DNA of 64,000 nucleotides from Nemophila menziesii (taxonomy: Eukaryota; Streptophyta; Magnoliopsida; Boraginales; Hydrophyllaceae). Position numbers and translations under genes: made by a program. Each line of letters starts with the position of its first letter. The stretch's first letter is position 1. The stretch covers positions 62,001 to 126,000 of the forward strand of contig JARWIR010000175.1 in NCBI GenBank assembly GCA_029959085.1, read 5' to 3'. Positions 1 to 64,000 of this stretch are shown piece after piece. Under the pieces are notes generated by a model, which was not told the origin of the DNA, ran no database searches, and saw nothing but the letters and a program-made list of their open reading frames with translations.

Positions 1-834
1 AGAAATGATATGGTAGATCTCGACCGAATTTGATCAACAAAGTTAAAGAATGGAATTTTCTTTGGAATAAAAATGGATCGAGGGTTTATTGTGACTTGGA
101 TTGGTTGTCTAATTATTTGGGCTTATGGATATATGGTTTATGAGTCTAGAAGTTAGTTTTATGGGCTAGTAAGGTTGTTAGACACATTGTTTATATTTAT
201 CATATTCTTTCATTAAATCTTCTCAATTAATTTATTTTACAAATATTGTTTCTTTTATTTTAAAAAATATATTTATATGTTTGGTAGTTAGGTTTGTTGA
301 TTGGATTTTTATTTACAAGTATTGTTTCTTCTATTTAGTTATTGGATTCCTTAAGTTGTCATTATTAAGGTTTTTTTGCAAGATTGATCTGAAAACTCAA
401 TTATTTGAGGAGACCATTTATCTTCTAAAGTTGATATAAATGTATTATTTTTTTCTAAAATAATTTCACTGTGTTGGTCAATTAGTTACCTCGCGAGATA
501 GTCTATTCATTTACAAGTGAGATTTCAAATAGTCTAAAAATATGATGTTAGGATAACGTAGAGTGGTAGATCATCTTAAACAATGATATTCACAATTTTA
601 TACCAAACCATAACAAAGAGACTCCAAATTTGTAAAATTAAAATCAGGTTAGAGAACTTGGCCCATTGACTCATTTACTATAAAAAAATAAGTTTTACAT
701 TTGGCCAACTTAAGAAGTTAATAATCCTAATCTTGTTTTTTACCGACTTAAAAGGAATTTTATCATCTAAAAATCTGAATGTGAATGATTTTTATAAAAT
801 CTACAAATTAATTTGTTACTCTATTATGACTGTA

Positions 835-960
835 ACGACGAAAATTCGCGTCGCTAGTAATAGACAGTAGCGACAAAAAATTAGTTGTGATGAACAAAGT
901 AGCCACTATATTAATTTTCAGTTTGAGTCAAAAAATATTTGTCGAAAAAATTATTTGGTG
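835..960. repeat. Short inverted-repeat element, possible MITE relic
   Basis: The strings cgacgaaaattcgcgtcgct and agtagcgacaaaaa form opposed GTCGCT/AGCGAC motifs, typical of small terminal-inverted-repeat elements. The other duplication copy carries the same block near 39680-39805. No target-site duplication can be fixed by eye, so the limits and class are uncertain. Confidence 0.25.
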
Positions 961-3900
961 ATCTATTATGATTTGTTTGTTTTATATGTGCATTTTACCG
1001 AAACATTTCCATGTCATCTAGAACTCTAAATATGGGTATAATCCCCAATCGGACTAAACAATGTATTTTCACTAGCACAAAGTTTTAATGTATAAGTAAT
1101 ATCAACATAAAGATAACAAGAAAATATTAATTAAACAAGTTAAGAAATTATACTTATAAACGTTTTTAAAACAATTTTGATATTTTTCCAAATATTCCAA
1201 ATAAAAGTTAAAAGAGTTGCTTTCATTTAGAAGTTCTTTTAATTTCCAAAAAAAAAAATACCTCATGATGAGTACTAATTATTGTTACCAACATATTTAA
1301 CAACGTGGAATAAATTGTTAAGGTTATTTACATGTAGAAAATTAATTTTTTTCCTCCAAAAAGAGTAGTGTAAGGTTGTGCATGATATTCTAAAACTGTA
1401 GATGCACCAGATGAGCCATATATGAGAGCTAAAATCAACCACTATAAACGCTATAAAAATTATCTAAAAAATGTTTGTTCAGTTATTTTTTTTAATCATT
1501 CCTCGATTTTCTTATCCTATATACATAACACTACTGATGTTTACAAGGAGATTTTTTACTTCCAGGGATGGTACCACAATACCTACAAGGATCAACACAA
1601 TGTACGACTTTGTATTTGAGTGATTTAATTATTCTATAGAGTTTTTACTCCTTCATTTTTGTTTGAGAGGAAAATGAAGGCATTTTTGTGTTCAGAGATT
1701 ATATCTCTCAAATTTTGATTTGTCGCCTGCCAAGTCCAGCATAGATGGGAATTTTTCATAGGATGAACACCATATATAAAGACCTGAGACTCTGTCCTCA
1801 ATGAAATATATTTGGAGTTCCCAAGTAAACATAATAAGAATAGGGTCCTAGATTTCCTAGATTGAGCACAAGATGGCTTAATGTGTTGTGGTGCATTTAT
1901 CAATATTACTCTACGAATTTCTCATCAAACTACCCCAGAAATGGTAGATGGCACTCAAAGTACTAATATTGCACATTTCCTTTAGAAAATGATAACAACC
2001 AAAGGAAATTTAATCTAAACACCGGGTGATGATTATAGAGCGAAAAGGGCTGATAACTCTTGGTAGTGATAGTAATTCTCCAATCAACAACAGAATCTAG
2101 TATTTCATCCCTTGATTCATGCGAGTGGAACTCTTCAAAATGTGTTTACTTTAGAAAGCGGTGTGGGAGTCCTCTCTAATATTGGTTGAGACACGCTTGA
2201 AACTTCAATAAATGTTTATTAGAGAATGAAATACAAATAGAATAAACATAATTTGTATGCCATGACTGAGGGCGAGGACCTGAGCACTTAAAGCTTGAAT
2301 TTGGATACTTCTCCTTACCAGAAAAACTCTTTGATTCCATTCTCCTTTGGGATCTTACAGTGTTCCTTGTCCAAGATCGGGGAACCGAGTTCGTTTGAAG
2401 ACGCAAAGGGTAATGACAAACAAGAAAATCTTAACTCAACAATTACTGAGATTTTGTTGGTTCATTTAAACGGCATGTCTAATTTTTTTTATCTTATCCT
2501 TGACATGAGCTTCCATAAATATATATCAAATCTTCTCCATACATACCTCATTCAATTTTACTATCAAAATTTAATCTAATAATGATTTATTTGAAGTAAC
2601 TGAGTGGACATCCTAAATTATAATTATATCATGAATTTATTTTTAATAGGCGTAAGAGAAAGGTTGATTGCAAAATGATAAAGTATATAATAATTATTTT
2701 AAGCATAATTAAATTAAAAATAACAGAATATACTTAAAAGATTGATATGTAATTTTCCAAATTAATACTTTTATGTCGTTTTAAAAGTACTAATTATTAT
2801 GTATGAGCATACTTAGATGTGTGTTTTCATAGAAGAAAGTGACGAATAAACATATCACTTTAGATCAATGTTTGAAGATAAGTAAAGGTGGTGTGAGAGA
2901 GGATAAAGTAGGATTCGACATTCCACGGAGTTGATCGATAGAGTTAAAGCATGGCATTTGTGTTTTGTTTGAAAAGGACATGAGAATTTATAATTACTTG
3001 AATCGGTTTTAAAGACTTGGATTTTTGTTTATAGGGTTATGAAAATTAATAACCTGGGTCTTTTATTTAGAAAAGACTATATGATTTAAACAACTAAAAG
3101 TTAAGGTAGATTTGATGCCCTTGACCACATTGTGGCTACGACTCTGGTTAAGGATAAACAACCTTGGTTTTTATTTATTTTTAAGAACCGTGTACCCCCT
3201 TTCATACCGTGTATCTCAATTGTTAATTTATTACCGGGATACTCAATCACTGATAGTTCCATATTAAGGTTCTCATTATTCTTTATGTCAATAAAACTTG
3301 CATTGAAATTAAAGGAGTTACAAAATATAGTTACAATCAACCGACTCCATTTCTATCTAGTAAACCCTTGACTAAGAAAGTTAAGAGGGATGGTCGATAG
3401 TTTTTAAATCAATGGAAATAATTGAGCCCGTCTTCCTAACTATATTATCTGCCCATTCATTCATTCGTTGATGAGCACGACGAATCATTACGCTTCCATA
3501 ATAAGCAATAAAATTCGCATATTTCCTCATAATAGGTTTGATATTCCATTAGAGCTAATGGATAGTTAATACTACGAATAATTGTTTTGGTGATCTGCGT
3601 TGTCGTTTGAGTTGAAGATAAATATAATCCTAAATTAATGTAAGGTAGGATGTTTAAAAAACTGTTCTTGAATAACTTACACCAATTCAGACGTTATTTA
3701 AGGCAATAGTAGCTGCTTATTGTGGTATGGGTATTCGACTAAATCAGAGAGTCTGCTAATGAAAATAACTAGAAGTATCGACCGAGAAGGATTAGAAGAG
3801 TCCTCTTCAGGCCATATTGATATTAATTGCGGCATGATTCATGAAAATTAGGAGGATGATCGAAGCCACAGGCTTTAATAATGATTAATCCAAAATGTAT

Positions 3901-4059
3901 TTTCAACACAAAAATGTTTTCACAAGACAGTCATACGTTGCCAATTTTTTTAATTATCCACGATTCTAATTGTTGCAACTTACTTTGAATGAAAATACAT
4001 ATTCCTCACTATACTATGAAAAAAATGTCATAGAGTGGCTATATAATTGACAAATTCAA

Positions 4060-4200
4060 TAAAACAAAGGCGAGAACATAAGAAGACCTCCACGTCTACT
4101 TCAAGATTCTCCAAGCAACAACTCGATCATACCACACATATGCAGCTGATAAGGGACTTTATTAAACAACATCTTCAGATTTTTAAGATGTTAAGAGAAT
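4060..4200 (-). pseudogene. Last-exon remnant of an HD-ZIP III-like gene, copy A
   Basis: Read on the minus strand, this piece encodes a decayed form of the C-terminal tail of HD-ZIP III proteins, around the motif YDR-VAWRIL (family form YE/RQAVAWKVL), followed by a hydrophobic end. Copies B and C in the tandem array keep the upstream MEKHLA exons. Here those exons are missing because the sequence runs straight into an Athila LTR at 4275. No functional product is possible. The family call depends on the better-preserved array copies. Confidence 0.5.
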
Positions 4201-4274
4201 ATTGAGAAGAAAGTAAAATCTTCTAAAAGTACCTCCACCATCAGTGTTGGTATACAAAAATATAGGTTTGATAT

Positions 4275-5782
4275 TGGTGTCGCCTAAGGTGTGATAAAAT
4301 AATAGATAAATAAATGCAAATAATCACCCTAGGCTGAGCACGGTTCTGCAAGTATTACAGGTCGTATGCAAGTTTTAATGAATAAGTAAGATTCGTTCCT
4401 CAGAGACTACGAAGGTTAGGAAGAACTTATGCAAATATTCAAGTACAGATATAAAAAGCTAGAATAATAATACAGAAGGAAATAGAAGACTAAAGAGATT
4501 TTTATTGGTTTTTATATAGGAAAATTAAACTAAGAATTTAAAGACAGAAAATTAAATAAGAGAAAAGAACAGATAGTATGATAGTTTAGCCTGAGTAATT
4601 AGCAAGTAATCCCCACTAGTTTTGCCGTTCTAAACATGTAAGGGTGAATCATGTAGTATTTCAATGTTCGGTTTCAATTGCGCTAGGTAGTTTAAAATAG
4701 GGGTTACCTGTGTCAATAAGAACCTAAGAAAACTTTTCCTGCAATTGATTAAATGGCAATACACCAAACTATGATGACAATCTATTTAAGTTGATTTGTC
4801 TGGTCTAAACCTTACACTAGACACTATGTGTTGTTTACAATAATTAAATATGCCTTATCTATTGACTATCTAAGTATTATTAAAGTAATCCTATACGGTT
4901 GCAATCCGCAAAGAGAACAGATTATAAATCAAACACATAGACAAAGAAATAAAACATGAATTCAATTTAAAACATATAATTCCCAAATTAGATAGATGTC
5001 AATAAAAACTAGGGTTCATACATATATGCTAAACTCAAGATAAATTTATTTAATTCATACTAAGAAAAGAAAAGAAAATAATTATAGATTTGAAGGTTGA
5101 AGGAGACATAATTGATGCATAGCTCCTTCCAGACTTCGCTTCTTCTTGGCCTAAGGACTGGCCAAGGATGATTTTCTAATGATAAGAGCTTGTATTTATA
5201 GTGTATAGGAAGACCTAATTCGTTTCTTGGAGTATAAGGTAGGTTTTTGACTCCAAGCCCTACTCAAATTTGTAACCCTAGAATCTAGAAAAAGTACGAT
5301 TTTGATGTTGTTTTGTTTTGGCCGTAACCGATTCAATACTTATCCGTTAGACGCGTTTGAGTAGTCGAAATTCATCGTATCAGAAAGCTTTTTAACTTTG
5401 ATGTAGAATATTCTTCCAAATTCCTAGCTAATCTTGAGATATAAGTCCATTTGTGGTCGTAGCTGCTGGAATTCAGATTTATTTGACAACTTTATCTTTT
5501 TCCGTTTTCATAATTCTTGTCTTTATCTCCAATTTCCATGTTTATCCTCTTTCCTTTATCTCTTGTAATTAACTTGGCCTCTAATTAATTACCATATATA
5601 TTTAAATCTACATACTAAATAAACAATTAAACCCAATATGCTCTAAAAATAATAAATAATTAATTCAAGACACAAAATATGAAAGTATACTAAATCATGA
5701 GAAAATCGACCTATACTTTAATAAATACACCTAAAATGATGTCTCTAACTAATAATAAATCATCCCAAATGGGGAGACATCA
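4275..5782 (-). mobile_element. Athila-type 3' LTR on the minus strand, truncated element
   Basis: In element orientation the LTR starts TGATGTCTCC at 5782 and ends CACCA at 4275, 1508 bp. It shares the start, the terminal hairpin and a gattcgttcc segment with the two 1569-bp LTRs at 46418 and 61170. A purine-rich run (gagttgggggtct, minus strand) lies directly before the LTR start at 5783-5795, as a polypurine tract should, so this is a 3' LTR. The element's internal region is cut off at 6138. The 3' side lies inside the MEKHLA exon of the HD-ZIP III-like unit (compare the uninterrupted sequence near 33920). Confidence 0.75.
5737..5782 (-). repeat. Terminal hairpin of the Athila LTR
   Basis: The first 46 bp of the LTR start with TGATGTCTC and end with its reverse complement GAGACATCA. 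The other two LTR types in the window show the same 46-bp spacing with an 11-bp stem. Confidence 0.6.
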
Positions 5783-6138
5783 AGACCCCCAACTCAAAGT
5801 TTATCGTCCTGATACAATAAAAATAAAAATAAAGAACAGTAGGGTAGTCAAACAAGAAGAAGAAGTAGGAGGAGGATAAGATCAGAACAAAATGAATGAT
5901 CCTTATGCAAAATATCTAAAAAGAGTCATGTAGTAATGCTAAAGAAATAATGCACACATATGCTTAATATACACAGAATCAACAATCCATAAATTCAGGT
6001 CCAGATTAATTTCACAATGCCAGAAGGAGAGGTCTCAACTTAGTTCGGGCTAATGGCTATAGGTTGTTAATAGGTCCTAATATAGCATCCAATGGTCCAC
6101 TTACTTACAACCTAATAGCTCAATTGTTTCTCCATCAA
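5783..6138 (-). mobile_element. Polypurine tract and truncated 3' internal end of the Athila element
   Basis: 5783-5795 is the polypurine tract (on the minus strand, a G5 run followed by TCT before the LTR). The remaining ~340 bp should be the non-coding 3' end of the element. It ends abruptly at 6138, at the same base as in the 44997 copy, so the truncation came before the segmental duplication. Confidence 0.6.
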
Positions 6139-6765
6139 CCTGATGCATGAGGTTTTATGTTATGGAGAACGAGTATAAATTTATGTTTTTATTATACTTT
6201 TTTATTTTTTATTTCTAGGTAGGTGATGTGTGTGAAGAAGGTGGGTGTTTGGGGTTTTATGTAAATGGGGAAGAAGATGGTGGAGAATGATCGAGGATGA
6301 TTATGGAGGAATGTTATAGATGAGTTTGAAACTTTTAAGAAGGTGGGTGTTTGGTATTTTATGTAAATGGGGAAGAAGATAATGGAGAATGATCGAGGAT
6401 GATTATGGATGAGTATTAGAGGTGAGTTTGAAACTTTTATTGTTGTACAAGTGAGATTGAGGATTTATGTTTTATGATTTGATAAATTAAGTATAAATGA
6501 ATATGAATTGATGATAATGGTGGTGAAAAATGATCGGCAAATGAGTTTTTAATTTTTTTATTCGTCAAGCTCGAGGAAGAAGAGATAGAACGAGGGGGGG
6601 GGGGGGGGTCGGGGTGGATGAGGTTTATGTTTTCTTTTAATATTTAATTGAGGTATATAGGTAACTTTACAAGTTAGAAAACATACTCTTATCGAAAATA
6701 GGTGTGTCAATCAATAAATAGACATGTGTTAAGGGATCTACAATGATACATGGTTTAGTTTAAGG

Positions 6766-7210
6766 GTTTGTTTGGATATAGGGGGATTTTTTAGTAAAAG
6801 ATAGGAAATGATAGTATATTAAAGGTATGAAGATGAGAGTATTTAATCTTGTTTGGATTGAGTATAAAAATAAAGAAATGTATTAGTAAAGCATATTTTT
6901 GTGTTTGGATTGTATAAGTAATGGAAAGGATAGGATTATTTTATAACTAAATTACTTTTGTACCCTTAATAAAATATATTATACATAGAAAACAAAGGTA
7001 ATAAAGATGTTTTATTATTAAAATTAATCCTTTCCTTCTAATGACTCCAAATTAAAGGGATATGATATAACATATTAGAAAGGTATTATTTTAATCCTTT
7101 AGTAACTTATCCCTTCAAAATTTTATAATACAAACAAAGTAAGTATATCCATTGTCCTTTATAATTCCTCATCTCCCCTTTTAATCCCTCAATCCAAAGT
7201 GTCTGTATAT
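6766..7210. mobile_element. MITE-like element with opposed ends
   Basis: The left end (ggtttgtttggatataggg) and the reverse complement of the right end near 7125-7208 (atccctcaatccaaa, acaaacaaag) are opposed versions of TTTGGAT/GGGATTA-type motifs. The interior has repeated taatcctt / aaggatta strings. No protein frame is present. This is typical of a non-autonomous DNA transposon. The exact ends and target duplication are not resolved. Confidence 0.4.
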
Positions 7211-7599
7211 TTTTTCTTGGGATTTTAAAAATTTTAAATGGAAAAATCCTTTTTCCAAATATTGGAATATCTAAGTGTTAGTGAAAATATTTGTTTTTAA
7301 ACACGACCAATATTTATACTAAAATATTGTGGAGTTCTAGACATGGAGATTTTAAACTTACTAAATGGGTTAAAAATTCATTTTAATACTTTGGTTAAAT
7401 GCACGTGTCTACCATAAGAATCGTAAATTAGTTATGTATTACTTTACAAATTTGATGCAAAATCACGAAACATAATCCTTTGTATGGATTACATTAATTT
7501 AGATTTTGAGACGAAAGATTTTCTTTTCGACCAAAAATTTAACTTTTCTTTGTCGTGAAATTACTTTTGTTGATTTAAGAGAATGATCATTGATTAAAT

Positions 7600-8200
7600 A
7601 GATTGGTTACACTAGTCAATAAGAAATTAAGGACCGATCAACCTACTAGTTGATAAAAGCTTGTCAATGATACCGTGGACACCAGTTGATCCGTAGCCTC
7701 CGGCAAACATAAGGATCAACGATAGAGGTTCAACGTTATTCGAAGATGGCTACCGTCAACTTGACAGAGAAAATAATTGGCATCGTAACCAGAAAGGGAC
7801 GTAACATCCTAAAGATCCCCTAGTTTGATAAGATAAACGCCCAAATAAATATATTGGGCATGAATTACATATAAATACCTATTCCATGTGCTTGAACATG
7901 TATCACTTATATTCACACTAAATATATATGCAGTCGGATTTAGTTATATATATTCTATTGGATCATCACTACCAATAATGACTTGACCGTTAGAGTACTA
8001 TCATGAGACACAGATCCATATGGTCCAGACCTTTGTATAATTTTAGGTCATTACGATTGGCCGAAGGTAGATACATTCAAAACACCACCAACAACACCAA
8101 TATTAGTTCTATTGTTCATGTATCTATATTGGTTGGGCATTTCACTCTCTATCTATCGACACTGTCAGTGGGAACGAATTTCCAAATCCATTGATAAACA
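7600..8200 (+). mobile_element. 3' part of a gypsy-type LTR with a decayed primer-binding site
   Basis: A TATA-like string (catataaatacc, near 7868) is followed by ccatgtgcttgaacatgtat and then cttgaccgttagagtac, a layout common in plant gypsy LTRs of the Tat/LARD kind. Near 8157-8172 the string gacactgtcagtgggaac resembles a decayed ggcgccgtctgtgggaac primer site. No coding region follows. The small frame at 8003-8194 lies inside this LTR and is not a gene. Confidence 0.45.
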
Positions 8201-8339
8201 GCTAATTAAAACCAAGTCCAGAATAGATTTGCAGAGACAAGTGGAAATGGAAATACCCCAACCCACACAATAAACGCTGAAAAAAGTTTCTTTCAGTAAC
8301 CTAGAATGGAGGTCCACAAATAGATGATCTCAAACCCCC

Positions 8340-9520
8340 TACGCTAGGGGCACTAGTTGTCTCTCTGCAATTGTACAAATTGACTTAAGTAATATAGTGT
8401 TTTAAAAGTATAAATCGTTTCCCAAGGTATTATACATGTTATTTAGTGATTTAGATAGGAGTGGATTCTTCATTATGTGAAGCAAATGAGAAAAGATAAG
8501 GGGGGAATTAAATATTGCAAATTTTAATGGATTAATTTGAAACTAATTAATGAGATTAAAAAGACTATAAGGTAATAAAAATATATATATAAAGGATTTA
8601 AATGAGCTTGGGATGATCAATTCCGCCTAATATCTCTAATTGGAAAATTCTTATTAAGTAAGGGAAAGATTAATATTTAACACTAATCGTACCTAGGATT
8701 AAAAATTACTCTAAACCCTTTCCGGGTGATTAGAGGCTACTCTATAGGCTAACAAACTCCTTTAAAATAAACCCAGCTACCCTAAAAATCAATTAAATCA
8801 ACTACACATATCATGGCTATGCATCTGCTTATGATCTTCTGATTGGATGATACAAATACACCCTCATTACCTAGCTCTAAACGTAAACCCTCTTCAAGGT
8901 ATAATTTTTGGATTATCTTAGTAAATTATGTGGCCAATATAATCAATCACAATTCAATACAAGATAAGGAGAAGTATGAGTATTCGATCTCATTTAAGCA
9001 TAAATCCCTAATTAAAAATAATTGCCCAATAGTAAAACCTAGGGTTTCACAATACATTTCAATCTACTAGATATTTAGCTCATAATAAAAGAAAAGAAAT
9101 CCACAGTAGTTGAATTAAGTATACAATGATTAATGAAAATTAGAGGAAAAGAAAAATTATTATATATTGTGTGAAACGATGAAAATTTGAAGACTTGAAG
9201 ATATGAATAATCTTCTCCCAAGTCGTCTCTTCCTTACGCTTAGCTCCATTGATGAAATATTACTGAATTATGAGAGAAAATGAGAGAAAAACATTATATA
9301 TGCTTCTAAAATTGTGGGTGTCACTTAAATTATGTTGTTCCATGGTCTAAATTGTAAAAAGTCTTCACCCACTAGAATTTTCAATTTTGCACAAAGTTGT
9401 ATCTTTTTAGCCATAATAACGATCATAACTTCTTCATCCAAACTCTAAACCACTTTCAATTTATTTTCAAGCATTCTTATTTTTGAGAGCTTTCTAACGG
9501 TCTATCATTCACCTACTCAA
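8340..9520 (-). mobile_element. Athila-like LTR relic, minus strand
   Basis: The order of short strings at 8366-8440 (gcaattgtac, aagtaatatag, aaagtataaatcgt, cccaagg) follows the minus-strand LTR of the 61170 element (gcaagtgtac, aagtaatatag, aaacagattcgt, ccaagg at 59655-59710). Further along, aacttcttcat and ctttctaacgg sit as in Athila LTRs. The LTR start is missing in this copy; copy 2 continues for about 540 bp more. Confidence 0.4.
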
Positions 9521-9780
9521 AAAATTTAATATTTTTGAAATTCTTTGAGTATCTGCACCACCGAGCGTCGATGAGTACTCGGAGATCTAAATGTATCGAA
9601 AAATCATAGTATGTCAAGGAAAATTCACTGAATATAAAAAAATTACTGAGTATTGAAATTATTCACTAAGTATTGTGGAATCTTTTTTAGTATGGAAAAA
9701 ATAGACCCCTATGTATACTCATAATTCCTCTGAGTTTTAAAAAAATACTAAGTACTACACCAAATTATAAAAAATAAATG
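9480..9780. repeat. Block of repeated ctgagtat / gagtactc motifs
   Basis: Short degenerate repeats of gagtactc, ctgagtat, ctaagtat and tgagtatac occur in both orientations, again at 16075-16380 in the sister copy. It looks like a subterminal repeat region of a DNA transposon, but no terminal ends could be fixed. Confidence 0.3.
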
Positions 9781-10182
9781 AAAAAATTTATTTTAATTGA
9801 TAAAAATAATATTTATAAAGAAAAACAAATCTATCTGTAAAAATAACTATTTCAATTATATATAAAAAAAGAAGTTGCAAATAATTGACAATGCTACCAT
9901 CAGATTTATTGATTCATTAACTATCATTTTCTAGAAGAATACATTCTTGTAATTCAAAAGAATAATCTGTTCAACATAAATAAATTCAAAAGAATAAGAA
10001 GAGATGTACGGCCATCATTAAAGATAATCTATCCAATAAAAAATCAGAAGCATAATCTGGCCAAAAAAATCAAAAAAAATCCAAAAGAGTCCTTTTTGCT
10101 GCTAGTTTTCAAAGATTTGAACGATCATGAAGCTTGAGTCCATTGCTTCTTCAATCCCAAAATCTCTAAGCAAAACTCCAAT

Positions 10183-10825
10183 CATGAATAGAGAGTTATT
10201 CATTATTAAGTGTCTCATTATGTTTTTAATTATTAATATCAAAGTGAATGAAAAGCATTACTTGTTAATATTTTAAGAATTTATGATTATATATCTATTT
10301 TGTTGTTGATGTTTAATATTTTTTTTTCCAGATATTGCACACTAGTCTATTTCAAAATTAGGATTTAGTAATGTTGCTGATAAGACAAAAGAAAAAGAAT
10401 AAGATTCGTTGGCCATTTCATTTCAGTTAAATATTTAGATATCATTCTCACTTGCCTAGGTAGAATTTACTTGCTAGTATATTAAACTGAAAATTTCTTA
10501 TGAATATGAACTTTTTCATAGTATTATTTGTTTATTAAATACTTTATGTCATGTATACTAATTAACAAGTTAAGAGATTTAGTGATAACTCAAAAATATC
10601 TTAGAGATAAATTTGTTTCCGAACTTATATGTTTATAATTATAATACAAGCAATTATTTAATTATATATATAAAATATTTGGTTGTTTTGTTTGATTATG
10701 TTGTATAGTATTTTTGTGAGTTTGTATGTAAATCTAGTAAAAAATGAGCAATAAATAGTGAGATCTTATGTGTCTAGTAAGGGAAAAGATCACATTGTTC
10801 ACTAAGCAAAAAGTAGATTCTCTTT
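10183..10825. repeat. Diverged direct repeat, partner of 20915-21622
   Basis: Starts gagttattcattattaa and ends near cactaagcaaaaagtagatt; the partner starts at 20915 and ends near tattaagcggaaagtaagatt. Both contain the string tccagatattgcacact. The shared segment lies directly upstream of the RDR2-like fragment here, but no RDR2 sequence follows the second copy. No gene is recognised in it. Confidence 0.75.
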
Positions 10826-10952
10826 CACGTGGAGGACACACCAAAAAAGATATGTGACACACCATAAGAGAAATGTCACTATAGAGGTAAGTAACACTAC
10901 GAATATATTTTATTTACATATTAAGTCCCTTATTTTATGGTAATTGATTCAG

Positions 10953-11479
10953 GATATTCAGAAGTTCTTCGTGGATTATCTAATAAATGATACTCTAGGT
11001 GCAATTTCAACTGCACATTTAGTACATGTAAATCGTGAAGTAGATCTACAGTCAATAACTGTTGATTTTGCTAAAATAGGAGCTCCAGCTGAAATTCTTA
11101 ACAATATGTTTTAATAAAGCCACACTTTGTACAAGACCTTAAGAAAGTGAACCTATGTACACATCCCAAGGTGCACAGGGTAAGCTTTATCGCACAACTA
11201 TATTAACAATATGTTTTAATAAAGCCACACTTTGTTTTCTCGGAAAAGATGGTTGAAGAAGCGTATGATCGAGATCTCGTGGAGGAGGGGTACCAAATGT
11301 TTGTGAAAATAGTTGAAAGACACAAGGAAATGTACTTGGATAAAATGGGGAGTTTGTTGAATTATTACAAAGCGGAGAATGAAGATGAGATATTAACTTC
11401 GAAATTGAAAGAAATTAAATCAAATCCTGAATCTCCTTTGCCAGATTGTTACTTTCATAATTTTTCAGATCAATTGTAA
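10953..11479 (+). pseudogene. RDR2: RDR2-like RNA-dependent RNA polymerase, broken 3' exons
   Basis: RDR2 is the plant polymerase that makes double-stranded RNA for 24-nt siRNA and DNA methylation. Three pieces match its C-terminal third in order. From a splice acceptor (gattcag) at 10953, the frame reads DIQKFFVDYL, NDTLGAISTAHLVH, then VDFAKIGAPAE. A short piece at 11179-11199 reads GKLYR. From 11235 the frame reads SEK-VEEAYDRDL, then KEMYLDKMGSLLNYY and NEDEIL, ending at a stop at 11477-11479. The catalytic DxDGD region is absent. About 30 codons between NRE and the VDFAK block are missing, and a 31-bp duplication (about 11098-11128 and 11203-11233) with a stop interrupts the middle. It is a dead fragment, closer to RDR2 than to RDR1 by the VDFAK-GAPAE and EDEIL motifs. 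Confidence 0.8.
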
Positions 11480-11481
11480 AC

Positions 11482-11945
11482 CTAAATTGTTATTTTCATT
11501 ATTTTCCAGATCAATTGTAAAAATGAATCAATGCTGATCTTTCTACTCATGTGACCAATTACAATGTCGCATTCGTGGATATTAATGGGGAAGAAGAAAA
11601 GTTTGAGTTTTTGTATGTTGAAACTTATCAAAGATGTATATAGAGTATAATGATGTCTTTTGGTTTTCCACTTCAAGTTTTACAATACTAATAGTACTCT
11701 TCATTGTGACGATTATGATGAGTTAGTAGATTAAATTTCATTCTATTGTGCAATTTTGTAACATACAAGCATCGTGTGTTGTTTAGAATGTACAGAGTAG
11801 TGCAAATAAGCATATTTTCTATTACAACTGCAATTACTAGCCCGTTTTGACATGGGTAAATGTTACTAAGGGAAGACGATGAGTTCGAATTTTTTTAATA
11901 ATATTTTTGGATAGTGACGTGTGTGCGAAAAAGAGTTATTTCTGA
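11482..11945 (+). other. Stretch after the RDR2-like fragment, no recognised gene
   Basis: Holds a short duplication of ttttcagatcaattgtaaa (11461-11479 and 11503-11522), and an open frame of about 36 codons (11529-11639) containing NVAFVDINGEEEKFEF that I cannot assign. It may be leftover exon sequence. Confidence 0.3.
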
Positions 11946-12548
11946 GGTTTTATGGTATGGAGTGTGAGGATAAATTTAGGTTTTATTATAATATTTTATT
12001 TTTTATTTCTAGGTAGTGTGATGCGTGTGAAGAAGGTGAGTGTTTGGGGATTTATGCAAATGGGGAAGAAGATGGTGGAGAATGATCAAGGATTATTATG
12101 GATGAACGTTAGAGATAAGTTTGAAACTTTTAAGAAGGCGTTTGGTATTTTATGTAAATGGGGATGAAGATGATGGAGAATGATCTAGGATGACTATGGA
12201 TAAGTGTTAGAGGTGAGTTTGAAACTTTTTTTATATTACAAGTGAGTTTGAGGTTTTATGTTTATGTTTTATGTTATAATATTTAAGTATAATTGAATAT
12301 CAATTGAAGATAATGGTGGTGGAAAATGATCGGAAAATGAGTTTTTAATTTTTTTATTGGTGGAGCCCGAGGAAGAAGAAATAGAACGAGGGGGCGTCGG
12401 GTGGATGAGGTTTATGTTTTCTTGTAATATTTAATTGAGATATTTAGGTAACATTAAATGTTAAAAAGCACACATCTTACCAAAAATAGGTGCGTCAATC
12501 AATGCTAACAAATATACATGGATCAGGGCATGTTCAAAAATACATGGT

Positions 12549-13237
12549 TTAGTTTGAGGGTTTGTTTGGATGTAGGGGGATTTTTTAGTAAAGGATAGGA
12601 AATGATAGTATATTAAAGGAAAAGAGATGAGTGTATCTAGAGCCCGCTTGGGATAGATTATTTTAAAGCTAATAGAGCTTTTTAATTATAATTAAAATAT
12701 TTGTAAAAAATATTTTTAAAAAATAATTTAACATCTAAAATCACTTTAAGTGATTATTTTAATAATCACTTAACTAGTGCTTTCAAAAGTTATTATAAGG
12801 GTCTAAAATATTTTTATGATTTTAAAATCCCTTCAAGTGATTATTTTAAAAAGAAATTCCAAACGGACACTTCATCTTTTTTGGATTGAGTAGAAAAAGA
12901 AAGAAATGTATTAGTAAAGCATATTTATATTTTGTATTTGGACAGGATAAGTAATGGAAAGGGAAGGATTATTTTATAACTAATTTACTTTTGTACCCCT
13001 AATAAAATATATTATAAATAGAAAATTAAGGTAGCAAATATATTTTATTATTAACATTAATCTCTTCCTTCTAATGACTCCAAATTGGAGGGATAAGATA
13101 TAAAGGATTATAAGATATTATTTTAATCATTTAGTAACTTATCCCTTCAAAATTTTATAATACAAACAAAGTAAGTATATCCATTATCCTTTATAATCCC
13201 TTTCCTCCTCTTTTAATCCCTCAATCTAAATTTTCTG
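12549..13237. mobile_element. MITE-like element, second copy, with nested insert
   Basis: Same element as 6766-7210 (ggtttgtttggatgtaggggg to ccctcaatctaaa), split by the 231-bp insert at 12640-12870. Confidence 0.4.
12640..12870. mobile_element. 231-bp MITE nested in copy 2 only
   Basis: The ends gagcccgcttggga and ccaaacggacac are imperfect inverted repeats, each continuing inward into an ATTATTTTAAA-type string, with agtgattattttaa repeated inside. The paired site in copy 1 (near 6841) reads gagtatttaatcttgtttgg without it, so this is a true insertion or a clean excision. The target duplication is uncertain (atct on both sides). Confidence 0.6.
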
Positions 13238-13639
13238 TAAATTTTTTCTTTGGATTCTAAAACACTTAATTGGAAAAATCCTTTTTTCCAAATATTGGAA
13301 TATTTGAGTGGTAGTGAAAATAATTTTTTTTCAACCCGACTAATATTTATACTAATATATTTTAGAGTTCTAGACATGGAGATTTTAAACTTACGAAATG
13401 GGTTAAAAATTCATTATAATCCTTCGGTAAAATGCATGTGTCTACCATAAGAATCGTAAATTAGTTATGTATTATTCTACAAATTTGATGCGAAATCATG
13501 AAACATATTCCTTTGTATGGATTACCTTAATTCAGATTTTGAGACGAAAGATTTTCTTTTCTAAATCGACCAAAAAATTCAACTTTTCACTGTCGTGAAA
13601 TAACTTTTGTTGATTAAAGAGAACGATTAAATGATTAAA

Positions 13640-13935
13640 TAGATTGGCTACACTAGTCAATAAGAAATTAAGGATCCATCCTCCTATTAGTTTATAAATG
13701 TTTGTCGGTGATACCGTGGACACCCGTTGATATAAGGATCAATAATAGAGGCTCAACTTTATTCGAAGATGGCTACCGTCAACTTGACCGAGGAAATAAT
13801 TGGCATCGTAACTAGAAAGGGACATAACGTCCCCAACTAGGTATATTGGGCATTCATTACATATAAATACCTACTCCATGTGCTTGAACGTGTATCACAT
13901 ATATTCTCACTAAATATATATGCAGTCGGATTTAG

Positions 13936-13985
<50 letters not shown>

Positions 13986-14235
13986 GATTAGTTCATCAAT
14001 ACCAATAATGACTTGACCGTTAGAGTACCACCCGAAGGCACATATCCATGTGGTCTAGACCTATGTATGAGTTTAGGTCATTACGATTGGCCGAAGGTAG
14101 ATATATTCAAAACTCCACCAACAACACGAATAGTAATTATATTCTTCACGTATCTATATTGGTTAGGCATTTCACTCTCTATCAATCGACACCGTCAGTG
14201 GGAACAAAATTTCCAAATCTATTAAGAAACCACTA
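13640..14235 (+). mobile_element. Gypsy-type LTR 3' part and decayed primer site, second copy
   Basis: Partner of 7600-8200. The primer-site-like string gacaccgtcagtgggaac is at about 14189-14206, slightly closer to the expected ggcgccgtctgtgggaac than in the first copy. The two small open frames here (14013-14236) are LTR sequence. Confidence 0.45.
13937..13983. repeat. TA dinucleotide microsatellite
   Basis: About 23 TA units, at a site where the sister copy (near 7941) has only ttatatatattc, so the run expanded after the duplication. Confidence 0.95.
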
Positions 14236-14369
14236 ATTTAAACCAAGTCCAGATTAGATTTTTAGAGACAAGTGGAAATTGAAATACCCCATCCCGCACA
14301 CTAAACGCTGAAATAGAGTTTCTCCCAGTAGCCTAAAATGGAGGTCCACATATAGATGATCTCAAACCC

Positions 14370-15960
14370 CCTACGCTAGAAGCACTAGTTGTCTCTCTAC
14401 AAGTGTACAAACTGACTTAAGTAATATAGTGTTTTAAAAGTATAGATCGTCACCCAAGGTATTGTAAATGTTATTTAGTGATTTAGCTAGGAGTTAATTC
14501 TTCGTTATGTGAAGCAAATGAGAAAAGAGAAGGGGGAATTAAATATTGCACATTTTAATTGATGTGCAACTAATTAATGAGATTAAAAGGGCTAAAAGGT
14601 AATAACAAATATATAAAGGATTTAAATGAGCTTGGGATGATCAATTCCGCCTAAGATCTCTAATTGGAAATTTTTTATTAAGTAAGGGAAAGATTAATAT
14701 TTAACACTAATGGTAAACAAGATTAAAAAAATAACTCTAAACCCCTTTCGGGCCATTAGAGGCTACTCTAAAGGAAAATGAACTCCTTTCAAATAAACCG
14801 AGCTACCCTAAAAATCAATTAAATCAACTATACATATCATGGTTATGCATTTGTGCATAATCTCCTAATTGGATGATACACTTATACTTTAAACGTAAAC
14901 CCCCTTCAAGGTATAAATTTTGGATTACGCTTAATAAATTATGTGGCCAATATAATCAATAACAGTTCAATACAAGATAAGAAGAAGTATGAGTACTCAA
15001 TATCATTTAAGCATAAATCCCTAATTTAAAATAATTACCCAATTAGTAAAACCTAGGGTTTCGCAATCCATCCCAATCTACTAGATATTTAGCTCATAAT
15101 AAAAGGAAAGAAAAACATAGTACTTGAATTAAGTGTACAATGATTACTGAAAATTAAAGGAAAAGAATTTTTTTATATATTGTGTGAAACGATGAAAATT
15201 TGAAGACTTGAAGATATGAATTATCTTCTCCCAAGTCATCTCTTCCTTACGCTTTGCTCCATTGATGAAATATTAGTGAATTATGAGAGAAAATGAGAAA
15301 AAAACATTATATATGCTCCTAAAATTGTGGGTATCACTTAAATTATGTTGTTCCATGGTTTAAATTGTAAAATGTCTTCACCCACTAGAATTTACAATTT
15401 TGCACAAACTTGTATCTTTTTAGCCATAAAAACGATCATAACTTCTTCATCCAAACTCTAAACCACTCTTATTTTATTTTCACGCATTCTTATTTTTTAG
15501 AGCAATCTAACGGTCTATCATTCACCTTTTAACTATTTTCGGATCGTCTGTGACATGGATTCGAAGATTATGGACTGATTGTAATATATATCTTCATTGA
15601 GCCCCAAGTGAATTATTGACTTTTCAGATATATTTTTGGTCCTTTTTCGGCTTATTGAATGTTTCTCTTCGCTTTCATGACTCCTTAACTCCTTAATTAA
15701 CACATGTTATGGATCTTAAGGTCTTTCCAGATTATAGCATTAACTTATGGATGATATTATATATATACACATGTATATATGTATGCAAGTATGTATTGAC
15801 ATATGTGGTATTGGATACAACCTTTATGGCCTATAGGGAACATGTAGCTAGATTCTTTTTAAAGAGGTCACTACCAAATCTTTTGGGTGGCCAAATATTA
15901 AAATACCCTAAAATAAAATAAAAATCACATAAAGACGAAAAACAAGTGGCAATAAGTATG
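14370..15960 (-). mobile_element. Athila-like LTR relic, minus strand, longer copy
   Basis: Partner of 8340-9520, continuing beyond the point where copy 1 is cut (15526). The extra part contains catgactccttaactccttaatt and a purine-rich tail near 15915-15945. The outer end is not resolved. Confidence 0.35.
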
Positions 15961-16835
15961 GATCACCTACCCAATAAGTCATTGATTATCAACTCACTAA
16001 GTACCAATGCTTTTCAGTTTTTACCACCACCTACTGACCACCCCTGGCCCCTCCATCCAAGTTCTACTCAAATAATCTATTGAGTACTCAGAGAATTTAA
16101 TGTATTGGAAATTCTTTGAGTATCTGTATTTTTCAGCTCTGACCACAACCGGCGCCACCACCCGACGAGTATTTGGAGATCTAAATGTATCGGAAAATCA
16201 CAGTAGGTCAAGGAAAATCCGCTGAATATCAAAAAAAGTTACCGAGTATTGAAAAAATTCACTAAGTATCGTGGAATATTTTTGAGTATACTCAACAATT
16301 CATTGAGTGTGGAAAAAAAGGCATTGAGTATACTCAATAATTCCTATGAGTTTTAAAAAAACACTAAGTATTACACCAAAATATAAAAAATAAATGACAA
16401 AATTTATTTTAATTGATAGAAATAGTATTAAATAACAACAACAAATCTATTTTGTAGTAAAACTATTCCAATTATATATAAAAAAGCAGTTGCAAATAAT
16501 TGACAATGGTGCCATCAAATTTATTGATCCATTAACTATCATGTCCTAGAAGAATACATTATTGTAAAAAGAATAATCTATTCAAAATAAATAAATTCAA
16601 AAGCATAAGAAGAGATGTATGAGTAGATTTGAACAACCATCACAAAAAGATAATCTATCCAATAAAAAATCAAAAGAATAATCTATCAAAAAAAATTAAA
16701 AAAAATCAAAAGAGCTCTTTTTGCTGTTAGATCTCGAAGATTTGAACGACCATGAAGCTTGGGTCAATGGCTTCTTCGATCCCAAAAACTCGAAGCAAAA
16801 CTCAGCTTGAAGCAAAACTCCAATCATGAACAGAG

Positions 16836-17399
16836 CTTGAAAAGAGGCTCTGAGTGCTTGAAGGCAAATCAGGCTTGAATGGATATTAAATAAAGGAGAG
16901 ATCTACTGAGCTTGAAGTTTTGAAATTCGTTTTGAGATGAGAATAGAGAGGTTGTTGCTAGGTTGGGGTGGGTAGAGGAGAGAGGGGAGAGATATTTTAC
17001 GGTTTTCAATTTTATGTTTAAAATTTAGTATATATAGTAGTTGAAAAATAAGTGGGGTATAATAGGTTGTAAAAAATAGACTTTTAGTTGCTTATAGTGT
17101 TAAATAATCTAAACTTTAATTTATCTAATTGATGTTTTCTCTCATACCCAATGATGTATAACTGAGTATCCTCAAATCTCAAAATAATAAAGATCGAGCA
17201 TTTCTCTGAAGTGATATTCAACTTTAACTAGCCAGGTTCACACATTTATTTTATTAATTTGGAAGCTAAGCATAACCAATTTTCTTTATATCTTGGGTGG
17301 TTGTTAGCTTGATTCTTTTTTTTCTTTCTTGATTCTCAACATTAGTTTTCTTGAATTTGGCAATTGAAACAATTAAATCAAACATGTGCCTCATAATAT
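16836..17399. other. No gene recognised
   Basis: Contains several gagcttgaa strings and a GA-rich stretch (gggtagaggagagaggggag near 16970). Nothing coding is visible. Confidence 0.5.
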
Positions 17400-17900
17400 T
17401 ACCACCAAACAAGTAAAAACCCAACCCATAATATCCTAAAAATATCCCACCATCCCAAACCCAAGCTCGAAGATAGTCAATTCACTAAGCATTGTGATTC
17501 AAGAGCGGGTAATATGTTAAAGTCTTATCATACTAAAGGATTAGGTTTGTAACATGGATAACAAAAAAAGGACTCAGGCTCAATCGGTGATAGGAATACA
17601 TCACTTGGACAAATTAAAGTGAACACATGTATTTTCAAAGAACTACCTTAATCATTTATCTAAGTTTCGCGAACCTATTTCATCTCAATGTTGTAGGAGA
17701 ATCAATTTTAGACTAGCTAAGACTGCAATGTCTATACACCTACTCACATTTCACTTTGCTCAAACTACTTTTCACGCACTGCTTGCTAAGAACTTGACAC
17801 ACACATAGACAACAGGTTTCAAGACACTTAATCATGACATAATATGAGCATTACTAAATCATATAACTAATTCATATCATCGAGTGAACCTAAATAGAAC
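17400..17900. repeat. Diverged dispersed repeat, partner of 45440-45900
   Basis: Shared order of short blocks: aaacccaa, ccaccatcccaaacccaagctc, tgtgattc-agag/agtg-gggt, aactacc / aactgcc and tttctaa. Divergence is high and the class unknown. No protein frame is seen. Confidence 0.4.
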
Positions 17901-19398
17901 CAACAAAAACAACTACAACAAATTTTACTAGAAAATTTAGACGAAGCGTCTAGATCTAACACTAAGAGTACCCACATACAAGACTCTAATTTGCATTTTG
18001 AGATCTCTATTCACATATAAAGTACAATTAAGAGTATGGCATACAAGACAAGACTCTAATTCTGGGTTTTGAGCTCGCTATTCACATATAAAGTCCAAAA
18101 CATAGAAAGATCACTCACATCCAGCACTCTTGAGAGAGCTTTTATTAAGAACCCCTAAAACCACATTTAAAGTCTTATACTAAAAGTGGAATTTACTTCT
18201 AAACATGGCATATCACTTTCTGGTGAAAAATTATTATTTTTTACCTCATCTTTTTGTTATATAATTTTTTTATAAACAAAATTAGTATGCCCCTAGAATA
18301 TTAATCAAATCAAGTTCTAATTTTTTTTTAAAACTAATTTATTTGTACTCTTTAAATATAATCTAGATTTACAAAAATTACTAATAGCAAGTCAATGATA
18401 TAATTGACAAAAATAAGAATCTATATAATAAAACACAACAAGAAATAAGCGGCTAGGATTTATCGGGAGAAAATATAAAAAGTGTATGTTTCTTTAAATT
18501 TAAGCCAAACGACGTTTACAAGATCAACCAAATGTCTCAATTTATTTGAATTTAAGCCCCTTTTTCATGGTTTAAACATAATAATTTCTTACCTTATTAT
18601 CCAATCCAAAGTCCTTTATTTTATCCTTTATGTATATTTATCTATGTTTATCATCCCATTTATTGCATGTCACAGGTTTCTGTAAGTGGATATCTCTACA
18701 ATCCTTTTTCTTTAAAAATTGACATTGGTTTACATGTTAATTGTATATTTTTATGGGCCAATTATTGTATAAATAGAAGTTAAAATAGTGTAATCAAAGA
18801 ATTAATTTTTATGTTTACAACTAAGATCTTAAATGTTGTTGATTTTTTTTCTGGGTGATTAATTCAAAAGGGATATAACAAAACAAAGTTGCTTCATAAG
18901 GTCTAACCCAATTTACTAAATATCCTTGTCTAAACTTCCCTTTAAGTGTATATCATGCAAATTATTGGGTTAGACGACATAATTTGGTGGCCTAGAAAAT
19001 TATAAATCTAGAGAATTGGTGGGATAGACAATATAATTTGGTAAGCTAAATATTTTATTTGTTAAGTTGTGTTCATTAATTTGGTGAGCCCACTATCCAA
19101 TCTCTTTAAAATCACTATCTCCATTTTCAGTCCATCCAAAACAATTCAAAAAATACAGTATAATACTAAATTGATCACTCGCATAACTTCTTATACGGTA
19201 AAAAGCTTTCTATGGTCATACAAGATCCATTGTAAGATTTGCATGAAAATATAATAAACATCACGACTATAATTTTACTTAAATTAAATAATTTTGAAAA
19301 TTGTAAAATGATGAGATTAGGTTAAAAATAATTTGTTTTTAGACTGTTAATGCTAAAGATTATTTTTTACCTTAGTTTAGGTTTTTTGATTGTTGATG
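17901..19398. other. AT-rich stretch, no gene recognised
   Basis: Two copies of an ~85-bp piece (agactctaattt/c...tattcacatataaagt) occur at about 17980-18022 and 18050-18093. The open frames at 18482-18685 and 19069-19254 are low-complexity and match nothing I know. Confidence 0.5.
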
Positions 19399-19475
19399 GC
19401 CGTAGCCAAGCCTGGTTGATGATGGTGAAGAATGTTTCACAAGTGGCGAAGAATGTTTCACAAGTGGCTACGGTT
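19399..19475. repeat. Short inverted repeat enclosing a 21-bp tandem duplication
   Basis: ccgtagcca and tggctacgg face each other; between them gaagaatgtttcacaagtgg occurs twice in a row. It could fold as a short hairpin. Function unknown. Confidence 0.7.
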
Positions 19476-19540
19476 TTCTTGTTTAGGAGAGTGAATTGGA
19501 TTATGTTTATTGTATAGGAGAATGGTTCTTTGATTATGTT

Positions 19541-19697
19541 GCATTGGTTTTTAACCTTTATTTTTTCTTTTATTTTTTATTCAAAAATATTTCAACTTTT
19601 CTAATTGTGTACTTTTTTTTAATCTTAACTTTTCTATTTTATTTTGTAAGGTTATATTAGGTATATTATATAAGTGTAAAATAATACTTTAAAATAC
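19541..19697. repeat. Dispersed repeat, partner of 61171-61326
   Basis: From gtttttaaccttta through ttgtaaggttatattaggtat to actttaaaatactggac, this matches 61171-61326 with few differences. The partner lies between an Athila LTR start and a copia-type LTR start, so this copy serves as an unoccupied reference for the right-hand junction. Confidence 0.85.
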
Positions 19698-19819
19698 TGG
19701 ACTTCATATTTAGGATATGGACCTAATTTTCAATTATCTCTTTTCTCAATTGGCAGAACTATTGTTTATAAGTTCTTGGAAATTTTTTTGTTATTACTTC
19801 TTTTTATATTATAAAGTCC

Positions 19820-20160
19820 AATGGACTATATATTATGGGCTTCTTCACATTTATGTGCTAGCCTATTTGTGTTTGAGCATAGTTAAGTTCAACTCACAGG
19901 AAACACTAGCTAGCGTATTACTTCATGGACTTGTTACGTGACACTCTTATATCCTTTGATCTTATTCTACTTTGAACGGACGAGATCTAAACCCTAAGCC
20001 TCCCATATATATACCCTTATCTCAAATCTTTGGTCAGATTTCTTCATATGTCTTTAAACTCTTCTACTCTCGCAGCTACCATGAAACAAATGTTTCTGTA
20101 GATCTCTGTTCTTCTTCTATAGTACATCAAGTATCTCTTTCATAGATGTAAGTACGGATG
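19820..20160 (+). promoter_or_regulatory. Promoter-like and 5' UTR-like segment
   Basis: In order: atgggctt (site-II-like), a telo-box (aaaccctaa, about 19989-19997), a TATA-like catatatataccc (about 20005), a pyrimidine-rich leader, ATG at about 20080 followed after five codons by a stop, and a donor-like gatgtaagta at 20145. Telo-box plus site II is the usual pattern of ribosomal-protein and translation-gene promoters. No coding region follows, so this may be a promoter fragment cut from its gene. Confidence 0.3.
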
Positions 20161-20914
20161 TATATTAGTGTGAATGTATGTTGAACCAATTCTTTATTTC
20201 TCCAATTTTATTTTAAGCTTCCTTTCTTTTCTGATGATAAATCTGATTTAAACATTTACTTCTATATCTCTTGGTCAAAACTTAAAAACTAAACATCTAA
20301 TACTTTTTTCATGTAAATTAAAGTTTTTACACTCATCCATATTGTTTCAACTTATGTGATTACACAATTTTATTTTTAAAGATATTTATGAGTTAATCTA
20401 TATCATTTTTAATCTAGGTTATGTATAATCATGATCTTTTACAGAAAAAAAATAGAATTTTCCATTTTTTTACTATTAACACTAGCGGTCCTATTAAAAT
20501 TATTTTTAAGTTTTTTAATTTATTGAATGAAGTTTTAATATAAATAGTCATATACATATTTATATAAATAGATTGATTTGAAAAAATAGAGTATTCAATG
20601 GTCTTTGAATTCATAGTATTTATAAGGTTAAAATTATCTTTTTAAGTTTGATCTATAAATTTTATTTGAAGAAGTTATGTTTAGAGAATTAAAAAAGTAG
20701 ATGTTTTTCTAGATTTTCAAAAATAGGATGACGATATTAGAAGTAAATGATAAAAAAAATTAAGACTAATATGGAGGGACATAACTCATCATGCTAGATT
20801 ATAAAATATAAGGTTTAGTAACTTTTTTTTACTCTATCAAAGATAAGAAGAGAGTTTTTCAAATGTTATTTTCTATGAATTATATTTTATTGAGGTCTTT
20901 ATTGTAGAGAGACG
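20161..20914. other. AT-rich stretch, no gene recognised
   Basis: If the donor-like site at 20145 is real this would read as intron sequence; otherwise nothing is visible. Confidence 0.4.
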
Positions 20915-21622
20915 AGAGTTATTCATTATTAAATGAGTCATTAGGTTTTTAATTATTGACAATAAAATGAATGAAAATCATTACTCGTTAATATTTTAAG
21001 AATTTGTGATTATTATATATCTTTTTTCTGTTGATGTTTAATTTTTTTTCCAGATATTGCACACTGGCCTAATGCATAATTAGGATTTAGTAATATTGCA
21101 GATAAGATGGTTACAAACAAAAGAAAAAGGATAAGATCGTTAATCATGTCATTTCAGGTAAATATTGATATCTCACTCTCACTTGCCCAGGTATGATTTA
21201 CTTGCTAGTATATTAAGCTAAAAATTTCTTAGATTTTTTATGTGTTTTATAAAAATGAGACGTTCTTGGTATTATTTGTTTATTAAATACTTCATATCAT
21301 GTATACTAATTAAAAAGTGAAGAGAATTAGAGAGATAAAAAAATATCTTAAAGATAAATTTGTTTCTGAACTTATATATTTACAATTGTGATAAAAGCAA
21401 TTTATTTAAGTATACAAAATATTGGGCTTTTTTGTAACTATAATACCTTTCAGCTCTTATAGTACACATATGATAAAAGAAATTATTTGATTATGTTGTA
21501 TTGTATTTTTGTGAGTTTGTATGTAAATTTAGTAAAAATTGAGGAATAACTAGTGAAGTCTTATGTGTCTAGTAAGGGAAGAGATCACATAGTTTATTAA
21601 GCGGAAAGTAAGATTCTCATCC
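20915..21622. repeat. Diverged direct repeat, partner of 10183-10825
   Basis: Same block order as 10183-10825, with small insertions such as ggttacaaac near 21110 and about 45 bp near 21435. After 21622 the sequences part: the RDR2-like fragment follows only the first copy. Confidence 0.75.
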
Positions 21623-21729
21623 AACTTATCCTGATAGAATGGAAGATAATTTATTGATATATTTTTCAGGACTTAGACCCCTTTCAACGCTAAACAAAAC
21701 CAATCATTAGTATCAATAACACAAGAATA

Positions 21730-22195
21730 GACTAATAGAGATAATAGTAACCTTGTGTCGAAATAAATAAACAATTATAAATATATACAAACAATTCTAT
21801 AATAATTACTCTCACTTTCAAAATTCTCCTTAAGCCACACAAATCGTAAAACACACTTTCTCCCTTTACTCCCTTATGGTAAGTCCGATTCATCTGATCT
21901 AGGATTCCGGCAAGAATTCGTCTACACTCTTTATCTAAGTCTATCATTGTGTCATTGCGTATAACATGTTCACTATCGATGAGTAACCCTAGAACATGGT
22001 GACATCATGTAATGTCACCGCCATCTCACCGACCGACAAGTGAAACGTGTGGGTCTCGCACCTCCATCTTTGTACCTAAGTGGTGCACAAAGCTCGGTTG
22101 GTAGTCACTTTGTGTATTTTTGGAATATAACCAAAATTGGCCTCTTCAACGAATGGCAAGATGTGCAAATCCATCTCCCAAAGTATGGATTTTAT
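21730..22195 (-). pseudogene. Plant mobile domain (PMD/aminotransferase-like) relic
   Basis: On the minus strand from about 22190 the frame reads LPFVEEANFGYIPKIHKVTT, a stop, then QRW-CETHTFHLSVGEMAVTL and HDVTMF. After a frameshift near 21990 it reads GLLIDSEHVIRN and DLDKECRRIL. The RW-PETHTFHLP-GE-T-TL-DV pattern is the core of the plant mobile domain found in MAIN/MAIL proteins and in many transposons. An in-frame stop and a frameshift make it non-functional. Whether it was a host gene or a transposon-borne copy cannot be told; no transposase is visible beside it. Confidence 0.65.
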
Positions 22196-22389
22196 AAGCA
22201 AAACATCATAATTGTCATATACACAAACAAATATTGGTTTAATAGTAAGATTTAACATGTAAAACATGTAAAAAATATAAGGAATATAACTTATGTCGCC
22301 TTTCCATATTATTTGACTTTGATGAATTTTTTGATGATTAAGTACGGGAGACACAAATTCAGATCGTGGACTATTTTGTTTATTGTACG

Positions 22390-22504
22390 GGGACAATAGT
22401 GCAATAATAAAAGTTTAGGAGGACCAATAATGTGATATTGTATAATTAAGTTTTGATACTACACATTTAAGGAACTTATAGTTTAATAGCATAATTTTAA
22501 GATA
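22390..22504. repeat. Degenerate gggacnaatagtgnaa repeat, left part
   Basis: Strings such as ggggacaatagtgcaataa and gaggaccaataatgtg here recur at 24485-24650 (gtgcaataataaaa, cggaccaatattgcaac, gggacgaatagtg). The block seems split by the 22505-24480 segment. Confidence 0.45.
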
Positions 22505-23548
22505 GGATAATGCCCATTTAAATCATGATTCTCTATGCCCAAATATTGACAGGTGAATATTTTTTCCCAAATAAATTAGGCTGTTTCCCATTTAAATAAA
22601 ATTTACATTGCACAATTACGTTCCTGCCCCTCTAGTCAAAGTCAGTGTTCAAAGTCAGTTTTTATATTATTCATTTATTTCGCAGCCGACTTCTTCTTCA
22701 TTCGAAGCTAACGTCCTATTTATACTTGACCATTCATTTTCATCTGTAAAAAGCTTCACATTACTTTGAAGAGATGCTTGATCTATGAATTTTAAGGAAG
22801 TCTTTGTAGCAACACATATTACATACGCTCAATCAGTAAACAATGGCAACGATCTGCTGATTGTGAAGTGACCGTACTTTCAGTATAAGTGATGCACAAG
22901 AGCGCTTCAGAAACATACGATTACAGGTACCTTATTCCTATTCCTTAATCATCACGATTCTTATTTAATTCATGTTTTCCAAATCATTCTTCGTTAATTC
23001 ATGTATCTAGGGTTAGCGTTTTCTTTATACGCCTTAAAATTGATTTTAATTAACGTCAATTCAACCTCAATACTTCTATATATTTAGATCTAATCAGTAT
23101 TTCTTCGATTAATTCAGGAGGAATATGATCTAATAAGTATTTCTTCTCTATCTTCAGTTCTCCAGTTTTAAGTTTTTTGCGTTTTTTTGTTTCTTCAATT
23201 TCCTTCGCTATTTCATAAATTTGACGAATTGGTAGGGTCCTGTGTTAGTTGTTGATAGATTTTTCATATTTTAATATACTTTGGTGTTTGATTTGACATT
23301 TTGTGTGGTTTTGGTTTTGATTGTTTATTCATGGTCTGCGCTGCATTTTTTTTTTATTCTTACCAGAGTTTCTAGAGTTAGTTGCGAGTTCCTTCTCTAG
23401 GTTTAGTGTTACTTAGCATCAATACTTCAATGTTTATTCAGTTTATAGATGAGATGAATTGGTGTTTGTTTTTTTTTGGTTTTTGGTGTTGTTTATTCAT
23501 AGATGTGATTATTCATATTCTGTGTTTTTTGTTTTCAGGTTTTTTATT

Positions 23549-23889
23549 ATGGTATCAAATCCTATTGTTGAATTTAAATATGGAGATCAACTTGCTCGGT
23601 ATCCCTTTAACTTTTTCAATTCATTCCAGTAGATAAGGATTATGTTATTGGTCGGTGGATAGATTTGACAGATTGCTTGTTAGAATACATATACACTTTT
23701 GGCAATCAAAAGTCTTATTTAATGCTTGGTGAATCTGATTTTGCTACTATTGTATGGTTATTTCATCATAATTTGTCAACTCCATTGAGTAACCTTCTTA
23801 TTGAGATTAGTGTTATGATGATGTTAAAAAAATTAACCCTTTTCAAACGATCAATTTCTTGTTACGCAGAAACTATTCATACTGATTGA
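23549..23889 (+). pseudogene. Unassigned reading frame with one frame change
   Basis: After an intron-like tract the frame reads VSNPIVEFKYGDQLARYPF, meets a stop near 23631, and in another frame continues as DYVIGRWIDLTDCLLEY, then FGNQKSYLMLGESDFATIVW and LFHHNLSTPLSNLL, to a stop at 23887-23889. The composition looks like real protein, but I do not recognise the family. It may belong to the surrounding possible transposon. Confidence 0.3.
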
Positions 23890-24125
23890 AAATAGAGATG
23901 GGACAAACCAGATATGGGACAAAGCCCATCTTAATTATCTACGTCGCGAAACAGCACATCACTATCTCTAACACGTTAATCTTTAATTAGTTTTACAATA
24001 GAGATGGGACAAATCTCATCTTAGTTATACAATAGAGATGAGATAAATCCCATCTCAATATTAGAATGAAGATGAGACAAATTCATCATAATCTTAAAAA
24101 TAGAGATGAGACAAAGTCCCATTTT
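23889..24125. repeat. Degenerate ~33-bp minisatellite with hairpin units
   Basis: About six units of aatagagatgggacaaat followed by cccatctta, starting near 23889, 23910, 23998, 24033, 24066 and 24100. Most units contain opposed gatggga and tcccatc, so each can form a small stem-loop. A unique segment (23937-23995) separates units two and three. Confidence 0.75.
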
Positions 24126-24484
24126 GAAAAAATCAAAAAATAAAAATCAAAAAAATTCCAAAATTCAAAAAAAAAATCAAAAAAATCATGGACGTAGATA
24201 TTATTTTATCTCATCTAAAAATGTATTTCTTTTTATTTTTTTTTTATATTTTATAAATTGTTATGATGATTCTAGAAGAAATTCTCGGACGTGTGCGTAC
24301 GATAAATTAGTAGTAGGTGGATTTTCACATCTATGATAATGTTTGATTTAAATGAGAATATATATTTGGTTAAAGACAAAAACTAGAATAAGGGTATTAT
24401 TGTAATCTTTTCATCTAAATTAAGGTATAATCTAAATGAGAAGTTGGTTTGTTATTTTGATTTAAGAGGGAATGGCCCTTTCAA

Positions 24485-25585
24485 GAAACCATTGGTGCAA
24501 TAATAAAAAATTTAAAGAGACGAATATGCAAATTCTTCAATTCAAGGGACCAAAAATACAACATTATCTAACAAATTTCTTTAATTTCACAACAACCATA
24601 CGACGGACCAATATTGCAACATATATGTAAGGGACGAATAGTGAAAAATAACCTAACAACTATACTAAATCTTAACACTAAATCATCATTTTATAATACA
24701 AATTAACCACTAATAGTGAAAATACAACAATATAACTAAAATTAATACACAAAAATTAATATATATATATATATGGTCCTAATTAATGAAAATGGAAGGG
24801 GTGGGAGATAGGATAGGTGGGAGATATACCTAGATTAGAAGATCAAGAAAAGGATTATATTAGTGGTGGTGGCGGCCAGAGTGATGAGTGCCGCTGCAAT
24901 ACGAAGGGGGAGGGGGTTTGATCTGTTAGGGTAAACAAGGTTGTATTTTAATAGGCAAAAGGAACTCTAAAATCTGGTCCAGTTTATGAAGAAGGGGCTC
25001 TTTCAGAAAGAGGAGCGCCTATGTGTTTCTTTTTGTAGTTATTTTATAAAAAAAAATGTTAAAACTATAAACTCCAACTTTTTAACAAAAAAAAAGGATT
25101 AAACATTTTGTTGTAATTTATGTACCTATACTCCTATTTCGGGTGGCATAAGGTAAGCTTAAGCTATAACCCTATTATGTTATCAGGTATCATTTTTACT
25201 ACATAGAAGGCACAAAAGTTGGTGCAAAAGTGATAATTTTGATGGATTGCCTTGTAATCTTTTCACAAACTACTACTCGGTAATTTCTTCTTCCCCCCAC
25301 AAAAAACTAATTTTGACCACACGAGTAACAATGACACATGCAAAAGCTACAATACTAAGTCATCAAACGTTGAAGTTTACAACTCAAAACTTGATACACT
25401 GAAAGTTTATCAAATCCATATAGTTTACAAAACTTGAATCTTAAGAGATATTACACTTGTTTAGGTTCATTATACATAAGACCATTTGTAAATGTTCCCA
25501 AAATAAAAGTTTTCATTTGTTCACAAACAAAAGAAGCTATTTGTAATTACTCCCATAACTCACTTTATCTAATGTTCGGAGGAGG
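24485..25585. other. Low-complexity and repeat-derived stretch, no gene recognised
   Basis: 24485-24650 holds the right part of the gggacnaatagtg repeat, 24757-24774 a short TA run, and 24885-24915 a GC-richer patch (gccgctgcaatacg) followed by aaggggctc. Nothing coding is supported. Confidence 0.5.
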
Positions 25586-25723
25586 ATTAAATGTGTGCTT
25601 CTTGTGTTGTGACGAATTGAGTAGGGGGAGGTCCAATGAATCGCATAGGAGTAGGCATGGAAGGATCATCACGTGGAGTCATCATCATCATAGGAGCTCC
25701 ATAACTTGACAACAAATAACTGC
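25586..25723 (-). pseudogene. Possible orphan terminal exon, family unknown
   Basis: Minus strand: an acceptor-like tttgcag near 25724 is followed by an open frame reading YLLSSYGAPMMMMTPRDDP, then PTPMRFIGPPPTQF and a stop near 25588. The Met/Pro-rich composition and more balanced base content stand out from the AT-rich surroundings. No upstream exon was recognised. The plus-strand frame at 25434-25709 is its antisense shadow. Confidence 0.25.
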
Positions 25724-25729
25724 AAACAT

Positions 25730-27335
25730 ATTTAGTAATCGAAATTTAATATCTTAAGAGCATGTTCAGTGGGTATTAATTTTAAAACTAGGACCTCTTT
25801 TTAGAAAAAATCATATAATCACAAAATAAATTAAATTTGTATGATATTTTAAAATTTAAAATTTAAATTTCGATAAAACATAACATTTGTTCAAGTTTAA
25901 TGATACAGAATATGCATGCCTATAGTTTCGTTGTGAATATTAAAAATATTTAAGCAACTTTCTAAATACAAAATCTAACAAAAACTTATTAAAAATATCT
26001 TTTTACATATCATTCGTTTGAATAAAAAAGTTGGCTGACCATTGACAATGTAATTAAATTATTTAAATAGGGTATTTTACAATTTTAATATATCATGCTT
26101 TGATAAAAAAATTAAAAATATAATTTTGAAGTAAAATTTTAACAAACTTTCGACATAAAGTAACCTTCTAAATAAACTTATACAAGTAACTAAGAACATT
26201 GTATAGATAAACTTTTCTTTTATTGGGTAATTTTAGTGACTTTTTAGAAATGTGAGTTGTCTTTCATAAATAATATAGGTAAATGTTCATAAATGAGAAT
26301 AATTTTTTATAAAGTTGTCCCTACCATTTAAATGTATGTCACTTTTCTTAAATGATAGGTGACTTTGTATAAATAATATATATGACTTTTTATAAAGTGA
26401 ACCCCATCTTTTAAATTAGTATCGTATTATAGAACCTTTATGTATAGACACAAGTGATTAAAAAACCATTACTCTTCAATAAAATAAATGTTAAAACCAA
26501 AATATAAATGATGAGGATTAATTAAAATTTAATAAAATTATATCAATATTTAAAAATATAAATTAAAATCGAAATTAACGTTTCTACCGCTAGCGTAAGT
26601 AAATATTTACCTAAAACAGTGAGTATTTTTCGATAAATAAAAAAGAAAATAGATTGAAATTTTAAAATGGTGAGTGGTTTCTTCTAGTTATTTGAGTTGT
26701 GTGTACTGGTCCAATATTTGATATGTAAGGAAGGATATATACTTCTAAATATTTATTGTGGACTTGAGTTTAGTATTATTTTTTTACAAGATCATGGTAA
26801 TAATAGATTTTTTTTGTCTAAATAATAATAGTAGAAGTAAATATAAATATAAATAAAAATAAGCCTTACATAAATTATTTAAGGCATAGTAGAATTAAGA
26901 TGGTATTTCAAGTTGAATTGATGAGAAATTATATAAAAATATAAATTGTTTGACAAGTAGTCAGGTGGTGGCATGAGGGTCTTACTGTTATTCATTAGGG
27001 TGGACCTAATAATTTCCCCCTCATTTTTAAGAGAGAAGAGTTTTAATATATGAGAGGATAAAAAAATATATCAATTTTGTATATTTTAGGTGATGGAGTG
27101 GTTATCACTAAAATAAGCCAAATTTTGATAAAATTATTGAATAAGAGGTTTGTAATTAGAGCATTTAATATCAATAAATATAATAAACTTGATGTTTGTA
27201 CCTATGAGTGCACTCCGTACGATTCTTCTAATGGGTGTTGAATCAAAAGGTATTATTCTAGTATTGTACATTTATTCGATGAGGATTTCTACTTCTTCAA
27301 CTATTTGAGTGTTGAGATAAGTTTCATCAACTGGA

Positions 27336-27396
<61 letters not shown>

Positions 27397-28250
27397 GTTG
27401 AATTCTATCAACATTAGTTACAATATGAGCAAAGTTTACAATAGGATTTAGGTTAGGCTTTGTAATAGACTTTGCCATTATGTGGATTTTTGAATAAGTT
27501 ACTTTTTTAGAGTTATATAATGAGATTGTTTAAAGAATTAGACATGATATTTTTAGTGGGGAGTGTAAATATTGAAAAGGGTGTGACTTTTGGTACAAGA
27601 GGGTTGTCCTTTTCAGGACAAAAGAAGTTTTTATTAGGCATCCGCAAAAATCTTTAGTAAATTTAAGCAATATAAATGGCCAGTCTATAAGGTTTCCATA
27701 TTCTAACCTAATCAAATTCCTATAATAAACAGATAGGTGTAATTCTCACACAATATCTAAAAGCACATAAAATCCAAGAGAGCTCGTAGAAGGAAAATTA
27801 TGAACTTATAGATAGGATATCTGATTAGACGGAAAAGGGTATCTGATGGAACATAAGGTGTGTAATACTAGGAGGTATCCTAACAATCATCAATACTAAT
27901 TAATACACAAATATTTGAATATAAAAAAATGTCTAGACGGCTAAAGGAACGAAAATAGAAAGAATGAAATAAACAATAGTTTAAAATAAAAATAAAAGCA
28001 CACGGAATACAGAGAACAATTTTTAAGAGAAATGAATAAATTGAAATATATATGTCTTAATATTGAATTTTTATGCATGGGTTTGATCCTCCCTATTCAT
28101 CTATTCTCCTTCTTCATTTGTATCTTATCCTTTTTCAAACTTTTTTTGCACCGAGCGTACAAATTATTATGACCACCCTTTTGCAATACGTGCATAGTGT
28201 AGGGGTCATGTTGATTGAGGAAAAAAAGATGCAATATTAGAATTGGATGC
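25730..28250. other. AT-rich stretch, no gene recognised
   Basis: Contains a degenerate direct repeat around 26215-26400 (gtgactttttagaaatg / atgactttttataaagtg) and the TA microsatellite at 27341-27392. The open frames across 27272-27715 overlap the microsatellite or have no protein character. Confidence 0.5.
27341..27392. repeat. TA dinucleotide microsatellite
   Basis: About 26 uninterrupted TA units. Confidence 0.97.
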
Positions 28251-28252
28251 CT

Positions 28253-28720
28253 TTATAAAAACGGATTTTGAATCCTTTTAATTAGAATATGACTAATATT
28301 CAGTTCCACATTTTTCAAAGGGCATTTTTGCATACTCAAAATGGAATTCAAACTATCTCGTTCGCTTTTAAATTTTGAGATGATGATCTTAAGATCTTCA
28401 AAATTGTGTTTAAAAGAATCGTTACCGATCGAGATATTTTTTCCATTTTCATTTAAAATAATTTTGCTAGAGAACTTAGCTTGATTTTGAAAGTCTAGTA
28501 ATATTATTGAAATTTCCAAAGGCCTCCTTTTCTCATCTTTCAATCTATCAACATGATTATTTTTTGTAATATGGAGAGCAATAAATCTTGATGTACTGAA
28601 AAGAAAGCATCTCGAATATATTCAAAATTGTCTAGCAATTAGCAAGTGTTAAAGGGTATCTCGTCTAGGCTGTCGATGACGTGAGCTTCGGAAGCCTGAT
28701 CATTGCTTATTTTTCTTACA
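28253..28720 (-). pseudogene. Ty1/copia gag-region relic
   Basis: The minus-strand frame 28543-28253 reads as a charged, coiled-coil-like segment ending in FKSERDSLNSILSMQKCPL. This pattern (SLD-ILG-QR/KCP/S just before the linker to the protease) occurs in the gag of many plant copia elements, after an LLDE/KDE-type helix. Upstream at 28720-28640 another open stretch reads RRVEEDEDVRKISND and SEAHVIDSLDEIPF. No integrase or reverse transcriptase is left, and no LTR was found. The assignment rests on a short motif. Confidence 0.45.
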
Positions 28721-28860
28721 TCTTCATCCTCTTCTACTCTTCTCAAGTGACTACTTGAAGCAACACTTGGCCTAAGTGAGTAGTCGCTTCATCCTCTTCT
28801 ACTATTCTAAAGTGACTACTTGAAGCAACACTTATAGTGGACTGAGTGAGTAGTCGCTTC
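28721..28860. repeat. Two ~66-72-bp tandem units, each a hairpin
   Basis: Each unit runs cttcatcctcttctact, aagtgactacttgaagcaac, then gtgagtagtcgcttc. Within a unit AAGTGACTACT faces AGTGAGTAGTCGCTT, giving a stem with a ~20-nt loop. The units differ mainly in the loop (ggccta versus tagtggactg). Confidence 0.75.
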
Positions 28861-28870
28861 ATTGTGGACG

Positions 28871-31386
28871 CGAGTCATCTCCATCGTTGTTTTTCCAATG
28901 TTCTTCAAGTGATATACAAATCACCTCCATTAACCTTCTTCAAAGTTTATAATTTTACCTACAATCAATGATGGACTAGTAAAACACGTTTGATTTCAAT
29001 TTGTTAGATTCCATGTCATAAAAAACTCTAGATGTTATTAAGCACAATAAATATTATAGATAGGCCCTGATACGAATTAAAAACCCAATAATATATCCTA
29101 GAGAAGGGTGAATAGGATAATGCAAAATTATAAAATGTAACTCGAAATTGAGTCAAAAAAAATTGGTGAGAAGATGTTCCATTACTTGGAAAAGAAAAAA
29201 GATTTTGAAAATCAAAACTAACAAATTCTAACTCATATGAATCCCCTTACAGGAACCAGGAAGCATGGACTGTAGAGTATTTCACTTAATGTATGTGCAT
29301 GACATCTATAGTTCTGGGAAAGTTTCTGAATGTTGTGCATAGTTACAAGCCAAAATTTATAAAAATTTCATTAATTGCCAAAACTATAGGATTAGATACG
29401 AATCCACAAATGGTAGAAATAATTAGATTAATATAAGACAAATGCTAATTCCCTATTTGAAAGCTAGAAATATTATGTTCAAGGTAATTTCAGAAAAACA
29501 TTCAGTAACAAGAGACAAAGATGCTAAACATCGTAAAAATAACAAAATCAATTAATCAAATGCATAAGAAATATTCAATTATGAATCCAAATGAAACAAA
29601 CTACAAATTCACCAAATTCGTTACATGTAAAAATGCGTAACTATCAATTCAATGACAAAAACGAAATAATAAAGCAAAGGAAATCACAAAGAAGTCTTCT
29701 GCAATTTTTTCGGAACAACACAAGAATCGACATGTGTGGTATGCGAACTAGCCATGGAATGCTCGGTCTCTAATATAGTAACATCGGTAACACATAATTT
29801 AATTCTTTACAAACTAGACTGGCTAACCAATAAAACCATAACCTCAAATTCCATATCATATCAACAAACATTTAACATCCTCACCAATCATGTAGATCCA
29901 AGATGTCGAATTAATTTGAGTACGAGACAATCAGAGAGAACATAGTAAAAAACAATATGAGATGCCCAAAACGATCAAATGACCTCATCAAACATGTAGA
30001 CCAATCCTAAGAACAACCATTACTATTTGTATAACATGGAAATAAATAATTAAAAGCATATATAAAAGGTCGCATAAGTTAAGAAGCAAAACAATGTAGA
30101 ATTAGCTTTAAAAAAACAAGACTAAACATAGAAGTCCTTGTTTACTCCATTATATAATAGTTAATTACATGTTTAGTTTAGTTTTGATATTATAGAAATC
30201 AAGGAATTCTATATTTTAAGCATATACTAAACAAGGAATCCCCTGGTGATGTTGGTGAAATTTTGTACCGAATTTTTAACGAATATCAACCTAAAAACAC
30301 TTTATTTATCAAATATAAAGAAAAATATCAGCTAAAAATCATAAAATACATACACATTAAACAAAAACAAAGAAATAATATGTACATCAAAGCAAATTAT
30401 AAACTCAAACACTAAAAAAAGTTAAAAACGTAAAAAAGACAAAAAAATCAACACACATTAAAAAAATTTAATTCAATAAAATAAGAATTGCAAAAAAATA
30501 ATCAAAACCACAAAAAAATGAAAATAAAAACCTTAAGATTGAAAAATATGTGGTGATGATTGGAGATTATATGTTAAAGAGGAAACAACAACAAAAAAAT
30601 CGGTAATGTAGATTTATTGAAGCTTTCATGTGTTTTTATTTGACGAGAGCATAGTAACGTGGGTGAAAATTAAAGATGTAGAGAGAATGAGGTCATCTAG
30701 TTGACTTAATTAATGAAATAATGAGATAATTAATTGGTTAATAAGGTTTAATATAATAGATATAAAGTGTTTTAGAAATAGAAAAGAATGCATGTACTTA
30801 ATTTAATAAATAAGTACATCAAGGTTATATTAGAGTAAAATTAAAAGGAAAATTCTTCCATCTAATATTGGATGAACCTACACCAATCATATTAATACAC
30901 ATACCCCATGTTTTAAATTTATAAAAGTAACTAACTTAATGACATGTGTTTTGTTATAATAATCAATGGATGTGATGTGAATATTGGATAATCCAATATT
31001 CGGTGGAAGTCTTACCCTAATTAAAATATAAACTTGAACAAAAATGATATTACTTTACTTACCTTTATTTTTAGTAGTCATTATCCCTTTATTTATTTAG
31101 AGATAAACATAGACTACAAAAATATTAACCCCATTGAAAAATACTTATAACCTCTAGAATCTAAATATTCATTTGGGATATATCTCCTTTATTTTTGAAA
31201 ATAAAATATTGTTATTATTATTATATATACACTTTTTTATTAAATATTGTAACCCAAATAAAAAGATTATATGGATTCATCCATGAGTACACCAATATGA
31301 ATACACAATAAATATTATTTTGTTCCAAACTAGGTACCCGATTTGGAGCTGCAAAATTTCAAAAGAGCCTATAATTTTTATTTAGA
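28871..31386. other. AT-rich stretch, no gene recognised
   Basis: Long A-rich runs (30400-30520) and scattered small frames (29591-29945) without recognisable protein features. Confidence 0.5.
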
Positions 31387-31790
31387 ACTTGGGCCATGGT
31401 GTTTAGGAACGCTTGCATCACACTTAAACACACAATCATCTTACATCTCGCATTAAACGTGAAAATTAACACAAATGATCGAATCACCAACATGGAGTAT
31501 ATATGATATGTATTCTTTGCAAAGAAGGGATACAGTTGGCGAAACATCTTTTCTTCAAACGCACTTTTACCCAATGAGATATGGACAACTATATGGAGTT
31601 GGGTAGGCGTAGAGAGAGCTATGTCTACTATATAAAGTGCGATCAAGTGATTGAGAAAAGATAAGGCGAGAGTAGTTTAAAAATCCAAGACATGGAAGAT
31701 AGCCTTTACAACAACCGTGTATATGATTTGGCAAGTTTGAAACAAATTTATTGCTGTGGGTGCTCCCAAACCTGAAGGTCATAGTAAAAA
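31387..31790 (+). pseudogene. LINE ORF2 3' end (zf-RVT domain) relic
   Basis: The plus strand reads TWAMVFRNACITLKHTIIL, then LALNVKINTNDRITNM, a stop, CILCKEGIQLAKHLFFKRTF, a frame change and stop, then EIWTTIWSWVGVERAMST, and TWKIAFTTTVYMIWQV. The order K-x-IL-WLA, L-T-DR, C-x2-C, H-LFF-C-x-F, IW, WLG and W-R-N matches the reverse-transcriptase zinc-binding domain (zf-RVT) at the end of plant L1-type LINEs. Several stops and at least one frameshift are present. The frames on the opposite strand (31359-31782) are shadows. Confidence 0.7.
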
Positions 31791-32930
31791 ATGTTAAGAT
31801 TTATATTTACGTTTTTTTCATTGTATTCTCATCTCGTCTCTGCGGAAGATAGACGCATTGTATAGGTTGGAGTGGCAGAAAGTAGCTTAACTTTGTTAGT
31901 TCAGTCTTCGTATATAGTTTGAGTGATTCTAATTGGTTAATTATAAAGACATTGTGAATGTTATAATTCTTGCATTTTTATATATTCATCGACTAAAAAA
32001 ATCTCTTATTTTGAACCCATTAATGACCTTTGCTTGTTTATACCTCCGTTGTATTGAAAAAACATGTATAATTTTACCCATAAAAAATAGGGGTCCATCC
32101 ATTAGTACAACGAACTGTACCATAACATTTCTAATAGAGATAACACAACAACCTGCCTCAACTTCACTTCCCCTGCATGACTTGGAGAACAGAGCTCCTA
32201 CTCTTAACAAGTCGAGGAAAAATATGGGTAAATCAAAAAAATATCACAAAGGCGAACAAGATAAACACAACACAACAAGAAAGATTATGACATTCATGTG
32301 TTAAGACATTATTGTAGGTTCATATGAGCACCATGCATATTTCTCTTCTAATATATGTATCATGCAACGTATTAGGTACCTTTAATACTTTGGAAAAAGA
32401 TTTTAGTCTTCTAGAAATAAAAAAAATAGAGAACAACATCCAACACGTTACTTACAAAACATTATTTATATCGTCCAATAAAATAAAAAAAGGCATAGTC
32501 AAAGTTCTAATGGTGTACATTGGCTTTGAACCTAAAGACTTGTCATGAATGAGAGTTCAATGCATTGTTCACCAATTAAAGCTATTAGACTTGACATTAT
32601 TTACCATATCTATAAACATTAACACTCATTGGAGCTCATGTATAGTTTTATCCTTTTGATATCGTAATGATGTGTAGTGTATATGCTATGTACTCATACA
32701 AATTTTTGCAGTTTGTAACTTATATAACTTAAAAATCCCAAATTATGCATAAATTCTTAACTAAAGGAAAAAACTAGAATTAATTGCTGAAGAGCTTGAA
32801 TCAATATATGGTTTTTTTAACATAATATCAAATTCATTAATGAATCACGACAAATGTTATAAACAAATTCATAATTGTATTCAAATAATGGAGACCTAAC
32901 TATAAACACAAACCAAGTATAGTAAAAGCT
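31791..32930. other. Possible LINE 3' tail, then unassigned sequence
   Basis: A 123-codon plus-strand frame at 31933-32304 (with a Ser/Lys-rich end) and its antisense frame were checked. Neither shows a domain I know, so no gene is called. Confidence 0.4.
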
Positions 32931-33699
32931 AATCAGGTTAGAGAACTTGGCCCATTGACTAATTACTTTAAAAAAATAAGTTTTACCTTTGGCCAACTTA
33001 AAAAGCTAATAATCCTAATCTTGTATTTTACCGACTTAAAGGAGTTACAAAATATAGTTACAATCAACCGACTCCAGATCTATCTAGTAAACCCTTGACT
33101 AAGAAAGTTAAGAGTGATGATCGATAGTTTTTAAATCAATGAAAATAATTGAGCCCGTCTTCCTAACTAAATTATCTGCACATTCATTCACTCATTGATG
33201 AGCACGAAGAATCATTACGCTTTTATAATAAGCAATAAAATTTTCAAATTTCCTCATAATAGGTTTGATATTCCATTAGAGCTAATGGATAGTTTGAACA
33301 ATTGTTTTGGTGAACTGTTGTCGTTTGAGTTGAAGATAAATATGATTCTAAATTAATGTAAAGTGGGATGTTTAAAAAATTGTTATTAAATAACTTACAC
33401 CAATTCAGACGTTATTTAAGGCAATAGTAGCTGCTTATTGTGGTATGGGTATTCGACGGAATCAGAGAGTTTGCTAATGAAAATAACTAGACGTATCGAC
33501 CGAGAAGGATTAGAAGAGTCCTCTTCAGGCCATATTGATATTAATTGCGGCATGATTCATGAAAATTAGGGGGATGATCGAATCCACAAGCTTTAATAAT
33601 GATTAAACCAAAATGTATTTTCAACATAGAAATTATTTTCACAAGACAGTTATACGTTGCCAATTTTTTTAATTATCTACGATTATAATTATTGCAACT

Positions 33700-34560
33700 T
33701 ACAAAGGCGAGAACATCACAAGACCTCCACGCCTGCTTCGGGATTCTCCAAGCAACAGCTAGATCATACCACACATAGGGAGCTGATAAGGGACATTGTT
33801 AAACCACTTATTCTTCTCATCTTCATATTTTTAAGATGTTAAGAGAATATTGAAAAGAAAGTAAAATCTTCTAAAAGTACCTCTAGCAACAATGTTGGTA
33901 TACAAAAATATAGGTTTGATACACAACGCTGATAAACTATCTCATTTAGTGAATTGTCACACGCATCTGCAAGAGTTAGTCCCATCATTTTAAGCCCCTC
34001 CTTGTTTGCGTATACGATTCGGTCAAAGCCCTGCAATAAATTACTCACAATAGTGAGATAAAATCATCCCAAATGTAATATAAGTGTGACACACATAGAA
34101 TATGTATGAGCTTACTGAAAATGACCAGCACAATATAGCATCTTGATGATGCTCAAGCTCCACCACTACTGAGTCATGATTGAAGGCGTTGCATCTCAGG
34201 AACTCAATTCCAAAAGTTGATCTGCATTAACTAAAACTTGTCTTTACAGATATGGGATTTTTCATGCTATATGTTTGATTTCATTGAGCAGTTGAACTTA
34301 CCTATAACAATAATAGATCACATACGCATAGGAGATCCTATTAGAGTGTCCCCTTTCAGGTATGGATCCAAATGGAGTTGCTGAATTTGCTAGTACAGTC
34401 ATAAAGCCAAAACATGGCGCATGTACCGTCTAGCCATTGTTGCAATCTCTTCCAGCTGATTACTTTTGTATGGAATCAGAAAACAAGCAATCATCACTTA
34501 GAGTGATTTTCTTCACTGACCAATCAGCTGTCCTATTACTCCGTAAATAACACAAATCAG
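33700..34560 (-). pseudogene. HD-ZIP III-like gene, C-terminal (MEKHLA) exons, copy B
   Basis: HD-ZIP III proteins (REVOLUTA, PHABULOSA, ATHB-8/15 class) are developmental transcription factors ending in a MEKHLA domain. On the minus strand, exon C (from about 34540 to 34302, then donor gtaagt) reads EEIATMARRYMRHVLA, the counterpart of ARQYVRSVI. Exon B (34221-34116, with clean acceptor and donor) reads TFGIEFLRC, then VELEHHQDAILCWSFS, matching GVDLL and LWHH-DAI-CCS. Exon A (from 34030) reads DRIVYANKEGLKMMGLTLAD, matching FANQAGLDMLETTL. A last piece near 33780-33715 resembles QAVAWKVL. In-frame stops in exon C and the lack of homeodomain, zipper and START exons make it a fragment. Confidence 0.75.
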
Positions 34561-36225
34561 ATGTAGAACATTAGAAAAGTAGGTAAATGCAAAACATAAG
34601 AAAAACCCCTTCGAGCCTAAAGCTTAAATAGGGAATCATGCCTAGCACTGAGAAGATTATTAAAATAAACTAAAAAACACTCATACAAACTCTTTAACCG
34701 CTTAACCCATAAGCAATAAATATAGAATAGAACTAGATTGCTTATGTGTTGTGGTGCATTTATCAATATTAGTCTATTAGTTTCTCATCCAATTACACAA
34801 AGAAATGGAGTAAGGCCGTCAAACTTTTAATCAGACTCTATTCCCACATTTTATTTAAATAGAAGGAATTCAATTTAAACTAAATAGAAAATCTTACCAT
34901 TAACAATTGATGAGATTTTATTAGTTGATTGAAATAGCATGTCCAACTATCTAATTCTTATCCTTGACATGAGATAGATGGACCTGTGCCAAGATCCATG
35001 AATATATATCAAATCTTTTCCTTACATACCTTATTAAATTTCCTCTCAGGATTACATATAATAATGATTTGATTTTTATAACAGAAAGAAATACCTAAAT
35101 TTAAATCATATCATAAACTTTATTTTTAAATAGATACAAAAGAAAGGATACCTACTAATTGTTAAAGTATGCAATAATTAATCAGAGAAAATTACACAAA
35201 AATAAACACAAATACTTAAAAGATTATACATACTTAGCCAAATATATATTGTTCTTTCACTTTAAAAGTACTAATTATTATAACCATGGCAGATCTAGCA
35301 GTGGCTTTTGCCCGATGATAAAAATGACCAAAAAATTATTAGGATTTTTTTTAATATTTAAACTCCCTGTGAAATTGCCTCCATCCTAAAATTACCCACA
35401 CAAATATTTTGATTCTGACTCCCTAAACCAACTACTTTTTGCAAGAAACTATTCTAGATCCCCTCCCCAGGTGAATATATATGACCGACCGAACTTAGAA
35501 GTGTGTGTTTTGACAGAAGAAAGTGACTAAATAAACATACCGATTTAGATTTAGGTTTGAAGATAAATAAAGGTAGCCTGAGAGATGATATAGTAGATCT
35601 CGACATTCCACGAATTTGATCGACAATTTAAAGAATAGAATTTTCTTTGGAATAAAATAGGATAGAGGATTTATAGTGACTTGGATTGGTTGTCTAATTA
35701 CTTGGGCTTATGGATATATGGTTTATGGGTCTAGAAGTTAGTTTTATGGGCTCCTAAGGTTGTTAGACACATTGTATATATTTATCATATTCTTTCATTA
35801 AATCTTCTCAATCAATTTATTTTACAAATATTGTTTCTTTTATTTTAAAAAAAATATTTGTATGGGTGGTAGTTAGGTTTGTTGATTGGATTTTTATTTA
35901 CAAGTATTATTTCTTCTATTTATTTAATTATATTGTTTTGTTATTTTAATATATTGTTTCGCTTTGGATTTCTTAAGTTTTGTCATTATTAATGTTTTTT
36001 TGCAAGATTGATCTAAAAACTCAATTATTTAAGGAGACCATTTATCTTCTAATGTCCGTGTTGGTCGATTAGTTATCTCGCGAGATCTATTCATTTACAC
36101 GTGAGATTTCAAATAGTCTAAAAATGTGATGTTAGGATAACGTAGAGTGGTAGATCATTTTAAAAAATGATATTCACAATGTTATACCAAACCATAATTA
36201 ATAGATTCCAAGTTTGTAAAATTAA
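34561..36225. other. Non-coding part of unit B
   Basis: No homeodomain, leucine zipper or START sequence could be found upstream of the MEKHLA exons. The block continues as AT-rich sequence to the next unit, so the captured fragment is only the 3' third of the gene. The frame 35159-35389 has no protein character. Confidence 0.6.
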
Positions 36226-39200
36226 AATCAGGTTAGACAACTTGGCCCATTGACTAATTACTTTAAAAAAATAAGTTTTACCTTTAGCCAACTTAAGAAG
36301 CTAATAATCCTAATCTTGCATTTTACCGACTTAAAGGAGTTACAAAATATAGTTACTATCAACCGACTCCAGTTCTATCTAGTAAACCCTTGACTAAGAA
36401 AGTTAAGAGTGATGATCGATAGTTTTTAAATCAATGGAAATAATTGAGCCCGTCTTCCTAACTAAATTATCTGCCCATTCATTCACTCATTGATGAGCAC
36501 GAAGAATTATTACGCTTCCAGAATGAGCAATAAAATTTGCAAATTTCCTCATAATAGGTTTGATATTCCATTAGAGCTAATGGATAGTTCGAACAATTGT
36601 TTTGGTGAACTGTTGTCGTTTGAGTTGAAGATAAATATGATTCTAAATTAATGTAAAGTGGGATGTTTAAAAAATTGTTATTGAATAACTTACACCAATT
36701 CAGACGTTATTTAAGGCAATAGTAGCTGCTTAATGTGGTATGGGTATTCGACGGAATGAGAGAGTTTGCTAATGAAAATAACTAGACAAATCGACCGAGA
36801 AGGATTAGAAGAGTCCTCTTCAGTCCATATTGATATTAATTGCGGCATGATTCATGAAAATTAGGAGGATGATCGAATCCACAAGCTTTAATAATGATTA
36901 AACCAAAATGTATTTTCAACAAAGAAATTATTTTCACAAGACAGTTATACGTTGCCAATTTTTTTAATTATCTACGATTCTAATTGTTGCAACTTACAAA
37001 GGCGAGAACATCACAAGACCTCCATGTGTTCTTTTGGATTCTCCAAGCAACAGCAAGATCATACCACACATAGGGAGCTGATAAGGGACATTGTTAAACC
37101 ATTTCTTCTTCTCATCTTCATATTTTTAAGATGTTAAGAGAATATTGAGAAGAAAGTAAAATCTTCTAAATATACCTCTAGCATCAATGTTGGTATACAA
37201 ATATATAGGTTTGATACACAATGCTGATAAACTATCTCATTTAGTGAATTGTCACACGCATCTGCAAGAGTTAGTCCCGTCATTTTAAGCTCTCTTTGTT
37301 TGTGTATACGATTCGGTCCAAGCCCTGCAATAAATTACTCACAATAGTAAGATAAAATCATCCCAAATGTAATAAAAGTGTGACACACATAGAATATGTA
37401 TGAGCTTACTTAAAATGACCAGCACAATATAGCATCTTGATGATTCTCAAGCTCCACCACTACTAAGTCATGATTGAAGGCGTTGCATCTCAGGAACTCA
37501 ATTCCAAAAGTTTATCTGCATTAATGAAAACTTGTCTTTACAGATCTGGTATTTTTCATGCTATAAGTTGGATTTCATTGAGCAGTTGAACTTACCTATA
37601 ACAATAATAGATCACATACGCAGTGGAGATCCAATTAGAGTGTCCCCTTTCAGGCATTGATCCAAATAGAGTTGCTAGATTGGCTAGTATAGTCACTGTA
37701 GCCAAAACATGGCGCATGTACCGTCTACCATTGTTTCAATCTCTTCCATCTGATTACTTTTGTATGGAATCAGAAAACAAGCAATCATCACTGAGAAGAC
37801 CAATCAGCTGTTCTATTACTCTGTAAATAACACAAATCAGACGTAGAATATTAGAAAAGTAAGTAAATGCAAAACATAAGCAAAACCCCTTCAAGCCTAA
37901 AGCATAAATAGGGTGTCATGCCTAGCACTGAGAAGATTATTAAAATAAACTAAAAAATACTAATACAAACTCTTCAACTGCTTAACCCATAAGCAATAAA
38001 AATAGAATAGAACTAGATTGCTTATGTGTTGTGGTGCATTTATCAATATTAGTTTATTAGTTTCTCATCCAATTAGACAAAGAAATGGAATAAGGCCGTC
38101 AAACTTGAAATCAGACTATATTCCCACATTTTCTTTAAATAGAAGGAATTTAATTTAAACTAAATAGAAAATCATACCATTAACAATTGATGAGATTTTA
38201 TTAGTTGATTGAAATAGCATGTCCAACGATCGAATTCTTATCCTTGACATGAGTTAGATGGACATGTGCGCAAGATCCATGAATATATATCAAATCTTTT
38301 CCTTACATACCTTATTAAATTTCCTCTCAAGATTACATATAATAATGATTTGATTTTTATAACAGAATGGATACAAAAGAAAGGTTAACTACTAATTGTT
38401 AAAGTATGCAATAATTAATAGGAGAAATATTACACAAAAATAATCAACAAATACTTACAAGATTATAAATACTTAGCCAACTAAATATTGTTCTTTCACT
38501 TTAAAAGTACTAATTATTATATACATGGCAAATTTAGCAGTGGTCTTTGTGGCCTTTGCCCGATGATAAAAATGGCCAAAAAATTATTAGGATTTTTTTT
38601 AATAAAGTAAATTCCTCGTGAAATTATCTCCATCCTAAAATTACCCACATATATATTTTGATTCTGACTCCCTAAACCACCAGCTATTTTTTGCAAGAAA
38701 CCATTCTAGATGCAAGAAACCATTCTAGATCCCCTCCCCGGGTGAATATATTTGACCATACTTAGAAGTGTGTGTTTTGACAGAAGAAAGTGACTAAATA
38801 AACATACCGATTCAAATTCAGATTTGAAGATAAATAAAGGTAGCCTGAGAGATGATATGGTAGATCTCGATCGAATTTGATCGACAAAGTAAAAAAATGG
38901 AATTTTCTTTGGAATAAAAATGGATCAAGGATTTATAGTGACTTGGATTGGTTGTCTAATTACTTGGTCTTATGGATATATGCTTTATGAGTCTAGAAGT
39001 TAGTTTTATGGGCTAGTAAGGTTGTTAGACACATTGCTTATATTTATCATACTCTTTCATTAAATCTTCTCAATTAATTTATTTTACAAATATTGTTTCT
39101 TTTATTTTAAAAAAAATATTTATATGTTTGGTAGTTAGGTTTGTTGATTGTATTTTTATTTACACGTATTGTTTCTTCTATTTAGTTATTGGATTCCTTA

Positions 39201-39488
39201 AGTTGTCATTATTAAGGTTTTTTTGCAAGATTGATCTGAAAACTCAATTATTTGAGGAGACCATTTATCTTCTAAAGTTGATATAAATGTATTATTTTTT
39301 TCTAAAATAATTTCGGTGTGTTGGTCAATTAGTTACCTCGCGAGATAGTCTATTCATTTACAAGTGAGATTTCAAATAGTCTAAAAGTATGATGTTAGGA
39401 TAACGTAGAGTGGTAGATTATCTTAAACAATGATATTCACAATTTTATACCAAACCATAACAAATAGATTCCAAGTTTGTAAAATAAA
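36226..39488. repeat. Tandem ~3.3-kb unit C of the HD-ZIP III-derived array
   Basis: Head-to-tail with unit B and collinear with it. Differences include a 34-bp deletion in exon C (near 37797), a 22-bp duplication (gcaagaaaccattctagat, 38692-38730), and small indels. Its right part (from 38848) is also the start of the 6.1-kb segmental duplication copy D. Confidence 0.9.
36995..37840 (-). pseudogene. HD-ZIP III-like gene, C-terminal (MEKHLA) exons, copy C
   Basis: Same exon order as copy B: exon C from about 37800 to 37596, exon B 37515-37410 (106 bp, same length as in copy B), exon A from 37324. In exon C the frame after RRYMRHVLA stays open here, through ERGHSNWIST to YVIYYCYR, where copy B has stops; upstream of it a 1-bp deletion shifts the frame. 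Exon B ends TTTTAA instead of TTTTCA, a nonsense change directly before the donor. Exon A has a 1-bp deletion after NKE. The two copies have thus decayed independently after the tandem duplication. The plus-strand frame 37623-37826 is a shadow. Confidence 0.75.
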
Positions 39489-42400
39489 AATCAGGTTAGA
39501 GAACTTGGCCCATTGACTCATTTACTATAAAAAAATAAGTTTTACCTTTGGCCAACTTAAGAAGTTAATAATCCTAATCTTGTTTTTTACTGACTTAAAA
39601 GGAATTTTATCATCTAAAAATCTGAATGTGTATGATTTTCATAAAATCTACGAATTAATTTGTTACTCTATTATGACTGTAACGACAAAAATTCTCGTCG
39701 CTAGTAATCGACAGTAGCGACGAAAAATTAGTGTGATGAACAAAGTAGCCACTATATTAATTTTCAGTTTGAGTCGAAAAAAGTTTGTCGAAAAAATTAT
39801 TTGGTGATCTATTATGATTTGTCTGTTTGATATGTGCATTTTACCGAAACATTTCCATGTCATCTAGAACTCTAAATATGGGTATAATCCCCCGTCGGAC
39901 TAAACCATGTGTTTTCACTAGCACAAAGTTTTAATGTATAAGTAATATCAACATAAATATAACAAGAAAATATTAATTAAACAAGTTAAGAAATTATACT
40001 TATAAACCTTTTTAAAACAATTTTGATATTTTTCCAAATATTCCAAATAAAAGTTAAAAGAGTTGCTTTCATTTAGAAGTTCTTTTAATTTCCAAAAAAA
40101 AATACCTCATGATGAGTACTAATTATTGTTACCAACATATTTAACAACGTGGAATAAATTGTTAAGGTTATTTACATGTAGAAAATTAATTTTTTTTCCT
40201 CCAAAAAGAGTAGTCTAAGGTTGTGCATGATATTCTAAAACTGTAGATGCAGCAGATGAGCCATATATGAGAGATAAAATCAACCACTATAAGCGCTATA
40301 AAAAAATTATCTAAAAAATGTTTGTTTAGTTATTTTTTTTAATCATTCCTCGATTTTCTTATCCTATATACAGGACACTACTGATGTTTACAAGGATATT
40401 TTTTACTTCCAGGGATGGTGCCACAATACCTACAAGGATCAACACAATGTACGACTTTGTATTTGAGTGACTTAATTATTCTATAGAGTTTTTACTCCTT
40501 CATTTTTATTTGAGAGGAAAATGAAGGCATGTTTGTGTTCAGAGACTAAATCTCTCAAATTTTGATTTGTCGCCTGCCAAGTCCAGCAAAGATGGGAATT
40601 TTTCATAGGATGAACACCATATATAAAGACCTGAGACTCTGTCCTCAATGAAATATATTTGGAGTTCCCAAGTAAACATAATAAGAATAGGGTCCTAGAT
40701 TTCCTAGATTGAGCACCAGATGGCTTAATGTGTTGTGGTGCATTTATCAATCTTACTCTACGAATTTCTCATCAAACTACCCAAGAAATGGTAGATGGCA
40801 CTCAAACTACTAATACTGCACATTGCCTTTAGAAAAGGATAACAATCAAATGAAATTTAATCTAAACAGCGGGTGATGATTATAGAGAGAAAAGGGCTGA
40901 TAACTCTTGGTAGTGATAGTAATTCTCCAATCAACAACAGAATCTAGTATTTTATCCTTTGATTCAGGCGAGTGGAACTCTTCAAAATGTGTTTACTTTA
41001 GAAAGCGGTGTGGGAGTCGTCTCTAATATGGGTTGAGACGCGCTTGAAACTTCAATAAATGTTTATTAGAGAATGAAATACAAATAGAATAAACAGAATT
41101 TGTATGCCATGACTGAGGGCGAGGGCCTGGGCACTTAAAGCTTGAATTTGGACACTTCTCCTTACTAGAAAAACTCTTTGATTCCATTCTTCTTTGGGAT
41201 CTTACAGTGTTCCGTGTCCAACATCGGGGAACCGAGTTCATTTTAAGACGCAAAGAGTAATGACAAACAAGAAAATCTTAACTCAACAATTACTGAGATT
41301 TTGTTGGTTCATTTAAACGGCATGTCTAATTTTTTTTTATCTTATCCTTGACATGAGCTTCCATAAATATATATCAAATCTTCTCCATACATACCTCATT
41401 CAATTTTACTATCAAAATTTAATCTAATAATGATTTGATTGAAGTAACTGAGTGGACATCCTAAATTATAATTATATCATGAATTTTTTTTAATAGGCGT
41501 AAGAGAAAGGTTGATTGCAAAATGATAAAGTATATAATAATTATTTTAAGCATAATTAAATTAAAAATAACAAAATATACTTAAAAGATTAATATATAAT
41601 TTTCCAAATTAATAATTTTATGTCGTTTTGAAAGTACTAATTATTATGTATGAGCATACTTAGATGTGTGTTTTCATAGAAGAAAGTGACGAATAAACAT
41701 ATCACTTTAGATCAAAGTTTGAAGATAAGTAAAGGTGGTGTGAGAGAGGATAGAGTAGGATTCGACATTCCACGGAGTTGATCGATAGAGTTAAAGCATG
41801 GCATTTGTGTTTTGTTAGAAAAGGACATGAGAATTTATAATTACTTGGATCGGTTTTAAAGACTTGGATTATGGGTTATAGGGTTATGAAAATTAATAAC
41901 CTGGGACTTTTATTTAGAAAAGACTATATGATTTAAACAACTAAAAGTTAAGGTGGATTTGATGCCCTTGACCACATTGTGGCTACAACTTTGGTTAAGG
42001 ATAAACAACCTTGGTTTTTATTTATTTTTAAGAACCTTGTACCCCCTTTCATACCGTGTATCTCAATTGTTAATTTATTACCGGGATACTCAATCACTGA
42101 TAGTTCCATATTAAGGTTATCATTATTCTTTATGTCAATAAAACTTGCATTGAAATTAAAGGAGTTACAAAATATAGTTACAATCAACCGACTCCAGTTC
42201 TATCTAGTAAACCCTTGACTAAGAAAGTTAAGAGTGATGGTCGATAGTTTTTAAATCAATGGAAATAATTGAGCCCGTCTTCTTAAATAAATTATCTGCC
42301 CATTCCTTCATTCGTCGATGAGGACGACGAATCATTACGCTTCCATAATGAGAAATAAATTTCGCAAATTTCCTCATAATAGGTTTGATATTCCATTAGA

Positions 42401-42904
42401 GCTAATGGATAGTTCATACTACAAACATTTGTTTTGGTGATCTGTGCTATCGTTGAGTTGAAGATAAATATGATCATAAATTAATGTAAGGCGGGATGTT
42501 TAAAAAAAATTTCTTGAATAACTTACACCAATTCAGACGTTATTCAAGGAAATAGTAGCTGCTTATTGTGGTATGGGTATTCGACTGAATCAGAAAGTTT
42601 GCTAATGAAAATAACTAGAAGTATCGACCGAGAAGGATTAGAAGAGTCCTCTTCAGGCCATATTGATATTAATTGCGGCATGATTCATTGAAATTAGGAG
42701 GATGATTGAAGCCAAAAGCTTTAATAATGATTAAACCAAAATGTATTTTCAACACAGAAATGATTTTCACAAGACAGTCATATGTTGCCAATTTATTTAA
42801 TTATCCACGATTCTAATTGTTGCAACTTACTGTGAATGAAAATACAAATTCCTCACTATGCTATGAAAATAAATGTCATAGAGTGGCTATATAATTGACA
42901 ATTC

Positions 42905-43055
42905 AATAAAACAAAGGCGAGAACATCAGAAGACCTCCACGTCTGCTTCAAGATTCTCCAAGCAACAGCTCGATCATACCACACATAGGCAGCTGATAAG
43001 GGACTTTGTTAGACAACATCTTCTTCTCATCTTCAGATTTTTAAGATGTTAAGAG
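42905..43055 (-). pseudogene. Last-exon remnant of an HD-ZIP III-like gene, copy D
   Basis: Best-preserved version of this piece: the minus strand reads SAAYVWYDRAVAWRILKQ, then SSDVLAFVS, comparable with the HD-ZIP III ending (SYE-AVAWKVL, then a hydrophobic tail), though the canonical NWSFV end is not seen. The MEKHLA exons are replaced by the LTR beginning at 43134. Confidence 0.55.
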
Positions 43056-43133
43056 AATATTGAGAAGAAAGTAAAATCTTCTTAAAGTACCTCCACCATC
43101 AGTGTTGGTATACAAAAAATATAGGTTTGATAT

Positions 43134-44641
43134 TGGTGTCGCCTAAGGTGTGATAAAATAATAAATAAATAAATGCAAATAATCACCCTAGGCTGAGCAC
43201 GGTTTTGCAAGTATTACATGATGTATGCAAGTTTTAATGAATAAGTAAGATTCGTTCCTCAGAGACTACGAAGGTTAGGAAGAACTTATGCAAATATTCA
43301 AGTACATATATAAAAAGCTAGAATAATAATACAGAAGGAAATAGAAGACTAAAGAGATCTTTATTGGTTTTTAAATAGGAAAATTAAACTAAGAATTTAA
43401 AGACAGGAAATTAAATAAGAGAAAAGAACAGATAGTATGATCGTTTAGCCTGAGTAATTAGCAAGTAATCCCCACTAGTTTTGCCGTTCTAAACATGTAA
43501 GGGTGAATCATGTAGTATTTCAATGTTCGGTTTCAATTGCGCTAGGTAGTTTAAAATAGGGTTTACCTGTGTCAATAAGAACCTAAGAAAACTTTTCCTG
43601 CAATTGATTAAATGGCAATACACCAAACCATGATGACTATCTAGTTAAGTTGATTTGTCAGGTCTAAACCTTACACTAGACATTATGTGTTGTTTACAAT
43701 AATTAAATATGCCTTATCTATTGACTATCTAACTATTATTAAAGTAATCCTATACGGTTGCAATCCGCAAAGAGAACGGATTATAAATCAAACACATAGA
43801 CAAAGAAATAAAACATGAATTCAATTTAAAACATATAATTCCCAAATTAGATAGATGTCAATAAAAACTAGGGTTCATACCTATATGCTAAACTCAAGCT
43901 AAATTTATTTAATTCATACTAAGAAAAGAAAAGAAAACAATTACAGATTTGAAGGTTGAAGGAGACATAATTGATGCACAGCTCCTTCCAGACTTCGCTT
44001 CTTCCTGGCCTAAGGACTGGCCAAGGATGATTTTCTAATGATAAGAGGTTGTATTTATAGTGTATAGGAATACCTAATTCATTTCTTGGAGTATAAGGTA
44101 GGTTTTTGACTCCAAGCCCAACTCAAATTCGTAACCCTAGAATCTAGAAAAAGTAAAATTTTGAAGTTGTTTTGTTTTGGCCGTAACCGATTCAATACTT
44201 ATCCGTTAGACGCGTTTGAGTAGTCGAAATTCATCGTATCAGAAAGATTTTTAACTTTGATGTAGAATATTCTTCCAAATTCCTAGCTAATCTTGAGATA
44301 TAAGTCCATTTGTGGTCGTAGCTGCTGGAATTCAGATTTATTTGGCAACTTTATCTTTTTCTTTTTTCATAATTCTTGTCTTTATCTCCAATTTCCATGT
44401 TTATCCTCTTTCCTTTATCTCTTATAATTAACTTGGCCTCTAATTAATTACCATATATCTTTAAATCTACATACTAAATAAACAATTAAACCCAATATGC
44501 TCTAAAAATAATAAATAATTAATTCAAGACACAAAATATGAAAGTGTACTAAATCATGAGAAAATCGACCTATACTTTAATAAATACACCTAAAATGATG
44601 TCTCTAACTAATAATAAATCATCCCAAATGGGGAGACATCA
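43134..44641 (-). mobile_element. Athila-type 3' LTR on the minus strand, second copy
   Basis: Same 1508-bp LTR as 4275-5782 with the same junction to the HD-ZIP III unit and the same polypurine tract at 44642-44654. It arose by segmental duplication, not by a separate insertion. Confidence 0.75.
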
Positions 44642-44997
44642 AGACCCCCAACTCAAAGTTTATCGTCCCGATACAATAAAAATAAAAATAAAGAACAGTA
44701 GGGTAGACAAACAAGAAGAAGAAGTAGGAGGAGAATAAGATCAGAACACAATGAATGATCCTTGTGCAAAATATCTAAAAAGACTCATGTAGTAATGCTA
44801 AAAAAATAATGTACACGTATGCTTAATATACACATAATCAACAATCCATAAATTCAGGTCCAAATTAATTTCACAATGCCGGAAGAAGAGGTCTAAACTT
44901 AGTTCGGCCTAATGGCTATAGGTTGTTAATAGGTCCTAATATAGCATCCAATGGTCCACTTACTTACAACTTAATAACTCAATTGTTTCTCCATCAA
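44642..44997 (-). mobile_element. Polypurine tract and truncated Athila 3' internal end, second copy
   Basis: Counterpart of 5783-6138, cut at the identical base. Confidence 0.6.
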
Positions 44998-46417
44998 GCA
45001 GGTAGAAATCCAAAGATTTTTATGGTTATAACGGGGCTTAGGGATGGTGTGGTATATTTGCATAATGAAAAATGAGCTTTTGGCTCTCTCCTCACATTCC
45101 ATCAACGAATCGCCCTAGAGCTTGAGTTTTCACTCGAAGATGTTCTCACTCAACTCAATTTTTGATGCTTTTGATGTGCATCCCCAATAATCCAAAATAA
45201 AACCTTTTCATGATGATATACAAATTTCACTTTGCCGGTCCGAATATATATTCTTTTCATATTTAATTTTTTCTTTTGTATAGCTATGACTCTCTTTTTG
45301 ATGTTCGAGATATCACACTATTTTTTCAAAATATTTTTTTTCTTTCCAATTCATTATTTTCATCTTTTTTCATTCACTATTACCCCGACAAAGGGTTACA
45401 ATAATAACTTTTTCATCATCAATAAAATAAAAATTACCATTTCCCAAACCCAATGTTCCCTAATGATGAAACCCACCACCCCAAACTCAAGCTCTAAAAT
45501 GACTTGTGTCAGGTTTTGTGATTCGAGTGTGGGTCATATAAATAAGTCCTACAAACTAAGGGTATGGATTATAATATGGTTAAATAAAAGGCTTTAGAAA
45601 GGCTCAGAGGGGCTAAGACGGATAAATAATAACAATAATCAAATAAACGGGTGAGAAGGTATAAAAAGACTTCAAGTGGCTTCAATACGAAAGAACTGCC
45701 TTATTTATTTTTCTAACTACCGTATTTTGTTACTTTTTCACTACTAGTTCATAGGAAAGCGGGTTTTTCAACTAACTTCAAACCTCATGTTCTACACACC
45801 AAATAACTTTCCCTAAGTTTCAACGTAACTTCTTAGCATTGCTCATTAACTTTTCTATCTTTTATTTCGTGTTTACTTTCATGCATGCTAAACATATTTA
45901 TGACATCTTTCAAAAACATACTACGTACTATCAATGACCTATTAAAATCATACTCAAATAGGTACATTCAACATATTCTATGCCTATTTCAACCGGAAAT
46001 TTTTAAATTTTATGCAAATACAAAAAGGAAGATGAGGACAATGAATCCCCACCCCCAACTCAAAAGTGAGTCGTGTCCCCACGACTCGAAAAAGACTCAA
46101 TAAAGAAATAAAATTTAAAATTAGCACACATATTGCACATAAGAAAATGGTAGGGAAGAAAGAAAACATACTCTTCGAGGCTATAGCCTCGCCTTATCGA
46201 CATCGAAGATAGGATTTGCTGGATTTTCTTTAATTCCTCTAGCAGTGTTATGATGTACTCCTTTTCTTCTTTTGAAAGTTGCGTAATTACTCACAAAACT
46301 TTCATGATCCAATCATTGTCAATATTGTACTCATCTTAAACTCAAGTGCTTCTCCTTCACCCAAAATCATACTCGATTTCCGAACAAGACACGTGATCAT
46401 AGTAAGTTATTGTATAT
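44998..46417. other. Left flank of the Athila structure; dispersed-repeat sequence
   Basis: 45440-45900 is a diverged partner of 17400-17900. A 121-codon frame (45232-45597) is hydrophobic, Phe-rich and AT-driven, so it is not called. The last bases before the LTR are tgtatat (46411-46417); they do not match the bases after 61170 (gtttt), so no target-site duplication spans the whole inverted structure. Confidence 0.5.
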
Positions 46418-46463
46418 TGATGTCTCCCTAATTGTTCTTATTTTCGACCCTTGGGAGACATCA
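46418..46463 (+). repeat. LTR terminal hairpin (11-bp stem)
   Basis: TGATGTCTCCC at the very tip of the LTR is repeated inverted as GGGAGACATCA 24 bases later. In the minus element the eleventh pair is T-A instead of C-G: a compensated change. Confidence 0.85.
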
Positions 46464-46969
46464 TTTTTTATGTTTATTTGAATATTTTGATAGACTTTTG
46501 AGTTAAAAATGCAATAATCCGGTATTCCTATTTTATTTCTAGTATTTTTGATTTATTAAACTTTTGCACGTAATCTTGTGTATTTTAGTGAAAAGTTTGT
46601 AGGTTTTGAATATCAGCTAGGAAAGGAATCCTAGAAGAGAGTCAAAGATCGTGATATGGAGTCAAGGCTTGAAGATAAATCCCGAAAAAATTTCATTTTA
46701 GAGCTGCAAATCTGGAAAACAGGCCAAAGATTGCTGATTTCGAGGCACTTAAGTGATGGTTTAGCCGCTGACCTTTGAAGCAAATAAGTTCCTTATCGAG
46801 TTATGGAAATTTAGCAAGTGATTTCAGGTCAATCGGTGTTATAACGAATCGGCTAGATCCGTTTTAGTGGAGGTGGTGCAGCAGTTACGGGATTTTGGGC
46901 TTAGAAAATGGACTTGGGCTTTTAATTAGTGATTTAATTTTAAGCCCAAGGCCAAGTCTGAATTTTAGC

Positions 46970-46979
46970 TTATAAAAGG
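46970..46979 (+). promoter_or_regulatory. TATA box of the LTR promoter
   Basis: ttataaaagg in a GC-richer setting (gagctcctga follows). The same box is in the minus-strand LTR at 60611-60620. Transcription would begin about 30 bp downstream, placing U3 at ~580 bp and leaving a ~1-kb R-U5 part. Confidence 0.6.
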
Positions 46980-47992
46980 AGCTCCTGACTTCTATTTTTC
47001 ACACAATTCACTTTTTACGAAATAAAACATCAAGAGAGAAGAAGCATAAGGAAGAAGAAGAAGTTGTAGAGTTGGAGAGAGTCTATATCTCCATTCTCAG
47101 CCAAATCCAATTCCGGAAATTAGGTCTTTCTTATTTTTAATTCTGTAAAACAATATGAATTCCATTTCTTTTAATTTAGTTTTCTTTTTAATTAGTATGA
47201 GCTAATTTCTTTTAAGTACTTGAGAATGCTTTATGGGTGAATCCCGATTCTATTGAATTTCTATGTCTGAATTTGGGTTTCTATTAAATTAAATTAAATT
47301 GGGTCTTTTAATATTTTCGATAATTTGAGATTGTTTACTGTTTTTGGAGTCATGAACTAAGAACAGGTGTTAGTATCTAAGCTATTCCACATATGTGGCG
47401 TGTGGATCATCTTGACGGAGGGTTTAGGTACGGACTTATTTATTCAATCTAAAATAGAAGCTATTGACTCTGACGAGCTTAGTAAATTTTAGGGCCAATG
47501 TGGTAGAATTGCTTAATCATCTAAAAGTGGATCATATTTACCCTGACGGGACTAGTGACACTCTAGGATAGCCTTATAGTCCACCCTGACGGGGGTATAA
47601 GGAATTTAGAATCCCGGCCATTGTAATTGACCGATCTAACCCTTAAACAGCATATGTTATGAAATAGAATTAGGAGGATCCCTTGCGTTCTCAAGTGCTA
47701 CTTTTTTCATATTTGTGTTTCACATTCATTTCCTTGCGTTTTAGTATTTAATTGCATTCTCTTTATAGTCTTTCATTATTTAGATTTAATACAAACAAAC
47801 AATCAATCATTATCTCTTTACTTGCTTTCATAAGTGCAACCATTCATTATTCGATAAGCATTGTAGTTAACCAAACCGTCCCTGCGAACGATCCTAGAAT
47901 CATTATTACTACTTGGGACAACCGTACACTTGCGGTTATGGTTCAATTACCTTTTGCATTTATATAGAACACACAAATGACCACCAAGTTTT

Positions 47993-48010
47993 TGGCGCCG
48001 CTGCCGGGGA
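47993..48010 (+). other. Primer-binding site, tRNA-Asp type
   Basis: tggcgccgctgccgggga is complementary to the 3' end of plant tRNA-Asp (GUC), with one mismatch by my recollection of that tRNA. Asp-primed reverse transcription is typical of the Athila clade. It lies six bases after the LTR. Confidence 0.85.
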
Positions 48011-48122
48011 CGGTAGCGTGTGACAACGGTGTTTATCCTTTAGTGATAGTTGCATTTATTTTATTTTTATCAGTTTTACGCTTTTTGTTTGTTCATATTT
48101 TTCATGTTTTTAGGTTTGGTGT

Positions 48123-50390
48123 ATGCGAAGGAGGCTCTTTAAGGATCTAGAGCCATCACCTCCGATCCTTAATAATCCAGAATCATTAATCAGACTTGCT
48201 AACAAGAGAAGGAAAGAACAAGAAGCTAGAGAGGTAGAAGAGTTAATAAACAGAATGGAGAACATTAATCTTCAGAACCAACAAAACAATAACGGACAAG
48301 TTCAGCTGGACGCGAATGGCCAACCAATAGCGCCTTAGGGTGTTATTCCTCAGGTTCCGCCAGTCAATCCTAATCCGCCAGCTCAAGTCCAAATAGATCC
48401 ATGGTTTGTTAATGGACCAGAAGAGGTTCCATTCTGTGCTCCTGCTCTAGGGGTAGGTGCTCCAAACATAGATGTTCCAAGGTTTCGTCCAGATTCGGGT
48501 ATGTTAGCTCAATTCCAAAATTTTGGAAATTTTCGTGGTAAAGTTGAGGAAGATCCCATCCGAGCAGTACAAAATTTCAAGCAGATATGTGATTCTTATA
48601 TCACACAAGGAGTTTTGAAAGAACAAATGTATTTTGCTGTGTTTCGATTTTTCGTTATTGATGGAGCAAGTGAATGGCATGATACACAAGAACCTACGAA
48701 GATAACAAATTGGGACCAATTAGAAACTGCTTTCTTTGACAGGTATTACCCAAGTAACATGAGGTTAGATGATCAACTTGAATTAACACATTTCCGCCAA
48801 GAATATGATGAAACTTTGGGTAAGAGCTGGACAAGATTTCAGATGTGTTTACGTAGAGTTCCCGATCATGGCTTTTCAGAACAACAACAGCTAAAAATCT
48901 TTTATAAAGGCCTTGATGGGACTTCAAGAGAAAATTTAGATTTGCTATGTGGTGCGGGATTTCTTCAAGTTCAACCCGTTCATGCAAAAATCATCTTGGA
49001 AAGAACATTAAAGAATGAAGTTGGGTGGACTTCAGTAAGAACCCCGGTTAAAGGAGTGAATAAGGTTAATATCGAAGAAAATTTCGCTACACTTGAAAAC
49101 AAGATTCAAACCACCATAGAGCAACAATTGAAACAGCTCACTTTAGCTGTAAAAGAAGGATTTTCGGGTAAGAAGGTAGTTGTGCAAGCTGCACAAGAAG
49201 TTTATATGTGTTCAATTTGTGGGGTAGGTGATCATGATGAGGAAAGTTGTCCGAATAATCAAGAGCCTGTGATGTTTGTCTCCAACAGAGGTAACTTTAA
49301 TTCAAGTGGTAATGGATATCAGCCTAACAGAAACCATCCTGGGTTTCAATACTCAAATCCTAATGGGGAAGCCAATCCTACATATGCGTATAAGCCGCCT
49401 CCCCAAGGTAACAATTTCAATCCAAGACCACATAATAATTATCAAGGAGGACAGAATCAAGGGAATTATGTGCAAAGACAAGCTCCTCAAGACACTTACA
49501 ATGAAACCATGAACCAAAAAGCCTTACCTGTCCATCCACAAGAAGGTGTTGTAACCCTTCAGAAAACCGTTGAAAGCCTAATTGCTCTTCAGACGCAAGC
49601 TATGCAGAATCAACAAGCGTCTGACGCAAGTATCAAGCTATTACAGAACCAAATGGATCAATTTGCAAAACAGCTCAATCAGCGTCTACAAGGGCAACTC
49701 CCTACTGACACGGAAAATCCGAGACAACATGAAGATTGCACAGCTGGTACACTAAGAAGTGGTAAGAACCTCCCTCCACCTCCTTTTCCTGTTATGAAAG
49801 AGAAAGAAGTTCCAAGAAAAGAGAAGGATGTGGGTGAGAAAGAGAAAGATGTTGAGGTTGAAGAAATAGAAAGGCCAAGTGAGATTCCAAAGAAAAGAGA
49901 TGATGTTATGAGTAATCGCCCTCCTCCACCGTTTCCATCTCGAGTTCAGAAAAAGGGTGATTTGGCTGATTTTCAGAAGTTCTTTAATAGAGTGAAGGGC
50001 CTTAGTATTAACTTTCCGTTGTTGGAAGTTTTCCGAGATATTCCTAAGTATACGAAGTTTTTGAAGAGAGCCCTCACTAACAAAAGGCCATACTGTGATA
50101 ATGAGATGATTGGTCTTCCTGAAGAGTGTAGTGCTATTTGTCAAAGTAAATTACCTCCAAATTTAGTTGATCCTGGGAGTTTCACAATTCCGATATCGAT
50201 TGGGGAAGAATGGAAAGGTAAAGCACTACACGATTTGGGTGCGAGCATCAATCTGATGCCCAAATCGATCTTTGATAAGCTAAAAATTGGAGAAGCAAGA
50301 CAACTTCTATTGTCTTGCAAATGGCGGACAGATCTCTTGCACATCCAGAAGGCCGAATTGAAGATGTCCTCGTTAAGGCAGGTACGTTAA
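48123..50390 (+). pseudogene. Athila gag and protease start, plus element
   Basis: Gag packages the RNA; the protease cuts the polyprotein. From ATG 48123 the frame runs to a TAG at 48336-48338 and continues open in the same frame from there. Around residues 60-260 of the part after 48501 is the Retrotrans_gag domain (WHDTQEPTKI, FFDRYYPSN, RRVPDHGFSE). A CCHC zinc knuckle (C-x2-C-x4-H-x4-C) is at 49209-49250, followed by a Gln/Asn/Pro-rich linker. Near 50232 the protease active site reads DLGASINLMP, the Athila form. A 1-bp deletion near 50300 relative to the minus element shifts the frame, so this frame ends out of register at 50390. Codon use and protein character are clear despite the breaks. 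Confidence 0.9.
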
Positions 50391-52501
50391 TATTTCCCGT
50401 CGATTTCGTTATACTTGAATACGACGCGTTTAGGAATGTCCCCATTATTTTGGGAAGACCATTCCTAGCCACGGGGCGTACATTGATTGATGTAGAAAAC
50501 GGAAAATTGACGATGAGGATCCAAGACGAGGAGGTCAAATTTCATGTGTTCCGAGCTATGAAATTTCCAGATTCTCAAGAAGATTTCTTCCGAATGGATG
50601 TAGTTGAGCAGGCATCGCAAGAGGTATTTGATTGTTTTAATTATGATGATATCTTGTAGGCCGCTTTGACATTAGACTTACCTAAGATGATGGAAGAGCT
50701 TGCCGAAACAGTGGCAGCTCTTAATTCTGAAAATCCGAAGTATAGGCGTTTAGCCTATGAACCTGTGAGAGAACCGGGGGAGATCATTCCTAAGAAGAAG
50801 CCTTCAATTGAATCTCCTCCGGAATTGGAAGAAAAGCCATTGCCAGCACACTTGAGGTATGCGTATTTAGGTACTAATGAAACTCTACATGTTATTGTTT
50901 CAGCGAATTTAACAGGTCCTCAAGAAGATAAACTGTTGCGTGTGTTAAGAGCCAACAAAGAGGCAATAGGTTGGACAATTACTGACATCAAAGGCATTAG
51001 TCCCTCCTATTGTCAACACAAAATCATACTTGAAGATAACGCACGCTCAGTTGAAGGTCACAGGAGATTAATGCCCGTTATGAAGGATGTAGTGAAGAAG
51101 GAAGTTATCAAGCTTTTAGATGCGGGGATTATTTATCTCATCTCGAGTAGTGAATGGGTGAGCCCAGTTCAGTGTGTACCGAAGAAAGGAGGAATGACAA
51201 CAATTCTTAATGATAAAAATGAAGCGATTCCTTCTAGAATGGTAGTTGGTTGGAGAGTTTGCATGGATTACAGAAAATTGAACAAGGCCACAAGAAAAGA
51301 CCACTTCCCTCTTCCTTTCATCGATCAAATGTTAGATAAATTAGCTGGAAGAGAATACTACTGTTTCTTAGATGGTTACTCCGGGTGTAATCAGATTTAC
51401 GTGGCTCCAGAAGATCAACATAAGACTACATTTACATGTCCCTTTGGTACTTTTTCATATCGCAGAATGCCGTTTGGGTTGTGTAATGCACCTGCTACCT
51501 TTCAAAGATGTATTATGGACATCTTCTGGGATATGATCGATAATTTCCTTGAAGTTTTTATGGACGATTTCTCTATGTTTGGTGATGATTTTGATAAATG
51601 TTTAGATAACTTGGAGAGAGTGTTAATCAGATGCAAGGAAACAGATTTGGTCTTAAACTTGGAGAAGTGTCATTTCATGGTTCGAGAAGGTATAGTTCTG
51701 GGTCACAAGGTTTCGAGTGCTAGATTAGAGGTTGATAGAGCGAAGATAGAGGTAATTAAAACTCTTCTCCCTTCTGTTTCTGTTAAACGAGTAAGAAGTT
51801 TTCTAGGCCATGCTGGCTTTTATAGGCATTTCATCAAAGACTTTTCTAAGATTGCTAAACCGTTATGCAACTTACTCGAAAAGGATTCCAAATTCCTTTT
51901 TGATGAAGCTTGCTTAGCGGCCTTTCAAGCAATCAAAGAAAAGCTTATTTCTGCTCCTGTAGTATTACCTCCAGATTGGATTTTACCGTTTGAAGTTATG
52001 TGTGATGCGAGTGATTTGTGTATGGGAGCTGTATTGGGACAGAGAAAAGAGAAGATTTTTCATTCGATTTACTATGCTAGTAAAACTTTTAATGGTGCTC
52101 AAGTTAATTATACAGTTACAGAAAAAGAGTTGCTAGCAGTTGTGTATTCATTTGATAAGTCCCGCTCTTATCTTCTCGGAGCGAAAGTGATAGTTTATAC
52201 AGATCATTCAACAATTAGATATCTTATGGAAAAGAAGGATGCCAAACCAAGGTTAATCAGCTGGGTTTTATTGCTTCAAGAGTTCGATTTAGAGATCAAG
52301 GATAGAAAGGGTTGTGAGAATCAGGTTGCAGATCATCTATCGTGTCTTGAAGGTTCAGAGATGAATAGTGGTACTGAAAGAGTTAGAGAAGAGTTTCCTG
52401 ATGAGAATTTGTTTGTTGTTCGTGATTATGAAGCTCCTTGGTATGCAGATATAGCGAATTTAGTGGTGAGTGGTTCTTTTCCTGAAGGATCCACTTACTA
52501 A
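50315..52501 (+). pseudogene. Athila protease end, reverse transcriptase and RNase H, plus element
   Basis: Continues the polyprotein after the frameshift. The protease C-terminus ([15 protein letters not shown], near 50450) is followed by a TAG at 50657-50659 where the minus element has CAG. The reverse transcriptase spans about 51020-51850, with [30 protein letters not shown] and the catalytic FMDD box (51557-51568) intact. RNase H (51990-52350) keeps [14 protein letters not shown] and YTDHS. A TAA at 52499-52501 ends the frame just before the integrase linker. The enzyme residues look preserved, so this element was probably competent not long before the stops arose. Confidence 0.92.
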
Positions 52502-53743
52502 GAAAGAAAGAGGTTAGCTCATCGTGCTAGACAATTCTTTTGGGAGGATCCTTTCCTCTACAAGGTGTGTGCTGACCAAATGATACGAAGATGTGTAGCC
52601 AAGGAGGAAACTGATGCCATTATAGCTGGATGTCATGATTCTCTATATGGAGGACATTTCAAGGGTGATAGAACTGCTGCTAAGGTATTCCAATCAGGTT
52701 TTTACTGGCCTACTCTTGTTAAAGATTGTCATGAATATGTTAAGAGATGTACAAGATGCCAGTTTACCGGAAACATATTCAAGAGGGATGAGATGCCACG
52801 TAATAATGTATTAGAAGTTGAAATATTTGATGTTTGGGGTATAGACTTTATGGATCCTTTCATTCCTTCAAATGGTAACCTCTACATCTTATTAGCTGTC
52901 GATTACGTGTCAAAATGGGTAGAAGCTGTGGCTTTACCAACCAATGATTCACGAGTGGTGATTAAGTTCTTGAAATCACATATTTTCACTAGACATGGTA
53001 CACCTAGAGTGATTATTAGTGATGGAGAATCTCATTTCGTTAATAAGTATTTGAAGGCTGTTCTAGAGAAGTATGGAGTAAGACACCGTGTATCTACTGC
53101 ATATCATCCACAATCCAATGGTCAAGCTGAAGTATCGAATCGTGAAGTGAAGTCAATCCTAGAGAAAACCGTTGGTCCTACAAGAAAAGATTGGTCAATG
53201 AAGTTAGATGATGCGTTATGGGCCTATCGTACTGCGTTTAAGACTCCAGTTGGTGCATCTCCGTATCGTATGGTGTATGGTAAGGCTTGTAACTTACCTC
53301 TTGCTTTAGAAATGGGTGCCTATTGGGCGATTGCGCAATTGAACTTAGATCCTACCTTAGCCGGAGTGAATCGTATGATGAAGCTTAATGAACTTGACGA
53401 ATTCCGATTGAATGCCTATGAAAATGCTAAACTCTACAAAGAAAACACGAAGAAATGGAATGACAATCGGATTCGCACAAAGAACTTTGAAGTGGGACAA
53501 AGAGTATTGAAGTATAATTCAAAGTTCAGCAATTATCCGGGTAAGTTAAGGTCTAAGTGGTCAGGTCCATACATTGTGACCAAAGTTACACCTCATGGGG
53601 CGATAAAAATAGAACATCCACTAGAGAACCGTACCTTCATGGTAAACGGTCATAGATTAAAGATATACCATGGAGGTGAAGACACCAACCGATTGGAAGA
53701 TCCACAACCCGGGGAGGTCATGTATCTCCTCGAGACTCCTTAG
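52502..53743 (+). pseudogene. Athila integrase, plus element
   Basis: Same frame as the reverse transcriptase part, beyond the TAA. The HHCC zinc domain (H at [10 protein letters not shown] at RCTRC) lies at 52630-52760. The rve core has D in GIDFMDPF (about 52845), D in SDGESHF (about 53020; SDGGSHF is the common form) and E in [11 protein letters not shown] (about 53125). The C-terminal part ([16 protein letters not shown], then [10 protein letters not shown]) is typical of gypsy integrases without a chromodomain. The stop codon is at 53741-53743. The catalytic triad is complete; only the upstream stops prevent production of a full polyprotein. Confidence 0.92.
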
Positions 53744-54805
53744 AAGCGTGAGGTAACCCGTCGAGCTTAACGACGTTAAACAAAAGCCAATTCCTTGTAT
53801 ATTAGTTTGAGTTTTTAATTTTCGCAATGTACAATAGTTTGATTTTCATAATTTTAGTGTTTATTATTAAGAAATGAGGAAGGGTAGTTGTTTTTGATGA
53901 TTTCAGGGGTAAAAATGTCGTGTTTGGGGTCGAAAGGGCAAAAAGAGAAGAAAAAATAGGTGATGTTCCAGGGGCAAACCGGGAACCCGGTTTTCACAAA
54001 ACCGGGAATCCGGTTTCGAAAGCCAAAAATTTCGAGGTTCTGACACAGCTTTTTGGGTCCCGCCATCCGCTGCGTCACCACCTGCGTCACCAGTTACGCC
54101 ATCGACGAAAACCGGGTACCCGCATTTCTCAAAACCGGAAACCCGGTTTTGGAGCTGTAATTTTTCAAACTTCTCTGACCCAGCGTTTCGGGTCTAGCCT
54201 TTGGCTGCGTCTTGGCTCGCGCCAGCGACACAAACTAGGTACCCGGATTTCGCAAAACCGGGAACCCGGTTTCGAAGGTTGAAGTTCTGACCCCGCGTCT
54301 TGGGGTCCAGCCAAAAGTTGTGTGTTGAGGTAAAAAAAAATCAATTAAGTTATTTTCCGCGCCAACACAGCGACGCGGAACCGGGTACCCGGATTTCAAA
54401 AAACCGGGAACCCGGTTTTGAAGCTGTGATGGCGGTTTTGAGTGTTTTAACCTAGTTTCTAGCCTCTTCTGCAAGTTTTTACCTAAAACGCACCCACGAC
54501 TACCCCACCTCTGAAAATCATCATTAAAACCTATAAATACCATCTTATTCTACCCTCTTTCATCACAAAAACACAAAATCAACTCACCTCTTCTCCAAAA
54601 TAACATCAAATCCTTAATTTTTCCCAAGATATTTCTTCACCCAATCCTTAAATTAAACCCAATTCTTTCTTTTCCCACACAAGTTAAACAAGACCCATCT
54701 CATATTCCACCTTGATCTTCAATTTTCTAAGACTCAAAACATCAAAGTTCTAAACTTTTCTCTAGTTTCTCACTATTTGAAGTTTTGAGTTTGGGGTGGA
54801 AAGAG
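53744..54805 (+). mobile_element. Untranslated region between integrase and third frame
   Basis: About 1 kb without a supported frame. 53970-54425 is the palindrome array described separately. After it comes a C-rich, leader-like stretch with many ctcatcttc-type strings up to the ATG at 54806. The open frames reported across this part (for example 53920-54282 and the minus frame 54235-54543) follow the palindromes and are not genes. Confidence 0.6.
53970..54425. repeat. Four ~130-bp units, each with a pair of CCGGG-x-CCCGG palindromes
   Basis: Eight near-palindromes of the type AAACCGGGAACCCGGTTT or AACCGGGTACCCGGATTT, centred near 53985, 54007, 54116, 54141, 54242, 54263, 54387 and 54410. 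They come in pairs 21-25 bp apart; pairs repeat every 126-145 bp with related spacer sequence (gttctgac, ttgggtc, agcc). The block is markedly GC-richer than its surroundings. Confidence 0.9.
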
Positions 54806-55649
54806 ATGACTAATAGAACCGGTGATTTCCGAAGAACTGCTCCTAGAAAGAAAACCACCATTGGTGGTACTAAAGAACAAGCTAATGAGATTCCTGATTC
54901 GCGTCCTAAACGAAAAATTGATGAAGTTAAGCTTTCTCCCAAGAGAAAAGAAATCACAAGTCAAAAGAGAAGATTAATTGATGAGCCTGAAAGTGAGGAT
55001 GAACATGAAGATGTGATTGAGAAAGAAATTGAGGATGAAACAGAACAAGAAGTTCCGGAAGTACCAGCTCAACAGAAACCCCCACGGAAGAAGATGTGGG
55101 CCCATAAGCCAAAGAGGGTTTATACTTCTTGGAATGACCAGGTTCGTGAAAGAATTGAATTTTTGAAGTTTGGTGAGGAGACGGATTTTCCTAAGGGTAT
55201 TATGAGTAGTGCTCACAAAGAATATGTTGTGGTTTGTGACAAGTTTGGTTGGAAAGAATTGAGAGAAAGGAAGCTTGAGTTTATTCCTACTTTTGTGCGA
55301 GAATTTTATGAAGGATTAACTATTTCCCGTGAGGCAATTGAAATTCGCAAAAAGGTAGTTCCTCTCTCTCTGGTTAATTTATTCGGAAATCTTTGAAATT
55401 ACCCAACTTTACTGGAGTATGTCTGTTCCAAGAAACCCTTAGTGACCCTTCTTTCGATTATTAATCCCTTTGGGGTATTGTGCTTGTTAATGGGGCTAGC
55501 CCAATTCCTGATGGAGAAAGGTATCCTGGACAGTTTTACAGCAGTAGTTTGACACCTCGTGCAAAGGTTTGGTCTCGTTTCATAATACCTACTTTCTTTG
55601 GAATTAAACACACATCCGAGTTGAAGAAGGAACATATAATTTTCATCAA
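54806..55649 (+). pseudogene. Third Athila reading frame, plant transposon protein domain, truncated
   Basis: A frame downstream of pol, where Athila elements often carry an extra ORF. The first ATG is 54806. The N-terminal ~100 residues are rich in Lys/Arg and Glu (RRTAPRKKTT, RPKRKIDEVK) and look disordered with nuclear-signal-like clusters. Then come WNDQVRERIEF, FVREFYEGL and RKKVVPLSLVNLFGNL, and the frame stops at 55394-55396. After a frame change, 55480-55649 reads GERYPGQFYSSSLTPRAKVW and SRFIIPTFFGIKHTSELKKE. The FYE-L, V-LS-x-x-INxLFG, LTP-AKVW order fits the putative plant transposon protein domain (PF20167-like). It is cut at the junction with the minus element. Function is unknown; I see no membrane segment, so I do not call it envelope-like. 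Confidence 0.7.
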
Positions 55650-55656
55650 TCTGGAG
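55640..55656. other. Junction between the two inverted Athila elements
   Basis: Left of about 55649 the sequence continues the third frame of the plus element. To the right, caatctggaggtaat is the reverse complement of the plus element's own ccagattg boundary at 51971-51978. So the minus element is cut within its RNase H start, and the 3' parts of both elements, including both 3' LTRs, are missing. Confidence 0.85.
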
Positions 55657-56774
55657 GTAATACTATAGGAGTTGAAATAAGCTTTTCTTTGATTGCTTTG
55701 AAGGCCGCTAAACAAGCTTCATCAAAACGGAATTTGGAATCCTTTTCGAGTAAGTTGCATAACGGTTTAGCAATCTTAGAAAAGTCTTTGATAAATCGCC
55801 TATAAAAGCCAGCATGGCCAAGAAAACTTCTTACCCCTTTAACAGAAACAGGAGGGGGAAGATTTTTAATTACCTCTATCTTGGCTCTATCGACCTCTAA
55901 TCCAGCACTCGAAACTTTGTGACCCAGAACAATACCTTCTCGAACCATGAAATGACACTTTCTCCAGATTATCTAAACATTTATAAAAATCATCACCAAA
56001 TACCGAGAAATCATATATAAACACTTCAAGAAAGTTATCGATCATATCCCAGAAGATAGCCATCATACATCTTTGAAAGGTAGCAGGAGCATTACACAAC
56101 CCAAATGACATTCTGCGATATGCAAACGTACCAAAGGGGCATGTAAATGTTGTTTTATGTTGATCTTCCGGAGCCACGTAAATTTGATTATACCCAGAAT
56201 AGCCATCCAAGAAGCAATAGTACTCTCTTCCGGCTAATTTGTCTAACATTTGATCAATGAAGGGCAAAGGAAAGTGATCTTTTCTGGTGGCCTTGTTCAG
56301 CTTTCTGTAATCCATGCAAACTCTCCATCCAACTACCATTCTTGAAGGAATCGCTTCATTTTTATCATTAAGAACTGTTGTCATTCCTCCTTTCTTCGTT
56401 ACACACTGAACCGGACTCACCCATTCACTACTCGAGATGGGATAAATAATCCCCACATCTAAAAGCTTGATCACCTCTTTCTTCACTTCATCCTTCATAA
56501 CGGGCATTAATCTTCTTTGACCTTCAACTGAGCATGCGTTAACATCTTCAAGTATAATTTTGTGTTGACAATAGGATGGACTAATGCCTTTGATGTCAGC
56601 AATTGTCCAACCTATTGCTTCTTTGTTGGCTCTTAACACACGCAACAGCTTATCTTCTTGAGGACCTGTTAAATTAGCTGAAACAATAACAGGTAGAGTT
56701 TCATTAGTACCTAAATACGCATACCTCAAGTGTGCTGGTAACGGTTTTTTTTTCCAATTCCGGAGGAGATTCAA
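55649..56774 (-). pseudogene. Athila reverse transcriptase, minus element, truncated
   Basis: Matches plus-strand 50830-51978. The frame 56774-55887 covers the N-terminal RT with [11 protein letters not shown] intact. The catalytic box reads FIYD instead of FMDD (near 56008-56022), so the first metal-binding Asp is lost. A ~47-bp deletion near 55955, between two short ttggaga repeats present in the plus element, removes part of the palm and shifts the frame to 55948-55649. The sequence ends before the RNase H active site. It is entered from the previous part by a 1-bp gain in an A run near 56750. Confidence 0.9.
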
Positions 56775-57225
56775 TTGAAGGCTTCTTTTTAGGAATAATC
56801 TCCCCCGGTTCTCTCACAGGTTCATAGGCAAGACGCCTATACTTGGGATTTTCAGAATTTAGAGTTGCCACTGTTTCAGCAAGCTCTTCCATCATCTCAG
56901 GTGAATCTAATGTCAAAGCGGCCTGCAAGATATCATCAAAATTTAAGCAATTAAATACCTCTTGCGATGCCTGCTCAACTACATCCATTCTGAAGCAATC
57001 TTCCTAAGAATCTGGGAATTTCATAGCTCGAAATACATTGAATTTGACTTCCTCGTCTTGTATCCTCATCGTTAATTCGCCATTCTCTACATCAATCAAA
57101 GTACGCCCCGTGGCTAGAAATGGTCTACCCAAAATGATTGGGACATTCCTATCCGCGTCGTATTCAAGTATTACGAAATCAACGGGAAATATAAGTGTAC
57201 CTGCCTTAACGAGGACATCTTCAAT
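56704..57225 (-). pseudogene. Athila protease end and linker, minus element
   Basis: Counterpart of 50330-50860. Same frame as the gag part upstream. It holds a TAG near 57006 where the plus element has CAA, and runs out of frame at the A run near 56750. The protease end ([15 protein letters not shown]) is readable on the minus strand near 57100-57150. The plus-strand frame 57038-57442 is its shadow. Confidence 0.85.
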
Positions 57226-58440
57226 TCAGCCTTCAGGATGTGCAAGAGACCTGTCCGCCATTTGCAAGACCATAGAGGTAGGTCTTGCTTCTCCAATTTT
57301 TAGCTTATCGAAGATTGATTTGGGCATCAAATTAATGCTTGCACCCAAATCGCATTGTGCTTTTCCTTTCCATTCTTCTCCAATCGATATCGGAATCGTG
57401 AAACTCCCAGGATCAACTAACTTTGGAGGTAATTTACTTTGACAAATCGCACTACACTCTTCAGGAAGACCAATCATCTCATTATCACAATAAGGTCTTT
57501 TATTAGTGAGGGCCCTCTTCAAAAACTTCGTGTACTTAGGAATATCTCGAATGGCCTCTAGTAACGGAATATTAATACTTAAGCCCTTCACTCTATTAAA
57601 GAATTTCTGAAAGTCAGCCAAGTCACCCTTTTTCTGAACTCGCGATGGAAACGGTGGTGGAGGGCGATTACTAACAATATCTTTCTTCTTTGGAATCTCA
57701 CTTGGCCTCACTATTTCTTCAACTTCACTATCTTTTTCTTTCTCTTTCTCACCCACTTCCTTTTCTTTTCTTTGAACTTCTTTCTCTTTCATAACGGGAA
57801 AAGGAGGTGGAGGAAGGTTCTTACCACTTCTTAATGTAACAACTTTGCAATCTTCATGTTGTCTCGGATTTTCGGTGTCACTAGGGAGTTGCCCTTGTGG
57901 ACGCTGATTAAGCTGTTTTGCAAATTGCTCCATTTGATTCTGTATTAATTTCATATTTGCTTCAGACGCTTGTTGACGTTCCATAGCTTGTGTTTGAAGA
58001 ACAATTAAACTTTCAACGGTTTTCTGAAGTGTAACTACTCCTTCTTGTGGATGGGCAGGTATGGCTTTTTGGTTCAATGTTTCATCGTAAGTATTCTGAG
58101 GAGCTTGTCTTTGTACATAATTACCCTGGTTCTACCCTCCTTGATAATTGTTGTGTGGTCTTGGATTGTAATTGTTACCTTGGGGACGCGGCTGATACGC
58201 ATATGTAGGATTGGCTGCCCCATTCGGATTTGAGTATTGAAACCCAGGATGGTTTCTGTTAGGCTGATATCCATTACCACTTGAATTGAAGTTACCTCTA
58301 TTGGACACAAACATAACAGGCTCTTGGTTATTCGGACAACTTTCCTCATCATGATCATCTACCCTACAAATCGAACACATATAGACCTCTTGTGCATCTT
58401 GCACAGCTACCTTCTTACCCGAAAATCCTTCTTTTACAGC
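57226..58440 (-). pseudogene. Athila gag C-terminal part and protease start, minus element
   Basis: Includes the zinc knuckle (CSICRVDDHDEESC, 58340-58385), the Gln/Asn/Pro-rich linker, and the protease site CDLGASINLMP. Stops: TAG at 58132-58134 (plus element CAG) and TGA at 57226-57228 (plus element CGA), both explained by C-to-T change. The 1-bp deletion seen in the plus element near 50300 is absent here, so the two copies decayed separately. Confidence 0.88.
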
Positions 58441-59466
58441 TTAAGTAAGCTGTTTCAACTGTTGCTCTATAGTAGTCTGAATCTTATTCTCAAGCGTAGC
58501 AAATTTTTCTTCGATATTCACATTATTCACTCCTTTAACCGGTGTTCTTACTGAAGTCCACCCAACTTCATTCTTGACTGTTCTTTCCAAACTGATTTTG
58601 GCATGAACGGGTTGAACTTGAAGAAAACCTGCACCACATAACAAATCCAACTTCTCTCTTGAGGTCCCATCAAGGCCTTTGTAAAATATTTGTAGTTGTT
58701 GTTGTTCTGTAAAGCCATGATCGGGAACCCTTCGTAAACACATCTGAAATCTTGTCCAACTCTTACCCAAAGTTTCATCATACTCTTGACAGAAATGCGT
58801 TAACTCAAGTTGATCATCTAACCTCATGTTACTTGGGTAATTCCTGTCAAAGAAAGCAGTTTCTAATTGGTCCCAGTTTGTTATCTTCGTAGGATCTTGT
58901 GTATCGTGCCATTCACTTGCTCTATCAATGACAAAAAATCGAAACGCAGCAAAATACAGTTGTTCTCTTGAAACCCCTTGTGTGATGTAGGAATCACATA
59001 TCTGCTTAAATTTCTGTACAGCTCGGATAGGATCTTCTTCTGGTCTACCACGAAAATTTCCAAAATTTTGGAATTGAGCTAACATACCCGAATCTGGACG
59101 AAATCTTGGAACATTTATATCTGGAGCACCTACTCCTAGAGCAGGAGCACGAAATGGAGCTTCTGGTGGACCGTTAAGAAACCATGGATCTTGATGCATC
59201 ACTATCTGAACTTGAGGATTAGGATTCAGTGGTTGAACTTGAGGAATAATGCCAGGTGGCGCTAAAGGTTGGACATTTGCATCTAGTTGACCTTGTCCAT
59301 TATTTTGTTGATTCAAAAGATTGATATTCTCCATTCTGTTAACTAATTATTCTACTTCTAAAGCTTCTTGTTCTCTCCTTCTCTTGTTAGCAAGTCTGAT
59401 CAACGATTCCGGATTATTAAGGATCGGAGGTGTTGGCTCTAGATCCTTGAATAGCCTTCTTCGCAT
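58441..59466 (-). pseudogene. Athila gag N-terminal part, minus element
   Basis: Starts at the ATG at 59466 with the same first residues (MRRRLFKDLEP) as the plus element. A TAA at 59347-59349 interrupts it; the frame re-opens at 59334 and carries the Retrotrans_gag domain (WHDTQDPTKI, RRVPDHGFTE) to a TAA at 58441-58443 (TTA in the plus element). Amino-acid differences from the plus copy are scattered throughout, so these are two separate family members. Confidence 0.88.
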
Positions 59467-59577
59467 ACACCAAACCTAAGAACCTGAAAAGAAATGAACA
59501 AACAAAAAGCGTAAAACTGAAATAAAAATAAATACAACTATCACTAAAGGAATAAACACCGTGGTCACACGCTACCG

Positions 59578-59595
59578 TCCCCGGCAGCGGCGCCA
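59578..59595 (-). other. Primer-binding site, tRNA-Asp type, minus element
   Basis: Reverse complement reads tggcgccgctgccgggga, identical to the site at 47993-48010. Confidence 0.85.
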
Positions 59596-60610
59596 AAAAC
59601 TTGGTGGTCCTTTGTGTGTTCTAAAAATAATGCAATAAATAATCGAACCACAACCGCAAGTGTACGGTTGTCCCAAGTAATATAGTTGATAAAACAGATT
59701 CGTTCCAAGGACGGGATGGTTGACTACAATGCTTATCCACTAATGAATGATTGCACTTATGAAAGCAAATAAAGATAATATGTTTGATTGGTTTTTTTTG
59801 TATTAATGCTAAGTAATAAAAGACTAAATGGAAAATGCAATTAAAAGTTAAGACGCAAGTAAAATGATGTAAAACGCAAGTATGAGAAGATAGCACTTGA
59901 GAACGCAAGGGGTCATCCTAATCCTATTTCATAACCTATGCTGTTTAAGGGTTAAATTGGTCAATTACGATGGTCGGGATTCTAAATTCCTTATACCCCC
60001 GCCAGGGTGGACTATAAGGCGATCCTAGAGTGTCACTAGTCCCGTCAGGGTAAATATGATCCACTTTTGGATGTTTAAGTTTTATTACCTCATTGGCCCT
60101 AGAATTAGCTAAGTTCGTCAGAATCAATAGCTTCTATCCTAGATTGAATAAATGGTTCTGTACCTAAACCCTTCGTCAGGATGATCCAATTGCCACTAAT
60201 TGGAATAGCCTAGATACTAACACCTGTTCCTAGTTCATGACACTAAAAAAAGTAAATATTCTCAATTTATCGAAAAGGTTAAAAGACACAATCTAATTTA
60301 ATTTAACAGAAACCCAAATTCAACATATGAAATTCAATAAGATTTGGGAATTACCCATATAGCATTCTCAAGCGCTAAAATGTGTTTAGCTCATATTAAT
60401 TGAAAACAAAACTAAATTAAATAAAAGGGAATTCATATTGTTTTACAAAATTAAAGATAAAAGAACCTAATTTCCGGAATAAGAATGACTGCGAACGGAG
60501 ATATAGACCCTCTCCAGCTCTTGCAGCTTCTTCTTTCTTCCTTCTGTTGCTTCTCTCTGGTGTTTAATCTTGTGGAATGTGAATTGTTTTGAAAATAGAA
60601 GTCAAAGGCT

Positions 60611-60620
60611 CCTTTTATAA
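60611..60620 (-). promoter_or_regulatory. TATA box of the minus-strand LTR
   Basis: ttataaaagg on the minus strand, same position within the LTR as 46970-46979. Transcription would run left toward the junction. Confidence 0.6.
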
Positions 60621-61124
60621 GTGTAAAAACGGATTAGGGCTTGGACCTAAGAATAAAACACTAATTAATTGTCCAAGCCCAAATTCTAAGCTCAAAATCC
60701 CGTAAATGCTGATACACCTTCACTAAAACGGCTTTTCCCGCTTCGTTAAGACTCCGATTGACCTAATTCCAGTTGCTAAAGTTCCGTAACTCGATAAGGA
60801 ATGTTTTCTCTTCAAAGGTCAGCGGCTAAATCATCTCTTAAGCACCTCGAAATCAGCAATCTATGGCCTGAAAAACGGATTTTCATTTCTAAGAATGATA
60901 TCTTCGGGATTTATTTCAAGTCTTGACTCCATATCATGATCTTTGACTTTATCCTTGGATTCCTCTTCTAGCTAACATCCAAAACCTGTAAACTTTTCAC
61001 TAAAAATACCAATATTACGCGCAAAAGCTTGATAAATTAAAAATGCTAGAAATAAAAGAGGAAAATTGTATTATTGCATATTTAGTCCAAAAGTCTATCA
61101 AATTAATTAAATAAACACCAAAAA

Positions 61125-61170
61125 TGATGTCTCCTAAGGGTCGAAAATAAGAACAATTAAGGAGACATCA
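61125..61170 (-). repeat. LTR terminal hairpin, minus element
   Basis: TGATGTCTCCT and AGGAGACATCA at the two ends of a 46-bp segment. The terminal pair of the stem differs from the plus LTR in both arms. Confidence 0.85.
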
Positions 61171-61326
61171 GTTTTCAACATTTATTTTTTCTTTTCTTTT
61201 TTGTTCAGAAATATTTCAACTTTTCTGGTTGTGTACTTTTTTTTAATCTTAACTTTATTATTTTATTTTGTAAGGTTATATTAGGTATATTATATAAGTG
61301 TAAAATAATACTTTAAAAGACTAGAC
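61171..61326. repeat. Dispersed repeat, partner of 19541-19697
   Basis: Starts directly at the Athila LTR tip and ends directly at a short LTR. See 19541-19697. Confidence 0.85.
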
Positions 61327-61479
61327 TGTTATAAACCCACTGGATATTCATTCCACCGTAGTCAAGCCCATGAACACTAGGGTTAGGTTTACCTATTCAC
61401 TATAAATAGAACTATTTACTATGTAATCCAACACTTTTTCAGATACTCAATACAATCTCTATTCTCTCTGTTTATAACA
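61327..61479 (+). mobile_element. Short copia-type LTR (153 bp)
   Basis: Begins TGTTATAA and ends TTATAACA, a perfect 8-bp inverted pair. It contains a TATA-like ctataaatag (about 61403) and is followed by cacgttatcagca, a string seen after the 5' LTR of many plant copia elements. The left edge is confirmed by the unoccupied repeat copy at 19697 (tggac then ttcatattt). No second LTR is visible in the window, so this is either the 5' end of a longer or miniature (TRIM-like) element or a remnant. Confidence 0.65.
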
Positions 61480-64000
61480 CGTTATCAATAACACGTTATC
61501 AGCATGATAGCCTCTACCATTTAAGAGCTAATTAATTTTTTTAATCTTATAATATACCCGATCGTATTGTCTTATGTTTACATTTTATACAAGACAAATA
61601 ATTAGATCCTCTGATCTAAAGCAATTCATTAAAGAATGATCTAAAGCAATTCATTAAAGAACGATATTATTTGATTTTAATATACACGTTCTATCAATCA
61701 TCAAATATACTTTGATGAATTTCTTTTTTTTATTGAATAATAAAATAAAGTAGTGATCTTTTGATCTATTCGATAAACAATTAGCTGATGAAATCCGACT
61801 AGAATTATCATCAGTACTGTACGAAAATGATAGCTCTGTTAAAGCTACTAGTCTTTATGTGATGGACCTTACAGTATCTATTCACCATGTTTTTTATTCT
61901 CCAGTGGATAATATTTATGGGATGTAAATGAGAAAAAAAGACTATATTTTATATGTGTTTGCGTGAAAATCTGATGAACTCGTTAACAAAAATCCCAACA
62001 AGGTTCATTGGTTGCGCCTAATAGTCTCATAAAGGAACCAATTGGGTTAATGATTCAAAGCTTACCATATATTATTAACACATAAAAATAGCTGTTGCAC
62101 GAGATATCAAGGGATTAGATGTTATAGAATATTTAATAACAAAAGATCCTTTATAATCTATTTGATCATTTGCCATTTTTTAATTGGCCGCTATTTTTAT
62201 ATACGGAATTGACTTTCATTGAATAATGGATGAAGTAGGAATTATTTGATGTATTTGGCCAGAATAATTAAAAAAAGAAAGAAATACTTTGCATAATTGT
62301 TTTTTTCAACATAAATGCATAACTGATAGCATAATTTATGCATGTTCTGGTTTTTTTTTTAATTTAAGCCAAAGCAACTGAATTTTTTTTCTTCTTTCGA
62401 CATATATAAAATAAAGACCTCATATTTTGTATAGAGACATCATAGAAGGTTTAAAATATTAATTGCTTTATATATTTTGTTTTGGTCGACCATTCAATTG
62501 AATTCAATTTTTTTAATTTTTAATAATAAATCTTACTAAAGAAAAACAACATAGCAGGCGGTAGAAAAGTTTTAACCTAAAAAAAAAAAGAAAAAAAAGA
62601 GATTTAAAAAAAAAACCCCATTTTTTATCTTTTTCTTCTTTCTTAATTTAATTAAAAAAATTCAAATTTTACAATTTTTTTTCTTAACGATTTTTTTTTA
62701 TACCTAATGATATTCATATATCAATATTAAATAATATATGTATACATTACTAGTATATATATTTTATATTTGCATTATATGATATATAACATAACCTATG
62801 AGAAGGATGTATGGAAAAAATAGAGTGTATACACAAGTTGTGTACGTATTTTATGCATATCTGCTGATATAGCATAACCTATAATGATGAAAAAAAATTA
62901 TTAGACATAACTTTATGTAACTTATGCAAACACATAAATGTCAATTTGAGATTGTGTTTCGGTTAACAAATGAAACGAAATATAGGGTAATTAAAGATAT
63001 ATTTTATGCGCATATATCGCATAACCTATCAATTAACTCGTTTTCATTCATATAACCTCAGAAATTAAATATATTTATCCGATCTTCAAGCTTCTAAAGC
63101 AAATGTCGATACTAATATAAGGATTTAGAAAAGTTTGTATTGTACTTCAAATATTTACATTTATCCAAAATTCAAATGATGTATGATAATGGGAATTATG
63201 TATAAAGTTCTTGAAGAACCAAAAATAATACTTTTTGAAGGAATATAATTCAATTAGAGTTTTTTACTCTTGTGGAATTTTTACTCTACAAAATTTTAGA
63301 GATTAAATTGTTATTGTGATCCTATGTGAAATCATAAACAAAATAATACAGATCACTATCGCTTACATTTGGTAACGTATCACTGGTTTTTTTATCCTTG
63401 CCAATATCATCATCTGTATTTTTTTTGATGATATAAATATTAGTGAAAATTCACAAGTGAAAAAAAAATTAAAGATCTAGATGATCAAATACATATTATC
63501 AATCTGGATATGTCCAAACAAAAATTTGTGTCCCAAATCATTTTGATATTAAATCATCTATTTTTTTTATTACGAAATCAAGGGATATATACGAGTCTAG
63601 AAACTTAACTATTGAATCTTCTATGACGAAATGATATGACCATTTCTCATAATAAATACTCCCTATTGGTCAAAGACCAACAACAAAAAAAATTATTTCA
63701 TCAAAATATCCTAACTGCTTAATTTACGTTACAATTGCTCCACCACCGCGCAAAAGGATGGAATCTGAGAATACATGTTATTTAAGTTATTCTCTGGATT
63801 AGGGAGATTTAAAAAGAATATCCGGAATATAAGAATACGCCATTTATATTGATCCTCGTACAATCATACAAATAAAAATATTGTAAAGGTGTAGTAATTA
63901 AGTCACAATATCCAGTTATCAATGCTCTTGATTAAATTTATGTCTCAAAAGAGCTATCTTATAAAATTAGACTATTGTACGCTTAAAGCGCAATAGATCA
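61480..64000. other. AT-rich stretch after the short LTR, no gene recognised
   Basis: 61613-61661 is a 25-bp tandem pair (gatctaaagcaattcattaa). gcataacctat recurs near 62785, 62870 and 63010. No copia gag or pol motif was found, so this is not a readable internal region. Long A and T runs dominate 62340-62700. Confidence 0.5.

What the first reader, a model, noticed from the sequence alone, without database searches (positions are those of the whole stretch)
46418..61170. Two Athila elements fused tail to tail form a ~5.5-kb inverted repeat with both LTR promoters pointing inward
Seen: both 5' LTRs (1569 bp each), primer sites, gag, protease and RT are present in opposite orientation, with the junction at about 55649. 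The 3' parts of both, including both 3' LTRs, are gone. Scattered amino-acid differences and different stops show two separate family members joined later, not a recent fold-back copy. Known: inverted-repeat loci such as Mu killer in maize make long hairpin RNA and silence a whole transposon family. Inference: a transcript from either LTR that passes the junction could fold over LTR, gag and RT and feed siRNA production against intact relatives.
Basis: partly seen in the sequence, partly recalled or inferred. Interest (0 to 1): 0.75.

Follow-up and report, generated by a model that had tools for sequence, protein, structure and literature searches.

The report
Two decayed plant retrotransposons fused tail-to-tail
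Two old, broken copies of a plant retrotransposon sit tail to tail and form a long imperfect mirror-image repeat; the shape is real and could make double-stranded RNA if transcribed, but it looks like an ordinary relic and nothing seen here shows that it silences anything.

Summary
Element A (46418-55646, +) and element B (55647-61170, -) are Athila-type Ty3/gypsy copies, complete at the 5' end and cut at the 3' end, that meet inside their bodies. The arms (46418-51978 and 55647-61170) align over 5499 ungapped columns at 87.9% identity; each LTR is 1569 bp, and the two are 82% identical. Separate family members are well supported: differences fall mainly on third codon positions and dN/dS is 0.09-0.13. 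The 5-bp flanks outside the two LTRs differ (TATAT, GTTTT), which argues against one integration of an inverted dimer and for two insertions followed by a deletion. The silencing idea is possible but untested. An RNA with both arms would pair, and both LTRs keep a TATA-like box at the same aligned place, but the arms are far from Mu killer's perfect hairpin (497 of 5566 21-column windows mismatch-free). Convergent transcription would make double-stranded RNA without a hairpin. No RNA, methylation or whole-genome data could be reached. Most likely this is a silenced relic: a new example of a known kind, of modest interest.

The parts
46418..47986 (+). 5' LTR of element A, TG...CA, 1569 bp
46971..46976 (+). 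TATA-like box in LTR A (LTR position 554), same aligned place in LTR B
47993..48010 (+). primer binding site of A (tRNA-Asp type by recall)
48339..50387 (+). A: gag and presumed protease, open piece (48501-50387 was scanned)
   Evidence: (PF03732)
50660..52498 (+). A: reverse transcriptase and RNase H, open piece (50666-52498 was scanned)
   Evidence: (PF00078, PF17917, PF17919)
52502..53740 (+). A: integrase, open piece (52565-53740 was scanned); no chromodomain hit
   Evidence: PF17921, PF00665
53975..54430 (+). A: diverged internal repeats between integrase and the extra ORF
54731..55393 (+). A: extra ORF piece after integrase; no homologue at E<=0.001 among 177 candidates
55465..55646 (+). 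A: continuation of the extra ORF in another frame, weak PF20167 match running to the junction
51979..55646 (+). spacer (loop) between the arms, present only in A
55646..55647 (.). junction of A and B
55890..56813 (-). B: reverse transcriptase, open piece (55890-56774 was scanned)
   Evidence: PF00078
57229..58131 (-). B: counterpart of A's gag end and presumed protease, open piece; no Pfam hit for 57229-58077
58444..59346 (-). B: gag, open piece (58444-59334 was scanned)
   Evidence: PF03732
59578..59595 (-). primer binding site of B
59602..61170 (-). 5' LTR of element B, 1569 bp
60614..60619 (-). TATA-like box in LTR B (LTR position 552)
46413..46417 (+). 5 bp outside LTR A (TATAT), presumed remaining target-site copy of A
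61171..61175 (+). 5 bp outside LTR B (GTTTT), presumed remaining target-site copy of B
61171..61327 (+). flank repeat, 93% identical to 19547-19703, homology starting exactly at the LTR edge

Best explanation
Two members of one Athila-type Ty3/gypsy family inserted independently, in opposite orientation, near each other. A later deletion with end-joining fused the extra ORF of A (+) to the RT/RNase H region of B (-), removing both 3' ends, both 3' LTRs and whatever lay between. What remains is an inverted repeat with broken genes, arms of about 5.5 kb and a spacer of about 3.7 kb. Its most likely present state is that of any old Athila copy: methylated and mostly silent. If it is transcribed, RNA holding both arms, or two opposing RNAs, would form double-stranded RNA for Dicer-like enzymes. 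Shown: anatomy, separate ancestry, unlike outer flanks, interrupted frames. Inferred: two integrations plus a deletion (from the flanks and the cut genes), silent state (general knowledge of the family, not measured), dsRNA potential (from pairing alone).
For: Arms and LTRs complete at the 5' ends in opposite orientation. dN/dS 0.13 (gag side), 0.09 and 0.12 (two pol stretches), differences by codon position 30/36/118, 8/3/26 and 22/11/69; four wrong-frame controls on two of the three stretches give ratios of 1.3-1.9. Outer 5-mers TATAT and GTTTT agree at 2 of 5 places. The right flank matches 19547-19703 from exactly the LTR edge; the last 400 bp of the left flank match nothing in 17500-19546 better than shuffles do. 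The weak PF20167 match in A stops at the junction at profile position 129 of 177, so A's gene seems cut there. The open pieces of both copies are separated by stops and frame changes. Longest mismatch-free run 64 columns, so no recent conversion is seen. A hint that both flanks come from one kind of host segment: 45334-45843 in the left flank matches 17316-17783 in two collinear pieces (64% and 62%), upstream of the 19547 match of the right flank.
Against: No intact relative or empty site could be examined: the genome search did not complete seven times. Target-site copies beside the lost 3' LTRs cannot be checked. Five-base flanks can mutate, so 2 of 5 is not proof. The 17.3-19.7 kb comparison is uneven (62-64% left, 93% right), so the flank pair may be two unrelated repeats. 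A nested insertion of B into A with A's remainder beyond 64000 is not fully excluded. The silence of the locus was not measured.
Confidence: 0.72

Rival explanations
1. Mu killer-like silencing locus: a Pol II transcript from either inward LTR reads through both arms, folds into a hairpin and is diced to siRNAs that silence intact relatives in trans.
For: Opposed arms with a TATA-like box at the same aligned place in both LTRs; arm:arm duplex with 75% of perfect energy summed over 14 sampled segments, each far below its shuffled-partner mean; precedents Muk (PMC2563033, passages) and, as an untested proposal, an EVD antisense nested insertion (PMC11624286, passages).
Against: No RNA or siRNA data. 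Arms differ at 665 of 5499 ungapped columns; 497 of 5566 21-column windows are mismatch-free, against a perfect 2.4-kb hairpin in Muk. LTRs are the least alike part (82%). By coordinates a transcript must run about 8.6-8.7 kb from either TATA-like box before any stem can form. Active relatives are unknown.
Confidence: 0.12
2. Convergent transcription: RNAs started in both LTRs overlap on opposite strands and anneal, giving perfectly paired dsRNA over arms and spacer alike, without a hairpin.
For: Both 5' LTRs face inward and no further LTR match of 150 bp or more lies between them. The same alternative was stated for the EVD antisense pair (PMC11624286, passages), and overlapping sense and antisense transcripts were one of three models for Athila6 siRNAs (PMC3276544, passages).
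Against: No transcription data. Athila6 21-22-nt siRNAs were reported in ddm1 and met1, and siRNA854 also in pollen, where silencing is lost, and were not detected in wild-type seedlings, roots, leaves or inflorescences (PMC3276544, passages).
Confidence: 0.08
3. A nested insertion: B entered A, B's 3' half and part of A were then deleted, and A's remainder lies right of the window.
For: B lies where A's 3' part should be; the window ends 2.8 kb to the right, so a distant remainder is not excluded.
Against: 61171-61327 matches 19547-19703, far from any Athila part; the search of 61171-64000 against the window found no match to an element; G+C is 0.254 in 62001-64000 against 0.39-0.41 in the element bodies, though the LTRs are also A+T-rich.
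Confidence: 0.06
4. One integration of an inverted heterodimer cDNA made by strand switching between two co-packaged RNAs.
For: Would explain two outward-lying complete LTR ends and one internal junction in a single step (inference).
Against: Outer flanks TATAT and GTTTT match at 2 of 5; the left side of the flank repeat at 19547 does not match the 400 bp left of A.
Confidence: 0.03
5. Assembly artefact joining two loci at 55647.
For: Athila copies are repetitive (general knowledge); no reads were available.
Against: The join is not at a shared repeat: left of it 5 of 20 bases fit the other arm.
Confidence: 0.06

Closest known systems
Mu killer (Muk) of maize, an inverted duplication of part of MuDR
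   Same: Transposon sequence in inverted repeat; potential long hairpin transcript.
   Different: Muk's hairpin is perfect over 2.4 kb and is reported to yield siRNAs and heritable silencing (PMC2563033, passages); here two diverged retrotransposon copies, 88% alike, with a 3.7-kb spacer and no RNA evidence.
EVD antisense nested insertion in an Arabidopsis rdr6-EVD line
   Same: LTR retrotransposon copies in opposite orientation with LTRs placed to give hairpins or convergent transcripts; the authors say they did not test whether it became an siRNA source (PMC11624286, passages).
   Different: New insertion, nested, of an active element (Ty1/copia by recall); here Ty3/gypsy, decayed, truncated, tail to tail.
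Athila lineage of plant Ty3/gypsy retrotransposons
   Same: Gag-RT-RH-INT order, no chromodomain or second RNase H found, extra ORF after integrase.
   Different: Not an intact element but two truncated ones fused.

Membership tests
Athila lineage (non-chromovirus OTA, Ty3/gypsy) | gag, RT, RNase H, integrase in this order | tested here: met
   A: PF03732, PF00078, PF17917/PF17919, PF17921, PF00665 in order. Protease only by a homologue with PF13650.
Athila lineage (non-chromovirus OTA, Ty3/gypsy) | no chromodomain after integrase (none found outside chromoviruses, PMC6317226, passages) | tested here: met
   No chromodomain among Pfam hits of the integrase piece 52565-53740 at E<=0.01. Chromodomains were found in 94% of chromoviruses, so absence is not decisive.
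Athila lineage (non-chromovirus OTA, Ty3/gypsy) | no second RNase H (aRH), which marks Tat and in angiosperm Tat lies between RH and INT (PMC6317226, passages) | tested here: met
   None among Pfam hits; about 105 residues lie between the RH and integrase matches. The 66 bases between the two scanned pieces (52499-52564) were not scanned.
Athila lineage (non-chromovirus OTA, Ty3/gypsy) | RT-RH-INT phylogeny inside Athila | not tested
   No named Athila or Tat reference proteins were fetched; the names in the list of 120 homologues are general.
Athila lineage (non-chromovirus OTA, Ty3/gypsy) | primer site for a non-Met tRNA (PMC6317226, passages) | tested here: inconclusive
   TGGCGCCGCTGCCGGGGA in both copies; the tRNA-Asp assignment is from recall.
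Athila lineage (non-chromovirus OTA, Ty3/gypsy) | extra ORF 3' of integrase; Athila ORF-1 domain in 16% of elements (PMC6317226, passages) | tested here: inconclusive
   Forward ORF piece present; PF03078 not among the hits, PF20167 only at E 0.0061, below its cut-off.
Mu killer-like silencing locus | transposon inverted duplication transcribed across both arms | tested here: inconclusive
   Inverted arms met; promoter only as a TATA-like box; transcription not testable.
Mu killer-like silencing locus | perfect long hairpin as in Muk | tested here: not met
   87.9% identity, longest mismatch-free run 64 columns; 497 of 5566 21-column windows mismatch-free, 54.5% with at most 2 mismatches.
Mu killer-like silencing locus | siRNAs and trans-silencing of relatives | not testable with these tools
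   No RNA, small RNA or methylation data.

The most novel reading that the evidence does not exclude
A two-lineage silencing hairpin: because the arms come from two sublineages that diverged while active (LTRs 18% different), one transcript would give siRNAs matching two branches of the family at once, and the mismatches would make the output mixed in size class.
Probability: 0.06. Interest if true: 0.55.

Novelty: new member of a known kind. Interest (0 to 1): 0.27.

Why it matters
Opposed retrotransposon copies are a proposed source of the first double-stranded RNA in transposon silencing; in the one plant LTR case read here the authors left siRNA output untested (PMC11624286, passages). This locus has a spacer that only one element carries, so the hairpin and convergent-transcription routes make different predictions there. 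As it stands it illustrates ordinary decay by deletion between neighbouring insertions.

Tried and rejected
Recent fold-back copy of one element: rejected by dN/dS 0.09-0.13, third-position excess and the lack of long identical tracts. Single integration of a dimer: disfavoured by unlike outer 5-mers. Relatives in other records: an IMG/VR scan with integrase matched 5 stretches, none a relative; the extra ORF had no homologue at E<=0.001 among 177 candidates; RT gave 7964 proteins, of which the best 120 were listed, at up to 73% identity, the organisms named there being plants and many rows having no name; gag gave 17 of 3105 candidates. The host plant was not identified. Rfam: no match at gathering score. 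ARAGORN (bacterial settings): no tRNA. Host genes: 9 of the 14 ORF pieces of 90 or more residues outside the elements were scanned and none reached a Pfam cut-off. Microhomology at the junction could not be judged, because A's sequence past the junction is unknown. A paper on a tail-to-tail Athila pair was not seen among the titles and abstract starts listed (20 of 40 papers; 7; 4; 1; 20 of 61; 2; 1; 0); that library lacks most subscription papers.

Full report
What is there. Blastn of the window on itself finds one long inverted match, 55647-61178 against 51978-46410, 5599 columns at 86.9% (hits of 150 bp or more at E<=1e-10 were listed); the repeat finder splits the same match into 15 pairs of 77-95% (40000-64000). 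Cut at the LTR edges, the arms 46418-51978 (5561 bp) and 55647-61170 (5524 bp) align over 5499 ungapped columns at 87.9%, with K2P 0.133. Both LTRs measure 1569 bp and end ACCACCA; A's starts TGATGTCTCC and B's TGATGTCTCC read on its own strand. They are 82.2% identical over 1563 columns, K2P 0.205, against 0.106 for the internal part. Both primer sites read TGGCGCCGCTGCCGGGGA; that this fits tRNA-Asp is recalled, not tested.

Coding content. Seven open pieces were scanned with Pfam at E<=0.01. A has gag (PF03732), RT (PF00078), RNase H (PF17917, PF17919) and integrase (PF17921, PF00665); B has gag and RT. Two of the seven gave no family (54785-55393 and 57229-58077). The protease is inferred from a Coffea protein with PF13650 and PF03732 that aligns over 93% of A's gag-side piece at 30%. 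Past integrase A carries diverged internal repeats at 53975-54430 and an extra ORF. Its piece 55465-55650 matches PF20167 weakly (E 0.0061, 16.9 bits against a cut-off of 45), reaching profile position 129 of 177 at the junction. The comparison with a Primulina protein is equally weak (24% over 41 residues, E 7e-4 for the single comparison); the larger ORF piece gave E 0.23 with it, only a chance-level Pfam match, and no homologue in the large protein set.

Family. No chromodomain and no second RNase H were found. In the survey of Neumann et al. (PMC6317226, passages read) chromodomains occur in 94% of chromoviruses and in no other group, and a second RNase H marks Tat, lying between RNase H and integrase in angiosperms; about 105 residues lie there in A. 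By that key the elements are Athila. I built no tree with named Athila and Tat references, so the label is by architecture. PF03078, found in 16% of Athila elements, was not hit.

Separate members, not a fold-back copy. In A's frames the differences between arms fall by codon position 30/36/118 (gag side, 628 codons), 8/3/26 (124 codons) and 22/11/69 (421 codons). dN/dS is 0.13, 0.09 and 0.12 (dS 0.38, 0.41, 0.31). Four wrong-frame controls, on the first and third stretches, give 1.3-1.9. The first two stretches overlap by 106 bases in different frames. Twenty gapped codons were left out of the counts, and four codons with stops in B out of the ratios. A copy made after the elements died would show no such bias. 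dS exceeds the LTR distance (0.20); I do not explain this. Identity in 300-column bins runs from 0.78 to 0.94 and the longest mismatch-free run is 64 columns, so recent conversion between arms is not seen. CpG sites differ by a transition at 54 places and agree at 93, which is compatible with decay under methylation, but no control was run.

How it formed. The 5 bases outside LTR A are TATAT, outside LTR B GTTTT; 2 of 5 agree. The right flank 61171-61327 is 93% identical to 19547-19703, beginning exactly at the LTR edge. The 400 bp left of A score no better against 17500-19546 than shuffles do (22 against a mean of 26 and a maximum of 35 in 20 shuffles). Further left, 45334-45843 matches 17316-17783 in two collinear pieces (64%, E 3e-16; 62%, E 1e-4). 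If that relation is real, A and B entered one kind of host segment near each other and the host DNA between them is gone; but the unequal identities (62-64% and 93%) allow two unrelated repeats. All this fits two insertions at different sites, then a deletion that joined A's extra ORF to B's RT/RNase H region. Left of 55647, 5 of 20 bases fit the other arm. Nested insertion with A's remainder beyond the window is the main structural rival: 61171-64000 matched no part of either element, and 62001-64000 has G+C 0.254, but the window ends at 64000.

What it may do. A TATA-like box stands at LTR position 554 in A and 552 in B, in identical aligned surroundings of 12 columns; a second such match in A (position 1544) is not shared, and the AATAAA motifs (604 in A; 256 and 1085 in B) are at different places. 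No chance expectation was computed. In 14 segments of 200 columns (2800 of 5586) the arm:arm RNA duplex has 75% of the energy of a perfect duplex when summed; the arms give -219 to -344 kcal/mol against means of -45 to -71 with five base-shuffled partners each. Of 5566 21-column windows 497 are mismatch-free and 54.5% have at most two mismatches, gaps counted as mismatches. So an RNA holding both arms would fold, with many interruptions. By coordinates a transcript from A must pass 55647, and one from B must pass the spacer down to 51978, about 8.6-8.7 kb from the TATA-like boxes, before any stem forms.

Comparison with the literature. Muk's transcript forms a perfect 2.4-kb hairpin processed to siRNAs that silence MuDR (PMC2563033, passages). 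An antisense nested EVD pair was proposed to give LTR hairpins or convergent dsRNA, and the authors say they did not test whether it became an siRNA source (PMC11624286, passages). For Athila6, 21-22-nt siRNAs depend on RDR6 and go with loss of silencing (met1, ddm1; siRNA854 also in pollen); fold-back, overlapping antisense transcripts and miRNA triggering were the three models (PMC3276544, passages). Initiation of Muk-induced silencing is reported not to need RDR2 (PMC2725412, passages). The idea is therefore known; this locus is an untested candidate.

Limits. The window's own genome could not be searched: seven identical requests did not complete. The host is not identified. No reads, RNA, siRNA or methylation data were available. 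Verdict: a real structure, ordinary in origin, with a testable but unsupported silencing role.

Noticed in passing
1-6138 and 38848-44997: Direct duplication of about 6.1 kb at 96% identity, ending about 1.4 kb left of element A; more alike than the two elements are.
   Followed up: no
32931-36335 and 36226-39599: Tandem direct duplication of about 3.4 kb at 89%, sharing a stretch of about 670 bp with 3309-3983 and 42156-42830.
   Followed up: no
6148-10822 and 11943-21618: A further diverged direct duplication in pieces (76-86%), with extra sequence in the second copy.
   Followed up: no
45334-45843 and 17316-17783: Weak collinear match (62-64%) of the left flank of element A to sequence about 1.8-2.2 kb upstream of the copy of the right flank at 19547.
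   Followed up: partly
61337-61520: Next to LTR B, a stretch starting near TGTTATAAACCCA and reaching a doubled ATAACACGTTATCA (TRF 61474-61501) looks, from recall, like a Ty1/copia LTR end and primer region.
   Followed up: no
53975-54430: Diverged repeats, direct and short inverted, between integrase and the extra ORF of element A.
   Followed up: partly
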